A DNA stretch of 46,097 nt from Gammaproteobacteria bacterium. GTDB lineage: Bacteria > Pseudomonadota > Gammaproteobacteria > SZUA-152. Location: NCBI GenBank assembly GCA_011051755.1, contig DRKN01000177.1, positions 1 through 46,097 on the forward strand, read 5' to 3'. The notes under the pieces were generated by a model that ran no database searches, was not told the DNA's origin, and saw only the letters and a program-made list of their open reading frames with translations. Made by a program: the position numbers and the translations under genes. Within the stretch, counting starts at the first letter, position 1. Each line of letters starts with the position of its first letter. Positions 1 through 46,097 of the stretch are shown piece by piece.

Positions 1-481
1 GGGGGTCCATGGCCAGGGCCCGGGCCAGGGACGCGCGCTTGACCATGCCGCCGCTGAGCTGGGCCGGGTAGAGCCGCGCCGCATGTTCCGGCAGGCCCAC
101 CATGGCGATCTTCATGTGCACGATCTCGTCGATGATGGAAGGCGGCAGACGGGTGTATTCCTTAAGGGTAATGCCGATGTTCTCGGCAACGGTCAGGGAA
201 GAATACAGGGCGCCCGCCTGAAACAATACACCCCACTGGCGGCGCAGCCAGGCCGCCTGGCCGCGTGACAGCCTGCCAAGCTCATGCCCCAGCACTTCCA
301 GGTGCCCGGACTCGGGCCGCTGCAGCATGATCATCTCCCGCAGCAGGGTGGATTTTCCTGAGCCACTGCCGCCGAGCAGGCCATAAATCTCCCCCTCCCC
401 CACGGTCAGGCTGACATGGTCGTGCACCAGGTTGTCGCCGAACCGGGTCACCACGTCTGTTACACGAACGACAGGGTTCAT
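1..481 (-). CDS. mlaF: MlaF-type lipid-transport ABC ATPase (3' end cut off)
   Basis: Cytoplasmic ATPase of the Mla system, which moves phospholipid between outer and inner membrane in Gram-negative bacteria. The first 160 residues are in the window, read leftward from ATG at 481. They contain a Walker A (GGSGSGKST), a Q-loop (FQAGALYSSLTV) and the ABC signature LSGGM followed by KRASLARALAMDP, where the window ends just before Walker B. GALYSSLTV after the Q-loop is typical of the MlaF/Ttg2A branch. The start overlaps the stop of the permease gene (ATGA), so the two are translationally coupled. The rest of an mla operon would lie to the left. Host gene, not prophage. Confidence 0.93.
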   Translation of the reverse strand, partial: MNPVVRVTDVVTRFGDNLVHDHVSLTVGEGEIYGLLGGSGSGKSTLLREMIMLQRPESGHLEVLGHELGRLSRGQAAWLRRQWGVLFQAGALYSSLTVAENIGITLKEYTRLPPSIIDEIVHMKIAMVGLPEHAARLYPAQLSGGMVKRASLARALAMDP

Positions 482-1623
482 ATGCCCAGCCTGGTGAAGA
501 CCACCGAGAACAAGGCATCACAGGCAATCACCAGGAAAATGGCGTTCACCACGCTGATGGTGGTGTACCGCCCTATGCTCTCTGTATTGCGTGATACCTG
601 AAAACCGCGGAAGCAGCCGACGATGGCAATCAGCCAGGCAAAGAATGGCCCCTTGGCCACGCCTATCCAGACGTGTTTCACATCCAGCACGTTCTGCAGG
701 CGGTGTATGAATTCCGTCCAGGAGATGTTCAGGTGGATATTGGCCACCACCATGCCGCCGATGATGCCGATGATGTCGGCAAAGAAAATCATCAGCGGCA
801 GGGCGATCATCACGGCAATCACCCGTGGCAGCACCAGGAACCTGTGCGGCTCGAAGCCCATGATGCGCATGGCGTCGATTTCCTGGGTGATTTTCATCAC
901 GCCGATCTGCGCCGTGTAGGACGAGCCCGTGCGGCCCGCCACCACGATGGCCGTAATCAGGGGCGCCAGCTCGCGGGTCACGGAAATGGCGATCATGTCC
1001 ACCACGAAGATGTTCGCCCCGAACTTCTGCAGCTGCACCGCGCCCTGGTAGGCTATGACCACGCCGATGAGAAAGCTGGTCAGGGTGATGATGGGCAGGG
1101 CCCGCACGCCGGCTTCCTGAATGTTCTTCACGATGGCGCCCCAGCGGAACTTCCAGGGCTGCACCAGCAGCAACAGCAGAACGATGAAGTCCTCTCCCAG
1201 AAAGGAAAGGAAGGCCACCAGGTCCCGCCAGGCGGCAGCTGTCGCCTCCCCGAGCTGCACCAGGGGGCCCAGCAGGCGGGAACCCAGGGTGGAGCGCCGC
1301 GGCGGTACAGGCGTGAGATAGGCAGCGACCATCCGCCGCAGTTGCTCCTGGTCGGCCGTGAAGCCGGTCACTTCGACCTCATATCCCTGGCCGCGCAGCC
1401 GGTCCAGGGTGCGCAGGAACAACACCATGCCGCTGGAATCCATTGCGGAGACCTGTGACATGTCCCATTGCAGCCGGCGCTGCCCCAAGCCCTGAAAGCG
1501 GCTGTCCAGCTCACGAACCAACTCATCCAGCGCCTCCACGCGCCAGTCTCCATGTCCCTGGATCAGCAGGCTGTCACCTTGGGTCAGAAACCTCATGCCG
1601 GCCCTGTGCTCTCTTTCCGTCAT
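478..1623 (-). CDS. mlaE: MlaE-type ABC permease with N-terminal STAS domain
   Basis: Inner-membrane permease partner of MlaF. The protein is 381 residues: about 1-100 form a STAS-like domain (LDELVRELDSRF, SAMDSSGMVLFLRTLDRL), and about 120-381 are the MlaE permease with several hydrophobic helices and the family-typical ELAPLITAIVVAGRTGSSY and EIDAMRIMGF segments. Canonical MlaE is about 260 residues with a separate MlaB STAS protein; the fused form is also common in Proteobacteria. The start could be ATG 1623 or the internal ATG ten codons later; neither has a strong ribosome binding site. Host gene. It ends in ATGA with mlaF. The 106 bp upstream, to attL, hold no gene. Confidence 0.93.
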   Translation of the reverse strand: MTEREHRAGMRFLTQGDSLLIQGHGDWRVEALDELVRELDSRFQGLGQRRLQWDMSQVSAMDSSGMVLFLRTLDRLRGQGYEVEVTGFTADQEQLRRMVAAYLTPVPPRRSTLGSRLLGPLVQLGEATAAAWRDLVAFLSFLGEDFIVLLLLLVQPWKFRWGAIVKNIQEAGVRALPIITLTSFLIGVVIAYQGAVQLQKFGANIFVVDMIAISVTRELAPLITAIVVAGRTGSSYTAQIGVMKITQEIDAMRIMGFEPHRFLVLPRVIAVMIALPLMIFFADIIGIIGGMVVANIHLNISWTEFIHRLQNVLDVKHVWIGVAKGPFFAWLIAIVGCFRGFQVSRNTESIGRYTTISVVNAIFLVIACDALFSVVFTRLGI

Positions 1624-1729
1624 CCTGAAAAAGCAACCCCGCTATTTGGTGTGAACAGAACCATTCTACTGCCGCAGCCGCGAGTGATGGGAACTATTCA
1701 TGCTGAACAGCAAACCGGAGAGGGGCAGA

Positions 1730-1745
1730 TGGTGCCCAGGGCCGG
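1730..1745. repeat. attL: 16-bp copy of the tRNA-Leu 3' end
   Basis: TGGTGCCCAGGGCCGG here is identical to 44926-44941, the 3' end (with CCA) of the tRNA-Leu gene on the other side. The identity stops at both edges of the 16 bp. The integrase lies beside the other copy. This defines the prophage as about 1730-44941, and implies that before integration the tRNA gene stood about 100 bp from mlaE. Confidence 0.9.
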
Positions 1746-1764
1746 ACACAAACAGTTAGAAATA

Positions 1765-2467
1765 TCAGCAATATGCTGATTTCATTCGCCCACATCTCGT
1801 CTCGATGGGCAAAGAATGTCCGGGCTCTATAACCCTTGATCGGGCGTCGGACAAGCACACCCGGCGATGCCTGCCCCAAGCCGGTCTCTGCCGGCGATGA
1901 TTGAGCACCACCCTTGCGGGTGGCTCTAGGCTCCCACCTGAGCAACAGATCACGTCTGACCTGCTGGATGGGGGCTTCCCGGGGACTCGCTCCCCAGCGG
2001 CCATCCGTTGACCCTCGGATGGATGGGGGACTTACGCCGCTTGGTCATTGCGGCTGCCTGGCAGATGCGGGCATCTCAGCCCCTGGTGCTTCTTGCCGAT
2101 CGGAGGGGTGTGCTCCCCTGCATGACGGACACTGGAGTGGCGCTCCAGGCCGATCCGTCAAGCCGCGCAGCGCAGGTAGTGGTCACCCTTTCGGCATCCC
2201 TATTAAGGATGGCGGTGGCCAACCCGCGCTTTTTCCCCACGCTGCGGCCGTCGGCCAGCCCGCTTGCCTGTTTCCAGGCTGCCACAGACCATGTGGCGCG
2301 GGCTGCATCCGGTGGCGGTTCCGGTTCAGCGCTTTCCGCCGCCACCGCCGCAGACTGCTCACCAGCTGCCCGGCCATCGCAGGCCGGCTGGCTTCTTTGT
2401 CCCCCTTTCGCGCTCTCGTCCCTGCGGCGACTCAAGCGACCGGCGCTGCGTCCAGCACCGGCGGGTT
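1765..2467 (-). ncRNA. candidate large structured RNA at the prophage edge
   Basis: This stretch (1746-2540) has no convincing protein gene on either strand, but is densely folded. Seen directly: CCACCC/GGGTGG closing a GCAA loop on the minus strand (1908-1923); GGGGA/TCCCC (1981-1995); CCATCCG/CGGATGG (2001-2022); AGATG/CATCT (2063-2076); AGGGG/CCCCT (2104-2119); CTGGAG/CTCCAG (2132-2148) nested in GACGGA/TCCGTC (2124-2159); CATCC/GGATG (2195-2211) nested in GGTCACC/GGTGGCC (2181-2220). The minus strand is favoured by the GNRA loop and the TATAAT box at 2474-2479. A hairpin near 1765-1785 could be its end. Phage-borne giant RNAs such as GOLLD are precedents, but I cannot assign a family. Confidence 0.5.
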
Positions 2468-2473
2468 AAGTGA

Positions 2474-2502
2474 ATTATACGCTATTTCTTTGTTTCGGCT
2501 AT
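2474..2502 (-). promoter_or_regulatory. putative promoter of the structured RNA
   Basis: A perfect -10 box TATAAT reads leftward at 2479-2474. The -35 position (2502-2497, ATAGCC) is poor and lies inside the long palindrome at 2492-2531. Such a layout suggests either repression or activator dependence. Transcription would begin near 2467, exactly where the hairpin-rich region starts. Confidence 0.45.
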
Positions 2503-2531
2503 TTCTGCAAACTTGCAGAAATAGCTGAAAC
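2492..2531. repeat. long near-perfect palindrome, operator-like
   Basis: Two 19-bp arms (2492-2510 and 2513-2531) separated by AC, differing at one position. The arms contain GCTATTTCTGCAA, and GCTATTTCT is repeated again at 2481-2489. It lies between the stop of the Aca1-like gene and the TATAAT box. There is no T-tract on either side, so an intrinsic terminator is unlikely; a protein binding site or a stable RNA hairpin at the end of the operon is more likely. Confidence 0.7.
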
Positions 2532-2547
2532 AATGCCCCCCCTGGAG

Positions 2548-2769
2548 TTAATCAACCGACGCCGCCCAGCACTCCAGCACCACCTGGAGCAGGTAGGGCG
2601 CGGGGCGGTAAGATGACCTGTCCGCGTGGATGAGATGACGCCGAAAGTTGTTCTCGGCGTACCCCAAGCGCTTTGCGATCTCGCGCTGGCTGAGGCCGAT
2701 CTGGCCGATCAGGCTGCGCAGGTAGGCGGGGTCTGGGTTGTAGTGGGCAACCTTGTTTGGGGGCCGCAT
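2548..2769 (-). CDS. Aca1-like helix-turn-helix regulator
   Basis: 73 residues, DNA-binding. The sequence runs NPDPAYLRSLIGQIGLSQRE, then IAKRLGYAENNFRRHL, then YRPAPYLLQVVLECWA. From memory, Aca1 of Pseudomonas phage anti-CRISPR loci (79 aa) shows the same plan: DPDPRYLRGL, GISQRRAAELLG, YRPAPYTVQFALECLA. Aca proteins repress the acr promoter by binding inverted repeats in it. Here it is the last gene of a three-gene operon whose promoter contains a perfect palindrome (3541-3562), and its ATG overlaps the stop of the gene before it (ATGA). All of this fits an acr-aca operon. Homology to Aca1 is my recall, not a search, but the C-terminal YRPAPY motif is distinctive. Confidence 0.85.
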   Translation of the reverse strand: MRPPNKVAHYNPDPAYLRSLIGQIGLSQREIAKRLGYAENNFRRHLIHADRSSYRPAPYLLQVVLECWAASVD

Positions 2770-3065
2770 CAGTTTAGACTCCCGCTGCCGCCACGGATCT
2801 CTACGCCGGTGATCTCCTCCGCCTCGATCTCGGCAATGATCTGTTCCATGACCTGATCTGGCGCACCACCTTGGGCGCGATGATGCTGATACCAGGCAGT
2901 CATTAGTGAGGTGACGATCTCCTCGCTGAACGGTAGATCGTTGTCCTCACAGATTTCCCGGAGGATTTCTGCATCGAACTCGATATCTCCGGTTTCTGGA
3001 TCGCGCGCGAGGCGCAGGTCGGAAAACTGGAGGTCGGCTGGGATTCTGATTTTCGTGATGTGCAT
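2769..3065 (-). CDS. small acidic phage protein, candidate anti-CRISPR
   Basis: 98 residues from ATG 3065, rich in Asp and Glu (FDAEILREICEDNDL; MEQIIAEIEAEE). No recognised domain. A longer form beginning upstream would read through a strong GC hairpin (3075-3094) and overlap the preceding gene, so the short start is preferred. It sits between another unknown gene and the Aca1-like regulator, coupled to the latter by ATGA. Acidic small proteins in this position are often anti-CRISPRs that mimic DNA. It could instead be an ordinary phage protein: the pattern DLRLARDPETGDIEFD recalls uncharacterised phage proteins. Confidence 0.8.
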   Translation of the reverse strand: MHITKIRIPADLQFSDLRLARDPETGDIEFDAEILREICEDNDLPFSEEIVTSLMTAWYQHHRAQGGAPDQVMEQIIAEIEAEEITGVEIRGGSGSLN

Positions 3066-3074
3066 GATGTAAAT

Positions 3075-3094
3075 GCCCCGGCGCACGCCGGGGC
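3075..3094 (-). terminator. GC hairpin inside the acr-like operon
   Basis: Nine-base arms GCCCCGGCG and CGCCGGGGC around a 2-nt centre lie between the 124-aa gene and the 98-aa gene. On the minus strand it is followed by ATTTAC, a weak T-run. It may attenuate transcription so that the downstream genes are made at a lower level, or protect the upstream mRNA end. Confidence 0.4.
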
Positions 3095-3103
3095 TTCTCG
3101 TGA

Positions 3104-3478
3104 TTATTGGTGGTTGTCCCATTCGTCGCACAGGCGCTGGAATGCGTCATACGTGTCAAACTCCATAACGAGTATGTACGCTTGATTTGCAAACTCTGTC
3201 CAGTCGTCAGACTGATAGTAATATGGGTATGACCCCATATTCAGCGCGTTGAGGACCTCCTCGCGGCGTGCATTAGCCCAGTCTGCGACGTATTCCTCGT
3301 TCCCGCCCCAGTCACCAATGCTATCAGCGGCATAGACTGAACTGAGGGGGCCACCTGTCGTTGGGCCGCTATTGGGCGCTTCCGGCGTGCCCATTTTTTC
3401 GTGCAGTTCATTGATTTGCTCCATTACAGGAGCATAAAGCCAATTATTTTGGATTTCGGTGTCGGTGAAAATCGCCAT
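3104..3478 (-). CDS. unknown acidic protein, candidate anti-CRISPR
   Basis: 124 residues from ATG 3478, chosen because of a strong ribosome binding site (GAGGAGAGAAAA before the ATG). Acidic, rich in Trp, Tyr and Asp: IQNNWLYAPVMEQINELHEK, DSIGDWGGNEEYVADWANARR, YYYQSDDWTEFANQAY. No membrane segment or signal peptide and no family that I recognise. It is the first gene behind the consensus promoter at 3541-3569, followed by the 98-aa gene and the Aca1-like regulator. First-gene position behind an Aca-type operator is where anti-CRISPR genes sit; the function is inferred from context only. Confidence 0.82.
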   Translation of the reverse strand: MAIFTDTEIQNNWLYAPVMEQINELHEKMGTPEAPNSGPTTGGPLSSVYAADSIGDWGGNEEYVADWANARREEVLNALNMGSYPYYYQSDDWTEFANQAYILVMEFDTYDAFQRLCDEWDNHQ

Positions 3479-3540
3479 TTTTCTCTCCTCGCCCTTCGGC
3501 TGGTTGCCAGCTCGGGGCCCATTCCCCTGCTGTTGAATAC

Positions 3541-3569
3541 AGTATATCCTCACGGATATACTCTGTCAA
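3541..3569 (-). promoter_or_regulatory. consensus sigma70 promoter with palindromic operator
   Basis: Reading leftward: -35 TTGACA (3569-3564), exactly 17 bp, -10 TATACT (3546-3541). A perfect inverted repeat, AGTATATCC and GGATATACT around TCAC (3541-3562), covers the -10 and most of the spacer. A protein bound there would block the polymerase. The probable ligand is the Aca1-like protein encoded at the end of the operon, or the prophage repressor, although its sites (ATAGCCA-type) look different. It makes the three-gene operon independent of the late promoter. Confidence 0.85.
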
Positions 3570-3638
3570 CGATTTTTTCAGTTTTTTTCCGGAAAGGAAC
3601 GCCGAGGGTGAAAGCGGCGCGGCCGCTGCCGCAGGTGG

Positions 3639-4106
3639 CTAAATCCCACCCAGGTTATACACCAACGAATCCAACGTCACACCGCACACGGTAGGCGTTG
3701 CGGTGATTTGTCCGCCGTAGGAGCTTTCGCGGATTGACACCATCCCGTTGACTATATCGTAATACAGGCCCTCACCGGTAATCACGATATCCCACGTCAC
3801 ATCGTTACAGCATAGTTCCGTGGCGTTTTCGACTGGCGTTGATGTATCTGCCACTACGCCGAAAACCGGCGGATATACGTCATCTGTTGCGCCGTTATCT
3901 ATTGACGTCCCGAGGTAGGCCATACCAGACCCGGCATCTCCAACCCACTGCGATACGAAGCTATCCGGCACACAGCTGCCACCTTCACACGGCGGACACT
4001 CCTGCGGCACGGCGGCTTTCTGCAGCACGATTCCGCCACCGCCGGACGGGCCGGCAATGTTGATTATCCCGCTGTCGGGTGTCAGTGTGCGGCGTATCTC
4101 GCTCAT
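3639..4106 (-). CDS. phage tail-tip region protein, unknown
   Basis: 155 residues. Begins MSEIRRTLTPDSGIINIAGP; Cys-rich stretch QECPPCEGGSCVPD and a later LCCNDVTWDIVITGEG, suggesting beta-rich, possibly disulphide-stabilised structure. Start ATG 4106 overlaps the stop of the 422-aa tail gene by 4 bp, so it is the last gene of the late structural operon. Homology not recognised; a tail-tip, fibre or adhesin accessory role is inferred from position. Confidence 0.75.
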   Translation of the reverse strand: MSEIRRTLTPDSGIINIAGPSGGGGIVLQKAAVPQECPPCEGGSCVPDSFVSQWVGDAGSGMAYLGTSIDNGATDDVYPPVFGVVADTSTPVENATELCCNDVTWDIVITGEGLYYDIVNGMVSIRESSYGGQITATPTVCGVTLDSLVYNLGGI

Positions 4107-5371
4107 AGCGTCACCGTCACCGTCTGCGTCATGTATCCTGCAGCATCAATGACCAGCTCATGCGAGCCTCTGCCGACCGTGAACTGTACCTTACCCTGAT
4201 TGTCAGTCAGTCGCGTGGTAGCCCCGTCCAGCGTGACCGATGCGCGTGATATTGGGTTGCCGGATGCGTCGGTTACTGTGTATGTCAGCTTGCCGTCGGC
4301 ATAGACGTAATTGCTCTGCCCCTGAGACTCAAGAGACACGCCAGACGAACGGGAAACGATGCTGATGGCCCCAGCCAGTCCATCAGATGCCAGCGCCTTT
4401 GCTGTGCTGCCAAGCTCTCCACCCGTCACCTCGGTAACAATGGCGGCGTCTATCGGGCTGTAGGGGTGAGATATGGACACCGACTCCCCTGGCGATACCG
4501 TCTCAGATGTATCGCACTCGACCGCCCACACGGCTGACCCGTACCACGCCAGCCACCGGGATGCATGGGCCTCTGCCGCCGCCGTGGACTGTATCCACCC
4601 AGCGGATACCTGCCCGTCCCGGCGTCCGTAGCGCTCGATGGATTCAGACTCCAGCACCATGGCCCGGCCCGGCTTTCCTTCGGCCCAGTCATGCGCGTAG
4701 GAGTAATTGAGCGCCGTCACGATGCCCGTTGACTCGCATTGCGCCGTCAGTCGTGGCGTGTTGATGTAGCCCAGCTCTACCTGACCGGCAGAAACAGACT
4801 CCGGCGGCCACGGAATAGCAACACCTTCCACGTTCGCGCCCCAGGCCAGCCCCATGCCTGCTGCTATTCTGTCTGTGGCCCGCTGGATGCTCTCGACCGT
4901 ATCCACCACGCCGCCACAGATGATGCTCGTGGACTGCGACCACGCGCGCAGGTCGTCAAAATCCGATACCGCGTAGTCCATGCCACAGACGTTCACGAGC
5001 CAGTCGTACAGAATCAGGTCAGGGCGGTTCAGCAGCTCCCCGGTATCAGGATGCTGTTTGCCGCGAACCGAAACAGTGATTTTGCTCCGGTCATCAACCG
5101 GGTTCGCCAGCTCCAGCACGGCCACCGGAAGCCCCAGCTTATCGACACCATTCTGCAATGCGTAGCCGTCAATCTCCTGCCCGTCCACCGTTACCGAATC
5201 AATACCCTGTATCGGATGCCCGGCTATCAGCCAGAACACCCCGGAACTGTCGTAGGGCTGCGGGCGGAGTGTCACGCGGCCATAGACGACCTGCAGCGGG
5301 TATTCTGCGGGATATTCCGGCCATTCCGTTGATGACCGGAGCGGCACCATGTCTGTATATGCAGCAGTCAT
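4103..5371 (-). CDS. phage tail protein with C-terminal Ig/CarbopepD-like domain
   Basis: 422 residues. The first 340 or so resemble phage tail-tip/baseplate proteins with beta-rich repeats (VTLRPQPYDSSGVFWLIAGHP, SITVSVRGKQ-type strands). The last 70 (YTVTDASGNPISRASVTLDG, TDNQGKVQFTVGRGSHELVI) match the carboxypeptidase-regulatory/Cna-B-like beta-sandwich fold, which is often appended to phage structural proteins and helps surface binding. Overlaps its neighbours on both sides by 4 bp (ATGA). Probably virion tail tip; the exact role is unknown. Confidence 0.8.
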   Translation of the reverse strand: MTAAYTDMVPLRSSTEWPEYPAEYPLQVVYGRVTLRPQPYDSSGVFWLIAGHPIQGIDSVTVDGQEIDGYALQNGVDKLGLPVAVLELANPVDDRSKITVSVRGKQHPDTGELLNRPDLILYDWLVNVCGMDYAVSDFDDLRAWSQSTSIICGGVVDTVESIQRATDRIAAGMGLAWGANVEGVAIPWPPESVSAGQVELGYINTPRLTAQCESTGIVTALNYSYAHDWAEGKPGRAMVLESESIERYGRRDGQVSAGWIQSTAAAEAHASRWLAWYGSAVWAVECDTSETVSPGESVSISHPYSPIDAAIVTEVTGGELGSTAKALASDGLAGAISIVSRSSGVSLESQGQSNYVYADGKLTYTVTDASGNPISRASVTLDGATTRLTDNQGKVQFTVGRGSHELVIDAAGYMTQTVTVTL

Positions 5372-5481
5372 TTCTTGCGCAGCTTCCTGACGATTTTAGC
5401 GGGCAGCGAGATGATATTCATTACCGCCCCAACCTCCATGAATCCAACCATCATCAGCGCCTGTCCGATTCTCTCAATCAT
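5368..5481 (-). CDS. small membrane-associated peptide in the tail operon
   Basis: 37 residues: MIERIGQALMMVGFMEVGAV, then a basic tail ending VRKLRKK. One amphipathic or membrane-spanning helix followed by positive charge. Start ATG 5481 overlaps the previous stop by 8 bp, and the stop overlaps the next ATG (ATGA), which argues for a real translated gene between them. Function unknown. Confidence 0.65.
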   Translation of the reverse strand: MIERIGQALMMVGFMEVGAVMNIISLPAKIVRKLRKK

Positions 5482-6025
5482 TGACCCACGCCTCGCAATC
5501 TGCGAACGAATACTCCGTAGCCGTAGCACCTACAGCAGCGCCCACGGCCAGCGATAGCGCCGTAAGCTCACCAGTTGCCATCGTCACCAGATTGCCCCCG
5601 GCAGCGCCGCAGCCTGCGGCTGTGAGCGTCGTTTTCAGTTTGTTGCACTGCTGGGTTGGCAGTGATTCGGCGTATTCGTTAATGGCAAGCTTGAGAGGCA
5701 GAATAGCCACGCCAAGCGGATTCCCCTCAGCAGCACCAGCACCCGCCGCCAGCAGGCTGGTTACCACGTCAGCGCCCTGACAGACCTCTGCGGCGTCGAA
5801 CCGGGAACGCGGGTACTCACGCCACCACCACAGCTCCCCATCATCAACCAGCCCCACGAAATACACGCGGGAACCGTCGGGCCTGATGAGATAGCCCTGT
5901 CCGAGATTGGCGTGTTGATGGTAGTTCGTGATGACGCCGGGATGCGAGGCGGTGATGACCTCGCGGTAATCACCAGCGTGGGCCAAGGTGACCAGCAGGA
6001 ACAGCAGTGGCAGCGCTCGAATCAC
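5474..6025 (-). CDS. secreted or membrane-inserted phage protein
   Basis: 183 residues with a clear signal peptide (MIRALPLLFLLVTLAHA, cleavage before GDYREV). The second half is Ala/Gly-rich and hydrophobic (LLAAGAGAAEGNPLGVAILP, LTALSLAVGAAVGATATEYS), as in proteins with glycine-zipper-like membrane helices. Two cysteine pairs are possible. Being exported from the host cell and placed among tail genes, it could act in the periplasm during adsorption, DNA entry or superinfection exclusion; this is inference. 4-bp overlap with the preceding gene. Confidence 0.78.
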   Translation of the reverse strand: MIRALPLLFLLVTLAHAGDYREVITASHPGVITNYHQHANLGQGYLIRPDGSRVYFVGLVDDGELWWWREYPRSRFDAAEVCQGADVVTSLLAAGAGAAEGNPLGVAILPLKLAINEYAESLPTQQCNKLKTTLTAAGCGAAGGNLVTMATGELTALSLAVGAAVGATATEYSFADCEAWVND

Positions 6026-6501
6026 AGAATCTCCCTCACAGAGACGTTATCGAAGAACGTCACGTTGCCCTCAGCCACCGCCGCTCCGTGCAGGTCAACA
6101 TTGACCGAATCAGCGCGAGCCGTGAACATGCCGGCCACCACGCCGGATTGCTTGTTGCCCTGGTCAAGCGTCAGCAGATGAGCATCCGTGGCGTCATTGA
6201 TTGACAACCTGCCCGCTACATTGTTGTACACCTCGCTGCAACGGGCATCGATGTGTCCTGTGACGAAATAGGTTTTCCCCGGCTCCACGGGAATGACCTG
6301 ACGTTGCAGAGATTGAGAGTTGACGGACGGCTCAATGCGCATCCTGCCGTTCTCCCATGTCGCTGAACCATGCTCATAGAAATCATCCCAGCCAGAAATG
6401 TCATCGGTGAACTCACCGTTCACCACCAACTCAGGCCCCAGCTTGAACGCCGACGCCACTGGAACACCCAGCATGTTTGAAATCGCGCACAGAATAGACA
6501 T
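6022..6501 (-). CDS. carbohydrate-binding-like tail accessory protein (copy 2)
   Basis: 159 residues. LGPELVVNGEFTDDISGWDD, then ATWENGRMRI, then VEPGKTYFVTG and a C-terminal FFDNVSVREIL match the jelly-roll pattern of carbohydrate-binding module 4/9-like domains. It is a paralogue of the gene immediately upstream (6501-7013), which shares PELV-NG-F, S-GW-DFY-HG, LQRQ and DNVS-RE-L. Tandem receptor-binding-type modules in the tail operon suggest binding to a surface polysaccharide. Confidence 0.8.
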   Translation of the reverse strand: MSILCAISNMLGVPVASAFKLGPELVVNGEFTDDISGWDDFYEHGSATWENGRMRIEPSVNSQSLQRQVIPVEPGKTYFVTGHIDARCSEVYNNVAGRLSINDATDAHLLTLDQGNKQSGVVAGMFTARADSVNVDLHGAAVAEGNVTFFDNVSVREIL

Positions 6502-7013
6502 TACAAAACCTCCCGCATAGATACGTTATCAATGAATGAATAGGAACCTGCATCACAGCCCGTTACGATGTCCAGATTCACGCTGGTTCCTGTTGCTGTA
6601 AATGTTCCGATGAATGTGCCTGATTCACCATTTCCTGCCTGTAGAATGAGAGAACCGTTACCTGTCACTGAGAGACGAGTTGCAACATTGTTATAACAGC
6701 TCGCATTCGTTGCATCTAAGTCGACGGATACTGCATACGTCTTACCTGCCTCTACAGACACGATTTGCCGCTGCAGTGTCTGTGAACCGCAGCCTTCTGG
6801 AAGACACGATAGACGCATCTTTCCTGCTTCCCATGACGCAGTTCCATGCCCATAGAAATCCGTCCACCCGCTCAGGTCGGTGTCAAACGTACCGTTTGTT
6901 ACCAGCTCAGGGCCGTATCCTCCGCCGCCAGCGCTTTCCGTTGGCATTGCCAGCGGGCTGCCAACCGCAGGGCCAATACCTGACATTACCGGCGTGTCCA
7001 TCACAAATCCCAC
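6501..7013 (-). CDS. carbohydrate-binding-like tail accessory protein (copy 1)
   Basis: 170 residues: a Gly-rich N-terminal 35 residues, then the same jelly-roll pattern as its downstream paralogue (GPELVTNGTFDTDLSGWTDF, ASWEAGKMRL, LQRQIVSVEAGKTYAV, FIDNVSMREVL). More AT-rich than its neighbours, so one copy may have been acquired separately. The start may be 7013 or the methionine four codons later. Its beginning overlaps the 99-aa gene by 13 bp. Likely a virion adhesin component. Confidence 0.8.
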   Translation of the reverse strand: MGFVMDTPVMSGIGPAVGSPLAMPTESAGGGGYGPELVTNGTFDTDLSGWTDFYGHGTASWEAGKMRLSCLPEGCGSQTLQRQIVSVEAGKTYAVSVDLDATNASCYNNVATRLSVTGNGSLILQAGNGESGTFIGTFTATGTSVNLDIVTGCDAGSYSFIDNVSMREVL

Positions 7014-7300
7014 CGGCGGGATGCGTACACGCCAACCGAGCCAGCCGTGGCCGCTTTGCTGAACGACAGGCGCATGGGGGAATAAACAGCAATGGTGGTG
7101 TCGGTGTCGGTGAACTCGACATTCGCGCCGTCTTTTGTCAGCGGCTGCCAGTTGGCTCCGCCGTCGATGGAAACATGAACGCCCACGGTCTCACCCGCAC
7201 CAAGTCCGGTACAGATTAGGGTCGTGGGTACTTTCTCCACCAGGTATTCATCATCACCGGCGGAAACCGCGTTGGTCGTGTCAAAGATTTTCAGCGCCAT
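7001..7300 (-). CDS. small phage structural protein, unknown
   Basis: 99 residues: MALKIFDTTNAVSAGDDEYL, VHVSIDGGANWQPLTKDGAN, ending VGVYASRRWDL. The SIDGGANWQ stretch is typical of beta-sandwich structural proteins of phages. Transcribed with the tail genes. No specific family recognised. Confidence 0.75.
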   Translation of the reverse strand: MALKIFDTTNAVSAGDDEYLVEKVPTTLICTGLGAGETVGVHVSIDGGANWQPLTKDGANVEFTDTDTTIAVYSPMRLSFSKAATAGSVGVYASRRWDL

Positions 7301-7302
7301 GG

Positions 7303-7614
7303 TTATGCCTCAAGGTCAAGTGTGATTACCGCGCCGGTTTTTATTCGGCGCACGATGCCACGGAACAGCATGGTTCCGCCGCGATTGATGGTGACGGCAG
7401 CGCGCAGCACGTCACCTGAGAATCGGTTTGTCAGCTCACCATCCCCGTTGTCAATGGTGATGCTCGCATTCGGCGTCTCGCCGCCGCTGATGCGCAGGGA
7501 GGAGCGTATTTCGCTCACATCCACCAGTCGGCGCCAGCGGTTATCAACATCCGGCGCATCGATGCCGGAGTAAAACGCCATGGACGGTTCTGACTGAATG
7601 ATGATGTTCATCAC
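7303..7614 (-). CDS. small tail/baseplate protein
   Basis: 103 residues: FYSGIDAPDVDNRWRRLVDV, SSLRISGGETPNASITIDNG, FRGIVRRIKTGAVITLDLEA. The pattern of paired strands with a final 'R-G-V-R' and 'ITLDLEA' is like N-terminal pieces of baseplate hub proteins, where a full-length hub might have been split. Overlaps the upstream 261-aa gene by 4 bp; start either 7614 or the next methionine. Confidence 0.75.
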   Translation of the reverse strand: MMNIIIQSEPSMAFYSGIDAPDVDNRWRRLVDVSEIRSSLRISGGETPNASITIDNGDGELTNRFSGDVLRAAVTINRGGTMLFRGIVRRIKTGAVITLDLEA

Positions 7615-8393
7615 AGGTTCCTGAACGCCGTTTCTTTCATAAAGATGTGAACGTCCTCATAGTCTTTTATGTCATTCACGCAGTCATTGAACCCAACAAG
7701 TGTTGGGCATGTTCCGTACCCTGATGATGTGCATGACGCCTCATACACCTCAAGCACCGCCGTTCCTCCGGAATTGGGTACTGCATCGCCCTTTGTGATG
7801 GTCGTTGCCGATGAATAATCAGGCTCTGTGCCTAGCGTTCCAGCCGTAGTGCATAGGGCCGTTACATATCGGTAGTCATAGTTGTTTGCATCAGTAAAAT
7901 TCGAGCTTGTGATTTTCACGTAATGTCCAACCGGTACATACAACCCTTCTGACCAATCGCACGTCATCGTATAAATGACTGAATCGCTCTCATATCCAGT
8001 TTTCGACTGGCCATTGGCCGCGATATTCTCCGCCAGCGTCTCATCCCACAGCACCAGCGGGAGCCTTTCCATGCACTCCCAGACCACGGTTCCATCCGTG
8101 ACCGTGCCGCCGATTGCTGTGGGGAATGTCACCGAACCCGCCCCGGTGGTGCCGGCCTGAACGCAGGTATAGCGGAAATCCCCGTCCTCGATGCTGTCCC
8201 CGTAGGCATACGCCGTGGACGCGGCGCGGGCTGGCCATTCGTATTCCCCGGCAAAGATTTTGTTCAGGGCGCTGATGAGCAGGTCAGTGTTTTTGTCCCA
8301 GACGTAACCATTCCCTTCCCAGTGCGCGTCTCTTGCTCCTTTGAGCAGCATCAGCACTTTTTCGAGGCGGATTGTGTATTTGTCAGCGGCCAT
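7611..8393 (-). CDS. tail protein sharing a module with the 1135-aa protein
   Basis: 260 residues from ATG 8393, chosen because it makes a TGATG overlap with the stop of the large upstream gene. It contains two segments also found inside that protein: AASTAYAYGDSIEDGDFRY with GTVTDGTVVWEC, and TLGTEPDYSSATTITKGDAV with NSGGTAVLEV. The first resembles carbohydrate-binding (CBM5/12-like) repeats of phage fibres. It probably arose by duplication of a piece of its neighbour. Virion tail component; precise role unknown. Confidence 0.78.
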   Translation of the reverse strand: MAADKYTIRLEKVLMLLKGARDAHWEGNGYVWDKNTDLLISALNKIFAGEYEWPARAASTAYAYGDSIEDGDFRYTCVQAGTTGAGSVTFPTAIGGTVTDGTVVWECMERLPLVLWDETLAENIAANGQSKTGYESDSVIYTMTCDWSEGLYVPVGHYVKITSSNFTDANNYDYRYVTALCTTAGTLGTEPDYSSATTITKGDAVPNSGGTAVLEVYEASCTSSGYGTCPTLVGFNDCVNDIKDYEDVHIFMKETAFRNL

Positions 8394-11300
8394 CAGTACA
8401 CCCACCCGTTCAGCGTCATTTCAAACTCGATTTCCTCCCGTCCAGGACAACTGAACGTCCAGAAGTCGGAGAAGTCCACATCATCAGGGAACGTCACCAT
8501 GGCGGCGTAATCCGGATTGTCGGTTGCCGGGATGAACACGGCTGGCCAGTCACCACCCGATTTGTGGGCGTCGATTCCAGCTTCCAGCGCCTCCGCCTCC
8601 GCCCGGGTGATGAACCCCTCCCAGATGACCTTCCAGCCGCGCGCCTTGCCATACAGCGCCGCAGACGGATTCACGCCGTTTCCACGGTTCATGTTCCAGC
8701 TGGATTTTCTCGATGCGTTGTTGCCCGGCGCGTCGAACTCCAGCCCCATGCCGGCCCACAGCCAGCCAATCTCCGCATCCGGTGCGTTCGTGATGGTCAC
8801 GGTCAGCGTGGGCGAACTCAGCACAGGGTCGAACAGCAGCACCATCACCCCGTCCCTGACGGTCATCGGCCATGTGTCCGTGCCGTCGGTCACACTGACG
8901 GTAGCGGATGAGGGCAGCGTGTGCATGGCGATGGCCAGGGTATCGACGTTGCCGGATGTCGGCAGCGTGATCGTTGTTCCGGTGCCATCCCATGCGTACC
9001 GCCCATCGTCCGGGTGCTGGGCGGATGAAATCGCGTGGGGCTGGTAGGCGGTGAACGAGGCGGAATCACCAGCCACGAATGAGGGGCAGGCCCCATCCTC
9101 AAACGTCACCGACAGGCCATCCACCAGCGACGTAGCGCCGATGTCGGCAGGCGCAGACCACGACCCGCCATCCTGCCGCCAGCGGAACTGGCCAGTTTCC
9201 ACGCAGAAGGTGAAGGTGTCGCCAAGCTCAAACCCGATGCCGCCCGGCGTGATGCGGGCCTGAATCTGTCCGTTGTCATACAGTGCTGGCGGTGCGTTCT
9301 TGTCCACGACATAATCCGCCGTGAGGCCGTCAACAGACCCCTGAACCTGAAACGTGATTTCGTCCGTGCCGTCCACGCCGCCAACCAGATTCAGGGCGCC
9401 GGCGGCAATGGTGGACAGATAGAGCCTGTCGCCCACCTGATAGGTCGGGGGCCAACCGGCATCGCCGATGGTGAGCGTGACGGTATCGCCCTCCTGCAGT
9501 TGACCGACGCAGCTCTGGTCAACCTTGATGACGAATCCGAACTCATAAGTCGGCACAATCTCCCCGCCGGCCATTTTGACGGAGTGGTATTCCTGATTGG
9601 TGAACGCCGGCAGATACCCGCCGGTATCCGGCACCCACCAGTAATCCGAGCCGTTATCCGGCCAGCATTTGTTCTGGTTTCCTGCGGCATCCGGGTACAC
9701 TTCAGCGGCTGCCAGGATTTCCTCGTAATGTTCTGACATATACGCCAGCACACTAAGATGATGTGCGCTTCCGCATGTTGGTACTGGGAACCCAGTCAAT
9801 GTTGGGCATGATGAATCGCTCGAAACGCAAAATACAGACTCCACTTCCAATACCGCCGTTCCGCCGGAATTAGGAACAGACTCTCCTTTTGTGATGCTCG
9901 TTGCTGTGGAGTAGTCAGGCTCATCCCCCAGCGTTCCACCTGTCGTCACCCGGCAAATGACCTCAATATAACCGCCAACCTTATCGTTATTCACCCGTAC
10001 AGAATCACCAACAGCAACTGTGCATCCCTCGGCCTTTGCCCATACGACATTGATATCAGGGGCCTGTGTTTCGGTATCATCAATCTGCGAGAGCGCATCC
10101 AGCAGCTCATCCCACCAGACAAGCGGTTTTTTGGCCATGCAAATCCAGACCACGGTTCCGTCCGTGACCGTTTCCCCGATTTTCGTGGGGAATGTGGGCG
10201 CTGATGCGCCGCTGGTGCCGTCGTTTTCCGCCCGGTAGCGGTAGTCACCGGACTGGATGGAATCGCCCTCGGAATAAGCCGTGCTGGCCGCCCATTCGTC
10301 CCAGCTGGTGGTTCCCGTGAATATCCCGGCCAGCAGGGACAGCATCACGTCATGGGGTTCGCCGTACCGGGCAGACGTGGTGTTGAATTCGCCAGTCAGT
10401 CGCGCGTCCGCCCGGTCTTTGCGGATGGTGTATTCGGGGTTTGCCGTAGTGGCCTGGGCCTCGTCACCGAACAGGCAGGTTCCTGGCAGCGACAGGTACG
10501 GCACGGACTCGCACGGGCAGTCTGTCGTGGGGCGCTTGGTGTACACCCACTTGATGACCCCATCCACCGCATCCGGGCCAAGCTGCAGGGCATCCACACA
10601 GACCGCCGGCGGGTTGCCGGATTGCCGGTCGGCATAGGATACGGTGGCGGAGATATCCCCGGTCTGCCACTCGGTGTAGCCCTCGGGGAGTTTCTGCGGG
10701 ATTCGCAGCGTGAACTTCCCGGGGGCGTCATAGAGGACATTGGTTATCAGCGTGCCCAGGTCTCCAGAGACAGAACCTGACAGCTTCCACTTCTCCCGGC
10801 CAACACCAGCGCCGTTCTTGCGCTCAACGGCGTAACATTCGGCGGTAATCAGCTCGGTATTCGCCGATGCACCTGCAGAGTAATCCACAAACCCGGTGGC
10901 ATAGGGCGAGCCGTCCCCGCTGGTGCTGTCCACTCTGGCATCGGTGCGGGTGCGCAGGTCAAGCACAGCCTGGGGGTTATCGGCAATCAGGTCAGGTGAG
11001 ATGACACCAACCACCTCAACCAGCGCGGACGGATTGTCGCGAATCTGCGACAGCAGGTCATACAGCGTCACCACCCCGGTATAGTTCTCCGTCGTCACGC
11101 CGTCGGTAATCGTCACCGTGCGGGAGCCGGAGACAAATTTCACCGCATCACCCGCTGAATGTTCCATGGCGATTTCCGGCATGAACCGATAGTTCCACTT
11201 GCCGTCCTTGTAATACTTCCACTGCCGGTAGATGGTGGAATCTGAGCCGATTGTCAGGCGCTTGGCGGATGCAGGGATTTCCGTCTCGGTGCCAACCGCC

Positions 11301-11800
11301 GTATCCCAGTCGTACCCGACGCCCTGCACGATTTCAGCTCCTGCGCTCAGGGACTCCAGCAGGCTGTAACTGGTGGAGGCCTCAGTGATGCCTGACTGGT
11401 CAACCGTGATGCTGACGCTATTACCCGCCGCACCTGACGACAGCGCCCGCAATACGACTCCCTCTATCTGTGCCTCTGCGGTGGCCGTGTCCACACCAAG
11501 GTCAATGACCACCATCTGCCATTTCTGCGGCGTCGCGCCCGCCAGAACCGCCATATCCGACATTTGGCCGGAACCCACACCAGCAAATGACGGCTGGGTG
11601 ATTCGGTTGGAGCCGCCGGAGACAATCTCAACGTCGATATCGGTATCAGCGCCGCCCGTATATGGCCCTGTGAGCGAGATTCTGCCGTTACCTGACCGAC
11701 TGACCGCCGTGCGCTTGATGGCGCTGCTCGGCTTTACTGAGCTGGCAGACGGGCCGGTTATGGCCTGATTGTTGTCAGTGAGGATTCGCTGTACTGTCAT
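8393..11800 (-). CDS. large tail-tip protein, 1135 residues
   Basis: The largest protein after none other in the tail group; it follows the tape measure gene directly with a 4-bp overlap, the usual place of tail-tip/central tail proteins. Beta-rich throughout, with repeated domain types: an early Ser/Gly-rich part (ISLTGPYTGGADTDIDVEIV), a middle module WAASTAYSEGDSIQSGDYRY with VTDGTVVWIC shared with the next gene, and a C-terminal part containing FDPVLSSPTLTVTITNAPDA that ends with DVDFSDFWTFSCPGREEIEF. The ending resembles lambda-like minor tail proteins that cap the tape measure. No catalytic motif seen. Confidence 0.8.
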   Translation of the reverse strand: MTVQRILTDNNQAITGPSASSVKPSSAIKRTAVSRSGNGRISLTGPYTGGADTDIDVEIVSGGSNRITQPSFAGVGSGQMSDMAVLAGATPQKWQMVVIDLGVDTATAEAQIEGVVLRALSSGAAGNSVSITVDQSGITEASTSYSLLESLSAGAEIVQGVGYDWDTAVGTETEIPASAKRLTIGSDSTIYRQWKYYKDGKWNYRFMPEIAMEHSAGDAVKFVSGSRTVTITDGVTTENYTGVVTLYDLLSQIRDNPSALVEVVGVISPDLIADNPQAVLDLRTRTDARVDSTSGDGSPYATGFVDYSAGASANTELITAECYAVERKNGAGVGREKWKLSGSVSGDLGTLITNVLYDAPGKFTLRIPQKLPEGYTEWQTGDISATVSYADRQSGNPPAVCVDALQLGPDAVDGVIKWVYTKRPTTDCPCESVPYLSLPGTCLFGDEAQATTANPEYTIRKDRADARLTGEFNTTSARYGEPHDVMLSLLAGIFTGTTSWDEWAASTAYSEGDSIQSGDYRYRAENDGTSGASAPTFPTKIGETVTDGTVVWICMAKKPLVWWDELLDALSQIDDTETQAPDINVVWAKAEGCTVAVGDSVRVNNDKVGGYIEVICRVTTGGTLGDEPDYSTATSITKGESVPNSGGTAVLEVESVFCVSSDSSCPTLTGFPVPTCGSAHHLSVLAYMSEHYEEILAAAEVYPDAAGNQNKCWPDNGSDYWWVPDTGGYLPAFTNQEYHSVKMAGGEIVPTYEFGFVIKVDQSCVGQLQEGDTVTLTIGDAGWPPTYQVGDRLYLSTIAAGALNLVGGVDGTDEITFQVQGSVDGLTADYVVDKNAPPALYDNGQIQARITPGGIGFELGDTFTFCVETGQFRWRQDGGSWSAPADIGATSLVDGLSVTFEDGACPSFVAGDSASFTAYQPHAISSAQHPDDGRYAWDGTGTTITLPTSGNVDTLAIAMHTLPSSATVSVTDGTDTWPMTVRDGVMVLLFDPVLSSPTLTVTITNAPDAEIGWLWAGMGLEFDAPGNNASRKSSWNMNRGNGVNPSAALYGKARGWKVIWEGFITRAEAEALEAGIDAHKSGGDWPAVFIPATDNPDYAAMVTFPDDVDFSDFWTFSCPGREEIEFEMTLNGWVY

Positions 11801-14355
11801 CCGCTCAGTTTCCCGAATTCAGATACATAGGGCTGGATGGAACGGGCAATGGCCTTGCCGTCCAGGATTACCGTGGTCTCGATGTTCCCTGACGCGCTGA
11901 CCGACGTTTCCGATGTGCTGGGTGACTTGTCCCCAAACCGCTTTCTCGTCGTTGTCGCCGTGGTTCCCGATGCCTGCGCCGCCGCCTGGTCGGCCTTGAG
12001 GTTCGCCACTTTGATGGCGTGTATCTTCTCCAGCAGCGCCAGCGACTCTTTCAGCCGCTGCAGCGCGAGCGCATCCCCGGCTTCCTGCGCGGCGTTTATC
12101 TGCTCCAGCAGTTCGAGCCGCTTCTGTTCGTATTGCCGGTTTTCGATGGCTAGCAGGTTGCCATTGAGCCTGTCCAGTTCGTTTTGCAGGCTTGTCAGCG
12201 TGGCCAGGGCGCTCTGGTCAAGTGCCTCTGTTGCCCGCCGCAGGTCATCAACCTGGGCCCTGATGCCGTCCAGCCGGGCCTTGTCCAGCAGGTTGTAGCT
12301 CACCAATGCCTGCTCAATGGATTTCGCCTGGTCCTCTGTCAGACCCTTGAGTGAGCCAAGGCGATCCTCCAGCCGCGCAGCGGCATCTTCCTGGGCCAAA
12401 AATGACCGCTTCACTACCAGCCCCGCCGTCTCGACAGCTATCATCCAGCGGTTCACATCGCCGGTTGCCTGGGCATATGCCGTGCGCATGTGGTCAATCT
12501 GCTGGTTCAGTGATGCAATCTCCGCGCTGTTGTCCTGTGCGGCCCTTGCGGAGGCGTCAAACGACGTGACCATGGCACCGCCGGCGCGGTTGATGCTCTC
12601 GACCATGCCATCAAAAGCCGTCATTGCCGTATCAGACAGGGCGCTCATTTCCTCGCGCCAGAACTGAAGATGAGCAATCATCTTGCCCATGACAGTCTGG
12701 GCTTCAGTGATAGCCTGATTCTGCTCCTTGACGACGCTTGTCAGCTCTTCGACAGCGGCCGTGGTATCCTTGGTGTTGTCATTGGAAGAGGATTTTTCCT
12801 CGTTGAGCTGGCGTTCTTTTTCAGCCAAAGATTCAATTTCTGCCTGAACCTTCTTTATCTCCTTGGCGTACTGCTCTTCAGACAGGATGCCTTTTTGTTT
12901 CTCAAGGTTGAGCTTTTTTTGTTGTTCGATTAACTGAACAGTTGCCAGAGCCAAATCAAAAGAGCTTTTTGCGGATTTTGCCTTTGCTATTACATCAGCA
13001 TTTGATGCAATCGCCGCTTTCTCTTGCTCCTTCCTCAGCGCTTCCTGCTGTGTTTTCAGGTCACGCATCGCGTCTGTGAGGTCAGGCAAAACAGCCGCAT
13101 TACCAGTAATTGCAGCCTTAAACAGATTCCAACCCTGGGCTGCCTGTTTCAACGCGGCATCAGCACGTTTCACCGCCTCCGCCGTCGTCTCTGCACTGTC
13201 AGAAATTCCGGTATATGCAGAGGAAATCTTGCTTAGCCCGGTTTTGATATCCTCCACATCTTCAGCAATAGACTGGCGCAGTTCGTCATTTGCTGCTGCA
13301 AGCTCATCAGCCGCCTGTTTCCACTGCTTTGACACATCGCCAAACGTGATTTTGGCCATACCTTTGTTGATGAGGTTGATGCCTTCATTGATGGCAAGGA
13401 CAACGGTCTTTATGCTGATTTGCAGGCCGTTCCATGCCACCTGTATGGCACCGAATGCACCTTTAACAGTGCGTGCCATTGCAGATACAGCAGACGATAT
13501 TTCAGATGACGAGCCTTTAACGCCAGCCGTCACCTCTTTGTAGGCATCATTGATGGCGTTCGTGGCATCTACCGCGTCGGTGGCAAACAGCTGAACAGCG
13601 TTGACCAATCTGTTCCAGTTGGCCGTCAGGGTGTTGATTTCCCCGCCACTGTTGTAGAGCTTGTTCAGCTCCGTGGCCAGCCTGGGCAGCAGCGTTTCGG
13701 CGGTGAGCTGTCCGCTTTGCAGCATTTTGTCCAGCTCTGCCGTGGTAACGCCGATGGATGCCGCCGCGGCCTGGAACGCACCGGGCAGGCGCTCACCAAG
13801 CTGTCCGCGCAATTCCTCGGCGGATACCTTCCCCTTGGAAATCATCTGCTGGACGGCCTGCAGGGCGCCCTGTGTGTCCGCCGACGACTTGCCAAGCTTG
13901 CCCATGGCCAGGGAAATGGCCTCGAATATGCGGCGGGTCTGCTCGCCCTCCAGCGCGGTGCCTTTTGAGGCCGCTGCCAGGTCGAGATAGGCCTTGGCGG
14001 CGGCCGACACACCGATGCCCATGCGCGAGGCCACATCCCGCACATAGGCCATCTCCCTGGCGGCCGCCCGGGACGAGCCAAATACCGCCTTCAGGCCAGC
14101 CTCGAGCGATTGCAGCTCGGCATTCGTCTTTACAAACGCCCTGGCGGCCAGCGCCGCTGCCGCCAGACGCAGCCCGGCGGCTACCTTGGCGGATACCGCC
14201 CGGACGCGCCCAAGGCTGGACGCGAGCCGGTCGGTATCGTTTGAGGTTTTGGCGCTCTTTCTTCCGAGCCTGTCAACCTCTTTGTTGAGGCCAAGCACAT
14301 CCCGGGTGCCATTGACAATGGCATCGATGAACAGCTTTATGGAGTACTTGGCCAC
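11797..14355 (-). CDS. tail tape measure protein
   Basis: 852 residues; fixes tail length and helps DNA enter the cell. The N-terminal 250 residues match the tape-measure domain (LGLNKEVDRLGRKSAKTSND; ELQSLEAGLKAVFGSSRAAA; QMISKGKVSAEELRGQLGER). The rest is long alpha-helical, coiled-coil-forming sequence with a Lys/Glu/Gln-rich centre and a hydrophobic patch near 280-340. At roughly 1.5 angstrom per residue it would specify a tail of about 130 nm, a siphovirus-like length. No tail-assembly chaperone pair is found between it and the tail tube gene, which lies only 8 bp upstream. Confidence 0.95.
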   Translation of the reverse strand: MAKYSIKLFIDAIVNGTRDVLGLNKEVDRLGRKSAKTSNDTDRLASSLGRVRAVSAKVAAGLRLAAAALAARAFVKTNAELQSLEAGLKAVFGSSRAAAREMAYVRDVASRMGIGVSAAAKAYLDLAAASKGTALEGEQTRRIFEAISLAMGKLGKSSADTQGALQAVQQMISKGKVSAEELRGQLGERLPGAFQAAAASIGVTTAELDKMLQSGQLTAETLLPRLATELNKLYNSGGEINTLTANWNRLVNAVQLFATDAVDATNAINDAYKEVTAGVKGSSSEISSAVSAMARTVKGAFGAIQVAWNGLQISIKTVVLAINEGINLINKGMAKITFGDVSKQWKQAADELAAANDELRQSIAEDVEDIKTGLSKISSAYTGISDSAETTAEAVKRADAALKQAAQGWNLFKAAITGNAAVLPDLTDAMRDLKTQQEALRKEQEKAAIASNADVIAKAKSAKSSFDLALATVQLIEQQKKLNLEKQKGILSEEQYAKEIKKVQAEIESLAEKERQLNEEKSSSNDNTKDTTAAVEELTSVVKEQNQAITEAQTVMGKMIAHLQFWREEMSALSDTAMTAFDGMVESINRAGGAMVTSFDASARAAQDNSAEIASLNQQIDHMRTAYAQATGDVNRWMIAVETAGLVVKRSFLAQEDAAARLEDRLGSLKGLTEDQAKSIEQALVSYNLLDKARLDGIRAQVDDLRRATEALDQSALATLTSLQNELDRLNGNLLAIENRQYEQKRLELLEQINAAQEAGDALALQRLKESLALLEKIHAIKVANLKADQAAAQASGTTATTTRKRFGDKSPSTSETSVSASGNIETTVILDGKAIARSIQPYVSEFGKLSG

Positions 14356-14363
14356 AGGTCAGG

Positions 14364-15107
14364 TCAGAACGCCAGGCGCGCCTCGTAGAACTGCGACAGC
14401 CCGGTTCCCTTGGTGGTATCCGCCAGCAGTTCACCGGCCAGGCTCAGTTCGCCATAGTCGTCACCGATGAGCGACATGGAATCCGTCGGGTCGAACTTGA
14501 TGATGTGACACACCACCACGAACGGCTTGCAGCTCTGGGCCTCGTTCAGGCCCTCGAACACCCCAATGTAGGGAATCTGGCTCTGGGTCAGGGCCTGAAT
14601 GACATCCTGCGCCAGGGGCGTGTAGTCCAGCTGGATGGTGGAACCATCCGTAATTGCCCCCGTGGACAGCGGCTCTATGCCGGCCGTGGTGCGCACATAA
14701 TCCGTGCCCTCGGTGTAAGTCGTGGTGCCCCCCCCGTCCTTGACGGTCATGGCCACATCCGGGTCAGGCACCCTGTCTGCCAGAACAAGGCCGCCAAGCT
14801 GGGCCGTGTGGGTTTCGCCCGTGATGGGCGTCGCGGAAACCGCGGTGATATCACCGAACACGGCGCGGGCCATGTTCTGTGCGCTGTAATCAGACACCTT
14901 GAAGGCCAGGTTCACCTTGGAGATGCGGCTGGACTTGTTGATGTTGCCGCCGCCGCAGCCACGGTAATTGGCCAGGGTTTTTTCTTCCACCTCGTGACCG
15001 ATGGTCAGCTCTGTGGCATTGCCCACATCGATCAGCGGGGCGGAGCCATCAGCCGGGCCGAGGCGGAAGACGCCTTTTCCGATATAACTCTTTTCTACAT
15101 AAGACAT
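14364..15107 (-). CDS. major tail tube protein
   Basis: 247 residues. Position directly upstream of the tape measure gene, size and beta-rich composition (FRLGPADGSAPLIDVGNATE, TIGHEVEEKTLANYRGCGGG, LIGDDYGELSLAGELLADTT) fit tail tube proteins of non-contractile phages. A ribosome binding site (AGGAAAGAAAA) precedes ATG 15107. Assembles into hexameric rings around the tape measure. Confidence 0.85.
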   Translation of the reverse strand: MSYVEKSYIGKGVFRLGPADGSAPLIDVGNATELTIGHEVEEKTLANYRGCGGGNINKSSRISKVNLAFKVSDYSAQNMARAVFGDITAVSATPITGETHTAQLGGLVLADRVPDPDVAMTVKDGGGTTTYTEGTDYVRTTAGIEPLSTGAITDGSTIQLDYTPLAQDVIQALTQSQIPYIGVFEGLNEAQSCKPFVVVCHIIKFDPTDSMSLIGDDYGELSLAGELLADTTKGTGLSQFYEARLAF

Positions 15108-15117
15108 TTTTCTTTCC

Positions 15118-15549
15118 TCAGTTTTCGTTGTGCCAGGTGACGATGGTCGTCACCAGGCGGGCTATGTCTGAGCCCGCCTGCTCCCGGCTGAATTGCCGCC
15201 CGCTATAGGTCAGCTTCTTCGTCAATGCACCGAGGCTGTCGTTCGGGTCAAACAGCGCCCGGATTACATCCGCCTCGATGTCATATAACGTCTGTAGGGC
15301 ATTTCCTGTTACCGGCACCAGCGCCTCGATTGCCCATTGGATTCGGTATCTGCCACGCCCGGGCAGCCTGGCAGGCTCGGTATCCGGCTCATAGCCGGTT
15401 TCTGTCACTGTCAGGCTGGGCAATCCCTCTGCCCGGTCGATGCTGCGCCAGCCCAGGGCCACGTTTTGCCCGGCATTCGTCTTGTACCCGTTCGCCACGG
15501 TGATATTGGCCAGGCGGGAAGCGATTTCCTGTGCCACTGCATAGCTCAT
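15118..15549 (-). CDS. tail terminator/minor tail protein (gpU-like)
   Basis: 143 residues. VAQEIASRLANITVANGYKT, SLTVTETGYEPDT, YRIQWAIEALVPV and DIEADVIRALFDP resemble the gpU-like tail completion family, which stops tube growth. Situated between neck and tail tube genes and overlapping its upstream neighbour by 4 bp. The role is inferred from position plus general pattern. Confidence 0.75.
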   Translation of the reverse strand: MSYAVAQEIASRLANITVANGYKTNAGQNVALGWRSIDRAEGLPSLTVTETGYEPDTEPARLPGRGRYRIQWAIEALVPVTGNALQTLYDIEADVIRALFDPNDSLGALTKKLTYSGRQFSREQAGSDIARLVTTIVTWHNEN

Positions 15550-16307
15550 CCAAATGCCCTCTTGAATCCATAGCGCATGGCGTCATCCAGGTGCTTCTTG
15601 TGCGTCCGCTCTGCCACGCCAAAAAAACGGTACCGCTTTGAATAGGACGCCGATGGCGCGAATATCAGCACCGGCTTTATGGCGCTGCCGAATGCTGTGT
15701 TGATGCGCATGTAAATGCCGGGCTGCAGATGCCGGGTTTTTTCATTGGGCCGTTGCGGATTGACGGCGAAATAGGCATAGCCGCGGCGCTTTCTGGTGCC
15801 GCGCCAGCGGCGGCGCTTGCCCTCTGCCGTGGTGTTTGCCGTGTACCCCGCGGCGGAATGGGCCTGAAACCAGGACATGATCTGCACGATCTGCCCGCGG
15901 CTCATGTTGCCGTAACGATCCAGCTTGGCGCCCTGGCCGGGCGTCGAAACCCAGCCCGTCGGCATCACGCCGGCATGCTGCAGCGCCAGCTCGAACCGCT
16001 TTATGTTTCTGCGTCCGCCAAATATCTGCGGCGCCAGGTACTTGGTGGCCGGGGTGCCCTTTGGGGCTTCATCCTTGAGCCAGACAACGGCCTGGGGGCT
16101 GTTTTTTCTGGCATAGGTCACCCGGGTGCTGTTGAGCGTCCATGGGGTCGGGTTTTTGAAAACCGACTGCATTTCCTTTTTTTCGGCATCGCGGATTTTG
16201 TTGGCCAGGTAGTTGGCCATCTGCGCGCCGGCGAAGGCGGCCTTTTTGTCGAACCGCTCCAGCTCTTTCCTCACCCGGTTGATGCCGGTAATCACGAATC
16301 CGCTCAT
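15546..16307 (-). CDS. minor tail/tail completion protein (gp10/gpZ-like)
   Basis: 253 residues, very basic (RRRWRGTRKRRGYAYFAVNP; KRYRFFGVAERTHKKHL). The start ITGINRVRKELERFDKKAAFAG is the usual beginning of HK97 gp10/lambda gpZ-type proteins, which join the tail to the connector. Overlaps both neighbours by 4 bp. Confidence 0.78.
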   Translation of the reverse strand: MSGFVITGINRVRKELERFDKKAAFAGAQMANYLANKIRDAEKKEMQSVFKNPTPWTLNSTRVTYARKNSPQAVVWLKDEAPKGTPATKYLAPQIFGGRRNIKRFELALQHAGVMPTGWVSTPGQGAKLDRYGNMSRGQIVQIMSWFQAHSAAGYTANTTAEGKRRRWRGTRKRRGYAYFAVNPQRPNEKTRHLQPGIYMRINTAFGSAIKPVLIFAPSASYSKRYRFFGVAERTHKKHLDDAMRYGFKRAFG

Positions 16308-16624
16308 TTGACCGTCACCACCTGTTCCAGGCCATCATCTGAAACCTGGGTATCCACAACGAATGACCCGCCATTGATTATCAGCTCATCGCCGATTGAC
16401 AGACGCATCCCGGGGCCGATGGACTCCAGCTCCGCCACCCTGACTGCCAGGGCCCGTACCACCTCGAGCCGCTGCCCAATGTCACCCAGCGGATCCGGGT
16501 CGATTTCTTCGATAACGGTAATGAGGTGCGCCCCGCCAGCCTGTGGGTGCCACTCTGCCTGGTCCCCGAACGTCACCTGTATCCGCTGGATGGCGTTATC
16601 CGCAATGCCGGAAAATTTACTCAT
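16304..16624 (-). CDS. head-tail joining protein
   Basis: 106 residues: VTFGDQAEWHPQAGGAHLIT, MRLSIGDELIINGGSFVVDT, ending LEQVVTVK. This small beta-rich pattern with 'G..F.V.....D' and location between lysis genes and tail-completion gene matches lambda gpFII-like head-tail joining proteins. Overlaps its neighbours. Confidence 0.7.
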   Translation of the reverse strand: MSKFSGIADNAIQRIQVTFGDQAEWHPQAGGAHLITVIEEIDPDPLGDIGQRLEVVRALAVRVAELESIGPGMRLSIGDELIINGGSFVVDTQVSDDGLEQVVTVK

Positions 16625-16949
16625 TCAGCGGCCCCTTCGGCTGGAACTCGATATGGAAGTGGGTCTTCTCTTTCACAACGTCGAACTCATCACCCAGCAC
16701 GGCCTTGAGTTCGGCGTGCAGCAGGTCAATGAGTTTTTGCGGGACACCGCGAAAAGAGATGTCCAGCGCATACCCAACATAGTGCAGGCTGGCCCGCGAA
16801 TGCTTGCTGTCAGTGCCTGACGACAGCCGGGACGCAATGCCGTGGCGGGTGAACAGGGCAACGATGAGCGTGTGCGCAATGCACATCTCCGGTTTGATAC
16901 CGCGGATGGACGCCGCGCCAGCGCCTGATTTGATGTGATGGTCAATCAT
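16617..16949 (-). CDS. endolysin, M15-type peptidoglycan peptidase
   Basis: 110 residues. Zinc peptidase of the M15/D-Ala-D-Ala carboxypeptidase-like group that would cut the peptide bridges of the cell wall. Motif S54-L-H56-Y-V-G59-Y-A-L-D63 holds the first two zinc ligands (His56, Asp63), and H97-F-H99 supplies the third. The SLHYVGYALD and HFHIEF pieces are characteristic. No signal peptide, so export would depend on the holin encoded about 1.2 kb upstream. Located inside the head/neck block rather than after the tail genes. Confidence 0.85.
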   Translation of the reverse strand: MIDHHIKSGAGAASIRGIKPEMCIAHTLIVALFTRHGIASRLSSGTDSKHSRASLHYVGYALDISFRGVPQKLIDLLHAELKAVLGDEFDVVKEKTHFHIEFQPKGPLNE

Positions 16950-17344
16950 AGGCCCTTGGTCACCATCAGCAGATAGAACAGCCCGCCACCCAGAACCGCC
17001 AGCAGCTGCCAGTTGCGGGCAATCCAGTTCCAGGTGCCGCGCCTGGCATCGTCTCGCGCCTGTTCGATGTTGAACTCATTGCGCAGGGTCTGAAAATCAC
17101 GTTCAAGCCGCTCGATTCTCGAGAACCCGCGCTGCATGGTGCTGTGCATGGACCGCACTTCGGTCTGATACGATGCGACGCTGTTCAGGGTCTTTGTCAG
17201 GCGCATTTGCTCTTTCACCAGGATGCGGATATCGGCGTTCATCAGGGTTTGCTGTTCCGCCAGTTTCCGCGAGGCGTCCGCCAGCTGTTTGACGGACTCC
17301 TCCAGTGAGGACAGGCGGAATTTGATGGTTTCTGTTTCAGACAT
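16946..17344 (-). CDS. coiled-coil protein with C-terminal membrane anchor, lysis-associated
   Basis: 132 residues from ATG 17344, which has a good ribosome binding site (GAGAGGGCGC); an upstream ATG at 17410 would add 22 residues. Residues 1-105 are a helical coiled coil (FRLSSLEESVKQLADASRKL, MQRGFSRIERLERDFQTLRN), followed by a transmembrane helix WQLLAVLGGGLFYLLMV. The layout is like XhlA-type or spanin-related lysis proteins. It is directly coupled to the endolysin gene, so a lysis role is the most economical reading. Confidence 0.75.
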   Translation of the reverse strand: MSETETIKFRLSSLEESVKQLADASRKLAEQQTLMNADIRILVKEQMRLTKTLNSVASYQTEVRSMHSTMQRGFSRIERLERDFQTLRNEFNIEQARDDARRGTWNWIARNWQLLAVLGGGLFYLLMVTKGL

Positions 17345-17414
17345 GCGCCCTCTCACACGCCCATACGCGGGTTCATCATCGGTTGGAAAAACGCCGTTGA
17401 CCACGGCCATGGCA

Positions 17415-17651
17415 TCACCCTGACTTGGATTTGACGTAGCTCACCGCCAGCTCGATGAGAAAGTTCAGCGTGGAGGTTCCCATGTCGGCAAACAGCTCTT
17501 TCGCCATCTCCCAGGCCTGCTCCCGCTTCTCGTCGCTGGGGATGTCCACGTCCATCAGGCGCTCGACAATCTCGCGCAGCTGGTCCAGCGCGCCGTTATC
17601 GACCCACAGGCGGACAATCCGCCATACCGCACTCATTACCAGATATTGCAT
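17415..17651 (-). CDS. small helical phage protein in the lysis group
   Basis: 78 residues: MQYLVMSAVWRIVRLWVDNG, acidic centre RLMDVDIPSDEKREQAWEMA, then FLIELAVSYVKSKSG. Helical and amphipathic, no clear membrane anchor. Ribosome binding site AGAGG lies just upstream. Unknown function. Confidence 0.7.
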   Translation of the reverse strand: MQYLVMSAVWRIVRLWVDNGALDQLREIVERLMDVDIPSDEKREQAWEMAKELFADMGTSTLNFLIELAVSYVKSKSG

Positions 17652-17660
17652 ATCAACCTC

Positions 17661-18035
17661 TCAAAATGTTGGCAGATGCAGTGCCCGCTTGAGCATCACC
17701 GCGAACTCTGCCCGGGTAACCGATTCGTCAGGGCAGAAATTGCCGCCCCCGCATCCGCTGGAAATGCCGAGCGTGCCAATGGTGGTTATCGCATCGAACG
17801 CCCAATGCCCGGCGGGCACGTCGTCAAACCGCTTGGCATTGCTGAATTTGTCAACACAGTGGGCGGGTATCAGGATGCGCATGTTGCCGGCGGAATCCTG
17901 CTGGAATGACATGACTTCGCACTCATAGACCACGGAGCCATCATCCAGGTAGATGATTCCCGCCGGCGTGCCGGTAACATCGGCAGAAACGATGCCGGAG
18001 AACATCAGCATTGCCGCAACAAAAACCCGAATCAT
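17661..18035 (-). CDS. exported protein with an S-layer-homology domain
   Basis: 124 residues from ATG 18035 (ribosome binding site GGAGGTGGTGGAGTG). Signal peptide MIRVFVAAMLMFSGIVSA, then a short beta part and an SLH-like domain in the last 55 residues (DDVPAGHWAFDAITTIGTLG, PDESVTRAEFAVMLKRAL). SLH domains bind cell-wall polymers. In a phage lysis block it might help position lysis factors at the envelope, but no such phage protein is known to me. Overlaps the upstream lipoprotein gene by 1 bp. Confidence 0.78.
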   Translation of the reverse strand: MIRVFVAAMLMFSGIVSADVTGTPAGIIYLDDGSVVYECEVMSFQQDSAGNMRILIPAHCVDKFSNAKRFDDVPAGHWAFDAITTIGTLGISSGCGGGNFCPDESVTRAEFAVMLKRALHLPTF

Positions 18036-18274
18036 CACTCCACCACCTCCCGGCATGTAATCCTGATTTGCGCGCCGTCCAGGGTCAGCATCCACGCTTC
18101 GAACAACGACAGGCTACCGACCGGAAGCGCTCTCGTCTGCGCGTCCAGCGGCGCCGGGTACGCTACGCAGTCCAACCGGCTTGCGGGTGAGAATGCGCAG
18201 GACGATGTTTGCAGCAGCAACCCCAGCAACAGCCAGGGCCGCCACTTCATCCTCTGTAAGCGTGAGCGCATCAT
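18035..18274 (-). CDS. small lipoprotein, Rz1-like outer-membrane spanin candidate
   Basis: 79 residues. LLLGLLLQTSSC is a lipoprotein signal with Cys26 as the lipidated residue; the mature part of about 53 residues is exported to the periplasm. Starts within the 3' part of the holin gene in a different frame, as Rz1 is nested in lambda Rz. A shorter start at the internal ATG 18250 is possible. It is not Pro-rich like Rz1, so the identification is by architecture only. Confidence 0.68.
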   Translation of the reverse strand: MMRSRLQRMKWRPWLLLGLLLQTSSCAFSPASRLDCVAYPAPLDAQTRALPVGSLSLFEAWMLTLDGAQIRITCREVVE

Positions 18275-18419
18275 TGCCTGTCACCGCGTAGGCGATACTG
18301 CCCGCCAGGGCCAGCAGGTTGGCCCAGATGGTCTTGGACAGATACCAGCCCTTGACCTGCAGTCCGGCTACTGCCTCGGACACCCGGGGCAGCAGCCTTA
18401 CCAGTTCCAGCAGGCGCAT
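18114..18419 (-). CDS. holin-like membrane protein
   Basis: 101 residues. Two hydrophobic helices: TIWANLLALAGSIAYAVTG and VAALAVAGVAAANIVLRIL, with charged ends. The pattern WYLSKTIWANLLALAGSIAY, then NIVLRILTRKPV, occurs in phage holin-type proteins. It would form holes in the inner membrane at the end of infection. The TAATG overlap with the 55-aa gene shows translational coupling. Confidence 0.8.
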   Translation of the reverse strand: MRLLELVRLLPRVSEAVAGLQVKGWYLSKTIWANLLALAGSIAYAVTGNDALTLTEDEVAALAVAGVAAANIVLRILTRKPVGLRSVPGAAGRADESASGR

Positions 18420-18586
18420 TACTTGCTGTCACCGCCTTTTTTGGGCTTGTCGGCGGGAACCGCATAGCCCGCCCTGATGAGGCGGTTGGCCTCGGCATCG
18501 CCCACGTCCACGACGGCGCCCTTTTTGTGCTTTTTCACCTTGCCTTTTTCCGTCGTTTCATAGGCCACGTTGAGTTTGATTTTCAT
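18419..18586 (-). CDS. small basic phage protein
   Basis: 55 residues from ATG 18586 with ribosome binding site GAGGAGATACATC: MKIKLNVAYETTEKGKVKKH, VVDVGDAEANRLIRAGYAV, Lys-rich tail. It looks like the small proteins found after capsid decoration genes in lambda-like phages. Stop and next start overlap (TAATG). Unknown role. Confidence 0.78.
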   Translation of the reverse strand: MKIKLNVAYETTEKGKVKKHKKGAVVDVGDAEANRLIRAGYAVPADKPKKGGDSK

Positions 18587-18597
18587 GATGTATCTCC

Positions 18598-18921
18598 TCA
18601 GCCGTTCAGCTTGATTTTGACGGTGGCATCGGCGGCGGCCGCATCCTCGAACACGTACCCGGCATAGGGGTTGGTGTTCGTGTCATCGATGTTGCCGGCA
18701 GTCGCATCCCAATACGCCAGGGCGCCCTGGGAAAGGGCGACCGCGGTGTCCTTGGGCAGCTCGAATACGCCGGACACCTGAACGGGCCCGGTTTCGCCAT
18801 TGGCAATATCGTTGAGCGCGACGCCCACCCGCGCCCCGACAACGACCACATCACCGGAGCTGATGTCGGCAGAGGCGGTGTAATCCATCACCTCGCCGGG
18901 TTGAATGTAATTGGTAGCCAT
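18598..18921 (-). CDS. DUF2190-type head decoration protein
   Basis: 107 residues. MATNYIQPGEVMDYTASADI, SSGDVVVVGARVGVALNDIA and SGVFELPKDTAVALSQGALA, with AYWDATAGNI, match the DUF2190 family of capsid decoration/stabilisation proteins (trimeric spike-like beta proteins). It follows the capsid gene by 28 bp and has ribosome binding site GAGGAACAGCAA. Confidence 0.88.
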   Translation of the reverse strand: MATNYIQPGEVMDYTASADISSGDVVVVGARVGVALNDIANGETGPVQVSGVFELPKDTAVALSQGALAYWDATAGNIDDTNTNPYAGYVFEDAAAADATVKIKLNG

Positions 18922-18949
18922 TTGCTGTTCCTCTCGTTTCAGTTACCGG

Positions 18950-20980
18950 TTACGCGCCGGGGTTCTTGGCCAGTGTGCGGAAGTCCAGCGCCTTTACGGC
19001 GGCGTCCATCCGTACCTTGAATTCCGCGCCATCCACGGTCCAGCCCTGCTGCTGTTCCAGATAGGGCATGTCATTGCCGTCCAGGTACGCCACTTCGATG
19101 ACGTCGTGCATGCCGGCGGCTGCCGCGCCATACCAGGCCGTGGCGCTGTCGGCGTCGAGACGGGCGTCGGCAATCACGTCGAAGGTGCCGCGCACGCTGT
19201 TGGGGATGGTCTTGTCTTCGTTGCCGCCGACCTTGAACTCGGATTCCGCCACGACCTTGGCCGTGCCCTCGAGGGCCACGGGAACGATGAGATGCGCCAG
19301 GCGGATGTTGAGCGCAGTGGCCCCCTTGGCGGTGCTGTCCTTCTGGGTCGCCATGGCCACGCGCATCTTGTCCACCGTCTCGGTCATGATGCTGGCCCCG
19401 GTAAGCAGGTTCTTGTGGTTGGCATGGAACAGCGCGGTGCCGTCGCTCATGGCCGGATTGCTGGTGAGCACGGCATATACCAGGTCACCCACGGTGCGGA
19501 TGGCCGCGCGGCCCATCTTGGCCGGGATGCGGGTGAAGGCGCCCAGGTCATCGTTGATGATGGCCTGACGGGTAATGCTGAACAGGCTGCCATAGGTGGC
19601 CAGCTGGATGGTTTCACCACGGTCGCCGACGGTGGCATACCTGTATTCCGCGCCTTCGCGCACCTGCTGCAGGGAGGGGAAGCTGTTGAGGTCAACGCGG
19701 CTTGCCGGCTTGAAGTCGGGAAGCTCGCCCTTGTTCGTCCAGGACTGGAAGGTTTCCTCGGCCTCGTCGTACCCCTTCAGCATGGCCTTCTCGGCTACGT
19801 TGGACAGCAGGTTGCCGAAGTCGCCACTGGTGTGCGTCAGGGCGGCGGCAACGCGGTCCATCTTGTTCATGCGCTCAGGGGATTTGCCGTGCATGGACAG
19901 CACCTTGCCCGCCATTTCGAGCAGCGTCAGGCCGCGGAATTCGTTGGAGGCGTCTTCACGCTTCTCCAGGCCGGCCCTGGCAGACAGGGCGGCCACGGCG
20001 CCGATGCGGAACTTGTCTTCGGCGCTTTCGCCGGCCGTGGCCGGGGGCATGCCGGCAATGGGCTCCGCGCCTTCAGCCAGCTTTTCCAGGATCCGCGCCT
20101 GCGCATCCTGCGGCGTGATGTCGGGATCGTCCAGGCAGGCATTGAGCAAATCGCTCATGCCATCGTGCTGCATGAATGCGGGCTTGAACAGCGCGCGAAC
20201 ATCGTCACGGCGCTGCTTTTCGGCAGCCAGGGCCTCTTTCCTGGCCTTGGCCTCGATTTCGGCGGTTTTTTCAGCCGCCTGTTGTGTCTTGTCAGACATT
20301 GGCTTTTCCTCTTTGGGATTGGCGGCGGCTGTTGCCGCCTGTTCATCACGCGCAGCTCGCGTTGCGGCTGCAGTTGGAATCTTGAATCGGGTCTTGTTCA
20401 GGCTGGCGGCCATGTCCAGGTCGCTGGCCTCGTCAATCTGGTCGATGAGGTTTTCCGCCAGCGCTTCTTCGGCGGTGTACCAGTGGTCCTCGCCATCGGT
20501 GAGCAGAGCCAGCATCTCCTCCGCCGGCTTTCCGGTCTTTCTCGCATAGCTTGTGGCCATGGCTTCGGCGTGCTTGTCCAGCACGTCGGCGTATTCACGC
20601 ATCTCCTTGGCGTTGCCGTAGATGCCGGCCCAGGGCGCGTGGATCATCATCATGGCGTTCTCTGCCATGCTCACGGTATCGCCGGCCATGGCAATCAGCG
20701 AGGCGATGGACACGGCCATGCCATCGATGATGACCTCGGTATCAGCGGCATGGCGCCGGATGGCGTTGTGGATGGCAATGCCGTCCTTCACGCTGCCGCC
20801 ATAGCTGTTGATGCGAACAATCAGGTTCTGCACATCCAGTTCCTGCAGTTCCTTCACGAAAGTCTGCGCGTCCACGGTCTCCGTCCACCAGCTTTCGCCG
20901 ATATCGCCGTAGATGAGCACTTCCGCCGTGCCCTTCCCTGCGTTCCTGATCTCCCAGTATTTATGCGGTTTGGTTGTCAT
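18950..20980 (-). CDS. prohead protease-scaffold-major capsid fusion protein
   Basis: 676 residues from ATG 20980. Residues 1-200 are a ClpP/S14-like serine protease with Ser91 in GMAVSIASLIAMAG and His114 in MMMIHAPW. Residues 230-300 are a Lys/Glu/Ala-rich helical linker (DKTQQAAEKTAEIEAKARKE), acting as scaffold. Residues 330-676 are a major capsid domain of Mu gpT/HK97 type (LTHTSGDFGNLLSNVAEKAM, RQAIINDDLGAFTRIPAKMG). It presumably releases the capsid protein by self-cleavage during head assembly. Such fusions occur in some lambda- and Mu-like phages. The start overlaps the portal gene end by 20 bp. Confidence 0.92.
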   Translation of the reverse strand: MTTKPHKYWEIRNAGKGTAEVLIYGDIGESWWTETVDAQTFVKELQELDVQNLIVRINSYGGSVKDGIAIHNAIRRHAADTEVIIDGMAVSIASLIAMAGDTVSMAENAMMMIHAPWAGIYGNAKEMREYADVLDKHAEAMATSYARKTGKPAEEMLALLTDGEDHWYTAEEALAENLIDQIDEASDLDMAASLNKTRFKIPTAAATRAARDEQAATAAANPKEEKPMSDKTQQAAEKTAEIEAKARKEALAAEKQRRDDVRALFKPAFMQHDGMSDLLNACLDDPDITPQDAQARILEKLAEGAEPIAGMPPATAGESAEDKFRIGAVAALSARAGLEKREDASNEFRGLTLLEMAGKVLSMHGKSPERMNKMDRVAAALTHTSGDFGNLLSNVAEKAMLKGYDEAEETFQSWTNKGELPDFKPASRVDLNSFPSLQQVREGAEYRYATVGDRGETIQLATYGSLFSITRQAIINDDLGAFTRIPAKMGRAAIRTVGDLVYAVLTSNPAMSDGTALFHANHKNLLTGASIMTETVDKMRVAMATQKDSTAKGATALNIRLAHLIVPVALEGTAKVVAESEFKVGGNEDKTIPNSVRGTFDVIADARLDADSATAWYGAAAAGMHDVIEVAYLDGNDMPYLEQQQGWTVDGAEFKVRMDAAVKALDFRTLAKNPGA

Positions 20981-22460
20981 TGCCTTGTTCCTGTTTGGTG
21001 TTTGCTCCGGCCTTTCCGAACGACAGCCCAACGCCGGCCTCTTGCGCTTTTTTGCGCCAGTTGGCCTCCTGCTTGAGGGTTTCGCTGGGATTGCCGCCAC
21101 GGCGCCGGATGATTTCCGGGCCTGAGATGTAGCCTGCCGCTTCCAGGGTGGTGAATGCGTCCGCTTCTTTTTTGGGGTCTATCCACGGCATGGCAGGCGT
21201 CACGAACATGGCGTCATCCAGCGTTTCCCAGTCGATGTCATCCGGAATGTCCAGCAGGCCGGCCGCATGAGCGGCGGCGACGAAATGACGCCAGACCGGC
21301 TGAACGAACCCGCTGATAAAATCCGACGAGAGCACGGCGTAATTGACCCATTGCTCAACCATCTCCTGGCGTTGCGCGGAATAGGTGCCGTTGTAGTCTT
21401 TCGACATGGACGAGTAAGAAACACCGACACCCGCCGACGCTGCCCGTATTTGGCCGGTTCTGAAACTCTCCACGTTGGGGTTTGGCCGGTTGGTGTCGAT
21501 GGTTTCGATGGATTCGCCCGGCAGCAGGTCATCGAAAATCATGCCGGGCCTGAACTTCATGTTACGCGGAACGGTATTGCCGTTCTCGTCGAACACGGGC
21601 TTGTATTCGTCCGGCGAACCCTTCTTGATGACTGCCGCCATGCTGGCGGCCACCTTGGCGGCAATGCGCTCGGACTCCTCGTAGTCCTTGATGTCATCGA
21701 GCCGGGTCATGATGCTGGCGAATTCGGACACGCCACGCAGCTGCCCGAGGCGATCCACCAGCGCCAGGCGCAGCATGCGGCTCGCGGGCACGGACTTCAG
21801 GTCCTGCCGGCGAACGAAAACCCCGCTGTCGCCCGGGTGCTGCTTGAATACCCAGTAGTTGACCGGCCTGCCCCAGGCGTTGACCTCGATTCCGTTTCGG
21901 ATGCGCTTGCCCGTATCGCTGTAATCCATGGGCAGGTAATCGGATTCCAGCAGTTCGAGCGACAACGGCACGCGGGTGCCATGGTTGAGCTTTCGCACAG
22001 GCCCGGCCAGCACCTGGGACAGCACTTCCCCGTCACGGTACCATGACAGCGCCACCATGCGCTGTGCCCGCGCCCAGCTCATCTGGCCCGTGACTTCCGG
22101 CAGGAGACTCCAGTCGCGGTACAAATCGAGCAGCTGCTTGGCCAGGGGCTCGATAATTTCTCCGTCTCTGTTGAGCGGCTGCGGCTCTACGCCGATACCG
22201 TTGGGCCCAACCGTGTTGTTGACCAGAATACGCAGGGCGCCGCGCGCCACATCGTGATTGCGGTGCAGGTAGCGCGCATAGTTTCTCAGTTGCACGGCAC
22301 TGCGTTCCGCCAGTGTCGTTCCAGAGCTTGAGTCATTGCGGTTTTTTCTGAGGCGGCCAGGCTTGGCCGCATCGTATTGGGCCAGGAGCGCGTAATATTG
22401 CCGCCGGCGAAACGCCCAGCGCGGAGAAATGGCGGCGATGGCGCGGTCCACGATGCTCAC
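20961..22460 (-). CDS. portal protein, lambda gpB family
   Basis: 499 residues. The dodecameric ring at the unique capsid vertex through which DNA is pumped. Family signatures: LRNYARYLHRNHDVARGALR, NNTVGPNGIGVEPQP, a central GVSEFASIMTRLDDIKDYEE, and GVGVSYSSMSKDYNGTYSAQ. Full length. Overlaps the gpW-like gene by 4 bp. Confidence 0.96.
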   Translation of the reverse strand: MSIVDRAIAAISPRWAFRRRQYYALLAQYDAAKPGRLRKNRNDSSSGTTLAERSAVQLRNYARYLHRNHDVARGALRILVNNTVGPNGIGVEPQPLNRDGEIIEPLAKQLLDLYRDWSLLPEVTGQMSWARAQRMVALSWYRDGEVLSQVLAGPVRKLNHGTRVPLSLELLESDYLPMDYSDTGKRIRNGIEVNAWGRPVNYWVFKQHPGDSGVFVRRQDLKSVPASRMLRLALVDRLGQLRGVSEFASIMTRLDDIKDYEESERIAAKVAASMAAVIKKGSPDEYKPVFDENGNTVPRNMKFRPGMIFDDLLPGESIETIDTNRPNPNVESFRTGQIRAASAGVGVSYSSMSKDYNGTYSAQRQEMVEQWVNYAVLSSDFISGFVQPVWRHFVAAAHAAGLLDIPDDIDWETLDDAMFVTPAMPWIDPKKEADAFTTLEAAGYISGPEIIRRRGGNPSETLKQEANWRKKAQEAGVGLSFGKAGANTKQEQGNDNQTA

Positions 22461-22657
22461 TCCGTGAAATCCGCCAGTTGGTGCCGGATACTCCCGGATT
22501 GAGAAGAGGACCGCAATGCGAGAATGATGCGGCGCTCCGCCTGCATCAGCTCTTCCATGCTGCGGTATGTGACCAGCTTTCCATTCACGCGGACGGTCAG
22601 CTCGCCGTTGGCGATGGCCGCCTGAATGTTGTCAAGGTCTGTCTGGGTAAATGCCAT
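22457..22657 (-). CDS. gpW-like head-tail connector
   Basis: 66 residues: MAFTQTDLDNIQAAIANGEL, TVRVNGKLVTYRSMEELMQA. The pattern 'L..I..AIA.GEL.V..NGK.V.YRS..EL' defines the gpW family, which completes the portal vertex. Sits just before the portal gene as in lambda. Confidence 0.9.
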   Translation of the reverse strand: MAFTQTDLDNIQAAIANGELTVRVNGKLVTYRSMEELMQAERRIILALRSSSQSGSIRHQLADFTE

Positions 22658-22704
22658 GCTGGAAGTTATACATGGCGATTTGTGACATTTTTACCGAAAA
22701 CGTG

Positions 22705-23001
22705 TCACTTTTTTTCCTGGCACAGGATCCGCCTGACCTGGCGTTCTGTGATGCCGTATTTTTTGGCCAGTTCAGCGTGGTTCGCCCCGTTGAACGATTC
22801 TCGAATGTCGCGGTTTCGAACATGGGTTTTGAGCTTTTTCGATGACGGGATGTACACCTCAGACGCCCCGTATTCCTCGCACAGACACTGCAGAATGTCG
22901 TCCGCAATGGGAACGGCAAGATGCTCATGCATGCCGGTTGCCGTTCTGACAGCCCGCACCAGCCGGGCTTTGAGATTTACAACAGCATCGGTTTCGCTCA
23001 T
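22705..23001 (-). CDS. Mor-family transcription activator
   Basis: 98 residues from ATG 23001 (ATGA overlap with terL). The central part PIADDILQCLCEEYGASEVY IPSS and the C-terminal HAELAKKYGITERQVRRIL helix-turn-helix match the Mor/C family of Mu, activators of middle and late promoters that bind dyads near -40 to -50. Mu Mor is 129 residues; this one is somewhat shorter but complete in the key parts. Finding it between terL and gpW, with no Mu transposase anywhere, is unusual. Possible targets: the 2492-2531 palindrome promoter. Confidence 0.85.
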   Translation of the reverse strand: MSETDAVVNLKARLVRAVRTATGMHEHLAVPIADDILQCLCEEYGASEVYIPSSKKLKTHVRNRDIRESFNGANHAELAKKYGITERQVRRILCQEKK

Positions 23002-24848
23002 AGCGCCCAATCCTCCGATCCGAATCCAGAATCCTGTGACGGGTTGCTTACCGCCACCGGTTTTTGCGCCGATGTTTTCTTGCTTTTGCGCTGCCTCTCC
23101 AGCAGGGTGAAATCAGGGTTCCCAAGCCGCAGCGCCGCCAGGGAGTAAACCTTGCAGTCCAGCGCTTCGTTCCGCGCCCGGGTCTGCACCCACTCCTGGA
23201 ACGGTCGCCCGCCGCGCACCTTTGTGACCAGTTTCTCCGCCGCCAGCTGGGCGAAATACTCGTCGTCAAAAGCGGGGGTCCGCGAGAAATGGATGTACTG
23301 CGGGCCGGGTTCGATGATTTTCAGCCGCGCATAGAGCAGCGCCTTTCCCTGATCCACACCCAACGGCTCCACCGGGTTGCCTTTTTTGCGCCGCCGGCGC
23401 AGGCGCTGACGGCGGCGGCGTTCGTCCTCCACCAGCGGCCGCCCCATGCCGGTAACACCCTTCACCGGGATGGCCCAGCTCCGGTTTTCGCAGAATGAAT
23501 ACACCATGGAGGTGTTGTAGCCTGAGTCGATGCAGGCCAGATTGATGTGGTATTCACTCAGCTCATCTTCCAGGGCGTCCCACACGTCCTGCAGGGCGGT
23601 ATCGCCTGGAATGATGAGGTGGTCGATGGTCCAGTTTTCCTCTCCATGCGACCAGCCGTCGATGGTGACCTCCAGGCGGTCTTTCTGTACGTCAACCCCG
23701 GCGGTGACATAGAGCCAGGGGGCATTGTCTCCGTAGTCCTCAAGGCGCGTTATCAGCGCCATGTCATCGATGGTTTCGCCCTGCTCTTCCCAGGTTTCGC
23801 CAAGCGTGGTGTTAATGAAGCGCTTGAGGCTGGCGGTATCGCCCTGGGAGGCTTCCCATTGCTGCCATATTTCCCGCCAAGTGAAGCCCAGGCCAATGGG
23901 TGAGTACAGGCCATTGAGGTGGTAGCCGCGCACCTTGCGCTCTGGATGCCTGGCGATCCAGCGCCCCTTGGCAAGCATTTCAGGCTTGTGGTGCTCGTCG
24001 ATGCGGGCGCCGCATTCGCGGCAGGCGTAGAACACATCTCCCGTGGCCTTGACGTGTATCAGCCCGTAGCTGCCATCCGCATGCTTCCAGCGCAATACCT
24101 GGTATTCGCCACAATGGGGACAGGGCACATGGTATTCGCGCATGTCCGACTGGTTGTATTCCAGTTCGATGCGCGAGCCACCCTTGACCGTTGGCGTGGA
24201 AACCATGAGCAGCTTGCGCCGCGGGAATGCCTTGGTGCGCTCATCGATGAGGCCTATGGGGTCGCCTTCTTCACCCACTTCCCATGGAAACCGGTCAACC
24301 TCATCCAGCAGCACGTTTCGAATCGGCATGGAGGCCAGTGAGGCCGGGCTGTTCGCGCCGGAGATGACCATGAAGCCGCCCGGAAATTCCTTGATGTCTT
24401 CGGAATTGGCGGCGTCGCGGCTGGCGTAGGCATCGATGATTTCGGACAGGACCGGGGTTTCGCGCAGCAGGGGGTTGAGCCGCTGGCGCACCCAGCGCTT
24501 GCGCACCTCCAGCGTGGGCAGCACCACCAAAGTGGGCGCGGGGGCGTGTTCGGTGATGTAGCCTAGCCAATTCAGGCCCGCTTCGGTTTTCCCGATTTGG
24601 CTGGAAAACATCATCACCACCCGCTGCACCGGGCTGGTGACAGACAGGCAATCCATGATTTCCCGCAGGTATGGCGTGCGGGATGTCTTCCACCGGCCCG
24701 GCTCAGAGCTGCCCTTGCTGGAGAGGATGCGGTACTGGTCTGCCCAGTCAGACACCCTGGTGACAGGGCGCGGCCTGACGGATTGGGCCAGGCGCTGGTA
24801 CATCCAACCGATATCAGATTGCACAAATTCCATGTCAAAGCCAGCCAT
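22998..24848 (-). CDS. terminase large subunit, GpA family
   Basis: 616 residues from ATG 24848 (or ATG 24833). Motor and nuclease that cuts and packages phage DNA. The N-terminal half is the ATPase: SSQIGKTEAGLNWLG (Walker A variant) and NVLLDEVDRF (Walker B). The C-terminal half is the nuclease: VTAGVDVQKDRLEVTIDGW and NLACIDSGYNTSMVYSF. Family markers near the start are VSDWADQYRILSSKGSSEPG and YLREIMDCLS. A zinc-finger-like CPHCGEYQ and CRECGARID pair is present. Its start overlaps the end of the cysH-like gene by 14 bp, so it is translated behind the CRISPR-like genes. Confidence 0.96.
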   Translation of the reverse strand: MAGFDMEFVQSDIGWMYQRLAQSVRPRPVTRVSDWADQYRILSSKGSSEPGRWKTSRTPYLREIMDCLSVTSPVQRVVMMFSSQIGKTEAGLNWLGYITEHAPAPTLVVLPTLEVRKRWVRQRLNPLLRETPVLSEIIDAYASRDAANSEDIKEFPGGFMVISGANSPASLASMPIRNVLLDEVDRFPWEVGEEGDPIGLIDERTKAFPRRKLLMVSTPTVKGGSRIELEYNQSDMREYHVPCPHCGEYQVLRWKHADGSYGLIHVKATGDVFYACRECGARIDEHHKPEMLAKGRWIARHPERKVRGYHLNGLYSPIGLGFTWREIWQQWEASQGDTASLKRFINTTLGETWEEQGETIDDMALITRLEDYGDNAPWLYVTAGVDVQKDRLEVTIDGWSHGEENWTIDHLIIPGDTALQDVWDALEDELSEYHINLACIDSGYNTSMVYSFCENRSWAIPVKGVTGMGRPLVEDERRRRQRLRRRRKKGNPVEPLGVDQGKALLYARLKIIEPGPQYIHFSRTPAFDDEYFAQLAAEKLVTKVRGGRPFQEWVQTRARNEALDCKVYSLAALRLGNPDFTLLERQRKSKKTSAQKPVAVSNPSQDSGFGSEDWAL

Positions 24849-25560
24849 TGTGTTTCGCCAACCGCCAGGCATCTGGGTAGTGCTCGCGCAGGTACTCGAT
24901 GCGCCCGTGCTCCTCGCCTGAGCGACCAATGATGCCGTTGCGAGCCTGCGGGCCCATGCGGTCGTAGATGTCGAGCCAGGGCAGGCCACGGGTGACGATG
25001 TAGGCCCATACATCCCTGGTGGTCCATTTGGCGATGGGCAGATAGGCGCCGCCGCCGTCGGCGTAGTCGTAGGCCTGTCCGCGTTTGGCGATGAGCATGC
25101 GGCGGGGGCCGCTCTCCTCTGCGCGCAGGCCCATGACACGGTGGGTCAGGCCGTGGCGGTTGGCATAGTCGTAGATGGCGCAGAACATCTCATGGTGAAT
25201 GCCGCGCTGATAGGCCTCCACGCTGGCCTGGGTGCGGTCACCGCCCCACTTGTCCCACTCGAAGCGGTGGAAGTTCCAGCCTGCCCGGTCGATCCAGTTG
25301 AGCCACTTCTGCCTGTCGTCCTCGGTCCAGTGCGTTGGCACGCCAGGGTCGATCATGAGGATGGGGATGCCTGGGTGGATGCGGTGACAGAAGTCGGCGA
25401 TCACGGCGCTGTCCTTGCCGGCGGAGAATCCGACGTAGGTGCGGGCCGGGTCGATGGTCTCGATCAGGCGCTGGGTGTCGCGCAGTTTGCGCTGGTAGCC
25501 GGCGGTGGTGGCGTGGGCATGGAACCCGGCCAGTACGACGGGGCTCAGGCGAGTGGCCAT
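24835..25560 (-). CDS. CysH-like protein of a type IV-B CRISPR-type locus
   Basis: 241 residues, PAPS-reductase/ATP-pyrophosphatase superfamily. The PP-loop is SAGKDSAV (Ser46, Lys49, Asp50, Ser51); further markers are HRVMGLRAEESGPRRM and PIAKWTTRDVWAYIVTRGLP. CysH itself reduces PAPS in sulphate assimilation, but a related protein is the standard companion of type IV-B CRISPR loci, where its task is unknown. Here it follows csf1-cas11-csf2-csf3-cas6, overlapping cas6 by 16 bp, and precedes terL. A role in nucleotide or nucleic-acid modification is possible. The alternative, a DndC-like DNA sulphuration enzyme, is less likely since dnd partners are missing. Confidence 0.9.
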   Translation of the reverse strand: MATRLSPVVLAGFHAHATTAGYQRKLRDTQRLIETIDPARTYVGFSAGKDSAVIADFCHRIHPGIPILMIDPGVPTHWTEDDRQKWLNWIDRAGWNFHRFEWDKWGGDRTQASVEAYQRGIHHEMFCAIYDYANRHGLTHRVMGLRAEESGPRRMLIAKRGQAYDYADGGGAYLPIAKWTTRDVWAYIVTRGLPWLDIYDRMGPQARNGIIGRSGEEHGRIEYLREHYPDAWRLAKHNGWL

Positions 25561-26069
25561 GGCATGATCTCCGGCAGGTAGATGAGCCCGGCACCGAATG
25601 CTTTGTTGCGGCCGATGCCGAACTGCAGCAGGGTGGCGAAGCGGGCGCGGTCGTGGATTTCGATCACGCCGGTGGTCTGCACCAGCAGGCGGCGCATGCC
25701 GCTCTTCAGCCTGATCCAGTCGTCCTCGAACCGCACGAAGCGCAGGCTAGCGGCGTCGCCGAGCTGTCGCTTGAGCCAGTCGCGGCGCCCGAACCGGTCG
25801 GTGATGTCTTCCTTGCCGCTTTTGTAGCGGCGGCTGCTCTTCTGGATGACCAGGTCGGCGGCGAACGACAGTGGGCGGCCGGTCTCGATTCCGTCCAGCG
25901 TCAATGGCTTGGCGGGGTGGTGCGGCTTGATGACCGACAGCACCAGATAGTCCTCTGGGCTCATGCGGCGGAAAAGGAACTGCCGCTGCTCGCTGTCGAA
26001 CAGCTTGTGCAGGTGCTGGTGCACCTCATAGTCACTCACCCGCGGCAATTTGACGTGGCTCAGAAACAC
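25545..26069 (-). CDS. cas6: Cas6e-like CRISPR RNA endonuclease
   Basis: 174 residues from GTG 26069, which begins inside the last codons of csf3 (10-bp overlap). The N-terminus MFLSHVKLPRVSDYEVHQHL, then FLFRR, aligns by eye with E. coli Cas6e (MYLSKVIIA and LYQLHQGLWHLF); His17 falls on the catalytic His20 position. The C-terminus GIGRNKAFGAGLIYLPE matches the Cas6e glycine-rich loop GIGPGKAFGCGLL. Cas6 cuts precursor CRISPR RNA at repeats. Type IV-B loci typically lack any Cas6, so its presence beside cysH is notable. No array is in the window, so its substrate may be host-made repeats. Confidence 0.87.
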   Translation of the reverse strand: MFLSHVKLPRVSDYEVHQHLHKLFDSEQRQFLFRRMSPEDYLVLSVIKPHHPAKPLTLDGIETGRPLSFAADLVIQKSSRRYKSGKEDITDRFGRRDWLKRQLGDAASLRFVRFEDDWIRLKSGMRRLLVQTTGVIEIHDRARFATLLQFGIGRNKAFGAGLIYLPEIMPWPLA

Positions 26070-26698
26070 GGCAGGCCCTCCACGCAGTCCTCCCACCAGG
26101 GCGAGTACCAGTAGGGCGGCACCCAGGGGCGCAGCGGCTTGGCCTGTCCCTCGATGAGGCCGGCGCGGGCTGGCACGTTGCGTCGTGCGGCGATCCATTC
26201 CGGCTCCAGGTCCGCCTCCTCTGCGCGCCAGTCATGCACCGCGCCGTAGCCTGCGGCGCCGTTGGGGCCGATGGCGCGCACGTCGTTGAGCAGCATCAGG
26301 ATGTCATCCGGGTCGGCTCCGTCGCCCAAGATCAGGCCGGCCTGCCATTCGCGTGCTGACAGGGTGCGGATGGGCCGGCGGCGCTCCTTGAACTGGCCGG
26401 CGGCGGTGTTGATTTTCATCCGCTTGCCGAGGTTGGCGCGGTCGGCGGGATAGCGCTTATGCAGGTACTCGCGCCCCTCCAGCGGCTCGCCGACGGGGTA
26501 GATGTCGGTGCCGGCCCAGAGTGGTTTGCCATCCTCGTCGCGCCAGATGGCGTGCAGTGGCACGGGCACCACCACGGGGCCGTCCTGCAGCGAGGGCAGG
26601 TCCTGGTGGCCAGCGCTGGCCCAGGCGATGAGTGACGCGATGTTAATGCGCGCGCCGGTGCTGACCACAGGTGTGGTGACTGTAGCGGTGACGATCAT
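26060..26698 (-). CDS. csf3: Csf3, type IV Cas5-like subunit
   Basis: 212 residues from ATG 26698 (ATGA overlap with csf2). Holds the 5' handle of the guide RNA in type IV effector complexes. Recognised by GKRMKINTAAGQFKE, RRRPIRTLSAREWQAGL, and the Gly-rich loop AIGPNGAAGYGAV (about 142-154), all characteristic of Csf3. Length is normal for the family. It is the third subunit in the order csf1-cas11-csf2-csf3. Confidence 0.92.
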   Translation of the reverse strand: MIVTATVTTPVVSTGARINIASLIAWASAGHQDLPSLQDGPVVVPVPLHAIWRDEDGKPLWAGTDIYPVGEPLEGREYLHKRYPADRANLGKRMKINTAAGQFKERRRPIRTLSAREWQAGLILGDGADPDDILMLLNDVRAIGPNGAAGYGAVHDWRAEEADLEPEWIAARRNVPARAGLIEGQAKPLRPWVPPYWYSPWWEDCVEGLPCF

Positions 26699-27546
26699 GC
26701 CGCGCACAGCACCTTCTCCGTGCCGAGCGTGCCGTTGGTCAGGCCCTCGCGCATGGCTTCGTAGTGCGCATCGATATGGTCTTCATAGGCCTCCGATAAA
26801 TCGACAATCGTGCAGTCCATACGGACAATCTCAACGCGGCCTCTGCCTTGCCGTGCCTGGCCACCGATGTAACGGTCCCAGTTCTCAAGGGCGACGCCGA
26901 TGCAGCCTCGTGTAGATTCTGGGGTGAGATTGTCAAACGTCAGTTCGATATGGATCTTCGCCCCGGCGGCCAGCGTCTCGTAGGTGTAGAGCATTTGGTT
27001 GCCGTCGGAGTCGGTGCCGGTGCCGCGGGTGCGCGTCTCTTCCTCAAGGAGATCAAACGCACTCACGCTGCGGGCCTCGTCCTCCAGGTGCGGGGCCACC
27101 AGCGCCAGGGTATCGGCGTACTCGCGGGCCACCAGCCAGGCGGCCAGGCGCAGGCGCGAGCGCGGCAAGATGAAGCCGTCCACGGCGCCGCCGAGCAGGT
27201 CCAGGCTGGGGTAGAGCAGGCGGATCTTGTGGCCCAGCTCGATGTCGTTGGTGGGCGCTTTGGCGCCGGCCTTCATCTGGCCGCCGGAGTAGAGCAGGTT
27301 GACGACGCTCTGCGGCATGTCGCCTGGGTGCAGGTCGAGCTCATCCACCAGATGGTCGGCCAGTGGGATGCGAAACAGGGTGGCGCGCAAGGCGTTCTCG
27401 CTAATCGCAGGCACACGCGCCGGGATGCCGTTGACCAGCATGGCCTGCCGCATGAACAGCCGGGTGTTGGTCTGGTTGTCGATGCCAGTCACGGTGTCGC
27501 CGTGGGCTATGGGAGTCATGGTTTGCAAGGTGATGGCGTATTTCAC
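26695..27546 (-). CDS. csf2: Csf2, type IV Cas7-like backbone subunit
   Basis: 283 residues from GTG 27546, which overlaps the stop of the cas11-like gene (GTGA). Cas7 subunits polymerise along the guide RNA. Features: MKYAITLQTMTPIAHGDTVT, NTRLFMRQAMLVNGIPARVP, NALRATLFRIPLADHL, DLLGGAVDGFILPRSRLRLA, and the late GCIGVALENWDRYIGGQARQG RGRVEI pattern of Gly-rich Cas7 proteins. Somewhat shorter than plasmid Csf2 (about 330). A longer upstream reading frame is the overlap with the gene before and not used. Confidence 0.9.
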   Translation of the reverse strand: MKYAITLQTMTPIAHGDTVTGIDNQTNTRLFMRQAMLVNGIPARVPAISENALRATLFRIPLADHLVDELDLHPGDMPQSVVNLLYSGGQMKAGAKAPTNDIELGHKIRLLYPSLDLLGGAVDGFILPRSRLRLAAWLVAREYADTLALVAPHLEDEARSVSAFDLLEEETRTRGTGTDSDGNQMLYTYETLAAGAKIHIELTFDNLTPESTRGCIGVALENWDRYIGGQARQGRGRVEIVRMDCTIVDLSEAYEDHIDAHYEAMREGLTNGTLGTEKVLCAA

Positions 27547-27959
27547 AGGATACCCTCCAGTGTGTCGTCGAAATCGGTGGTGTCTGTGGCCGTCTCGGCG
27601 CGCTTGGGCTTCTGCGCGCTGTGCAGCATGCGGGCGATGGTGACGATGCTCACCGCATCGGTGGCCAGGGTGCGCAGCACCTGCGGCTGGTCGTCGGCCT
27701 GGAACAGCTCGGCGATGCGGCTGTCGTACTGGCGCGGCGGCACAGGCCAGCGCATCTTGCGCAGCAGTGCGGCCCAGAACTCCGGGATATTGCGCGCCTG
27801 CACGGCGCACAGTTCCACGCGCCCGGCCAACACCTGGTAGCGGGTCATGCCGGTGAACAGGCCGGTGCCGTCCACCGAGTTAAAACAGTCCAAGCTGAGC
27901 TGGATCAGCCTCACCGCGGTCTGCTGGGGTGGTGTCAGTGTGTCGAGCAGGTTTTGCAT
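27543..27959 (-). CDS. Cas11-like small subunit
   Basis: 138 residues from ATG 27959; a GTG two codons upstream (27965) is closer to the GAGGAG ribosome binding site and also possible. Mostly helical: LTPPQQTAVRLIQLSLDCFN, RNIPEFWAALLRKMRWPVPP, VLRTLATDAVSIVTIARMLH. Not similar to a family by motif, but size, helical nature and position between csf1 and csf2 are those of the small subunit reported for type IV-B loci. Overlaps csf1 by 80 bp in another frame and csf2 by 4 bp. Confidence 0.8.
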   Translation of the reverse strand: MQNLLDTLTPPQQTAVRLIQLSLDCFNSVDGTGLFTGMTRYQVLAGRVELCAVQARNIPEFWAALLRKMRWPVPPRQYDSRIAELFQADDQPQVLRTLATDAVSIVTIARMLHSAQKPKRAETATDTTDFDDTLEGIL

Positions 27960-28683
27960 GAGCACGTTTCTCCTCTTTGGTAACGCCGGCAATGAGCAGG
28001 GCCGGCAGGAATTCGGGGCGGTTGCGGAGCCTGGCCAGGGTCGATTCCAGGCGCAGGGTTTCCGCCGGGTCGCGGCTGGCGCGCTTGTAGTCGTTGAACA
28101 GCGAGTGATAAGCGGCGCTCTTGGCGTAGCCGGCGCGCAGGATGGGTAATAGCTCGTCAATGGCGCGCAGTAGGTCCACCAGGTCGAAATGCCGCCACTC
28201 GCTCACGTCGTAGTCCGGCGCGTGCACGTAGAGCCCGAAATCGCCAATGGTCGCGATCTGGCAGCGGTGCCAAAGACGGATTTTCACGTCTGTGGTGAGA
28301 ACGCCGGTGATAGGTGTCTCCGGTGGCAGTTGTGGCAGATCGCGGACGATATGCAGCCATGGGCGCTTGTCCTGCACCACGGACTCAACAGAGATCACCG
28401 CCAGCTCAAAGCCCGTCGGCTCACTGGCGATGAAATTGCCGGGCCGTCCCTTGCCGATCTCCATTAGCCAGGCGCAGGGGATGCAGAAGTGCGTCGCCTG
28501 TCGGAACCTGAACAGTTGCGAGTCGCCCACGGTGGTGCTCTTGATGATGCGTTTCGCCGGCACGGCCTCACCATCGATCTCGGTGCCGCAGATCATGCAG
28601 CGGCCGGAAGCAGTCTCTGTCTGGTGCTTTTGCCCAGGCAACCCCGCGGACTGCCAAATCATGGCTTGAGCCGCGACCGTCAT
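27880..28683 (-). CDS. csf1: Csf1, type IV large-subunit (Cas8-like) protein with zinc finger
   Basis: 267 residues. Signature protein of type IV CRISPR systems. A four-cysteine zinc site, C29-M-I-C32 and C67-I-P-C70, with HFCIPCAWLMEIGKGRPGN around the second pair, is typical of Csf1. C-terminal basic tail (EEKRAHAKPARHTDTTP). Start ATG 28683 overlaps the terS stop (ATGA), so the whole set is translationally coupled to a packaging gene and would be expressed late in the lytic cycle unless there is an internal promoter, which I do not see. Confidence 0.9.
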   Translation of the reverse strand: MTVAAQAMIWQSAGLPGQKHQTETASGRCMICGTEIDGEAVPAKRIIKSTTVGDSQLFRFRQATHFCIPCAWLMEIGKGRPGNFIASEPTGFELAVISVESVVQDKRPWLHIVRDLPQLPPETPITGVLTTDVKIRLWHRCQIATIGDFGLYVHAPDYDVSEWRHFDLVDLLRAIDELLPILRAGYAKSAAYHSLFNDYKRASRDPAETLRLESTLARLRNRPEFLPALLIAGVTKEEKRAHAKPARHTDTTPADRGEADPAQLGLF

Positions 28684-29267
28684 TGGCCACCCCCCAATTT
28701 GGCCCGCTTTCGAGCCATGTGCGCGCTCATTTCCTCCAGCATGTCGCGGGCGGTCTGTTCCAGGCTGGCGTGTATGGACACGGTATCACCGCCATGCCCG
28801 GCCAGCTCTCCAGCCAGACGGTCAGCCATGCCTTCGAGGAGCTGGCGAAGCGTGGCGCCGAAGTCGGAGAGGACAAAGTCCACGTCCTCGCGGCGCACCA
28901 GCTCCCCGGCCTTGCGCGCCTGTTCCATTTCGGCCATGGCCGCCTTGGCTTCTCGCTCGCGGGTCATGGCCAGCTTGAGGCGCAGAGCGACGTCTGCGGC
29001 GTCTGCTGGCGGCTGCTCTTCGGCGTCCTTGGGTTGTTCGGCCTGCTGCCGCCGCTTGGCCTTCTTCTCCGCCTCTATCTGCGCCTTTCGCGCCTGGTGG
29101 TGCGGCGCGGCGGATTCGGTCAGTTCAAGTTGCTGCTTGGCAGCGTCGGGGTCGAGCCGCTTGTCTGCGCCCAGGGTGATGCGCCCGTTGAGCACCCAGC
29201 GGCGCACGGTGGAACGGTTGACGTTCATCATGCGGGCGAATTCGGCCTGGGTGATGCGGCGGGTCAT
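28680..29267 (-). CDS. terminase small subunit (Nu1-like)
   Basis: 195 residues from ATG 29267 (ATGA with the deaminase gene). Binds the packaging start site of phage DNA. N-terminal winged helix-turn-helix RRITQAEFARMMNVNRSTVR RWV; then a Glu/Lys/Ala-rich helical region (KAQIEAEKKAKRRQQAEQPK; KLAMTREREAKAAMAEMEQA) for oligomerisation. Normally terL follows terS directly; here 3.8 kb of CRISPR-like genes separate them. Confidence 0.9.
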   Translation of the reverse strand: MTRRITQAEFARMMNVNRSTVRRWVLNGRITLGADKRLDPDAAKQQLELTESAAPHHQARKAQIEAEKKAKRRQQAEQPKDAEEQPPADAADVALRLKLAMTREREAKAAMAEMEQARKAGELVRREDVDFVLSDFGATLRQLLEGMADRLAGELAGHGGDTVSIHASLEQTARDMLEEMSAHMARKRAKLGGGQ

Positions 29268-29773
29268 AGGTCCTGCTGCCCCCATCGTTCAGCCCAGTGC
29301 GCTTGAATTTCTTCTAGCGAATTCTTCCGACGGCTCTGTTGATGTTCCTCTGCAACAACACTGATTCCCGCCTCTTTCATCAACCCCACTGCTATCTCGT
29401 TTTCCTCTCTCCAGTGTTCTCTGCCGTTTGCAGGCCCTACAACACGCCTGATGCCGGCCTGGATGAGCTTTGATGCACACCTTGCACACGGTAGCAGCGG
29501 CCAGACATAGGCCGTGCATCCTGATACAGAGCGGTTGGCAAACAGCAGGGCGTTTTCTTCGGCATGAATTACCATCCGCAGCTTGGTTTCGCGGTCATTC
29601 AACCGCTCGCTGTTATCTGAGACACCATGCGGCAAGCCGTTGAACCCGACAGATACGACCCGATGCTTGTCATCAACGATTACTGCTCCGACTTTCGTTG
29701 ACGGGTCTTTTGACCAACTTGCAATAAGCTTTGCCATGGCCATGAAGCGGCAATCCCATTTGCTGATGCTCAT
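29264..29773 (-). CDS. deoxycytidylate (dCMP) deaminase
   Basis: 169 residues from ATG 29773. Converts dCMP to dUMP for thymidylate supply. Zinc-site motifs H70-A-E72 (VIHAEENALLFANR) and P95-C96-A-R-C99; DPSTKVGAVIVDDKHRVVSV GFNGLP is the family's N-terminal pattern. Pairs with the dNMP kinase at 33647. Start chosen at the ATG that overlaps the preceding stop. Confidence 0.92.
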   Translation of the reverse strand: MSISKWDCRFMAMAKLIASWSKDPSTKVGAVIVDDKHRVVSVGFNGLPHGVSDNSERLNDRETKLRMVIHAEENALLFANRSVSGCTAYVWPLLPCARCASKLIQAGIRRVVGPANGREHWREENEIAVGLMKEAGISVVAEEHQQSRRKNSLEEIQAHWAERWGQQDL

Positions 29774-29967
29774 TTGTCGAACATCTCCCAACTCCAATAC
29801 AGCGGCCAAAATATTGCAGCGGTAATACCAGTAACTGACCTGCATTCCTGCTCAAAAGACCAAACTTTTGTCGTGCAATCTGCACGAGATGCGGCGTATC
29901 CGAACGTAATCACAAACACCAAGATGTAAAAAATTCCGGCAATCTGAACAGCCCTCAATCTACACAT
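29770..29967 (-). CDS. small two-helix membrane protein
   Basis: 65 residues from ATG 29967 with ribosome binding site GGAGGGG. Two hydrophobic segments: AVQIAGIFYILVFVITFGYA and ITAAIFWPLYWSWEMF, with two Cys between them. Overlaps the zinc-ribbon gene upstream by 8 bp. Unknown; phage inner-membrane peptide. Confidence 0.7.
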   Translation of the reverse strand: MCRLRAVQIAGIFYILVFVITFGYAASRADCTTKVWSFEQECRSVTGITAAIFWPLYWSWEMFDK

Positions 29968-30232
29968 CAATTTCCCCTCCAATACGATCCTGAGCGGCAT
30001 CGCTCATCTGCCAATACAACTGTCTGAGAAGTGCGACCTGCCGCTGATATTCGTGCGCCAATGTCTCCCCGACCAGCTCCGATAAATCCATGGTCAGGCA
30101 GTTTGAACACAGCTCACCGCCTCTTGACTGGGTGCCACAGCGCGGACAGGCTGAGTTTGTCGTTACGGCGCTCCACGGATACTGCCAGTGGAGCTTGCTG
30201 ATAATTTCGTCCAACACCTGTTGGCTACTCAT
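29960..30232 (-). CDS. small zinc-ribbon protein
   Basis: 90 residues. CPRCGTQSRGGELCSNC at 29-45 is a four-cysteine zinc ribbon; the rest is helical (ETLAHEYQRQVALLRQLYWQ). ATGA overlap with the gene upstream. Common type of phage replication-region gene, function unknown. Confidence 0.78.
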   Translation of the reverse strand: MSSQQVLDEIISKLHWQYPWSAVTTNSACPRCGTQSRGGELCSNCLTMDLSELVGETLAHEYQRQVALLRQLYWQMSDAAQDRIGGEIDV

Positions 30233-30480
30233 GCCGCCACCCCCTGTAAATGCTCCAGGCAGGCTCGCCTTGCCTCACTGGCGCTGCAGAACCGTCCCAG
30301 GCAGTGGTACGGCTGCGGGGTTGATTCTCCGAGCGCGTAGCGCGCCTTGTGTTGCTCGCGGCGGTAATTTGGGTTTGGGGCATAGGCCAGATAATCGGCC
30401 GTTTGCCGGGTAAACAGCTTGGCAACGCGGTACCCCGTGTCAGATTCCAGGCAATAAGGGGTGATTTGTCTCCATTCCAT
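30229..30480 (-). CDS. unknown small phage protein
   Basis: 83 residues: MEWRQITPYCLESDTGYRVA KLF, YLAYAPNPNYRREQHKARYA, LGRFCSASEARRACLEHLQG. 'Y.I....GYRVAK' recalls small replication-region proteins of phages. First gene after the putative origin, coupled by ATGA to the zinc-ribbon gene. Confidence 0.75.
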   Translation of the reverse strand: MEWRQITPYCLESDTGYRVAKLFTRQTADYLAYAPNPNYRREQHKARYALGESTPQPYHCLGRFCSASEARRACLEHLQGVAA

Positions 30481-30496
30481 GCGTTTTTACCTGTCG

Positions 30497-30785
30497 GCCT
30501 ACAAAACAAACGCAAAAGCCCCACTTGTGGCCTACATTTCAGCGCTTGTAACTCTTTGTTTTTTCTGAAAACGCCTACATTGCCTACATAACCTACATTA
30601 TTTATTACTGTAAAATTGCTGAAAAAAATATGATGTTGGCCTTTCCTGTAAACACACACGCGCGCGCACGCGTAAGGCGTATATGTAGGCTTTGTAGGCT
30701 TTTTTAAGGTTTTCATTCGTTTGCGTCGTTTATCCTGTAGGCTTTTGCTGTGGCCTTTGTAGGCTTTTGGCGTAGTTTTGTAGGC
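30497..30785. repeat. iteron cluster, candidate phage replication origin
   Basis: The 313 bp between the primase gene and the next gene hold no gene. GCCTACA occurs at 30497, 30530, 30573 and 30582, with ACCTACA at 30591; its reverse complement TGTAGGC occurs at 30684, 30693, 30736, 30758 and 30779. The two sets face each other across an AT-rich centre (30598-30680) that ends with an alternating CGCG stretch. Mirror-arranged iterons around an AT-rich core beside a primase-helicase gene are what one expects of a P4-like origin bound by the helicase. Confidence 0.75.
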
Positions 30786-30793
30786 CTCCATCA

Positions 30794-33247
30794 TCAGAAC
30801 CCGCCATCTTGAGTGCCGTTCACAGCATTGTTGAACGCCACCCAACAGGCCATGAGCCATGTTTTCTGGCTGTCATGCGCCGATTCCATGAGGTTTTCCT
30901 GGATACCGGCATGGTCATGTTTCAGCGCGTCGTTCATGTCCACCTGGCTGGGGAAGATGAAGCGCCGGCGCACTTCGCCGGATTTCGTCCAGTCGCTCCA
31001 TATTCGAATACCGTTCGGCGGCGCCCGCCAGCCTGGGATGCGCTTGAGGTAGTCGGTAAATCGCGTTCGCCCTGGGGCCCGCACGCCGTTGCGCTCACAC
31101 CATTTTCTGAATTGCTGGTAGATGAGGTCTGGCGGCACAGGGCAGAACGGCAGCGGTGTGCCGTCTGGCGTGAGTACATCGAGACTCTTCCATTCGGCGT
31201 AGAAATGCTCTTCCGGCGATTTGCCAAGCTCTACCAGATCACGCTTGGCATTGGTCATCGGAGGATGCGTCCATGGCCTGAAATCGCCCAAATCGAGGTC
31301 CAGCAGATATTGATGCAGGGCCTCGATGCCGCCATTGTTGATTTCCTCGGTCACCTCCTCGTAGAACGCCGGCGGCAATTTCGGCGGCGACCAGATGACG
31401 CAGTGCCGCCGGTCATCCTCTTCCAGAGCGACAGGTTGCCGCTCATTGGAGAGGAACACGATGTTCATGCAGTTGCGTTCATTGTGGGCCGCGACGTTTT
31501 TCGGATTGACGCGGATGGTTTTGCCGGTGATGAACGATTTGAGACGGTTTTTGACGTGGTACATGTCTGCCCTGGCCAATACCTCATCGGCCAGGATGAA
31601 CAGCTTTTTTTCCGCCCAGTCGGCGTTGAATTTATCCTCCAGCGCTTCCTGACCTAGAACCCGGCCGTATTCGCCGTATATCTCGACGATGGCCTCAAAA
31701 AAACGAGATTTGCCCGTTCCCTGCGGACCATGAATGACCAGCGCACTGTGCATTTTCGCGCCCGGGTTCTGGATCGGGTAGGCAATCCACTTGAGAATCC
31801 ACTGATAGACCTCTTCTGCGTTTTTTTCCTTGCTACAAAGCCACTCCAGCGTCTCCAGCAGCAGATCACACTTCCCAGGCTTTGGCGTGGTGGGCCACCC
31901 GCCCCACATGTTGCAGCGCAAATGCGTATCTTCTCCGGTGGGGTCAAACCCCACTTCGGTGTCCCTGGCAACACGCCAGTCCGGGTGTTCACGCATTTTG
32001 TCTATGCCGTGGCGCTCCATGATGTTGGCCACGTCTTTTTTGTGAATGAGGCGGCGTTCAACTTCATCAAACAGCAGGTCACCACCAAACCCGTAGGTGC
32101 CCCAGTACCGCCGCACCCCCTCTTCTACCGTGATGTGGGAGGGGATGGCTTCTCTTCCCCCGCCCCCTGTTTCGGCGGGCGCCCCGCCTGACCCCTGCGC
32201 AAGCTTTCCGTCCCATTTCAGGTAGGCCAGGCGGGCGTCCACCTGGGCGCGGACGGCCTGCAGCCCTTCGGCCAGGTACAAATCGTTGAAATCGGTGTGC
32301 TTCTTGTATTTGCGCTCGACACTGAACTCTGGTTTCATCCACTGCCCGTCAACCGCCAGGGCCGCGGCCTTCGCAGATTCAATGCCGGCATTCTTCTGCC
32401 GGTGCGGCTCGCCGCAGTGGACGCATAAATCCTCTTCGATGGGCGTCACTTTTTCGCACGCCCGGCATTTCTGCAGATGGTCATCGTCCGCACAGATCAG
32501 GATCCGGGCCCGTGGGTACCGCCCACGGATGGCAACGGAAACTGGAACAAGATTGTTCGCGTCGAATGCCACCACAACGGGCAGCCCGGTGGCCTCATGC
32601 AGGGTTGCGCCTGTAGCATAGCCCTCGACAACAAGCACCAGATCACGAATCGCGCCGATCTGGAAAAAATGCCCGCGCTTGGTCAGCCCCTTTGGCCAGT
32701 ATTCCTTGTTCCGGCCTGTTTTTTTACGCCTGGGGTGTTCCTTCGGCAGAATGAACTGCAGGCCATGGATGTTACCCTGCACATCCAGCATGGGGATCAC
32801 CACCGCCCCGGATTCGGTGAAGCGCAGGCCATGCGCCTGCACACCCTTTTCCGCCAGGTAATCCGCCTCGCCAGTGGGCAGCGCCTTATGCCAGGTGGCG
32901 GTCGCCCTGGCAGCCGCCTTAGCTGCTTCACGCTCACGCCTGGCCTTGGCCTTGAGCCTGTCAGCCTTCAGCCTGGCGCGCAGTGCCTCTTGCTGATCGG
33001 CATCCAGGGCATTGCGAGGCATCCTGATTTTCTGCGCATTCTGATCGTTCCCACGCCAGATGCCATAGCTTCCAACAAGCAGCGGCTGGTGGTTGCGGTC
33101 TGTCACCTGGTGCAGGTAATACCACCCCCGGCGCTCACGCCTGTCATCCTCTGTGTAGGTACGAACAAACCTGCCCGTTTCAAGGCCACCCTCAATAACC
33201 AGCCCATAGCCGGTCATCTGCTTAATAACGCTATCGTAGTTATTCAT
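30794..33247 (-). CDS. P4-alpha-like primase-helicase
   Basis: 817 residues from ATG 33247. Replication initiation protein. Residues about 130-300 hold a Toprim-type primase (LVLVVEGYATGATLHEATGL, ARILICADDD) with a four-cysteine zinc site CRACEKVT and CVHCGEPH inserted in it. Residues 480-620 are a superfamily 3 helicase: GPQGTGKS (507-514) and LFILADEVL, then NVAAHNERNCMNIVFLSNER. The C-terminal 120 residues form a winged-helix DNA-binding tail. Likely binds the TGTAGGC iterons just downstream of its gene. Confidence 0.93.
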   Translation of the reverse strand: MNNYDSVIKQMTGYGLVIEGGLETGRFVRTYTEDDRRERRGWYYLHQVTDRNHQPLLVGSYGIWRGNDQNAQKIRMPRNALDADQQEALRARLKADRLKAKARREREAAKAAARATATWHKALPTGEADYLAEKGVQAHGLRFTESGAVVIPMLDVQGNIHGLQFILPKEHPRRKKTGRNKEYWPKGLTKRGHFFQIGAIRDLVLVVEGYATGATLHEATGLPVVVAFDANNLVPVSVAIRGRYPRARILICADDDHLQKCRACEKVTPIEEDLCVHCGEPHRQKNAGIESAKAAALAVDGQWMKPEFSVERKYKKHTDFNDLYLAEGLQAVRAQVDARLAYLKWDGKLAQGSGGAPAETGGGGREAIPSHITVEEGVRRYWGTYGFGGDLLFDEVERRLIHKKDVANIMERHGIDKMREHPDWRVARDTEVGFDPTGEDTHLRCNMWGGWPTTPKPGKCDLLLETLEWLCSKEKNAEEVYQWILKWIAYPIQNPGAKMHSALVIHGPQGTGKSRFFEAIVEIYGEYGRVLGQEALEDKFNADWAEKKLFILADEVLARADMYHVKNRLKSFITGKTIRVNPKNVAAHNERNCMNIVFLSNERQPVALEEDDRRHCVIWSPPKLPPAFYEEVTEEINNGGIEALHQYLLDLDLGDFRPWTHPPMTNAKRDLVELGKSPEEHFYAEWKSLDVLTPDGTPLPFCPVPPDLIYQQFRKWCERNGVRAPGRTRFTDYLKRIPGWRAPPNGIRIWSDWTKSGEVRRRFIFPSQVDMNDALKHDHAGIQENLMESAHDSQKTWLMACWVAFNNAVNGTQDGGF

Positions 33248-33275
33248 CCAGCCACCATGAACCAGAGAAAACCAC

Positions 33276-33303
33276 AATATATAGTGCGTTGCCTATGCAC
33301 CAA
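33276..33303 (-). promoter_or_regulatory. possible promoter of the replication gene
   Basis: Leftward TTGGTG (33303-33298), 16 bp, TATATT (33281-33276), about 30 bp before the primase start. Moderate match to consensus. The intergenic stretch 33248-33456 also has a short palindrome, TGCGCAA/TTGCGCG, near 33414-33430. Confidence 0.35.
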
Positions 33304-33456
33304 CCACACCCCCTAGAAAACACACGCGGTCCGAACTACCCGTAAAACACGGTTTCAGGGAGGACCCGTTGCCTGGAATATGTTTGTTTCCTCGTGGGTG
33401 TTGTTGTCTTGTCGCGCAACTTTGCGCACGAAAACACATAGGGGGTACGGGGTTCA

Positions 33457-33669
33457 TCATCTGCTTTGTCCTTTTGTCGTTGGCGGAACAGGAAGCCCAC
33501 GATCCAGCGCCATTTCAATTTGCCGGCGCTCCGAGCGTCCGAGCACCAAGCGTTGCATTTTTGCCCAGGCCGCGCGCCTGCCGGCGGGTGACTTTGCGCC
33601 GATCAACTCAAAGTAGGCGTTCTCAATCTTTCGCTCACGCTCTGCGTCAGTCATCTTCGGCATGAACAT
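33457..33669 (-). CDS. small phage protein, unknown
   Basis: 70 residues from ATG 33669 with ribosome binding site GGAGGCG. Strongly helical and basic: TDAERERKIENAYFELIGAK, RRAAWAKMQRLVLGRSERRQ IEMALDRGLP. Overlaps the dNMP kinase gene by 23 bp in another frame. Typical of early phage genes; unknown. Confidence 0.75.
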   Translation of the reverse strand: MFMPKMTDAERERKIENAYFELIGAKSPAGRRAAWAKMQRLVLGRSERRQIEMALDRGLPVPPTTKGQSR

Positions 33670-34207
33670 CGCCTCCAGCCATCACGCGCAACATGTCATC
33701 GAGCTTTGCGTGCAGCTCTGCCACAGATCCGTCATTGCGGATCTGATAATCACGAAACCCCGGCCTTACGCCGGACTCAGATGCATGAGCCTCAACAGAT
33801 GGAGCGTCATCGCGCACCAGGTGAACGACTGTGCCGCCGTGGTGGCGGATGAATGCCGCCTCGTTCTCAAAACGCACATCGGAGAACACGGCCCCGGGCG
33901 TATAGCGCGGCAAGGCGCCAAGCCACCGCCACGCCAGCCTCAACCACACATCATCCGCCACCAGCTGGCGCCCCCATTCGGTTCCAAGGGTTTGGGCAAG
34001 CCGACGCGGTGATACCCCGAGCCAGGGGATAATCTCCTCCTTCTTCGCCCCAAACAGCTGCTCATCCGTCAGGCCAAACCCAGCCCGGAGCATCTGCTTG
34101 ATAGGCTGGGCAAAGGCGTATTCTGCAAATCCGTGGGCATCGATGAGATGCATGGCCGCCGTACTCTTGCCCGTACGGGCCGCGCCAGCAATTCCGATGA
34201 TCCTCAT
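33647..34207 (-). CDS. deoxynucleoside monophosphate kinase
   Basis: 186 residues. P-loop GIAGAARTGKSTAAMHL at 5-21; later SDVRFENEAAFIRHHGG and HASESGVRPGFRDYQIRNDG match phage dNMP kinases that phosphorylate dGMP, dTMP and 5-substituted dCMP. 4-bp overlap with the CII-like gene. Works with the dCMP deaminase in the precursor supply. Confidence 0.9.
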   Translation of the reverse strand: MRIIGIAGAARTGKSTAAMHLIDAHGFAEYAFAQPIKQMLRAGFGLTDEQLFGAKKEEIIPWLGVSPRRLAQTLGTEWGRQLVADDVWLRLAWRWLGALPRYTPGAVFSDVRFENEAAFIRHHGGTVVHLVRDDAPSVEAHASESGVRPGFRDYQIRNDGSVAELHAKLDDMLRVMAGGDVHAEDD

Positions 34208-34656
34208 TCATTCTCTCCTGTCAGCGTATTCTCCAAAACATGAATGGCCCGCCTGGCCTCCGTGCATTCCCGCAGAATAGCGGCGCGCTCATGGCTGTCG
34301 ATGCGGCCATCATTGGCCAGGGCCGATTCCACTGCCGCGGCGATATCGGCGTGCTCACGCACCGCATGCAGCACGGCCTGAACCACGGTGCCCGCCTGCT
34401 CTTTTGTGCGTGTTGCCAGGCCATAGCCGAAGATGCCAACCAGGGCATCCAGCACATCCACCTGGGCAGGCGCATCCAGACATTGCAGGATGGCCACCAG
34501 GGCGCCCAGGCCGGGCTCATGGGTTTCGTCATGCGGATCGAGCTGCGAGTACAGCGTCTTCTCTCGCCGGCCAATCTGCCGGGCGATGGCACGAATGCCG
34601 CCGTCATGCGCACGGCAGGCGCGATGGAGCGCCAGGTACAGGTCGTCCAGTGTCAT
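34204..34656 (-). CDS. CII-like phage regulator (CP76 family)
   Basis: 150 residues. MTLDDLYLALHRACRAHDGG, AIARQIGRREKTLYSQLDPH, ETHEPGLGALVAILQCLDA match the phage regulatory CII/CP76 family (helix-turn-helix with KTLYSQLDP). Transcribed leftward after Cro and a terminator, as cII is placed in lambda. Could activate repressor or integrase expression at establishment of lysogeny. First gene of the leftward replication operon. Confidence 0.85.
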   Translation of the reverse strand: MTLDDLYLALHRACRAHDGGIRAIARQIGRREKTLYSQLDPHDETHEPGLGALVAILQCLDAPAQVDVLDALVGIFGYGLATRTKEQAGTVVQAVLHAVREHADIAAAVESALANDGRIDSHERAAILRECTEARRAIHVLENTLTGENE

Positions 34657-34740
34657 TGAGGAATACTCTCCATGATTCGGCGGCGGCTTGACGCCTCCAT
34701 GCCTACACTTAACGGCATGAAAAAACGAAACCGAGCCACA

Positions 34741-34772
34741 ATAAAAGACCGCCGAGCAGGAATGCCCGGCGG
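34741..34772 (-). terminator. intrinsic terminator between cro and cII-like gene
   Basis: On the minus strand CCGCCGGGC, six-base loop ATTCCT, GCTCGGCGG with one mismatch, followed by TCTTTTAT. It stands between Cro and the CII-like gene, the position of tR1 in lambda, and would limit replication transcripts until antitermination. Confidence 0.75.
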
Positions 34773-34881
34773 CAAAATCACCCTCTGCAGTGTCGGAGTT
34801 TCATTGGGTGAATGGGCGGAACCCTGCTTATTGCTAGAATGTGGGCGCATCCCATACACACTCAAACGCATCGAGGGTTCC

Positions 34882-35103
34882 ATGACCGAAGAAAAAAATG
34901 AAACGCTAAACATCGTGCAGCAGGTCCTACGATTCACGCTCATTGCGCTTGCTGCCGGAAGCCGCGCGGACCTGGCGCTTATTGGTAGCCTGCTTGAAGA
35001 AGCCGCGGCCAATCCTGAACTTATGCCAGAGGCGCGCCAGATGCTCGCAGACCTGGCAGCAGGGGCAACGACGCCGGGGGCTGGCAACGTCACCAGGCAA
35101 TGA
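34882..35103 (+). CDS. small protein, antisense to the cro-cII leader
   Basis: 73 residues from ATG 34882 with GAGGG 7 bp ahead: MTEEKNETLNIVQQVLRFTL, then helical LALIGSLLEEAAANPELMPE ARQMLADL. Composition is protein-like. It is on the strand opposite to the leftward transcript from cro, so both would be transcribed through each other. Possible promoter TTGCTA (34831) with CATACA (34853). Unknown function; no other gene fills the gap. Confidence 0.55.
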   Translation: MTEEKNETLNIVQQVLRFTLIALAAGSRADLALIGSLLEEAAANPELMPEARQMLADLAAGATTPGAGNVTRQ

Positions 35104-35167
35104 AAAAAGCTCAGATGTCAGCCATTTGTTTATGTCTAGCATTTTTTGCTCCTGTTATTGGTAAACA

Positions 35168-35380
35168 TCAGGCAGCCTCATTTTTTTTTGGCAACAGCAG
35201 CGCCTTGAAATCCAGGCGCGGATCCGCTTCGACCAGCTTTTCAGCCAGCTCAGGAGACGGGCGCTTGCCCTTCCAGCCGCTGGCGCATTGGCGCAGGTAT
35301 TGCGGATTTGCTCCGGTAAGCGCCGCCAGGCGCTTCAGCCCGCTGTAGCCCTCTTCTCGGTAGATGTCGGATAGGTTCAT
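35168..35380 (-). CDS. Cro-like repressor (YdaS type)
   Basis: 70 residues: YSGLKRLAALTGANPQYLRQ, CASGWKGKRPSPELAEKLVE ADPRL. This is the YdaS/Cro helix-turn-helix pattern of phages. Its ATG lies about at the start of the transcript from the promoter 35388-35416, so the mRNA would be leaderless. Divergent to CI with three operators between. Turns on lytic growth. Confidence 0.88.
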   Translation of the reverse strand: MNLSDIYREEGYSGLKRLAALTGANPQYLRQCASGWKGKRPSPELAEKLVEADPRLDFKALLLPKKNEAA

Positions 35381-35387
35381 GGGACGA

Positions 35388-35416
35388 ATAATAGCCAGTG
35401 GCTTTTATAATTGCAA
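35388..35416 (-). promoter_or_regulatory. leftward lytic promoter (cro)
   Basis: TTGCAA (35416-35411), 17 bp, TATTAT (35393-35388). Operator O1 (35391-35405) covers the -10 side and O2 (35416-35430) touches the -35, so bound CI would block it. Transcription would begin at 35380-35381, the first base of the Cro start codon. In the other direction weak boxes TTCCTT (35431) and TACCAT (35454) would start CI transcripts at its own ATG. Confidence 0.7.
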
Positions 35417-35456
35417 TAGCCAATGGCATATTCCTTTGGAAATAGCCCGTGGCTAC
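35391..35456. promoter_or_regulatory. three CI/Cro operators in the genetic switch
   Basis: Three 15-bp palindromic sites of consensus ATAGCCAnTGGCTAT: O1 35391-35405, O2 35416-35430, O3 35442-35456. Centre-to-centre spacing is 25 and 26 bp, or about two and a half helical turns. Two more copies flank the distal promoter at 37441-37481. This is the same three-operator plan as lambda OR. Confidence 0.88.
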
Positions 35457-35465
35457 CATTTAGGA

Positions 35466-36227
35466 ATGAGGGGAATAAAAAAAATCAGGAACAGGGCGGC
35501 CAGACTCAGGTTGTTGAACAAGGAATACACATTTGAAGAAATGGCAAAACGCCTTGGCGGAAATGCAAACCCAAGATATTTGAGCCAAATAGCAAATGAG
35601 TATCTGGGGAAGGGAAGAAAAACCCCGAGAAGCCTCAGCGATAGTTATGCATCCCGATTAGAATCATGTTTTGGCCTTGAAGAAGGCTGGTTCGACATTC
35701 CAATGGACAACACCAACGATGACAGCGAAATGCTGCTGTCGGAAGCCAAGTCTGAGGCCAGGATTCCACCACCAACGAGCATGATGTACCCCTCCACAAC
35801 ACCGCCCGTTTATGGCGTTGAAGACGGGCCGCCGATTCTTGGCCGGGTGCCGCTTGTCTCCAGCACCACGGCGGGAAACTGGGCCGAGATTGTTGAGAAC
35901 TTTGAACCAGGTGATGCAGAAGACTGGGTCGTGACCACGGCCAAGGTCGGGCCGCGCGCCTATGCCCTGCGCATCCAGGGCGACTCCATGACGCCCCTGA
36001 TTGCTGACGGGGCCATTGTCATCGTTGACCCGGATACACAGGCCAAGCACCGCTCCATCGTCATCGTGCGCCAGAACCATGACACGGAGGCCACCTGCAA
36101 GCGCCTGATCTATGACGGCACACGCCCTTACCTGCAACCCGAAAACCCGCGCTATCCCGTCATGCAAATGGGGCCGGACGCGGTAATCAGCGGCGTGGTG
36201 CGACAGGTGATAACGGACTTGGAATGA
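35466..36227 (+). CDS. CI-like prophage repressor, S24 peptidase
   Basis: 253 residues from ATG 35466. N-terminal helix-turn-helix (YTFEEMAKRLGGNANPRYLS QIANEYLG), C-terminal LexA/UmuD-like domain with Ala136-Gly137 as cleavage site (SSTTAGNW), Ser174 in GDSMTPLIADG and Lys212 in CKRLIYDG. Keeps the prophage silent and is expected to self-cleave with RecA after DNA damage. A longer reading frame begins upstream, but the operators and promoter lie there. An 18-codon remnant (MTEEKFASRLNQARQHHQ) overlaps its stop. Confidence 0.93.
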   Translation: MRGIKKIRNRAARLRLLNKEYTFEEMAKRLGGNANPRYLSQIANEYLGKGRKTPRSLSDSYASRLESCFGLEEGWFDIPMDNTNDDSEMLLSEAKSEARIPPPTSMMYPSTTPPVYGVEDGPPILGRVPLVSSTTAGNWAEIVENFEPGDAEDWVVTTAKVGPRAYALRIQGDSMTPLIADGAIVIVDPDTQAKHRSIVIVRQNHDTEATCKRLIYDGTRPYLQPENPRYPVMQMGPDAVISGVVRQVITDLE

Positions 36228-36394
36228 CCGAAGAAAAATTTGCATCACGGTTGAATCAAGCGCGTCAACACCACCAATAAGCACAGCCCTCGATAATGGA
36301 CTGCGCAATCACCAGACATCCATTTCAGCATGCCCGGAACGTCGTCCTGTAGCATGCACTTGTTGAAATGTCGCCATAAATTGCAGGAATCTTC

Positions 36395-36919
36395 CTACAA
36401 CTGTTTCCTCAATTCTTTTATTTCATCCTTCAGCGCATCAATGTCGTATTTCTCAGAATCGATCATCTGTTGATATTTTTCCGTCACCGCTCTCATTTCC
36501 GTTGAAATACTCTGCTCCCATGTAGCTCCAGCCAGGTTGTTTCTTGCGTAGCCCTTTTTTCGTTTCAACGCCGCCAATTCAGAGCGCATCATCCTTCGAT
36601 AGCGCTTTATGTTCTTGTTGTGTTTATCGATTTCATGGTTCTTTTTGTCTATTTCAAGCTGCGCCAGGTATGCCCGTTCAGAATGCCGGGTTGTTTTCGT
36701 GCCGCCAGGTTCTGGCCTGTCATTCCCACGGTCATCAATGCGCCGTGCCGGCACTGATGCCGGCGTGCTCCTGACCCGGATTTCCTCGCCCCCTTTCGCA
36801 CAGGGAGATGCCTGATACACCGTCTCGCCATCCGCCTTGCACTTGTAAACGGCCGCATTCAATACCGCAGGAAACACAGCGATGCTTATCAGCAACCACT
36901 TCATTTGATTTTCACACAT
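36395..36919 (-). CDS. exported DUF4124-type protein, possible moron
   Basis: 174 residues from ATG 36919 (ATGTGTGA overlap) or ATG 36904. Signal peptide MKWLLISIAVFPAVLNA, then AVYKCKADGETVYQASPCAK, the DUF4124 pattern with paired Cys, then a coiled coil (LEIDKKNHEIDKHNKNIKRY; SEKYDIDALKDEIKELRKQL). DUF4124 proteins are usually chromosomal periplasmic proteins. Located with the DUF4282 gene between CI and the early operon and read against it, so it may be expressed in the lysogen. A weak hairpin overlaps the stop (36382-36401). Confidence 0.8.
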   Translation of the reverse strand: MCENQMKWLLISIAVFPAVLNAAVYKCKADGETVYQASPCAKGGEEIRVRSTPASVPARRIDDRGNDRPEPGGTKTTRHSERAYLAQLEIDKKNHEIDKHNKNIKRYRRMMRSELAALKRKKGYARNNLAGATWEQSISTEMRAVTEKYQQMIDSEKYDIDALKDEIKELRKQL

Positions 36920-37328
36920 GTTTATTGTCCAGCTTTTCAGAAATTTCCGCCAGGTGATTATTGATTGAGAACAGCACAACTGATAACTCCATTATCAATC
37001 GTAGCAATATTGCTGAAATAACCGCCACCCCTACCCGCACATACCACGCGGTATTGCCAGGCACCACCACGGCGCCCACGATGATGGCCGCCAGCAACAC
37101 CACGAACAATCCCGTCACGATGTCCGGCGTCGCCATGTAGCGGAACCGAAAGAAATCCGCCAGGGTAAAACGCCGGGCGCCGCGATGGATTCCGTCTTGC
37201 GCTTTTTTCCGCCGGGCCCGCAGCGCCCGCGCTTGTTTTTCCTGCTCGGCACGCTCTCGCCTTTTTTGCTCGGCCACCTGACGCTTGATGGCCGCTATTT
37301 TCTCCTGTTCCTCGTCTGTCAACGACAT
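36912..37328 (-). CDS. DUF4282-type membrane protein, possible moron
   Basis: 138 residues from ATG 37328 (ribosome binding site AAGGAGGGATT). N-terminal 50 residues charged helix (EEQEKIAAIKRQVAEQKRRE), then FFRFRYMATPDIVTGLFVVL and membrane segments, the DUF4282 pattern, ending SINNHLAEISEKLD. Bound to the inner membrane with its helical part in the cytoplasm. Operon with the DUF4124 gene; superinfection exclusion is a reasonable guess, unproven. Confidence 0.8.
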   Translation of the reverse strand: MSLTDEEQEKIAAIKRQVAEQKRRERAEQEKQARALRARRKKAQDGIHRGARRFTLADFFRFRYMATPDIVTGLFVVLLAAIIVGAVVVPGNTAWYVRVGVAVISAILLRLIMELSVVLFSINNHLAEISEKLDNKHV

Positions 37329-37440
37329 AATCCCTCCTTCTGTGCGTGGTTTGAGCCACACAAATGATGCTACAGGCGCGGGTTTTTTTCCACGGCAATT
37401 GAATTGATGCAGGTCAAATGAATTCGGGTCACAAAAAAAT

Positions 37441-37484
37441 ATAGCCAGTGGCTATTGACAATAGCGAAAGCCAATGGCTATTAT
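37441..37484 (+). promoter_or_regulatory. early rightward promoter with two CI operators
   Basis: TTGACA (37455-37460), 18 bp, TATTAT (37479-37484). Operator ATAGCCAGTGGCTAT lies at 37441-37455 against the -35, and AAAGCCAATGGCTAT at 37467-37481 lies over spacer and -10. The same sequence motif as at the switch, so CI would silence the recombination and cassette operon together with cro, like lambda OL-pL. Confidence 0.88.
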
Positions 37485-37516
37485 TATCCCAACAGCGGAA
37501 TCACCCCGGAACGGAG

Positions 37517-37600
37517 ATGAAAGTCACAAGCCACAGAACAGACTGCGTAATCCTTTTCACCGCCTACGTGCTGGCTGTGATCGTCGCTGTTTTTCGATAA
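37517..37600 (+). CDS. 27-residue hydrophobic peptide
   Basis: MKVTSHRTDCVILFTAYVLA, then VIVAVFR. First reading frame after the early promoter; the ATG directly follows AACGGAG. One transmembrane helix. Could be a leader peptide or a small early membrane peptide. Confidence 0.5.
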   Translation: MKVTSHRTDCVILFTAYVLAVIVAVFR

Positions 37601-37622
37601 CCCACGGCCAACGGAGAAACCA

Positions 37623-37955
37623 ATGACCGACATCAACACCACACTGAACGACCTCGACGCAGGCATCTTCATGCAGAAGATTGACAAAGCCCTGCGCGAC
37701 ACCGCCCTGGGCGTCGTCACCCAGGGGCGCATCGGCAAGGTCATCATCGAGCTGAAACTGGAACAAATCGGCGAATCCAACCAGGTCAACATGACCCACA
37801 AGCTCAAATACGACAAACCCACCGCCCGCGGAAAGCTGGTCGAGGAGGACGCCACCGAAACGCCGTTGTACGTCTGCCGTGGCGGCGCCCTGTCACTCAT
37901 GCCTGACACCCAGGGCAAATTCGAATTCAACACCCAGAAACAGGAGACTGAATAA
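37623..37955 (+). CDS. early phage protein, recombination region
   Basis: 110 residues from ATG 37623 with ribosome binding site GGAGAAACCA. MTDINTTLNDLDAGIFMQKI, KALRDTALGVVTQGRIGKVI, then beta strands (LKLEQIGESNQVNMTHKL). Such proteins always accompany DUF2303 proteins in phages. Stop and next start overlap (TAATG). Unknown. Confidence 0.82.
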   Translation: MTDINTTLNDLDAGIFMQKIDKALRDTALGVVTQGRIGKVIIELKLEQIGESNQVNMTHKLKYDKPTARGKLVEEDATETPLYVCRGGALSLMPDTQGKFEFNTQKQETE

Positions 37956-38758
37956 TGGACCGCTCTGCCATCGAGGCCATCCGCGATATGGCCGCCCTCA
38001 CTCAGGACAACCTCGACACCGACATTCCGGCACGCATCGTGCCAACCAGCCATTCCATCAAATCGCTGGAACCCTATGGCGCCGCGCCCATGCGTTTTCG
38101 CAACCGCTACAGCACAGACGACGTGGAATCGTTCATCACCTACGTCAACGACAACAAAACCGATGACAGCGTGATCTATATCGACAGCAAGCAGATGCAG
38201 GCCACCTGTATATTCGACCATGGAGACGACGTCAATCCCCTGTGGGGCGACCACACCGGTACGCTGAAAATGGAACCCACGCCGGAATACGCCGCCCTGC
38301 TTGAAAGCAACAGCCAGCCCATGACCCAGCAACAATTCATCGACTGGTATCACGACTGGGCACCGTTTATCCGTTTCGCTGACCAGGACGGCGAAAACCT
38401 CTCGAGCCAGAACGCCATCAACGCCGTTCGCCGGCTCAATATCAGCATGGCCAGAGAGGCATCCTCCGTGGTGCAAAACTTCGGCAGCGAAAAGAGCGCC
38501 CTGGAAAAAGTGGAGGTGAAATCCACCATCACATTGCCGGGAGAAATGGTATTCATCTGCCACCCGTTCCCGCATCTCAATCAACGATTTATCCGTTGCC
38601 GCATCGCCATCCGTGCCGATGACAAACCCATGATCAGCTATCACATCATCGGCCTGCGGAACATTGAACACGGCATGGCCATGGAAATGAGCGACAAATT
38701 GCTTGGCGCGACCGACATCAAAACCTATCTCGGCAAAACCGAACACGGCCTCACCTGA
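37955..38758 (+). CDS. DUF2303 (YfdQ-like) early phage protein
   Basis: 267 residues. HSIKSLEPYGAAPMRFRNRY, SFITYVNDNKTDDSVIYIDS, QMQATCIFDHG, QFIDWYHDWAPFIRF match the YfdQ/DUF2303 family found in early/recombination operons of many temperate phages. Molecular function is unknown. Overlaps the preceding gene by 1 bp (TAATG). Confidence 0.9.
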   Translation: MDRSAIEAIRDMAALTQDNLDTDIPARIVPTSHSIKSLEPYGAAPMRFRNRYSTDDVESFITYVNDNKTDDSVIYIDSKQMQATCIFDHGDDVNPLWGDHTGTLKMEPTPEYAALLESNSQPMTQQQFIDWYHDWAPFIRFADQDGENLSSQNAINAVRRLNISMAREASSVVQNFGSEKSALEKVEVKSTITLPGEMVFICHPFPHLNQRFIRCRIAIRADDKPMISYHIIGLRNIEHGMAMEMSDKLLGATDIKTYLGKTEHGLT

Positions 38759-38780
38759 TAGCGAACCGGAGGACACAGAC

Positions 38781-39131
38781 ATGGCAAAGACGCCCCCCCT
38801 GCACAAACGCCTGGCCAGGCTGTATCTGCCATTCGATGGCACCATCCGGGCAGAAATTGGCAGGGACACTCGATCCTGCGAATTACACCGCGCCGCCGAG
38901 CTGGAAGAACGCAATCGCCAGCGCCGCATAGCCTGGGCGCGAAGGGTGTATGAGTCCACCGGACGCACGCCTAGCATTCACCCGGCAGGCCCCTGGTTCA
39001 TCGATGGCCTGCTGGCGAAGCGCCATCGGTTGCGCACCGAACAGCACGGCAATACAGCCATCGTTCCATTCCCGCGCCGCAAGCGGCAGTACATGCACAC
39101 ACGGCTGCCGGAACCGCCAGAGGCGGCCTGA
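38781..39131 (+). CDS. basic early phage protein, unknown
   Basis: 116 residues from ATG 38781 with ribosome binding site GGAGG. Arg-rich: [56 protein letters not shown]. May bind nucleic acid. Stop TGA overlaps the next ATG (TGATG). Confidence 0.75.
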
Positions 39132-39229
39132 TGACGACAGCAACAATCATCGCCCTGGCCCTCATCGTGGCCATGGCATTCGGCAAATTCTGCGCCGTCG
39201 GGCGCGGCAACAACAAACGGGATCAATAA
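39131..39229 (+). CDS. 32-residue membrane peptide
   Basis: [20 protein letters not shown], then [12 protein letters not shown]. One hydrophobic helix. The start overlaps the previous stop and the stop overlaps the ssb start (TAATG), which supports translation. Unknown. Confidence 0.6.
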
Positions 39230-39825
39230 TGGCAAGAGGCATAAACAAGGTCATACTCATTGGCAACCTGGGCAAAGACCCGGAGACCCGCTACATGCCC
39301 AGCGGCAACGCGGTGACAAACATCACCATGGCCACATCGGACACCTGGAAGGACAAGCAGACCGGTGAACAGCAGGAACGCACCGAGTGGCACCGGGTGG
39401 TGTTTTTCAACCGCCTGGCGGAAATCGCCGGGGAATACCTGAAAAAGGGCGCCAAGGTCTATATCGAGAGCAGCCTTCGCACCCGCAAACTGGCGGCACT
39501 GCGCCAAGTAACCACACCAGGCCCATGGGTGCTGTTCGCTGTTGATAATGGCTGGCACATAAATCAACAAGGCGGCCATGGGTTCGTCGGAACCATGCCA
39601 ATCTATTTGCATCGTTCCGAGCAATGTTATGCCAATGCGCAGCTGGTGGCCGCCGCCCCAGAAATGGCCGCCCTGCTGGAGCAGCTGGCCGACCGCCTGG
39701 CGGTATTCGAGGAATGGGCGAGGGACATGTGCTCAACCTACTGCGAGCACCTCTCCGACGAAATTATCCATACACCGAATTGCCCGGCGGCTGATCTCGG
39801 CATCGACCAGGAGGGCGCATCGTGA
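39229..39825 (+). CDS. ssb: chimeric SSB: N-terminal OB-fold part fused to an unrelated tail
   Basis: 198 residues. Residues 1-86 are canonical single-stranded DNA-binding protein ([56 protein letters not shown]). Normal SSB continues with WQDKDG and the last OB strands, but here the sequence switches at RTRK-LAAL to [20 protein letters not shown] and [20 protein letters not shown], a pattern found at the end of other phage proteins. The final OB strands and the acidic tip are missing. A deletion joining two genes is the simple explanation; ssDNA binding may be impaired. In the same place phages usually carry further recombination genes. Confidence 0.85.
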
Positions 39826-39962
39826 TAATCGGCATCGACTACGACGGGACCATCACGACCGATCCAGCGCTCTGGTATGCACTGATCGACAGCGCAAAAA
39901 AGTGCGGGCACACAGTGATTGTCGTCACCGGCCGCCCAGGCAATCGCATCGGTGATGGGTGA
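39822..39962 (+). pseudogene. truncated HAD-like gene
   Basis: From GTG 39822 (GTGA overlap with the ssb fusion): [20 protein letters not shown], then KKCGHTVIVVTGRPGNRIGD, then stop: 46 residues. The intact cassette-borne paralogue at 41206 has 89 residues with the same IGIDYDGTIT and VVVVTGR motifs and then FCGDEYKRRAAER. The end is lost; right after it a 41-residue frame (39955-40080, MGETLLLAWSGQTF) runs into the next gene and looks like the tail of a foreign gene. This marks a deletion junction at the left edge of the cassette region. Confidence 0.75.
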
Positions 39963-40076
39963 GACCCTGCTGCTGGCCTGGAGCGGGCAGACATTCACAC
40001 TCAATGCGCAGCCAGTCTGGGTGAGGCCGATTGCGTTGGCCACATCAGTTGAAACCCCAGATTTGGAGATTAAATC

Positions 40077-40343
40077 ATGAGTAAAAAAACAATCTATTAC
40101 AGAGTAATTGACGACTGCGAGGACAGCTACTACGAATTGAAAACAAGCTGGGATATTGACGAAGACCCTGATTATATCGCACAAGAGGCTGCCGATGATT
40201 ATTACTCAAGCCATGACGGATGGGAATCAGATTGGCCATTAACTATTGCTCTGCATGAGCATGAAGATGGGCCAGAAAAAACGCGGATGATTGTTGACAT
40301 GGAAGCGCTGCCGAATTTTACGGCTAGGCATATTGAAACATAA
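40077..40343 (+). CDS. unknown acidic protein, first cassette-type gene
   Basis: 88 residues from ATG 40077 (overlaps the preceding frame by 4 bp). MSKKTIYYRVIDDCEDSYYE, YIAQEAADDYYSSHDGWESD, EHEDGPEKTRMIVDMEALP. Very acidic, lower GC than the prophage backbone. Its stop codon is the start of the attC-type site 1. Unknown. Confidence 0.75.
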   Translation: MSKKTIYYRVIDDCEDSYYELKTSWDIDEDPDYIAQEAADDYYSSHDGWESDWPLTIALHEHEDGPEKTRMIVDMEALPNFTARHIET

Positions 40344-40470
40344 CGGCAAAGCTCACCTGCCGCCGGGGTGGTGGCACGAAAGGAGGAGAAACCTATGACT
40401 GAGAACGAAGCCAATAAAGTAAGCACTACCGCCGACGCCCCGGCGGTCAGTGTGCAGCGCATTGTTAGCC
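40338..40470 (+). repeat. attC-type recombination site 1
   Basis: Outer boxes ACATAAC (40338-40344) and GTTAGCC (40464-40470). The inner arms pair: CACCTGCCGCCGGGG near 40353-40367 with CCCCGGCGGTCAGTG near 40437-40451. About 130 bp, within the range of Vibrio-type attC. The site contains a strong ribosome binding site and ATG (40395) and an open frame that runs through the right box into the next cassette. Confidence 0.68.
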
Positions 40471-40883
40471 CTAAAATAGACAAGGCTTGTTGCAACTGTT
40501 TTTATTTTGACAGGAAACGTGATGTTTGTTCAGTCCCTGCTGAACCATCAATGGGTGATGACGGAAAATGTCGTTGGTGGAGGTTAGAATATCATGGCAT
40601 CCGTGAAGTTGAAGTATTGGATGGCAGAATGAAATTGGTAATCGTTCCGGGGGTTGGAGCAATCACAGCGGACATAGATGAGGTGTTGGAGTTCACTGAG
40701 CTGGGTGAGATAACCCTACGCGAACAAGATGATGATTATATACGCAGGAATAGTGTTACTGGGAGATATGTTGGGGCCACAAGAGCAGAGCTTGAGAAAC
40801 ATTTGTTTTCATTGGGGTGGCGGCAATGGAAACATGACAAATCAATTTGGTTAAGTCCGTCACATAAGTGTTTTGAAGGCTAA
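40395..40883 (+). CDS. cassette gene with cysteine-rich centre; start inside attC
   Basis: 162 residues from ATG 40395 (AGGAGGAGAA before it). The first 25 residues (MTENEANKVSTTADAP) are encoded by the attC-type site. From 30 on: DKACCNCFYFDRKRDVC, DDGKCRWWRLEYHGIREVEV, a Cys4 or Cys5 metal site, then mixed alpha/beta and FSLGWRQWKHDKSIW at the end. Unrecognised family. It begins in one attC and ends in the next (GGCTAAC at 40878). Confidence 0.75.
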   Translation: MTENEANKVSTTADAPAVSVQRIVSPKIDKACCNCFYFDRKRDVCSVPAEPSMGDDGKCRWWRLEYHGIREVEVLDGRMKLVIVPGVGAITADIDEVLEFTELGEITLREQDDDYIRRNSVTGRYVGATRAELEKHLFSLGWRQWKHDKSIWLSPSHKCFEG

Positions 40884-40942
40884 CGACATAATTAACCAGC
40901 CGCGCATTTTTTGCGCGGTCTGAGTTAAATGACTTGTTATAA
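40878..40942 (+). repeat. attC-type recombination site 2
   Basis: 65 bp. Outer boxes GGCTAAC (40878-40884) and GTTATAA (40936-40942). Inner arms TTAAC, CCGCGCA and TGCGCGG, GTTAA fold with a TTTTT apex; an unpaired CAG/TCTGA step lies between, as extrahelical bases do in attC sites. Confidence 0.82.
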
Positions 40943-40954
40943 GGAATTTTATCG

Positions 40955-41143
40955 ATGAAAAAGATGAAGATGGAGCCGCCAAATAAATGCCTGCTTTGGC
41001 ACAGATGGCAACTCGTGAAAGATACAGGTGCTACGCAATACCACCAGTGCAAAGACTGTGGAGCGCGTTTTGCTCGTTCAACATGTAACGGATACCAGCC
41101 GATTAATTACCGATGGGTATCGGGGCTTGTCGATTCCTTATAA
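40955..41143 (+). CDS. small zinc-finger cassette protein
   Basis: 62 residues from ATG 40955. PPNKCLLWHRWQLVKDTGAT then QYHQCKDCGARFARSTCN: three or four Cys that can bind zinc. Stop overlaps the left box of attC 3. Such 'CKDCGARF' mini-proteins are common in phage and cassette DNA; function unknown. Confidence 0.75.
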   Translation: MKKMKMEPPNKCLLWHRWQLVKDTGATQYHQCKDCGARFARSTCNGYQPINYRWVSGLVDSL

Positions 41144-41197
41144 CGATTGAAGTGTGCGGCGCGAGGTACGAGCGTCCACACGACTTGCTTGTTATAT
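41138..41197 (+). repeat. attC-type recombination site 3
   Basis: 60 bp. TTATAAC (41138-41144) and GTTATAT (41191-41197) as outer boxes; inner arms AAGTGTG and CACACGACTT, extended by GCGGCGC/GCGTC. This is the standard size of short attC sites. Confidence 0.85.
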
Positions 41198-41205
41198 GGT
41201 GATGC

Positions 41206-41475
41206 ATGGATATTGGAATTGACTATGACGGAACAATTACAGCAGACCCGGTTTTCTGGTTTGGGTTTATTACTCACGCTGTCAAGTGTGGTCATGGTGT
41301 TGTTGTTGTCACCGGAAGAAAAGAAGATGAACGCCCGCCTGTAGGAAATCTCCCCATTGTTTTCTGTGGAGATGAGTACAAGCGGCGGGCAGCAGAAAGA
41401 GCGGGATATGAAATAGATATTTGGATTGATAATGAGCCTGGGCACATTGAGCCATCTCGAAAACTGGAATGGTAA
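41206..41475 (+). CDS. HAD-like phosphatase family cassette protein
   Basis: 89 residues from ATG 41206, 9 bp after attC 3. IGIDYDGTITADPVFWFGFI is HAD motif I (Asp5, Asp7), VVVVTGRKEDE motif II, and IDIWIDNEPGHIEP motif III/IV-like. Small HAD proteins of this sort occur in many phages; polynucleotide or nucleotide phosphatase activity is possible. Intact relative of the truncated gene at 39822. Confidence 0.82.
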   Translation: MDIGIDYDGTITADPVFWFGFITHAVKCGHGVVVVTGRKEDERPPVGNLPIVFCGDEYKRRAAERAGYEIDIWIDNEPGHIEPSRKLEW

Positions 41476-41488
41476 AAGGCAAAACCAA

Positions 41489-41950
41489 ATGAATGAAGAT
41501 ATTAGAGATGAAGGCTATAAGGCATTTATTGACGCAGTAGTTAAAAGTCTTGATGCATCGAGGCATTCGCTTGTTTGCTCAATAGAACATGCGTTAAAAA
41601 CCACGCCCTGCCCATATAACGTGGGGACAGAGGAATACAATGATTGGATGGAAGGATTCAATCCAAGCAGACAAAAACGCAGTATGAGAAAAGTTGTTTG
41701 TGCAGCGTGTAGAAATAGAAAAACTGGCGACATTATCGCTGGCGTTCGTCATTGGGACGAGATCATGAGAGCGCAAGTCGGGGATGATGTCGATGGAGCG
41801 GAATGGGAACAAGGATTTCTGGATAATAAACGCCGTTTTATGACAAGGACAGAAGCTTGGGGCGTTGCAGAGAGAGCGCACCAGATCATTCACCGATGCG
41901 GGGGCGACACAACAAATGGCGGAACGCTTTACTCTGAGAACCTTTACTAG
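41489..41950 (+). CDS. early phage protein with C-terminal 'GTLYSENLY' motif
   Basis: 153 residues from ATG 41489. Last part VVCAACRNRKTGDIIAGVRH, WEQGFLDNKRRFMTRTEAWG, VAERAHQII, GGTLYSENLY is a widespread conserved phage protein pattern of unknown function. It shares a cassette with the HAD-like gene. The R-box ATATAAC follows the stop at 41953, but no matching right half is found before the next gene, so that attC is either decayed or lost. Confidence 0.8.
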   Translation: MNEDIRDEGYKAFIDAVVKSLDASRHSLVCSIEHALKTTPCPYNVGTEEYNDWMEGFNPSRQKRSMRKVVCAACRNRKTGDIIAGVRHWDEIMRAQVGDDVDGAEWEQGFLDNKRRFMTRTEAWGVAERAHQIIHRCGGDTTNGGTLYSENLY

Positions 41951-41973
41951 CCATATAACACCGAGATAAAGCG

Positions 41974-42225
41974 ATGAAAGTTAATATTGAAAATGGCATC
42001 TTCCACGCTGTAATAACCGAAAACGATCATGTTGAGAAGTGCCCGTTTTGCGGAAGCGACGATATCATCGTACAGAACACATGGACGGCCTCGTATTGGG
42101 TCGAATGCAGCGATTGCGGTGCAGAAATGCACACGCAATCAAGTGGCGACCACGACAACAAGGATCACCACCTGCGCGAAGCGATGGCGGCCATAGATGC
42201 GTGGAATGTTCGCGCCAAACGATAG
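41974..42225 (+). CDS. Lar-like restriction-alleviation protein
   Basis: 83 residues. KCPFCGSDDIIVQNTWTASY, WVECSDCGAEMHTQSSG and a final REAMAAIDAWNVRAKR match the Lar family, whose Rac-prophage member lowers EcoK restriction. Four Cys form a zinc site (CPFC, CSDC). Protects incoming phage DNA from type I restriction, if it works like Lar. Followed by attC 5. Confidence 0.85.
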   Translation: MKVNIENGIFHAVITENDHVEKCPFCGSDDIIVQNTWTASYWVECSDCGAEMHTQSSGDHDNKDHHLREAMAAIDAWNVRAKR

Positions 42226-42236
42226 CGGTAGATGCC

Positions 42237-42356
42237 GTATAACGATTTAGCTAACCGGCGTTTGCACTGAACTGGAGAATACGATGACCGACGAACAGAA
42301 CGCAGAAACCAGCAGCCGCGAGGACGCGAAGCGTCCGGTTGAGCGGCTTGTTATGG
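42237..42356 (+). repeat. attC-type recombination site 4
   Basis: 120 bp. GTATAAC (42237-42243) and GTTATGG (42350-42356). Inner arms TTAGCTAACCGG and CCGGTTGAGCGG pair, further helped by GCCGCGAGGAC/GCGTCC inside. Like site 1 it is long and has a ribosome binding site (TGGAG) and an ATG (42284) inside it, with an open frame through the right box. Confidence 0.78.
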
Positions 42357-42544
42357 CGATACCACGTGAACGTGCTGCTAGGTTTGTTGAGCAGCAACTT
42401 GGATGGGGAACTAATGCCAGCAAGAACAGCCCAGGCGCGCATTATGGAGCGCAGGAGCTTCGAGAGCTTCTAGATTATATTTACGGCGGCGAACCAAAGA
42501 CTACAGCTGAAAAAATCAGCATCGAAGGCAAAGGGTGGCATTAG
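42284..42544 (+). CDS. cassette gene starting inside attC, small phage-type protein
   Basis: 86 residues from ATG 42284; alternative start ATG 42353 (63 residues) at the right box. The attC-encoded part begins MTDEQNAETSS, much like the MTENEANKVSTT of the gene at 40395. The cassette part FVEQQLGWGTNASKNSPGAH YGAQELRELLDYIYGGEPKT resembles short phage proteins with 'LRELLDYIYGG'. Unknown. Confidence 0.75.
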   Translation: MTDEQNAETSSREDAKRPVERLVMAIPRERAARFVEQQLGWGTNASKNSPGAHYGAQELRELLDYIYGGEPKTTAEKISIEGKGWH

Positions 42545-42546
42545 CG

Positions 42547-42606
42547 CCATAACGATCAACATCAGCGGCACAGCGTAGCGGAGTCCGCTGGATGAGCTTG
42601 TTATGT
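42547..42606 (+). repeat. attC-type recombination site 5
   Basis: 60 bp. CCATAAC (42547-42553) and GTTATGT (42600-42606); inner arms CATCAGCGG and CCGCTGGATG with one unpaired base, apex GCACAGCGTAGCGGAG. Classical short attC. Confidence 0.87.
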
Positions 42607-42631
42607 GTTATTTGTTGAGAGGTATAGAAAA

Positions 42632-42931
42632 ATGAAACCCAAAGAATTTGTGCGCCTGGACATGGAATCGCTGCGGAATATGGCAATGACAGCCGACCAT
42701 GACATAACCGAACAGTCCGCTGATGATAGGTTGGTGGCGTACGCAGCTATTGCGATGAAGGAAAAACTGAGAGTCGCCAGACTAAAAGGGCGTGGCGGCT
42801 GGTGGAATCCTGACGAGTGCAACATTGAACAGTTGCGCCACATGCTGCAAGAACATCTTGAGAAGGGCGATGTGGTGGACGTGATGAATTTTGCAGCAAT
42901 GATCTATGCGCGTGAGTGCGCAGACACATAA
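42632..42931 (+). CDS. phage-type cassette protein (RGRGGW family)
   Basis: 99 residues from ATG 42632 with GAGAGG 11 bp ahead. SADDRLVAYAAIAMKEKLRV, RLKGRGGWWNPDECNIEQLR, HMLQEHLEKGDVVDVMNFAA MIY. This pattern is well known from enterobacterial and other temperate phage early regions, function unknown. Its stop is inside the left box of attC 6. Confidence 0.8.
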   Translation: MKPKEFVRLDMESLRNMAMTADHDITEQSADDRLVAYAAIAMKEKLRVARLKGRGGWWNPDECNIEQLRHMLQEHLEKGDVVDVMNFAAMIYARECADT

Positions 42932-43015
42932 CGCTTCGCGTAACCGGCGGCTAAAAGCATTGCGAGCGATAGCGAACGATGCTTTTAGCCGTCCGAGTTG
43001 ACGCGATTGTTATAT
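42926..43015 (+). repeat. attC-type recombination site 6
   Basis: 90 bp, the best site of the array. ACATAAC (42926-42932) and GTTATAT (43009-43015); long paired arms CGGCGGCTAAAAGCAT (about 42946-42961) and ATGCTTTTAGCCGTCCG (about 42979-42995), flanked by GCGTAAC/GTTGACGC. Length and extrahelical steps fit attC. Confidence 0.9.
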
Positions 43016-43506
43016 TTATATTGTACGGTATTTATTATTTTACCAATTACTCCAGACAACAACGGAAAAAACATAAGGAATAATGCTGAAAACATTCCAA
43101 GTAATATCCATGCTTTTTGTTCTGAACTTCCAAAGACATATGCGTAAACATTCATTCCCAAGTAGCTGGTTAGCAAATAGATAAACAACGCAATGATTCT
43201 TTTTTTGTAGCCTATCCAAAACGCAATAGACGATAGAATTATTTGACCAGAGATAAAACCAATACTACTGTCAAATGGCTCAAATTTATCAGAAACTATC
43301 GATACGACAGCCCAGCTTACTGCTCCAGCAACAAAGCCGATGATTATTAAATTTATTGTCTGAAACTTCATGAAATATAACAGAGTATTAGGTGGAAAAT
43401 CGCCGCCTAGTATGCGGATATTGCGGACTAGACGGCCATATTCTCTCGATTTGAGAGGGTAAAACAGCAAAAAGCCGAGAATACCGGCAAAAAACGGCAA
43501 AACCAA
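42985..43506 (-). CDS. AT-rich membrane protein, reversed next to the last attC
   Basis: Up to 173 residues; start uncertain (TTG 43506, or ATG 43371 giving 128). Four or five transmembrane helices (INLIIIGFVAGAVSWAVVSI, GFISGQIILSSIAFWIGYKK, WILLGMFSALFLMFFPLLSG). The last 8 residues (NNRVNSDG) are encoded by attC 6. GC content is far below that of the prophage. Reversed genes in cassette arrays are often self-expressed toxins or defence genes, but no such family is recognised. No second attC is seen at its other side. Confidence 0.7.
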   Translation of the reverse strand: MVLPFFAGILGFLLFYPLKSREYGRLVRNIRILGGDFPPNTLLYFMKFQTINLIIIGFVAGAVSWAVVSIVSDKFEPFDSSIGFISGQIILSSIAFWIGYKKRIIALFIYLLTSYLGMNVYAYVFGSSEQKAWILLGMFSALFLMFFPLLSGVIGKIINTVQYKYNNRVNSDG

Positions 43507-43754
43507 TGACCGAAATCGAACAACTACTGAAACTCATACAGCCGCAGATCCCGATCACCGTTGATCTGTGGTCTGTCCGTGAAATCGCGGCCTATCTCAA
43601 ACGAAACCCCAACAACGTGCGGGACCGGGTAACGAAACTACCAGGCTTCCCCACCCCGATCCGCCTGCCAACAGAATCAGGCAAGCGAGGACAGCCATTG
43701 TGGAAAGCCAAGGAAGTGATCGCCTGGGCGGAAAAACACCGTGACGCCGCCTAA
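43506..43754 (+). CDS. putative excisionase/AlpA-like DNA-binding protein
   Basis: 82 residues: LWSVREIAAYLKRNPNNVRD RVTKLPGF, PIRLPTESGKRGQPLWKAKE VIAWAE. Winged helix-turn-helix of the AlpA/MerR-Xis type: 'W....IA.YL......V...V...GFP.P', 'W...EV..W'. It ends 4 bp into the convergent integrase gene. Most likely directs excision. Confidence 0.8.
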   Translation: MTEIEQLLKLIQPQIPITVDLWSVREIAAYLKRNPNNVRDRVTKLPGFPTPIRLPTESGKRGQPLWKAKEVIAWAEKHRDAA

Positions 43755-44737
43755 TCCAGTCGATCCGCAAGCTCATCGATGGTCGGGTTGTAATACACCT
43801 GGCTGAGGATCTTCAGATCACGAATCCCCAGCATTCGCGCCAGCTCCATCACCCCGAGCTTTTTCGACAACCGCGTGGCCGCCTCATGACGCGAATCATG
43901 AAAGTGCAAATCAACGATCCCCGCCCGGTCCCGCATCTTGCGGAACAACGCATCAATACTCTGCCTCGTCAACCCGAACACATCCGGCGGATCCGTCGCC
44001 TCCATCACATGATCCAACAACGCCCGGGCCCTGGAAGATAGCGGCACATCCCGTGCGGAGCCATTTTTCGTCATCGGCAAATGCACATGCCGCTCATGCA
44101 CATCACAACGCCGCAGCCCGGCGATCTCCCCGCACCGCATCCCCGTCTCGATGGCAAACAAGAACGCGGCAATGACCCGCTGCTGCCGTTCAACCGGCGG
44201 CACATCATCCGAATACCCGGACGCGATCCGCAACGCTTCGATTTCATCCTCTGCCGGCCGCCTGTGCCGCGGCGGTGACGCCTTCGGACGCGACACCAGG
44301 GACACTGGCGACTCACGCAACCAGCCCCACTCCCGCGCCGCCACGCGGCACGCATGAGACAAGATGTTCATCTCCCGGCATACCGTTGATCCGCTGACCT
44401 CGCGCAACCGCGCATCCCGCCAGGCGGCGATATGCCGCGGCGCCAGCTCACGCAGAGACAAATCAGCCAGCGCCTTGTTACCCAGGAACCGGTTGATGAA
44501 CTTCTGTTCACGCGCCGCGCCTCGCTTGGTTGGCGTCACCTCCATCGAATACCGGCGCAACAGATCACCGAACGTCTTGTTCGGTATCTTCCCGGCAATG
44601 GCATCCTCCAGCTCGATTTCAGTTTCACGCGCCCAGGCAACGGCAGCCGCCTTGGTGGCAAACGTCTTTGACTTCCGTCTGCCGCCCACCTTGACCTGAA
44701 CCTGCCAACGATCCCCTCGCTTGCGAATACTCGCCAT
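43751..44737 (-). CDS. int: tyrosine-recombinase phage integrase
   Basis: 328 residues. N-terminal arm-binding SIRKRGDRWQVQVKVGGRRK SKTF, core-binding 60-150, catalytic domain with Arg201 (ETGMRCGEIAGL), Lys224, H280-D-S-R283-H284 and a nucleophile Tyr in QVYYNPT (315 or 316). It faces attR, less than 200 bp away. It lacks the extra patch expected of integron integrases, so it is a phage enzyme and not the one that builds cassette arrays. Confidence 0.95.
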   Translation of the reverse strand: MASIRKRGDRWQVQVKVGGRRKSKTFATKAAAVAWARETEIELEDAIAGKIPNKTFGDLLRRYSMEVTPTKRGAAREQKFINRFLGNKALADLSLRELAPRHIAAWRDARLREVSGSTVCREMNILSHACRVAAREWGWLRESPVSLVSRPKASPPRHRRPAEDEIEALRIASGYSDDVPPVERQQRVIAAFLFAIETGMRCGEIAGLRRCDVHERHVHLPMTKNGSARDVPLSSRARALLDHVMEATDPPDVFGLTRQSIDALFRKMRDRAGIVDLHFHDSRHEAATRLSKKLGVMELARMLGIRDLKILSQVYYNPTIDELADRLD

Positions 44738-44748
44738 ACCCCCTCCAC

Positions 44749-44779
44749 TGTCGCCCGACCTGTCGCCCTATTGTCGCCC
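44749..44779. repeat. three direct repeats, probable integrase arm sites
   Basis: TGTCGCCC at 44749, 44761 and 44772, spaced 12 and 11 bp, between int and attR. Their position is that of P' arm-type binding sites for the N-terminal domain of Int. Confidence 0.6.
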
Positions 44780-44925
44780 GCACCAAACGGACAATGTTGG
44801 CGATTGTTTGCGTTTGTGGATAGTACAGCAGCAGAAAACTCCCGCGCAACTCAATCAGTTGCGCGTATTTGTTGGGGAATGTTGTGGGATGTTGTGGTAT
44901 GTGTAAGTGATTGATTCTTGGTAAG

Positions 44926-44941
44926 TGGTGCCCAGGGCCGG
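44926..44941. repeat. attR core (tRNA-Leu 3' end)
   Basis: TGGTGCCCAGGGCCGG, identical to 1730-1745. It lies in the acceptor stem and T arm of the tRNA gene, including the CCA, so integration leaves an intact tRNA gene at this end. Confidence 0.9.
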
Positions 44942-45012
44942 GGTCGAACCGGCACGGTGTTGCCACCGAGGGATTTTAAGTCCCTTGCGTCTACCAATTT
45001 CGCCACCTGGGC
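44926..45012 (-). tRNA. tRNA-Leu (anticodon UAA)
   Basis: 87 nt with encoded CCA. Acceptor GCCCAGG pairs with CCTGGGC; D arm has TTGGTAGACGC; anticodon arm AGGGACT-TAA-AATCCCT; a long variable arm (CTCGGTGGCAACACC) as in class II tRNAs; T arm GTGCCGGTTCGACCCCGGC. The anticodon TAA reads UUA. Target gene of the prophage. Confidence 0.95.
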
Positions 45013-45164
45013 AATGCAGCCAGGGAAGCTGAATGGCGAACCACTGGCAGGAGCAGGATTCTAGCATACCGCCTCCCCGAGCTACCGGGCAAAGTCCTGA
45101 CCTGTGACAATGCACCAATGGATGAACAGGGATACACTGCCAAGCTCGATAACAGGGAAAACCC

Positions 45165-46097
45165 ATGCAGATTCTCGCAGGTGACATAGGCGGCACCAAG
45201 ACAACACTGGCCTTTGCGGAAGCTTCCGCGCTCAAGGGCATAGAAGTGCTGTGCCGTACGACTTATGCAAGCCGCGAGCATGCCTCCCTGGACGAGATTC
45301 TGGACCTGTTTCTGAAAAAACACGCCGTGCGGCCCGATGCCGCCGCCTTTGGCGTGGCAGGCCCGGTGCTCAACGGCCGCTGTGCCACCACCAATCTCCC
45401 CTGGACCATGGAAACGCAGGCACTGAGGGAGAAGCTTGGAACCCGCAGGCTGTGGCTGATCAACGATCTCGAAGCCAACGCCTGGGGAATACAGGCTCTG
45501 GAGAAAAAGGATTTCTTCACCCTGAACCCCGGCAGCCCCCATGCTTCGGGAAACCGCTGCATCATCTCCGCGGGCACGGGGCTGGGAGAGGCCGGCATGT
45601 TCTGGGACGGCAGCAGACATATCCCCTTTGCCACGGAAGGCGGACACGCGGCCTTCTCCCCCACCACCGAGCTGGAGATCGAGCTGCTGCAATACATGGG
45701 GAAGAACCAGGCCCGGGTGAGCTGGGAGCAACTGGTGAGCGGCAGGGGCTTGGTGAATATCCATGAATTTCTGCTGCACCGCAGCCGCGAGGAAGCGCCC
45801 CCCGACCTGCGCCGGCAAATGGAGGAAGGCGATCCCGCCGCCGCCCTGGCAAAGGCCGCGGCCCGGGGCCGGTGTCCCAGCTGCGCCCAGGCCATGGGGC
45901 TGTTCACCCGCCTCTACGGCGTGGAGGCGGGCAATCTCGCCCTGAAAATGATGGCCACAGGCGGCGTCTATATCGGCGGCGGCATCGCCCCCAAGATACT
46001 GGCCGAGCTGCAAAGCCCCGCCTTCCTGGACGGTTTCTTCGCCAAGGGGCCCATGGAATCCCTGCTGCGCGACATGCCGGTGAAGGTCATTCTCGAA
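45165..46097 (+). CDS. glk: glucokinase (3' end cut off)
   Basis: 311 residues in the window from ATG 45165. Phosphorylates glucose with ATP. MQILAGDIGGTKTTLAFAEA is the phosphate-binding site; later FGVAGPVLNGRCATTNLPW, LINDLEANAWGIQAL (catalytic Asp), ISAGTGLGEAGMFW and FATEGGHAAFSP, then MATGGVYIGGGIAPKIL. All fit the bacterial Glk family (about 320 residues), so only the last few codons are missing. Host gene right of the prophage. Confidence 0.95.
   Translation, partial: MQILAGDIGGTKTTLAFAEASALKGIEVLCRTTYASREHASLDEILDLFLKKHAVRPDAAAFGVAGPVLNGRCATTNLPWTMETQALREKLGTRRLWLINDLEANAWGIQALEKKDFFTLNPGSPHASGNRCIISAGTGLGEAGMFWDGSRHIPFATEGGHAAFSPTTELEIELLQYMGKNQARVSWEQLVSGRGLVNIHEFLLHRSREEAPPDLRRQMEEGDPAAALAKAAARGRCPSCAQAMGLFTRLYGVEAGNLALKMMATGGVYIGGGIAPKILAELQSPAFLDGFFAKGPMESLLRDMPVKVILE

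Follow-up and report, generated by a model that had tools for sequence, protein, structure and literature searches.

Large Non-Coding RNAs of Phages

GOLLD RNAs possess a conserved 3' region, are located in phages or prophages, often near tRNA islands, and see their expression increase during lysis. More generally, giant phage RNAs are defined by expression and covariation, in other words by a covarying conserved structure and a discrete, abundant transcript, covariation being the defining test for such an RNA. To our knowledge, the large phage RNAs GOLLD, ROOL, and the ICP1 transcript are without known function, and new, unrelated large phage RNAs would help to find one. GOLLD has a length of about 800 nt (PMC12286853), while in the phage ICP1, RNA-seq identified an ORF-less transcript of about 800 nt, lying between gp139 and gp140, as the most abundant of the phage (PMC7567579).

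The present analysis concerns a region at the edge of a prophage that a sequence-only reading had likened to GOLLD-type RNAs. The window, i.e., the whole stretch of DNA analyzed (46,097 nt), is one whole contig of a draft genome.

The Prophage and Its Borders

The borders of the prophage and of the region under study are the following:

1730-1745: attL core TGGTGCCCAGGGCCGG, a 16-bp exact repeat of 44926-44941
1746-2547 (802 bp): non-coding region extending from attL to the first phage gene (2548), with no codon bias, no Pfam or PHROG match above cut-off, and no Rfam match at gathering threshold
43751-44737, minus strand: tyrosine integrase adjoining attR (PF00589, E 8.5e-19)
44926-44941: attR core TGGTGCCCAGGGCCGG, 3' end of tRNA-Leu(taa), whose gene occupies 44926-45012 on the minus strand

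The terminase, portal, head, and tail genes sit between the two att copies; together with the att repeat, the tRNA-Leu 3' end, and the integrase, they make 1730-44941 a prophage of 43.2 kb inserted in tRNA-Leu. The hairpin-rich region starts one base inside attL, so that its location at the prophage edge had been rightly recognized by the sequence-only reading, and its placement downstream of leftward genes is supported as well. An empty att site was sought in the genus, where the left flank was too diverged to be located. Directly downstream of attL and in the same direction lies a host mlaE-like permease gene (478-1623, minus strand), which prophage read-through could affect.

Several other elements of the prophage deserve to be mentioned. 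Beside the attR core, two 10-bp tandem near-repeats, GGAATGTTGT and GGGATGTTGTGG (44876-44897), are candidate integrase arm sites, and three near-repeats of CTGTCGCCC are found between the integrase and attR (44747-44781). Locally, the window folds most strongly, whichever strand is taken, at 42948-42991, where a perfect 13-bp inverted repeat, CGGCTAAAAGCAT, lies inside an AT-rich gap. Finally, the phage relatives of a 1135-aa tail-region protein (8393-11800, minus strand) were found only in two Cylindrospermopsis cyanophages, at 33-35% identity.

A Probable Anti-CRISPR Operon Upstream of the Region

On the minus strand, the region is preceded by a small gene cluster:

2548-2769, minus strand: aca1 homologue encoding a 73-aa HTH protein, the gene just upstream of the region on that strand
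2769-3062, minus strand: orphan ORF of 97 aa, candidate anti-CRISPR, coding by codon score, no phage match
3104-3478, minus strand: orphan ORF of 124 aa, candidate anti-CRISPR, coding by codon score, no phage match
3541-3569, minus strand: promoter TTGACA-17-TATACT (11 of 12 consensus bases) with the inverted repeat AGTATATCC-GTGA-GGATATACT inside

The product of 2548-2769 shows 44% identity to genes at the aca1 position of Pseudomonas DMS3-like phages and matches the Aca1 structures of the PDB (7c0g, E 4.6e-13; 7fa3, E 5.6e-13), the similarity extending over the HTH domain as expected for an Aca1 protein. In the same line, the inverted repeat at 3541-3569 is located inside the core promoter, which is the layout described for acr-aca promoters (PMC9410906). 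The promoter with its inverted repeat, the two orphan ORFs, and the aca1 homologue thereby compose what is, judging from sequence, a probable anti-CRISPR operon (2548-3569, minus strand). Nothing credible matched the 97-aa and 124-aa products among the known proteins searched, and their predicted structures are of low confidence (pLDDT 48 and 54); both are considered as candidate anti-CRISPR proteins. This likely anti-CRISPR operon is a more solid find than the non-coding region itself, and the Aca1 homologue is of more immediate value than the RNA, as it flags two orphan genes as testable anti-CRISPR candidates outside Pseudomonas.

Given that the gene immediately upstream is the aca1 homologue of an operon with its own strong, presumably Aca-repressible promoter and internal inverted repeat, the region can be seen as the downstream tail of the probable acr-aca operon. 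Besides, since a terminator scan of the minus strand recognized no intrinsic terminator between aca1 and attL, read-through into 1746-2547 would be expected.

Coding Status of the Region

Codon scores of all ORFs in 1746-2547 range from z -1.1 to 2.5 against their own shuffles, compared with 4.7-6.5 in the neighboring genes checked, and neither these ORFs nor the six read-through frames gave a Pfam or PHROG match above cut-off, the sole Pfam match being the sub-threshold DUF3930 (E 0.016). A degraded gene was rejected on the same grounds, no PHROG match being obtained in the six frames when stops were read as X. As far as sequence can tell, the region is non-coding, and the absence of a good protein frame put forward by the sequence-only reading therefore holds. 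Its 802 bp without coding signal exceed the length of at least 500 nt that is looked for in a giant ornate RNA.

Stems, Folding, and the TATAAT Box

The structural elements considered in the region and at its upstream end are listed below:

1746-2474, minus strand, leftward: candidate structured RNA, its extent taken from the -10-like box to att, suggested by folding z and stem excess
1764-1780: hairpin ATCAGCA/TGCTGAT next to attL, which might act as a weak terminator or belong to the att arm
1858-2044, minus strand: predicted multibranch domain made of a closing stem and five hairpins (model R1; z -2.8, MFE near centroid)
1907-1924, minus strand: hairpin GCCACCC-GCAA-GGGTGGT with a GNRA tetraloop
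2124-2310, minus strand: predicted compound-helix domain made of a stem with two hairpins, a long arm, and a nested hairpin (model R2; z -3.5)
2266-2279, minus strand: hairpin GCCTG-GAAA-CAGGC with a GNRA tetraloop
2479-2474, minus strand: TATAAT, a motif with five exact copies across the 46 kb
2490-2533 (44 bp): palindrome with 21-nt arms, 95% complementary and 2 nt apart, operator-like or hairpin

The hairpin richness that had first drawn attention to the region exceeds chance: in 1746-2484, the perfect stems with 5 bp or more total 13 versus 6.6 expected, and none of 100 shuffles reached the counts obtained at thresholds of at least 5 and at least 6 bp. The minus-strand GNRA hairpin of the sequence-only reading is likewise borne out, three GNRA-closed hairpins with a stem of at least 4 bp being present on this strand versus 0.57 expected (P 0.02), and none on the plus strand. 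In terms of folding energy, part of the apparent strength is supplied by the palindrome at 2490-2533: with it, z reaches -6.9 on the minus strand and -8.4 on the plus strand, and without it, -4.4 to -4.5 and -3.5, respectively, values at which none of 60 shuffles was as stable on either strand. The preference for the minus strand is slight. Among control windows of 739 nt from the same contig, mostly coding, 5 of 43 foldings lie at z -3.7 or below; the fold strength of the region ranks high within this prophage, and the excess of stems and fold strength is real but not unique or exceptional within the contig. Ensemble diversity is clearly low in only one of 10 sub-windows, on the plus strand, whereas the minus strand does not stand out clearly from its shuffles in this respect. 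As a positive control, we folded the ROOL RNA of plasmid pMP118, which shows no gain in stability over shuffled versions of itself (z 0.0), so that folding energy cannot decide for or against a giant RNA.

As regards signals for transcription, the hairpin at 1764-1780 has no clean T-run and is absent from the list of the terminator scan. The sequence-only reading had also reported a properly spaced TATAAT box. Such a box indeed exists (2479-2474, minus strand), but its promoter context does not follow, the best -35 at 16-18 bp, as read from the sequence, matching 3 of 6 bases and the site being missing from the promoter scan. Next to the box, just downstream of aca1, the palindrome is a possible operator; its 20-base core has zero matches in 2.9 million virus contigs.

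Known RNA Families and Search for Relatives

A comparison with Rfam, proposed by the sequence-only reading as a check, returned only the tRNA at gathering threshold and nothing in the region. At E <= 10, only scraps far below cut-offs were obtained there, with no GOLLD and no ROOL, and the GOLLD model (RF02032) applied to the whole host genome at E <= 10 gave no match either; membership in GOLLD is therefore unsupported. The ROOL model (RF03087), which detects the pMP118 control at 130 bits, has no match in the window, and membership in ROOL is unsupported too. A match to isrG (24 bits against a cut-off of 100) was rejected, as it only joins GC-rich stems over a 168-nt model gap.

Searches for relatives of the region by DNA, translated frames, and single-sequence covariance models, which covered about 770 genomes besides phages, plasmids, and virus contigs, yielded no credible candidate. 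By blastn, no homologue was found in phages, plasmids, and E. coli, nor in genomes of the host order (24), class (369), and phylum (398), and there was none in 40 records containing a relative of the terminase. Pseudo-peptides of the non-coding frames had no close relative among virus and genome contigs. When the 369 genomes of the class, nine related phages, and 83 Aca1 loci were scanned with the covariance models R1 and R2, only the window itself and weak matches were retrieved; those in G031, G279, G040, and G344 (E 0.02-0.045) were rejected as lying inside long open frames. Short GC-rich matches to the region are common, and those examined fell in ORFs: matches of 33-37 bp in G170 and G036, inside long ORFs, were rejected as chance. 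In addition, 36 matches in the phylum, of at most about 63 bp and scattered across GC-rich stretches, were rejected as a group.

At the same position in terminase-related phages, no sequence-similar region was detected, and no similar RNA lies beside the 83 Aca1 relatives, where there is usually no gap at all. No homologue was thus found in these collections, which is not proof that none exists, and in the absence of one no covariation test is possible. In view of this and of the z of 0.0 of a true ROOL, a giant RNA cannot be shown.

The virus contigs with a related terminase display another feature: only a short gap separates the primase from the next gene, and its predicted folding is very strong on either strand (-0.50 to -0.60 kcal/mol per nt, approximately), as in G407:23211-23472, G421:37266-37590, and G393:36155-36537. 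This gap could correspond to a replication origin or an RNA.

Possible Nature of the Region

We tentatively favor, at somewhat less than an even chance, the view that 1746-2547 is transcribed leftward as a structured phage RNA or as a long 3' tail. On this view, a phage transcription unit running leftward (minus strand) would end at attL, and the region would be its untranslated downstream part, into which transcripts from the acr-aca promoter, and perhaps from the late operon too, would run. Two compact domains built of GC-rich hairpins would be expected in the resulting RNA, which would most likely serve either as a phage-specific structured ncRNA or as a long structured 3' tail, protecting the transcript or ending it ahead of the host mlaE. 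Points in favor of a structured RNA are the att/tRNA site, the lack of coding signal, the stem excess, a minus-strand z (-4.5) stronger than that of the ICP1 region, GNRA hairpins confined to the minus strand, the acr-aca promoter with its inverted repeat, and the absence of any minus-strand terminator from the scan. On the other side stand the missing homologues, the 5 of 43 controls that fold as strongly, the nearly equal plus strand, the ensemble diversity, and a TATAAT box devoid of a -35.

Somewhat less probable, and still to be taken seriously, is a non-functional spacer, in which old insertion or recombination debris at the prophage end would be hairpin-prone from its GC richness and have no RNA role. 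Such debris would fit with the lack of homologues in any collection searched, with a stem excess of merely about twofold, with control windows reaching a similar folding z, with the lack of a proper promoter, and with a trinucleotide make-up that is about as distant from the phage as that of ordinary phage windows and nearer to the host flanks. It accounts poorly, however, for the shuffles, none of which folds as well on either strand or attains the stem counts, and phage genomes rarely retain 0.8 kb of idle DNA.

A DNA-level element appears rather improbable. Here, the region would combine an attP arm with regulatory DNA, a phage repressor or Aca1 using the palindrome at 2490-2533 as its operator and the integrase or a host factor recognizing the hairpin at 1764-1780. 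While the 21-nt arms of the palindrome directly downstream of aca1, the adjacent att core, and the about equal fold strength of both strands are consistent with this, the att arms share no arm-type repeat, the 10-bp tandem repeats being on the integrase side only (44876-44897). Moreover, the palindrome is unlike the inverted repeat of the acr promoter, is not closely repeated elsewhere in the window, and has no virus-contig match, and such elements would explain at most about 150 of the 800 bp.

A stand-alone new giant ornate RNA, GOLLD/ROOL-like in kind and a separate family by sequence, would suit the size of about 730 nt, the prophage location, the non-coding status, and the GNRA hairpins, but is very unlikely in view of the lack of any Rfam GOLLD/ROOL match, the lack of homologues, and a folding strength that is not diagnostic.

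Returning to the favored transcribed RNA or 3' tail, it is unlikely that the region encodes a large structured phage RNA (~730 nt) of a new family, running leftward beside an Aca1-regulated anti-CRISPR operon, an estimate that adds to the stand-alone giant RNA the share of the favored reading where the transcript turns out to be large and discrete. If true, this large RNA might contribute to counter-defence or assemble into oligomers as GOLLD and ROOL do. As it stands, the region is a single orphan sequence for which the evidence from folding is moderate.

Comparison with Known Systems

The Aca1-controlled acr operons of the Pseudomonas phages DMS3 and MP29 likewise consist of one or more small genes followed by aca1, under a promoter with an internal inverted repeat, whereas here neither of the two small genes has a match among the known proteins searched and the operator sequence differs. 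In the 83 Aca1 loci, the median gap to the next ORF (of at least 100 aa) is 33 bp, compared with about 0.8 kb in this prophage.

Among the large RNAs, GOLLD is similarly encoded by phages or prophages, of similar size, and near a tRNA, but the tRNA is here the integration site and the only one present, rather than part of a phage tRNA island. ROOL is also large and encoded by prophages or phages, its model being without match in the window. Finally, the ORF-less region of ICP1 equally belongs to a phage, is geneless over about 0.8-1 kb, has no Rfam match above gathering score, and is not accompanied by a tRNA array. While ICP1 is a virulent phage whose transcript was demonstrated by RNA-seq, the present region lies in a prophage and is known from its sequence alone. 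No sequence similarity to the ICP1 region was detected in the phage collection, and the two regions fold with comparable strength, at z -3.0 in ICP1 and -4.5 here.

Follow-up and report, generated by a model that had tools for sequence, protein, structure and literature searches.

Why should a six-gene type IV CRISPR-like operon lie between the terminase genes of a prophage, and from where could it obtain guide RNAs? We analyzed a 46,097-nucleotide stretch of DNA from a Gammaproteobacteria bacterium assembly (contig DRKN01000177.1, hereafter the window). The original prediction, made from the letters of the DNA, had proposed such an operon, with overlaps of 4 to 80 bp and coupling to both terS and terL, and its gene order, coordinates, and overlaps were all borne out. 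On the minus strand, csf1, cas11, csf2, csf3, a gene for a Cas6e-type ribonuclease, and a CysH-like PP-loop gene occupy 24835-28683 between terS and terL (Table 1). The computed overlaps are 4 bp (ATGA) for terS/csf1, 80 bp for csf1/cas11, 4 bp for cas11/csf2, 10 bp for csf3/cas6e, 16 bp for cas6e/cysH, and 14 bp for cysH/terL, while csf2 and csf3 overlap by 4 bp with the csf3 ATG at 26698 or by 13 bp with the GTG at 26707. The dN/dS values of all six genes were 0.12-0.35, and the genes are under purifying selection. Neither promoter-like sites (6 vs. 3.2 ± 1.9 in shuffles) nor terminator-like sites (12 vs. 10.4 ± 2.8) were clearly above the shuffled background. A prophage carries these genes; its integrase gene adjoins the tRNA-Leu gene at which it is integrated.

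Table 1. Coordinates of the cassette, its borders, and the presumed prophage ends in the window.
Feature	Position	Strand	Match
csf1 (Cas8-like large subunit, 267 aa; C-x2-C ... C-x2-C)	27880..28683	-	PADLOC typeIV_Cas8
cas11-like small subunit, 138 aa; start within csf1	27543..27959	-	PADLOC typeIV_Cas11
csf2 (Cas7 backbone), 283 aa	26695..27546	-	PADLOC typeIV_Cas7; PDB 7JHY
csf3 (Cas5-like); ATG 26698 or GTG 26707 as start	26060..26698	-	PADLOC typeIV_Cas5
cas6e-type ribonuclease, 174 aa, GTG start	25545..26069	-	TIGR01907; PF08798
cysH-like PP-loop protein, 241 aa	24835..25560	-	PF01507; fold match to PAPS reductases
terS, border upstream of cassette	28680..29285	-	phrog_57 9.3e-23
terL, border downstream of cassette, 616 aa	22998..24848	-	tblastn vs. 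phage records
Stretch with DNA match to sister cassette	24839..28659	-	blastn vs. IMGVR_UViG_3300026534_000004
Integrase	43751..44737	-	phrog_1 1.1e-54
tRNA-Leu; 3' end with one 16-bp repeat copy (44926-44941), presumed attachment site	44926..45012	-	
Second copy of the 16-bp exact repeat, presumed other attachment site	1730..1745	+	

HMM profile searches with the six proteins returned PADLOC, NCBIfam, and Pfam matches and upheld the type IV identity. Csf2 and Csf3 were matched best by the PADLOC profiles typeIV_Cas7 (9.5e-35) and typeIV_Cas5 (3.6e-24), and the top PDB match of the Csf2 profile was the IV-B Csf2 of 7JHY (1.5e-23), with IV-A Csf2 chains much weaker. The best profile for Csf1, typeIV_Cas8 (8.9e-8), covered residues 8-79 only, and that for Cas11, typeIV_Cas11, scored weakly (6.9e-4); the position of the genes and homologues in further phage modules support both assignments. 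Cas11 is 77% identical to its counterpart in the sister module described below, and the four cysteines of Csf1 are invariant across three phage homologues. An AlphaFold2 model of Csf1 (pLDDT 58) was too poor for a structure search. Since Pfam gave no match for Csf1, Csf2, or Csf3, and the NCBIfam equivalog models stayed below cut-off (29 of 130 bits for Csf2, 36 of 140 bits for Csf3), we regard the three as divergent proteins. Homologues of Csf1 (by its N-terminal match only), Csf2, and Csf3 nevertheless stand in one operon, as in type IV systems; a type III or I-E effector was rejected because the best scores were those of type IV profiles.

The remaining genes point to the subtype. The CysH-like protein matched PF01507 above cut-off (7.8e-9), and its fold matches PAPS reductases. 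Its PP-loop is invariant in four phage homologues, which share no invariant cysteine, and it seems to be a PP-loop nucleotide-binding protein that has lost the reductase cysteine, as in IV-B. A generic phage PAPS reductase was rejected since the gene adjoins the effector genes in nine of the 11 phage modules (one other module is cut off before the gene, and one has PP-loop genes further downstream). The IV-B Csf complex of Mycobacterium sp. JS623 (PDB 7JHY), from actinobacterial plasmids, likewise has the order csf1-cas11-csf2-csf3, a cysH-like gene, and no array found. Cas11, another IV-B hallmark, is weakly scored here yet in place and conserved. The window yielded neither an array nor a mini-array, again as in IV-B, although one single diverged repeat might escape detection. 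Type IV-A shares Csf1, Csf2, and Csf3, and some IV-A systems use Cas6e (PMC8175902). However, IV-A systems carry DinG and an array but lack Cas11, whereas the window has Cas11 and CysH; a search for DinG/Csf4 (TIGR03117) gave nothing over cut-off in the prophage's own genome and no match whatsoever on the window contig.

The exception is the fifth gene. Subtype IV-B is described as lacking a crRNA-processing enzyme (PMC8175902, PMC7937560), whereas the window encodes a predicted Cas6e, best matched by a PADLOC profile (2.6e-14), and also by NCBIfam TIGR01907 (1.8e-12, above the curated cut-off) and PF08798 (3.7e-12). Besides these family matches it has the glycine-rich C-terminal motif, and its Tyr14 and His17, both kept in the sister protein, align with the catalytic Tyr/His of CasE, albeit in an N-terminal alignment that scores 1.9 bits only. 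We take His20 of CasE to be a catalytic residue. The prophage protein is divergent, scoring 43 bits against PF08798 compared with 72-173 bits for nine relatives. By analogy with its family, repeat stem-loop RNA would be its presumed class of substrate. A scan of full records with the Pfam profile found Cas6e in one of 16 other IV-B loci, namely the sister module in an IMG/VR phage, while Csf3 was detected in all 16 of the same records. Cas6e was absent from the six later phage loci (tblastn, locus stretch rather than full record) and from the 12 plasmid IV-B records tested. The plasmid loci were 10 of the 67 records of one search and three of the five of another; one was IV-A and was left out of the Cas6e test. 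Cas6e was thus seen in no more than two of the 11 phage modules. Because it scores above the curated cut-off and lies in the operon, we call the locus an IV-B-like variant with Cas6e rather than a plain IV-B member. By predicted gene content it is subtype IV-B plus Cas6e: the kind is known, and what appears new is a IV-B operon with its own Cas6e in a phage. A partial literature search met no earlier description of this combination, though papers naming both terms exist.

Does the position between terS and terL matter? The same six genes occur as a sister cassette in IMGVR_UViG_3300026534_000004, with 76.9% DNA identity over 3858 columns (blastn), from about codon 8 of csf1 to the end of cysH. 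At E 1e-3, window positions 22001-31000 and the sister locus (L005) matched nowhere else. The sister phage has no related TerL; its module sits close to the integrase within a cluster of recombination genes, among RecE/RecT/methyltransferase genes, and portal and tape measure are encoded on the opposite strand. Present as one block with sharp borders in two different phages, the six genes form a discrete cassette. The window is one contig of a 207-contig assembly that is 90% complete, but the gene overlaps at both borders, the recurrence of all six genes in an independent record, and the open, constrained frames make a chimeric contig hardly credible.

A tblastn search of 50,697 phage records with TerL matched 1,220, and in 515 of these the alignment spanned 80% or more of the protein. 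The cassette genes are not generic for packaging: none of 82 TerL-relative loci contained a relative of them (tblastn, 1e-3). A terS could be detected in 42 of these loci; in the other 40 the stretch examined contained no terS, and the interval was not seen whole. Among the 25 well-resolved loci (terS E below 1e-30; a hand tally including some near-copies, L017/L018 and L034/L035/L040), terS and terL were closed up in 14, and elsewhere methyltransferases, dUTPase, or other cargo lay between them; gaps at weaker terS matches are unsure. The terS-terL interval in relatives of this phage is a permissive cargo slot, and hence the suggestion of a late-expressed system tied to DNA packaging lost its support. 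The overlaps with terS and terL do make co-translation with packaging genes likely, and module L117 also stands close behind terL and portal (~1.4 kb), so that the window is not the only case of a late position. Nevertheless, given the sister's location and strand, the several further modules that adjoin RecE/RecT, replication, or integrase genes, and the unrelated cargo in the slot, we consider a packaging role very improbable.

The view that type IV is known mainly from plasmids also needed correction. Type IV occurs in phages and prophages (PMC11656645, PMC10848311), and we add 10 phage-borne modules, nine from IMG/VR records and one from Skermania phage SPI1. In a Csf2 tree, nine phage modules form one clade (support 100/99), which makes IV-B a recurrent phage cargo and not a plasmid trait alone; the cassette differs from plasmid IV-B in its carrier and Cas6e, and its Csf2 sits on a long separate branch. 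Searches with single proteins had been largely negative: window Csf2 alone had no relative in genome contigs or IMG/VR, and was confined to its own genome among its relatives' genomes (1/96) and class-wide (1/369); the phage records yielded nothing for window Csf2, window Csf3, or L013 Csf2, and one match (SPI1) for window CysH. Such negatives mean little because later profile scans of IMG/VR did find relatives. A Csf1 profile scan of genome contigs found none. SPI1 orf40-44 (KR011061), annotated as hypothetical proteins only, encode csf1-cas11-csf2-csf3-cysH in a phage, like the cassette here, but without Cas6e and with a Csf2 that groups with actinobacterial plasmids. The Bathyarchaeia 'Fuxiviridae' IV-B locus is also virus-borne and has the IV-B effector set and a CysH-like gene; it differs in its archaeal virus and its mini-array of two repeats, and its description does not mention Cas6 (PMC10848311).

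Having found no CRISPR array, we concluded that guide RNAs probably come from elsewhere. Two array-bearing type I-G loci are present in the host assembly, and Cas8g occurs in five of the seven genomes of the genus, the host's own included. Cas6e-family genes occur in three of six congeners; the prophage gene is the only Cas6e found in its own assembly, and no cognate I-E array is therefore known in the host. The 23 spacers of the two host arrays matched the window in chance-length pieces only, and searches of the window and of loci L011 and L012 for copies of the host repeats or of an E. coli I-E repeat gave nothing better than three shuffles each. One use of such external guides would be conflict between mobile elements, in which crRNAs from host or plasmid arrays are trimmed by the phage Cas6e and the complex binds and silences rival phages or plasmids in the manner of IV-A with DinG. 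IV-A acts against plasmids and is able to use host I-E adaptation (PMC11656645), Cas6e would be a means to make guides, and integration gives a prophage time to protect its lysogen. But no array was found, the cassette encodes neither nuclease nor helicase, Csf4 had no match on the contig, and there is no known target; we rank this reading second and deem it unlikely.

What IV-B complexes bind, and what they do, is stated as an open question in the literature (PMC8175902, PMC7937560, PMC11656645). When a IV-B complex was purified after co-expression with a type I-E Cas6 and an array, the RNAs bound to it were mixed, and crRNA was not enriched among them (PMC7937560). This favors a role outside CRISPR, in which the filament would bind phage or host RNAs without sequence choice, CysH would modify or signal via nucleotides, and Cas6e would trim a phage hairpin; the place of CysH beside the effector genes in most phage modules, with its PP-loop kept and no shared cysteine, fits as well. 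A Cas6e with CasE-type Tyr/His under purifying selection is hard to explain by random RNA, however, and we give this role marginally less credence than mobile-element conflict.

We tentatively prefer, while holding it slightly more likely wrong than right, that the ribonucleoprotein captures guide RNAs supplied in trans as a counter-defence. A mobile phage-borne effector cassette of the IV-B kind would have gained a Cas6e nuclease. Csf2 and Cas11 would polymerize on small RNA, with Csf3 and Csf1 at its end; a Csf2/Cas11 filament on RNA is a IV-B trait that we propose for this cassette by analogy. Cas6e would cut and hold stem-loop RNA; the most plausible candidates are pre-crRNA and crRNA from the CRISPR systems of the host itself, and guides taken out of circulation or mis-cut would let the phage blunt CRISPR immunity against itself. 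CysH may act on the complex or on the nucleic acid that it binds, and the terS-terL interval would be merely a permissive slot, where other phages keep DNA methyltransferases and nucleotide enzymes. Guide sponging was proposed earlier for IV-B (PMC8175902), and phage Cas9 is thought to take host crRNA (PMC10910872), the same proposed logic with unrelated Class 2 proteins. In favor of guide capture we counted these precedents, the type IV and Cas6e profiles, the mobility and purifying selection of the cassette, the retained CasE Tyr/His, the lack of an array, the host I-G arrays, Cas6e in congeners, and a cargo slot shared with methyltransferases. Against it stand the mixed RNA and the negative co-occurrence of IV-B with other CRISPR systems cited in PMC7937560, the divergence of Cas6e, the lack of another host Cas6e or of a prophage-matching spacer, and the unexplained CysH.

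A broader form of guide capture, which we hold to be slightly more doubtful, is that IV-B complexes of the phage lineage, having no array of their own, are guide-RNA traps, taking host pre-crRNA, re-cutting it here with their own Cas6e, and locking it in the Csf filament as a whole-complex anti-CRISPR. Cas6e would then determine which host repeats can be captured, and the cassette, like other cargo for counter-defence, would travel from phage to phage. Since nine of the 11 phage modules showed no Cas6e, capture by this enzyme cannot be clade-wide. Here a natural IV-B operon encodes a crRNA-type nuclease of its own, and the assembly of the prophage's host contains CRISPR arrays, which together make the source of IV-B guides testable.

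Direct repeats at 6935-7060 of L011 were rejected as a hidden array since they lie inside a 225-aa repeat protein (6703-7380). We also noted direct repeats in SPI1 (L003), at 1393 and 15686.

Six overlapping genes between terS and terL had been read in the original prediction as a type IV CRISPR-like operon; gene calls bore out their arrangement and coordinates, and the type IV identities held up when a profile search of the six proteins gave Cas matches. Csf1 matched typeIV_Cas8 over residues 8-79 (8.9e-8), Cas11 a type IV Cas11 profile (6.9e-4), and Csf2 and Csf3 type IV profiles (9.5e-35 and 3.6e-24, respectively). Cas6e (2.6e-14) exceeded the TIGR01907 cut-off, and the CysH-like protein matched PF01507 (7.8e-9). 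Scores against the NCBIfam Csf2 and Csf3 models were far under their cut-offs. When a three-row Csf2 profile was searched against the PDB, the best match was the solved IV-B Csf2 (7JHY, 1.5e-23), followed by an entry named Cas7c (5e-12); IV-A Csf2 chains matched much more weakly (2-3e-4). We assigned the module to IV-B because of its gene content and the 7JHY match; several matching PADLOC profiles are labelled 'CAS-IV-A', and these labels were not the basis of the subtype. The G+C content of the module is 65%, versus 58% for the whole window.

The carrier of the cassette is a prophage; the window is contig C177 of an assembly of 207 contigs that is 90.3% complete. The scanned proteins of the window include integrase, primase, dCMP deaminase, TerS, TerL, portal, head protease and tape measure. 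We infer prophage limits of 1730-44941 because the tRNA-Leu 3' end is repeated exactly (16 bp) at 1730.

Features of the prophage in the window
Feature	Coordinates	Strand	Remark
terL	22998-24848	minus	cassette border
csf1, cas11, csf2, csf3, cas6e, cysH	24835-28683	minus	cassette
terS	28680-29285	minus	cassette border
422-aa protein	4106-5371	minus	no PHROG match
1135-aa protein	8396-11800	minus	only a weak PHROG match
497-aa protein	37487-38977	minus	no PHROG match

The six genes make up a genuine type IV module whose content is that of IV-B except for a processing enzyme, and in this one stated feature it is unlike IV-B as published. PMC8175902 and PMC7937560 describe IV-B as lacking both an array and a processing enzyme, and PMC11656645 as lacking an array; the 2025 classification (PMC12669027) has arrays missing from most IV-B loci and also notes a chimeric type IV variant that includes RecD. 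The literature searched, in which coverage of key papers was incomplete, yielded no account of a Cas6e-bearing IV-B. Sixteen IV-B loci (SPI1, three from IMG/VR and 12 plasmids) were searched over their full records, and PF08798 matched in one, the sister module in the IMG/VR phage record IMGVR_UViG_3300026534_000004 (L005); an I-E control plasmid was also positive, and the Csf3 profile control was positive in 16/16. Searching the module-bearing stretches of six further IMG/VR phages (L113, L116-L120) by tblastn with both Cas6e proteins gave no Cas6e, and in another, L013, a 127-aa protein with an HTH match below cut-off occupies the Cas6e position. Tyr14 and His17 of Cas6e line up with the CasE YxxH in a weak alignment, and both are retained in the sister.

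Rfam, repeat and k-mer scans found no CRISPR array in the window. In the other phage stretches, direct repeats of at least 20 bases at 48-100 spacing occurred only in SPI1 and L011; the L011 repeats (6935-7060) sit inside a repeat-protein gene. Two loci of the host assembly combine Cas1 with an array, one of 14 repeats and the other of 11; the repeats are 36 nt long and form 7-bp hairpins when folded. The locus on contig C130 is type I-G by profile, and a Cas8g match also lies on C165; the two loci are near-alike with slightly different repeats, reflecting either two loci or mixed strains. Within the genus, Cas8g was found in 5/7 genomes, the host's among them; elsewhere it was found in 0/33 genomes searched. 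Cas6e-family genes, counted as genes and not as full I-E systems, occur in 3/6 congeners and 9/39 relatives, prophage copy excluded; the own assembly has no Cas6e besides that of the prophage, and host spacers gave no match to the prophage. The best reading is a putative capture of guides from arrays in trans. Counting against guide capture, a published IV-B complex showed no crRNA enrichment (PMC7937560); the module may alternatively act in interference, or may have a non-CRISPR role.

The six genes form a cassette. L005 carries six genes of identical type in the same order, and a single DNA match (3,858 columns, 76.9% identity, window 28659-24839) starts at about codon 8 of csf1 and extends through the cysH end, with no further DNA match in the flanks at E 1e-3. 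In both phages the csf1 start overlaps the stop codon of the preceding gene. The L005 module lies on the minus strand near an integrase, among RecE-like exonuclease, RecT, methyltransferase and other genes, opposite to portal and tape measure on the plus strand; this record, which may be a fragment, has no relative of the window TerL. dN/dS values between the two were 0.17 (csf1), 0.19 (cas11), 0.12 (csf2), 0.22 (csf3), 0.35 (cas6e) and 0.25 (cysH); judged by these ratios, all six genes are constrained, Cas6e least so. Directly behind L005 cysH (~9238-9275), we noted by eye TTGACA and, 17 bases on, TACTAT, a pair resembling a strong promoter that would serve the gene that follows.

A comparison of 82 loci with TerL relatives (80 from IMG/VR and two genomes) also supports that the cassette genes are not generic packaging genes: 0/82 encoded relatives of the cassette proteins (tblastn 1e-3). 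Twenty-five loci had a strong terS match, with terS-terL gaps of <=100 bp in 14/25 and >300 bp in 11/25. Cargo was inspected in 10 of the 11 wide-gap loci (L018 omitted, its gap being the same as that of L017) and in L020. Pfam matches comprised N6/N4 methyltransferases (L017, L029, L032), a C5 methyltransferase (L048), Bro-N (L029), dUTPase (L037) and DUF3310 (L024, L031); L021 had an HNH match below cut-off, and L020, L043 and L049 no convincing Pfam match. Given this unrelated cargo and the closed gaps, the terS-terL interval is a cargo slot. Often holding DNA methyltransferases in this phage group, it is a place to seek further counter-defence genes.

Eleven phage-borne modules were collected, from the window, nine IMG/VR records (L005, L013, L014, L113, L116-L120) and Skermania phage SPI1; some are partial, with L118 stopping within csf3 and L113 beginning shortly before csf2 with no cas11 visible. 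In the Csf2 tree, the window, L005, L013, L113 and L116-L120 form one clade (n=9, support 100/99) that excludes SPI1, L014 and ten plasmid sequences; L117 and L119 are mutually close. Against 50,697 phage records, the SPI1 Csf2 matched only SPI1 and the window Csf2 none. SPI1 orf40-44 (KR011061.1 32609-36242; 6063-9696 of the extracted locus) carry hypothetical-protein annotations; together they make up a IV-B module of five genes that lacks Cas6e. L014 (IMGVR_UViG_3300043431_000358, 6073-9319) has the rearranged order csf2-csf1-cysH-csf3 within a stretch bearing a major head gene, and the ~120 additional N-terminal residues of its Csf2 may, by eye, be a fused Cas11. The module of L117 lies behind terL and portal, and those of L118 and L119 behind RecE/RecT; L116 and L120 have theirs near replication initiation genes, L013 near a primase and L113 by an integrase. 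In L113 (IMGVR_UViG_3300028556_000014; 327-3415 and 8115-9865), type I-G genes (Cas7g and the start of Cas5-6g) lie ~5 kb from the IV-B module (csf2, csf3, cysH, csf1) and integrase; this is either a prophage next to the I-G locus of its host or a phage bearing I-G genes.

The PP-loop (SAGKDS) is retained in four phage CysH proteins, which have no cysteine in common, as likewise reported for CasCysH in PMC8175902. The structures matched by the CysH model, whose confidence is modest (pLDDT 71), are the FAD synthase PAPS domain, PAPS reductases and GMP synthetases. More distant CysH proteins occur in L116, L117 and L119 (31-33% to that of the window). L120 has no CysH right after csf3, and PP-loop genes lie further on: downstream of its IV-B effector set, at 10430-13508, are two, with DndC/BrxP-like matches, and between them ParB-like and, by eye, methyltransferase-like genes.

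What the first reader, a model, noticed from the sequence alone, without database searches (positions are those of the whole stretch)
40338..42544. Two attC sites that carry a ribosome binding site and start codon feeding the next cassette
Sites 1 and 4 are about 120-130 bp, longer than the others, and hold a good ribosome binding site and ATG at 40395 and 42284. Both leaders begin alike (MTENEANKVSTT, MTDEQNAETSS), run without stop through the right box, and continue in frame into the following cassette gene. Such a site would supply translation initiation and an N-terminal tag to whatever is inserted downstream.
Basis: seen in the sequence. Interest (0 to 1): 0.78.

Follow-up and report, generated by a model that had tools for sequence, protein, structure and literature searches.

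The report
Phage cassette sites carrying start codons
In some phages the DNA sites that let small genes be shuffled in and out also appear to carry the 'start translating here' signal, so that a gene body without a start codon of its own is read as a fusion with a short, polar tag supplied by the site in front of it.

Summary
Both long sites are genuine attC by architecture (S1 40338-40470, 133 bp; S4 42237-42356, 120 bp), in a six-site array without intI inside a prophage. Each carries a Shine-Dalgarno (SD) and ATG in the hairpin loop and a 22-23-codon leader open through R' into the next cassette. It is a class, not an oddity. A viral-contig scan for long-loop attC that required no start codon gave 36 distinct attC; 26 have SD plus start in the loop, and 23 of those 26 run open >=60 nt past R', against 2 of 52 off-frames (p 2e-14). 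I tabulated 54 such sites in 22 records. Related leaders precede unrelated bodies; S4's leader precedes a different gene in a gammaproteobacterial contig. Several bodies have lost their native start, while homologous methyltransferase cassettes behind short attC keep theirs. So the attC most likely supplies initiation and an N-terminal tag. Limits: the frame must match (all three phases occur), leader amino acids show no purifying selection, nothing was tested at the bench. Integrons in phages, ORF-11 and a read-through cassette fusion are known; start-codon-bearing attC feeding start-less cassettes was not found in my literature searches.

The parts
40338..40470 (+). attC site S1 (133 bp), long loop bearing SD, ATG and leader; R'' 40338-40344, R' 40464-40470
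   Evidence: finder score 17.75; R2 106.5 bits, a training sequence; arms pair in I2
40380..40386 (+). Shine-Dalgarno AAGGAGG, 8 nt before the ATG
   Evidence: read
40395..40463 (+). leader MTENEANKVSTTADAPAVSVQRI encoded in the attC loop and right arm
40464..40883 (+). start-less body of cassette 2, fused in phase 0; first in-frame start of any kind 29 codons after R'
   Evidence: no homologue found
42237..42356 (+). attC site S4 (120 bp), long loop bearing SD, ATG and leader; R' 42350-42356
   Evidence: score 18.25; R2 92.5 bits, a training sequence; 83% identical, ungapped, to L184 1130-1249
42274..42277 (+). Shine-Dalgarno GGAG, 6 nt before the ATG
   Evidence: read
42284..42349 (+). leader MTDEQNAETSSREDAKRPVERL
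42350..42544 (+). body fused in phase 0; alternative ATG without SD of >=4 at 42353-42355
40878..40942 (+). short attC S2; the next gene (40955) has its own ATG
41138..41197 (+). short attC S3; the next gene (41206) has its own ATG
42547..42606 (+). short attC S5; the next gene (42632) has its own ATG
42926..43015 (+). attC S6, hairpin with no leader; array end
43751..44737 (-). phage-type tyrosine integrase of the prophage (PF00589), not counted as intI
   Evidence: own genome has no TIGR02249 match over cut-off
44926..45012 (-). tRNA-Leu (taa) beside the integrase, probable prophage attachment site
   Evidence: role inferred

Best explanation
S1 and S4 are leader-bearing attC sites: integron recombination sites whose hairpin loop encodes a ribosome binding site, a start codon and about 20-29 codons of polar peptide that continue through the right arm and R' box. 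After cassette insertion at G|TT of R', the ribosome starts in the preceding cassette's attC and reads straight into the newcomer. A cassette body lacking its own start is therefore translated as an N-terminal fusion, provided its frame matches. Shown here by sequence: the attC architecture, SD-ATG-open frame as a recurrent feature of phage attC, related leaders on unrelated bodies, and bodies that lost their native start. Inferred: that the leaders are translated, that the sites recombine (presumably by an IntI of the host; none was found in the window prophage), and that the advantage is to express captured genes without their own translation signals.
For: Unbiased frame test: of 36 distinct long-loop attC found in viral contigs by a pattern with no start codon in it, 26 have SD>=4 plus ATG/GTG in the loop and 23 of 26 are open >=60 nt past R'; +1/+2 frames 2 of 52 (p 2e-14). 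Related leader, different body: S4 vs L184 (83% identical sites), L203 2895 vs 3989 (93%), L204 7802 vs L212 1865 (83%), L213 5685 vs 6123 vs L214 7162 (75-78%). Start-less bodies: in L213 5685 the phrog_625 match begins at the end of R' (profile position 2 of 98), and in Planktothrix phage PaV-LD the annotated start of the homologue aligns with query residue 22, the second R' residue. In L129 (C5-methylase) and L131 3899 (N6/N4-methylase) no start codon of any kind lies between R' and the domain start; in L221 the first is a TTG 7 residues into it. Natural comparison: homologous methyltransferase cassettes behind short attC keep their own ATG (L211 4417, L205), while L221 and L131 behind leader attC lack it. 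Own SD-ATG within 60 nt after R': 9 of 37 leader sites against 48 of 76 other attC (p 1.3e-4). One phage record (G392) has the leader array beside a true integron integrase (316.8 bits, cut-off 265) and phage capsid, baseplate and tail genes.
Against: No expression or recombination data. Codon positions of substitutions in the leaders are even (11, 12, 16; p 0.58) and changes are mostly nonsynonymous (26 vs 7), so there is no sign of selection on the peptide. SD/start regions are no less paired in the transcript than with shuffled loops (0.63 vs 0.62, p 0.53). As whole single strands S1 and S4 fold no better than shuffles (z -0.88 and -0.04), unlike S2 and S6. All three phases occur, so free exchange would break frame in many cases. 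S4's body has an ATG in R'. 9 of 37 leader bodies do have an in-frame SD-ATG soon after R'. No homologues of the two window bodies were found.
Confidence: 0.85

Rival explanations
1. The loop ORF only brings ribosomes through the hairpin and translation re-initiates at the cassette's own start, as proposed for ORF-11 in attI1 and a short ORF in the IMP-8 attC.
For: Such coupling is described in the literature (passages of PMC8876359); S4 has an ATG within R'; 9 of 37 leader bodies have an in-frame SD-ATG within 60 nt of R'.
Against: There is no stop to terminate at: the frames continue into the body in 23 of 26 unbiased cases. Bodies in L129, L131 3899, L213 and window S1 have no start codon before the conserved domain begins or near the body's beginning.
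Confidence: 0.12
2. Chance: long A-rich loops contain an ATG and an open frame by accident.
For: MT(D/E) beginnings are common (recalled); the pattern itself required an ATG; the same pattern in bacterial genomes gives many attC without SD or open frame.
Against: With no ATG in the pattern 23 of 26 SD-start loops are open against 2 of 52 off-frames. Off-frames hold 94 and 122 stops and are stop-free in 5 of 54 sites each. Start-less bodies.
Confidence: 0.02
3. The leader peptide has a function of its own (targeting, partner binding, or anti-host activity) and the attC is a tag donor.
For: Leaders are consistently polar: 72% EDKRNQSTGP against 56% in bodies; order-promoting VILMFYWC 18% against 35%.
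Against: No purifying selection on amino acids, no shared motif seen across clusters, and 34 clusters at 66% site identity.
Confidence: 0.1
4. The leaders are the 5' ends of the original phage genes, split from their bodies by attC formation, and never exchanged.
For: Leader and body are always seen in frame together in the tabulated set (by selection); phases need not match between a cassette's body and its own downstream attC (L220 4557/5049 and L076).
Against: Related leaders are joined to unrelated bodies in at least four site families.
Confidence: 0.08

Closest known systems
Integrons and CALINs in bacteriophage genomes (Qi et al. 2023, PMC9892861; I saw the abstract, section 3.4 and term passages)
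   Same: attC arrays with or without integron integrase in phages, carrying methyltransferase and other cassettes; five of six phage attC tested there recombined with attI1
   Different: The terms ribosome, start codon, translation and leader do not occur in its main text; attC sites in its phage TJE1 are 50-60 bp and leaderless by my finder
ORF-11 / ORF-17 / ORF-18 of attI1 and the short ORF in the IMP-8 attC (passages of PMC8876359)
   Same: A recombination site carrying SD plus ATG that aids translation of the next cassette
   Different: Those ORFs end at or near the junction and act by coupling or re-initiation; here the frame continues as an N-terminal fusion and the body can lack a start
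GCUF1-OXA-28 fused cassettes (PMC3375312, passages)
   Same: Experimental proof that a ribosome can read through an attC into the next cassette in frame and make a fusion protein
   Different: There the start lies in the upstream cassette's gene and the second gene keeps its own RBS and ATG; here the start lies inside the attC and bodies can be start-less, as a recurring class
Synthetic coding attC sites (Nivina and colleagues; recalled, paper not read; its title turned up only inside other papers)
   Same: attC written so that it also codes for peptide (recalled)
   Different: Designed in the laboratory, not natural start-bearing sites

Membership tests
attC recombination site | R'' and R' boxes as imperfect inverted repeats with TAAC ... 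GTT core | tested here: met
   S1 ACATAAC/GTTAGCC (4 of 7 paired), S4 GTATAAC/GTTATGG (5 of 7); weaker than consensus RYYYAAC/GTTRRRY
attC recombination site | L''/L' stem with unpaired (extrahelical) bases on one arm | tested here: met
   12 of 13 paired with two bulges in both sites
attC recombination site | Stable hairpin of the whole bottom strand | tested here: inconclusive
   arms pair, but S1 z -0.88 and S4 z -0.04 against shuffles
attC recombination site | Recombined by an integron integrase | not testable with these tools
   needs an attC x attI assay
Complete integron | intI beside the array | tested here: not met
   no TIGR02249 match over cut-off in the window's draft genome; 16 of 24 family genomes have one; phage record G392 has one
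CALIN (array of two or more attC without intI) | Two or more attC in tandem, same strand, no intI nearby | tested here: met
   six sites in 2.7 kb, no intI
ORF-11-type translational enhancer | Short ORF terminating at the junction upstream of the gene's own start | tested here: not met
   frames are open into the body
Fused cassettes | Loss of the attC between two cassettes | tested here: not met
   attC intact in S1 and S4

The most novel reading that the evidence does not exclude
Phages use a split-gene form of the integron: the recombination site owns the translation start and a disposable N-terminus, and cassettes carry start-less gene bodies that stay silent unless placed, in the right reading phase, behind a leader-bearing attC. 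Cassette shuffling would then be N-terminal exchange plus a three-way frame lottery, with phase switched by small indels in the loop (seen as phases 0, 1 and 2 within one family of related sites).
Probability: 0.55. Interest if true: 0.88.

Novelty: new variant of a known kind. Interest (0 to 1): 0.8.

Why it matters
A standing puzzle is how cassettes deep in an array, or without their own translation signals (about 20% of cassettes according to PMC8876359), get expressed. A recombination site that carries the start codon solves this and changes what a cassette gene is: gene finders that look for a start after R' will truncate these proteins, and the mature protein differs with array order. 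It also suggests a natural template for coding attC sites and a direct test of integron-mediated protein diversification in phages.

Tried and rejected
Homologues of the two window bodies: none in 57 genomes searched (body 1; only the window itself matched), in viral contigs or among phage records, so their native starts could not be compared; bodies from other arrays were used instead.

Selection on leader peptides: looked for in eight pairs of related sites, not found. Accessible SD in the transcript: no difference from shuffled loops. Blastn of S4 in phages and plasmids and of a second leader site (L207 6629) in phages: no match. Leader sites as a general feature of integrons: rejected. In 112 sites of 45 loci (own genome and relatives, window included) 7 have an SD>=4 ATG open >=90 nt past R'. 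Two are in the window and two in L076, which carries a terminase-like gene (my reading). The other three are L059 and L062, with the ATG near R', and L084, a palindromic site. In the class search with R2 (369 genomes, stricter filters) 6 genomes matched; of their sites read only those of G000 have an SD-led leader, and L108 has an S4-like site without an ATG. In genome contigs the ATG-requiring pattern gave 26 stretches; by reading, L180, L184 and L190 have the leader form.

Counting choices: the 54-site table includes two L206 sites whose ORFs end 57 and 29 nt past R'. The finder missed Lc (15.75 under the 16 threshold) and L245 (score 0), which I read as leader sites by eye; L245 is not among the 54. 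In one search twelve of 48 stretches were dropped as duplicates or as scoring under 13.

Full report
What is there. The window is contig C177 of a 207-contig draft genome. It holds a prophage: GpA-type terminase, a phage tyrosine integrase at 43751-44737 beside tRNA-Leu, and DUF2303 and ssb genes on the left of the array. Between a truncated ssb and the integrase lie six tandem attC-like sites. My finder scores them 17.75-18.75, against 0 hits at >=17 in six shuffles of 72.5 kb. Covariance model R1, built from their arms, finds the four sites of 60-90 bp. Both models were trained on these sites, so the shuffle control is the independent part. There is no integron integrase in the draft genome over the curated cut-off, although attC matches (model R1) occur in 18 of 24 family genomes and IntI over the cut-off in 16 of 24. 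The array is thus a CALIN in a prophage whose host family often has IntI.

The two long sites. S1 and S4 differ from the other four by a large loop on a short stem. S1 has AAGGAGG-8 nt-ATG, S4 has GGAG-6 nt-ATG. Each opens a frame through the right arm and R' into the next cassette: 162 and 86 codons in total. After S1 there is no start codon of any kind for 29 codons past R'. After S4 there is an ATG inside R', without an SD of >=4. The genes that follow the short sites S2, S3 and S5 have their own ATG after R'.

A class of sites. A relative's 3.5-kb contig with terminase-like genes (L076) has three sites of the same build. Two pattern scans of viral contigs that included an ATG gave 27 stretches, most of them leader-bearing. 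To avoid the bias of searching for ATG, I scanned again with no start codon in the pattern: 48 stretches, 36 distinct attC by my finder, 26 with SD>=4 and ATG/GTG in the loop, 23 of 26 open >=60 nt beyond R' (or to the end of the stretch where less is held), against 2 of 52 for the other two frames from the same starts (p 2e-14). The curated table has 54 sites in 22 records (24 loci; two pairs of loci share a record): ATG 35-64 nt into the site, leaders of 20-29 codons, polar. One record (G392) combines seven leader sites with a full integron integrase (316.8 bits, cut-off 265) and phage capsid, baseplate J, minor tail and protease genes.

Related leader, other body. S4 is 83% identical without gaps to a site in L184 (Gammaproteobacteria contig), yet the genes differ (body alignment score 31; one pair with truly related bodies scores 210). 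The same holds for L203 2895/3989, L204 7802/L212 1865, and L213 5685/6123/L214 7162.

Bodies without a start. Domain searches place the beginning of known families at or just after R'. The phrog_625 body of L213 starts at profile position 2 of 98 at the last R' residue; in Planktothrix phage PaV-LD the annotated gene start aligns with query residue 22, the residue after the R' valine. The C5-methylase of L129 and the N6/N4-methylase of L131 3899 have no start codon of any kind between R' and the domain start; that of L221 has only a TTG 7 residues inside it. Homologous methyltransferase cassettes behind short attC keep their own ATG: L211 has an SD (AGGA) and ATG about 30 nt after R', though its R'' is degenerate and my finder missed it; L205 has an ATG 17 nt after R'. 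Over all sites tested, an SD-ATG soon after R' is present for 9 of 37 leader sites (same frame) and 48 of 76 others (p 1.3e-4); three of 79 other sites were dropped for lack of downstream sequence.

Frame. The R' GTT is a codon (phase 0) in 31 of 54 sites, phase 1 in 10, phase 2 in 13; taking one site per cluster, 21 of 34 (p 6e-4). Within one family of related sites all three phases occur, each open into its own body; in record G401 two such sites differ in a homopolymer and in phase, although both of those ORFs end soon after R'. Leaders are therefore not frame-universal.

What speaks against a stronger claim. Leader substitutions do not favour third positions, and changed codons are mostly nonsynonymous. 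SD/start regions are not unusually unpaired. S1 and S4 as whole strands fold no better than shuffles. There are no expression or recombination data.

Reading. The simplest account is that the attC provides initiation and a permissive N-terminal tag, and that bodies behind such sites have often lost, or never had, their own start. Coupling by a short ORF, as in attI1 ORF-11, needs a stop and a second start that are missing here. Reading through an attC into the next cassette has been shown experimentally for GCUF1-OXA-28 (PMC3375312, passages), so the key mechanical step is feasible.

Literature. I searched (open-licence PMC papers only, no bioRxiv). I saw the abstract, section 3.4 and term passages of PMC9892861, and passages of PMC8876359, PMC4670013 and PMC3375312; the other papers only as search listings. 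None of these describes attC sites that carry the start codon of the next, start-less cassette. That is a statement about those searches, not about all print.

Noticed in passing
window 24835-28683 (-): The prophage carries genes matching type IV CRISPR proteins: Cas5/Csf3 (26060-26707, E 4e-24), Cas7/Csf2 (26695-27810, E 2e-34), Cas8/Csf1 (27880-28683, E 9e-8), next to a PAPS-reductase/CysH-like gene.
   Followed up: partly
L216 6426-7730 (-), phage record G409: A leader-fused cassette protein of 435 aa is a type IV Cas7-like protein (PADLOC E 3e-42), related to the window's own Cas7-like protein (31% identity).
   Followed up: partly
window 39229-39962: ssb is truncated and runs into an unrelated downstream sequence; at 39822-39962 there is a truncated copy resembling the HAD-like cassette gene at 41206-41475 (the HAD label is mine).
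   Followed up: no
window 41974-42225: Cassette gene for a Lar-type restriction alleviation protein (PF14354, E 6e-14).
   Followed up: no
L013 (own genome C48) 1-66 and 493-556: A near-identical stretch of about 65 nt lies on both sides of the material after an attC at a contig end.
   Followed up: no
L203/L223 (phage record G392): Phage with a complete integron: intI 6154-7131 next to a leader-attC array that includes cytosine and adenine methylase genes.
   Followed up: partly
L180 (QIKG01000197.1): A contig binned as an Oceanospirillales MAG has the same length and the same leader site as IMG/VR record 3300003886_000046, so some leader arrays in bacterial bins may be virus contigs.
   Followed up: no
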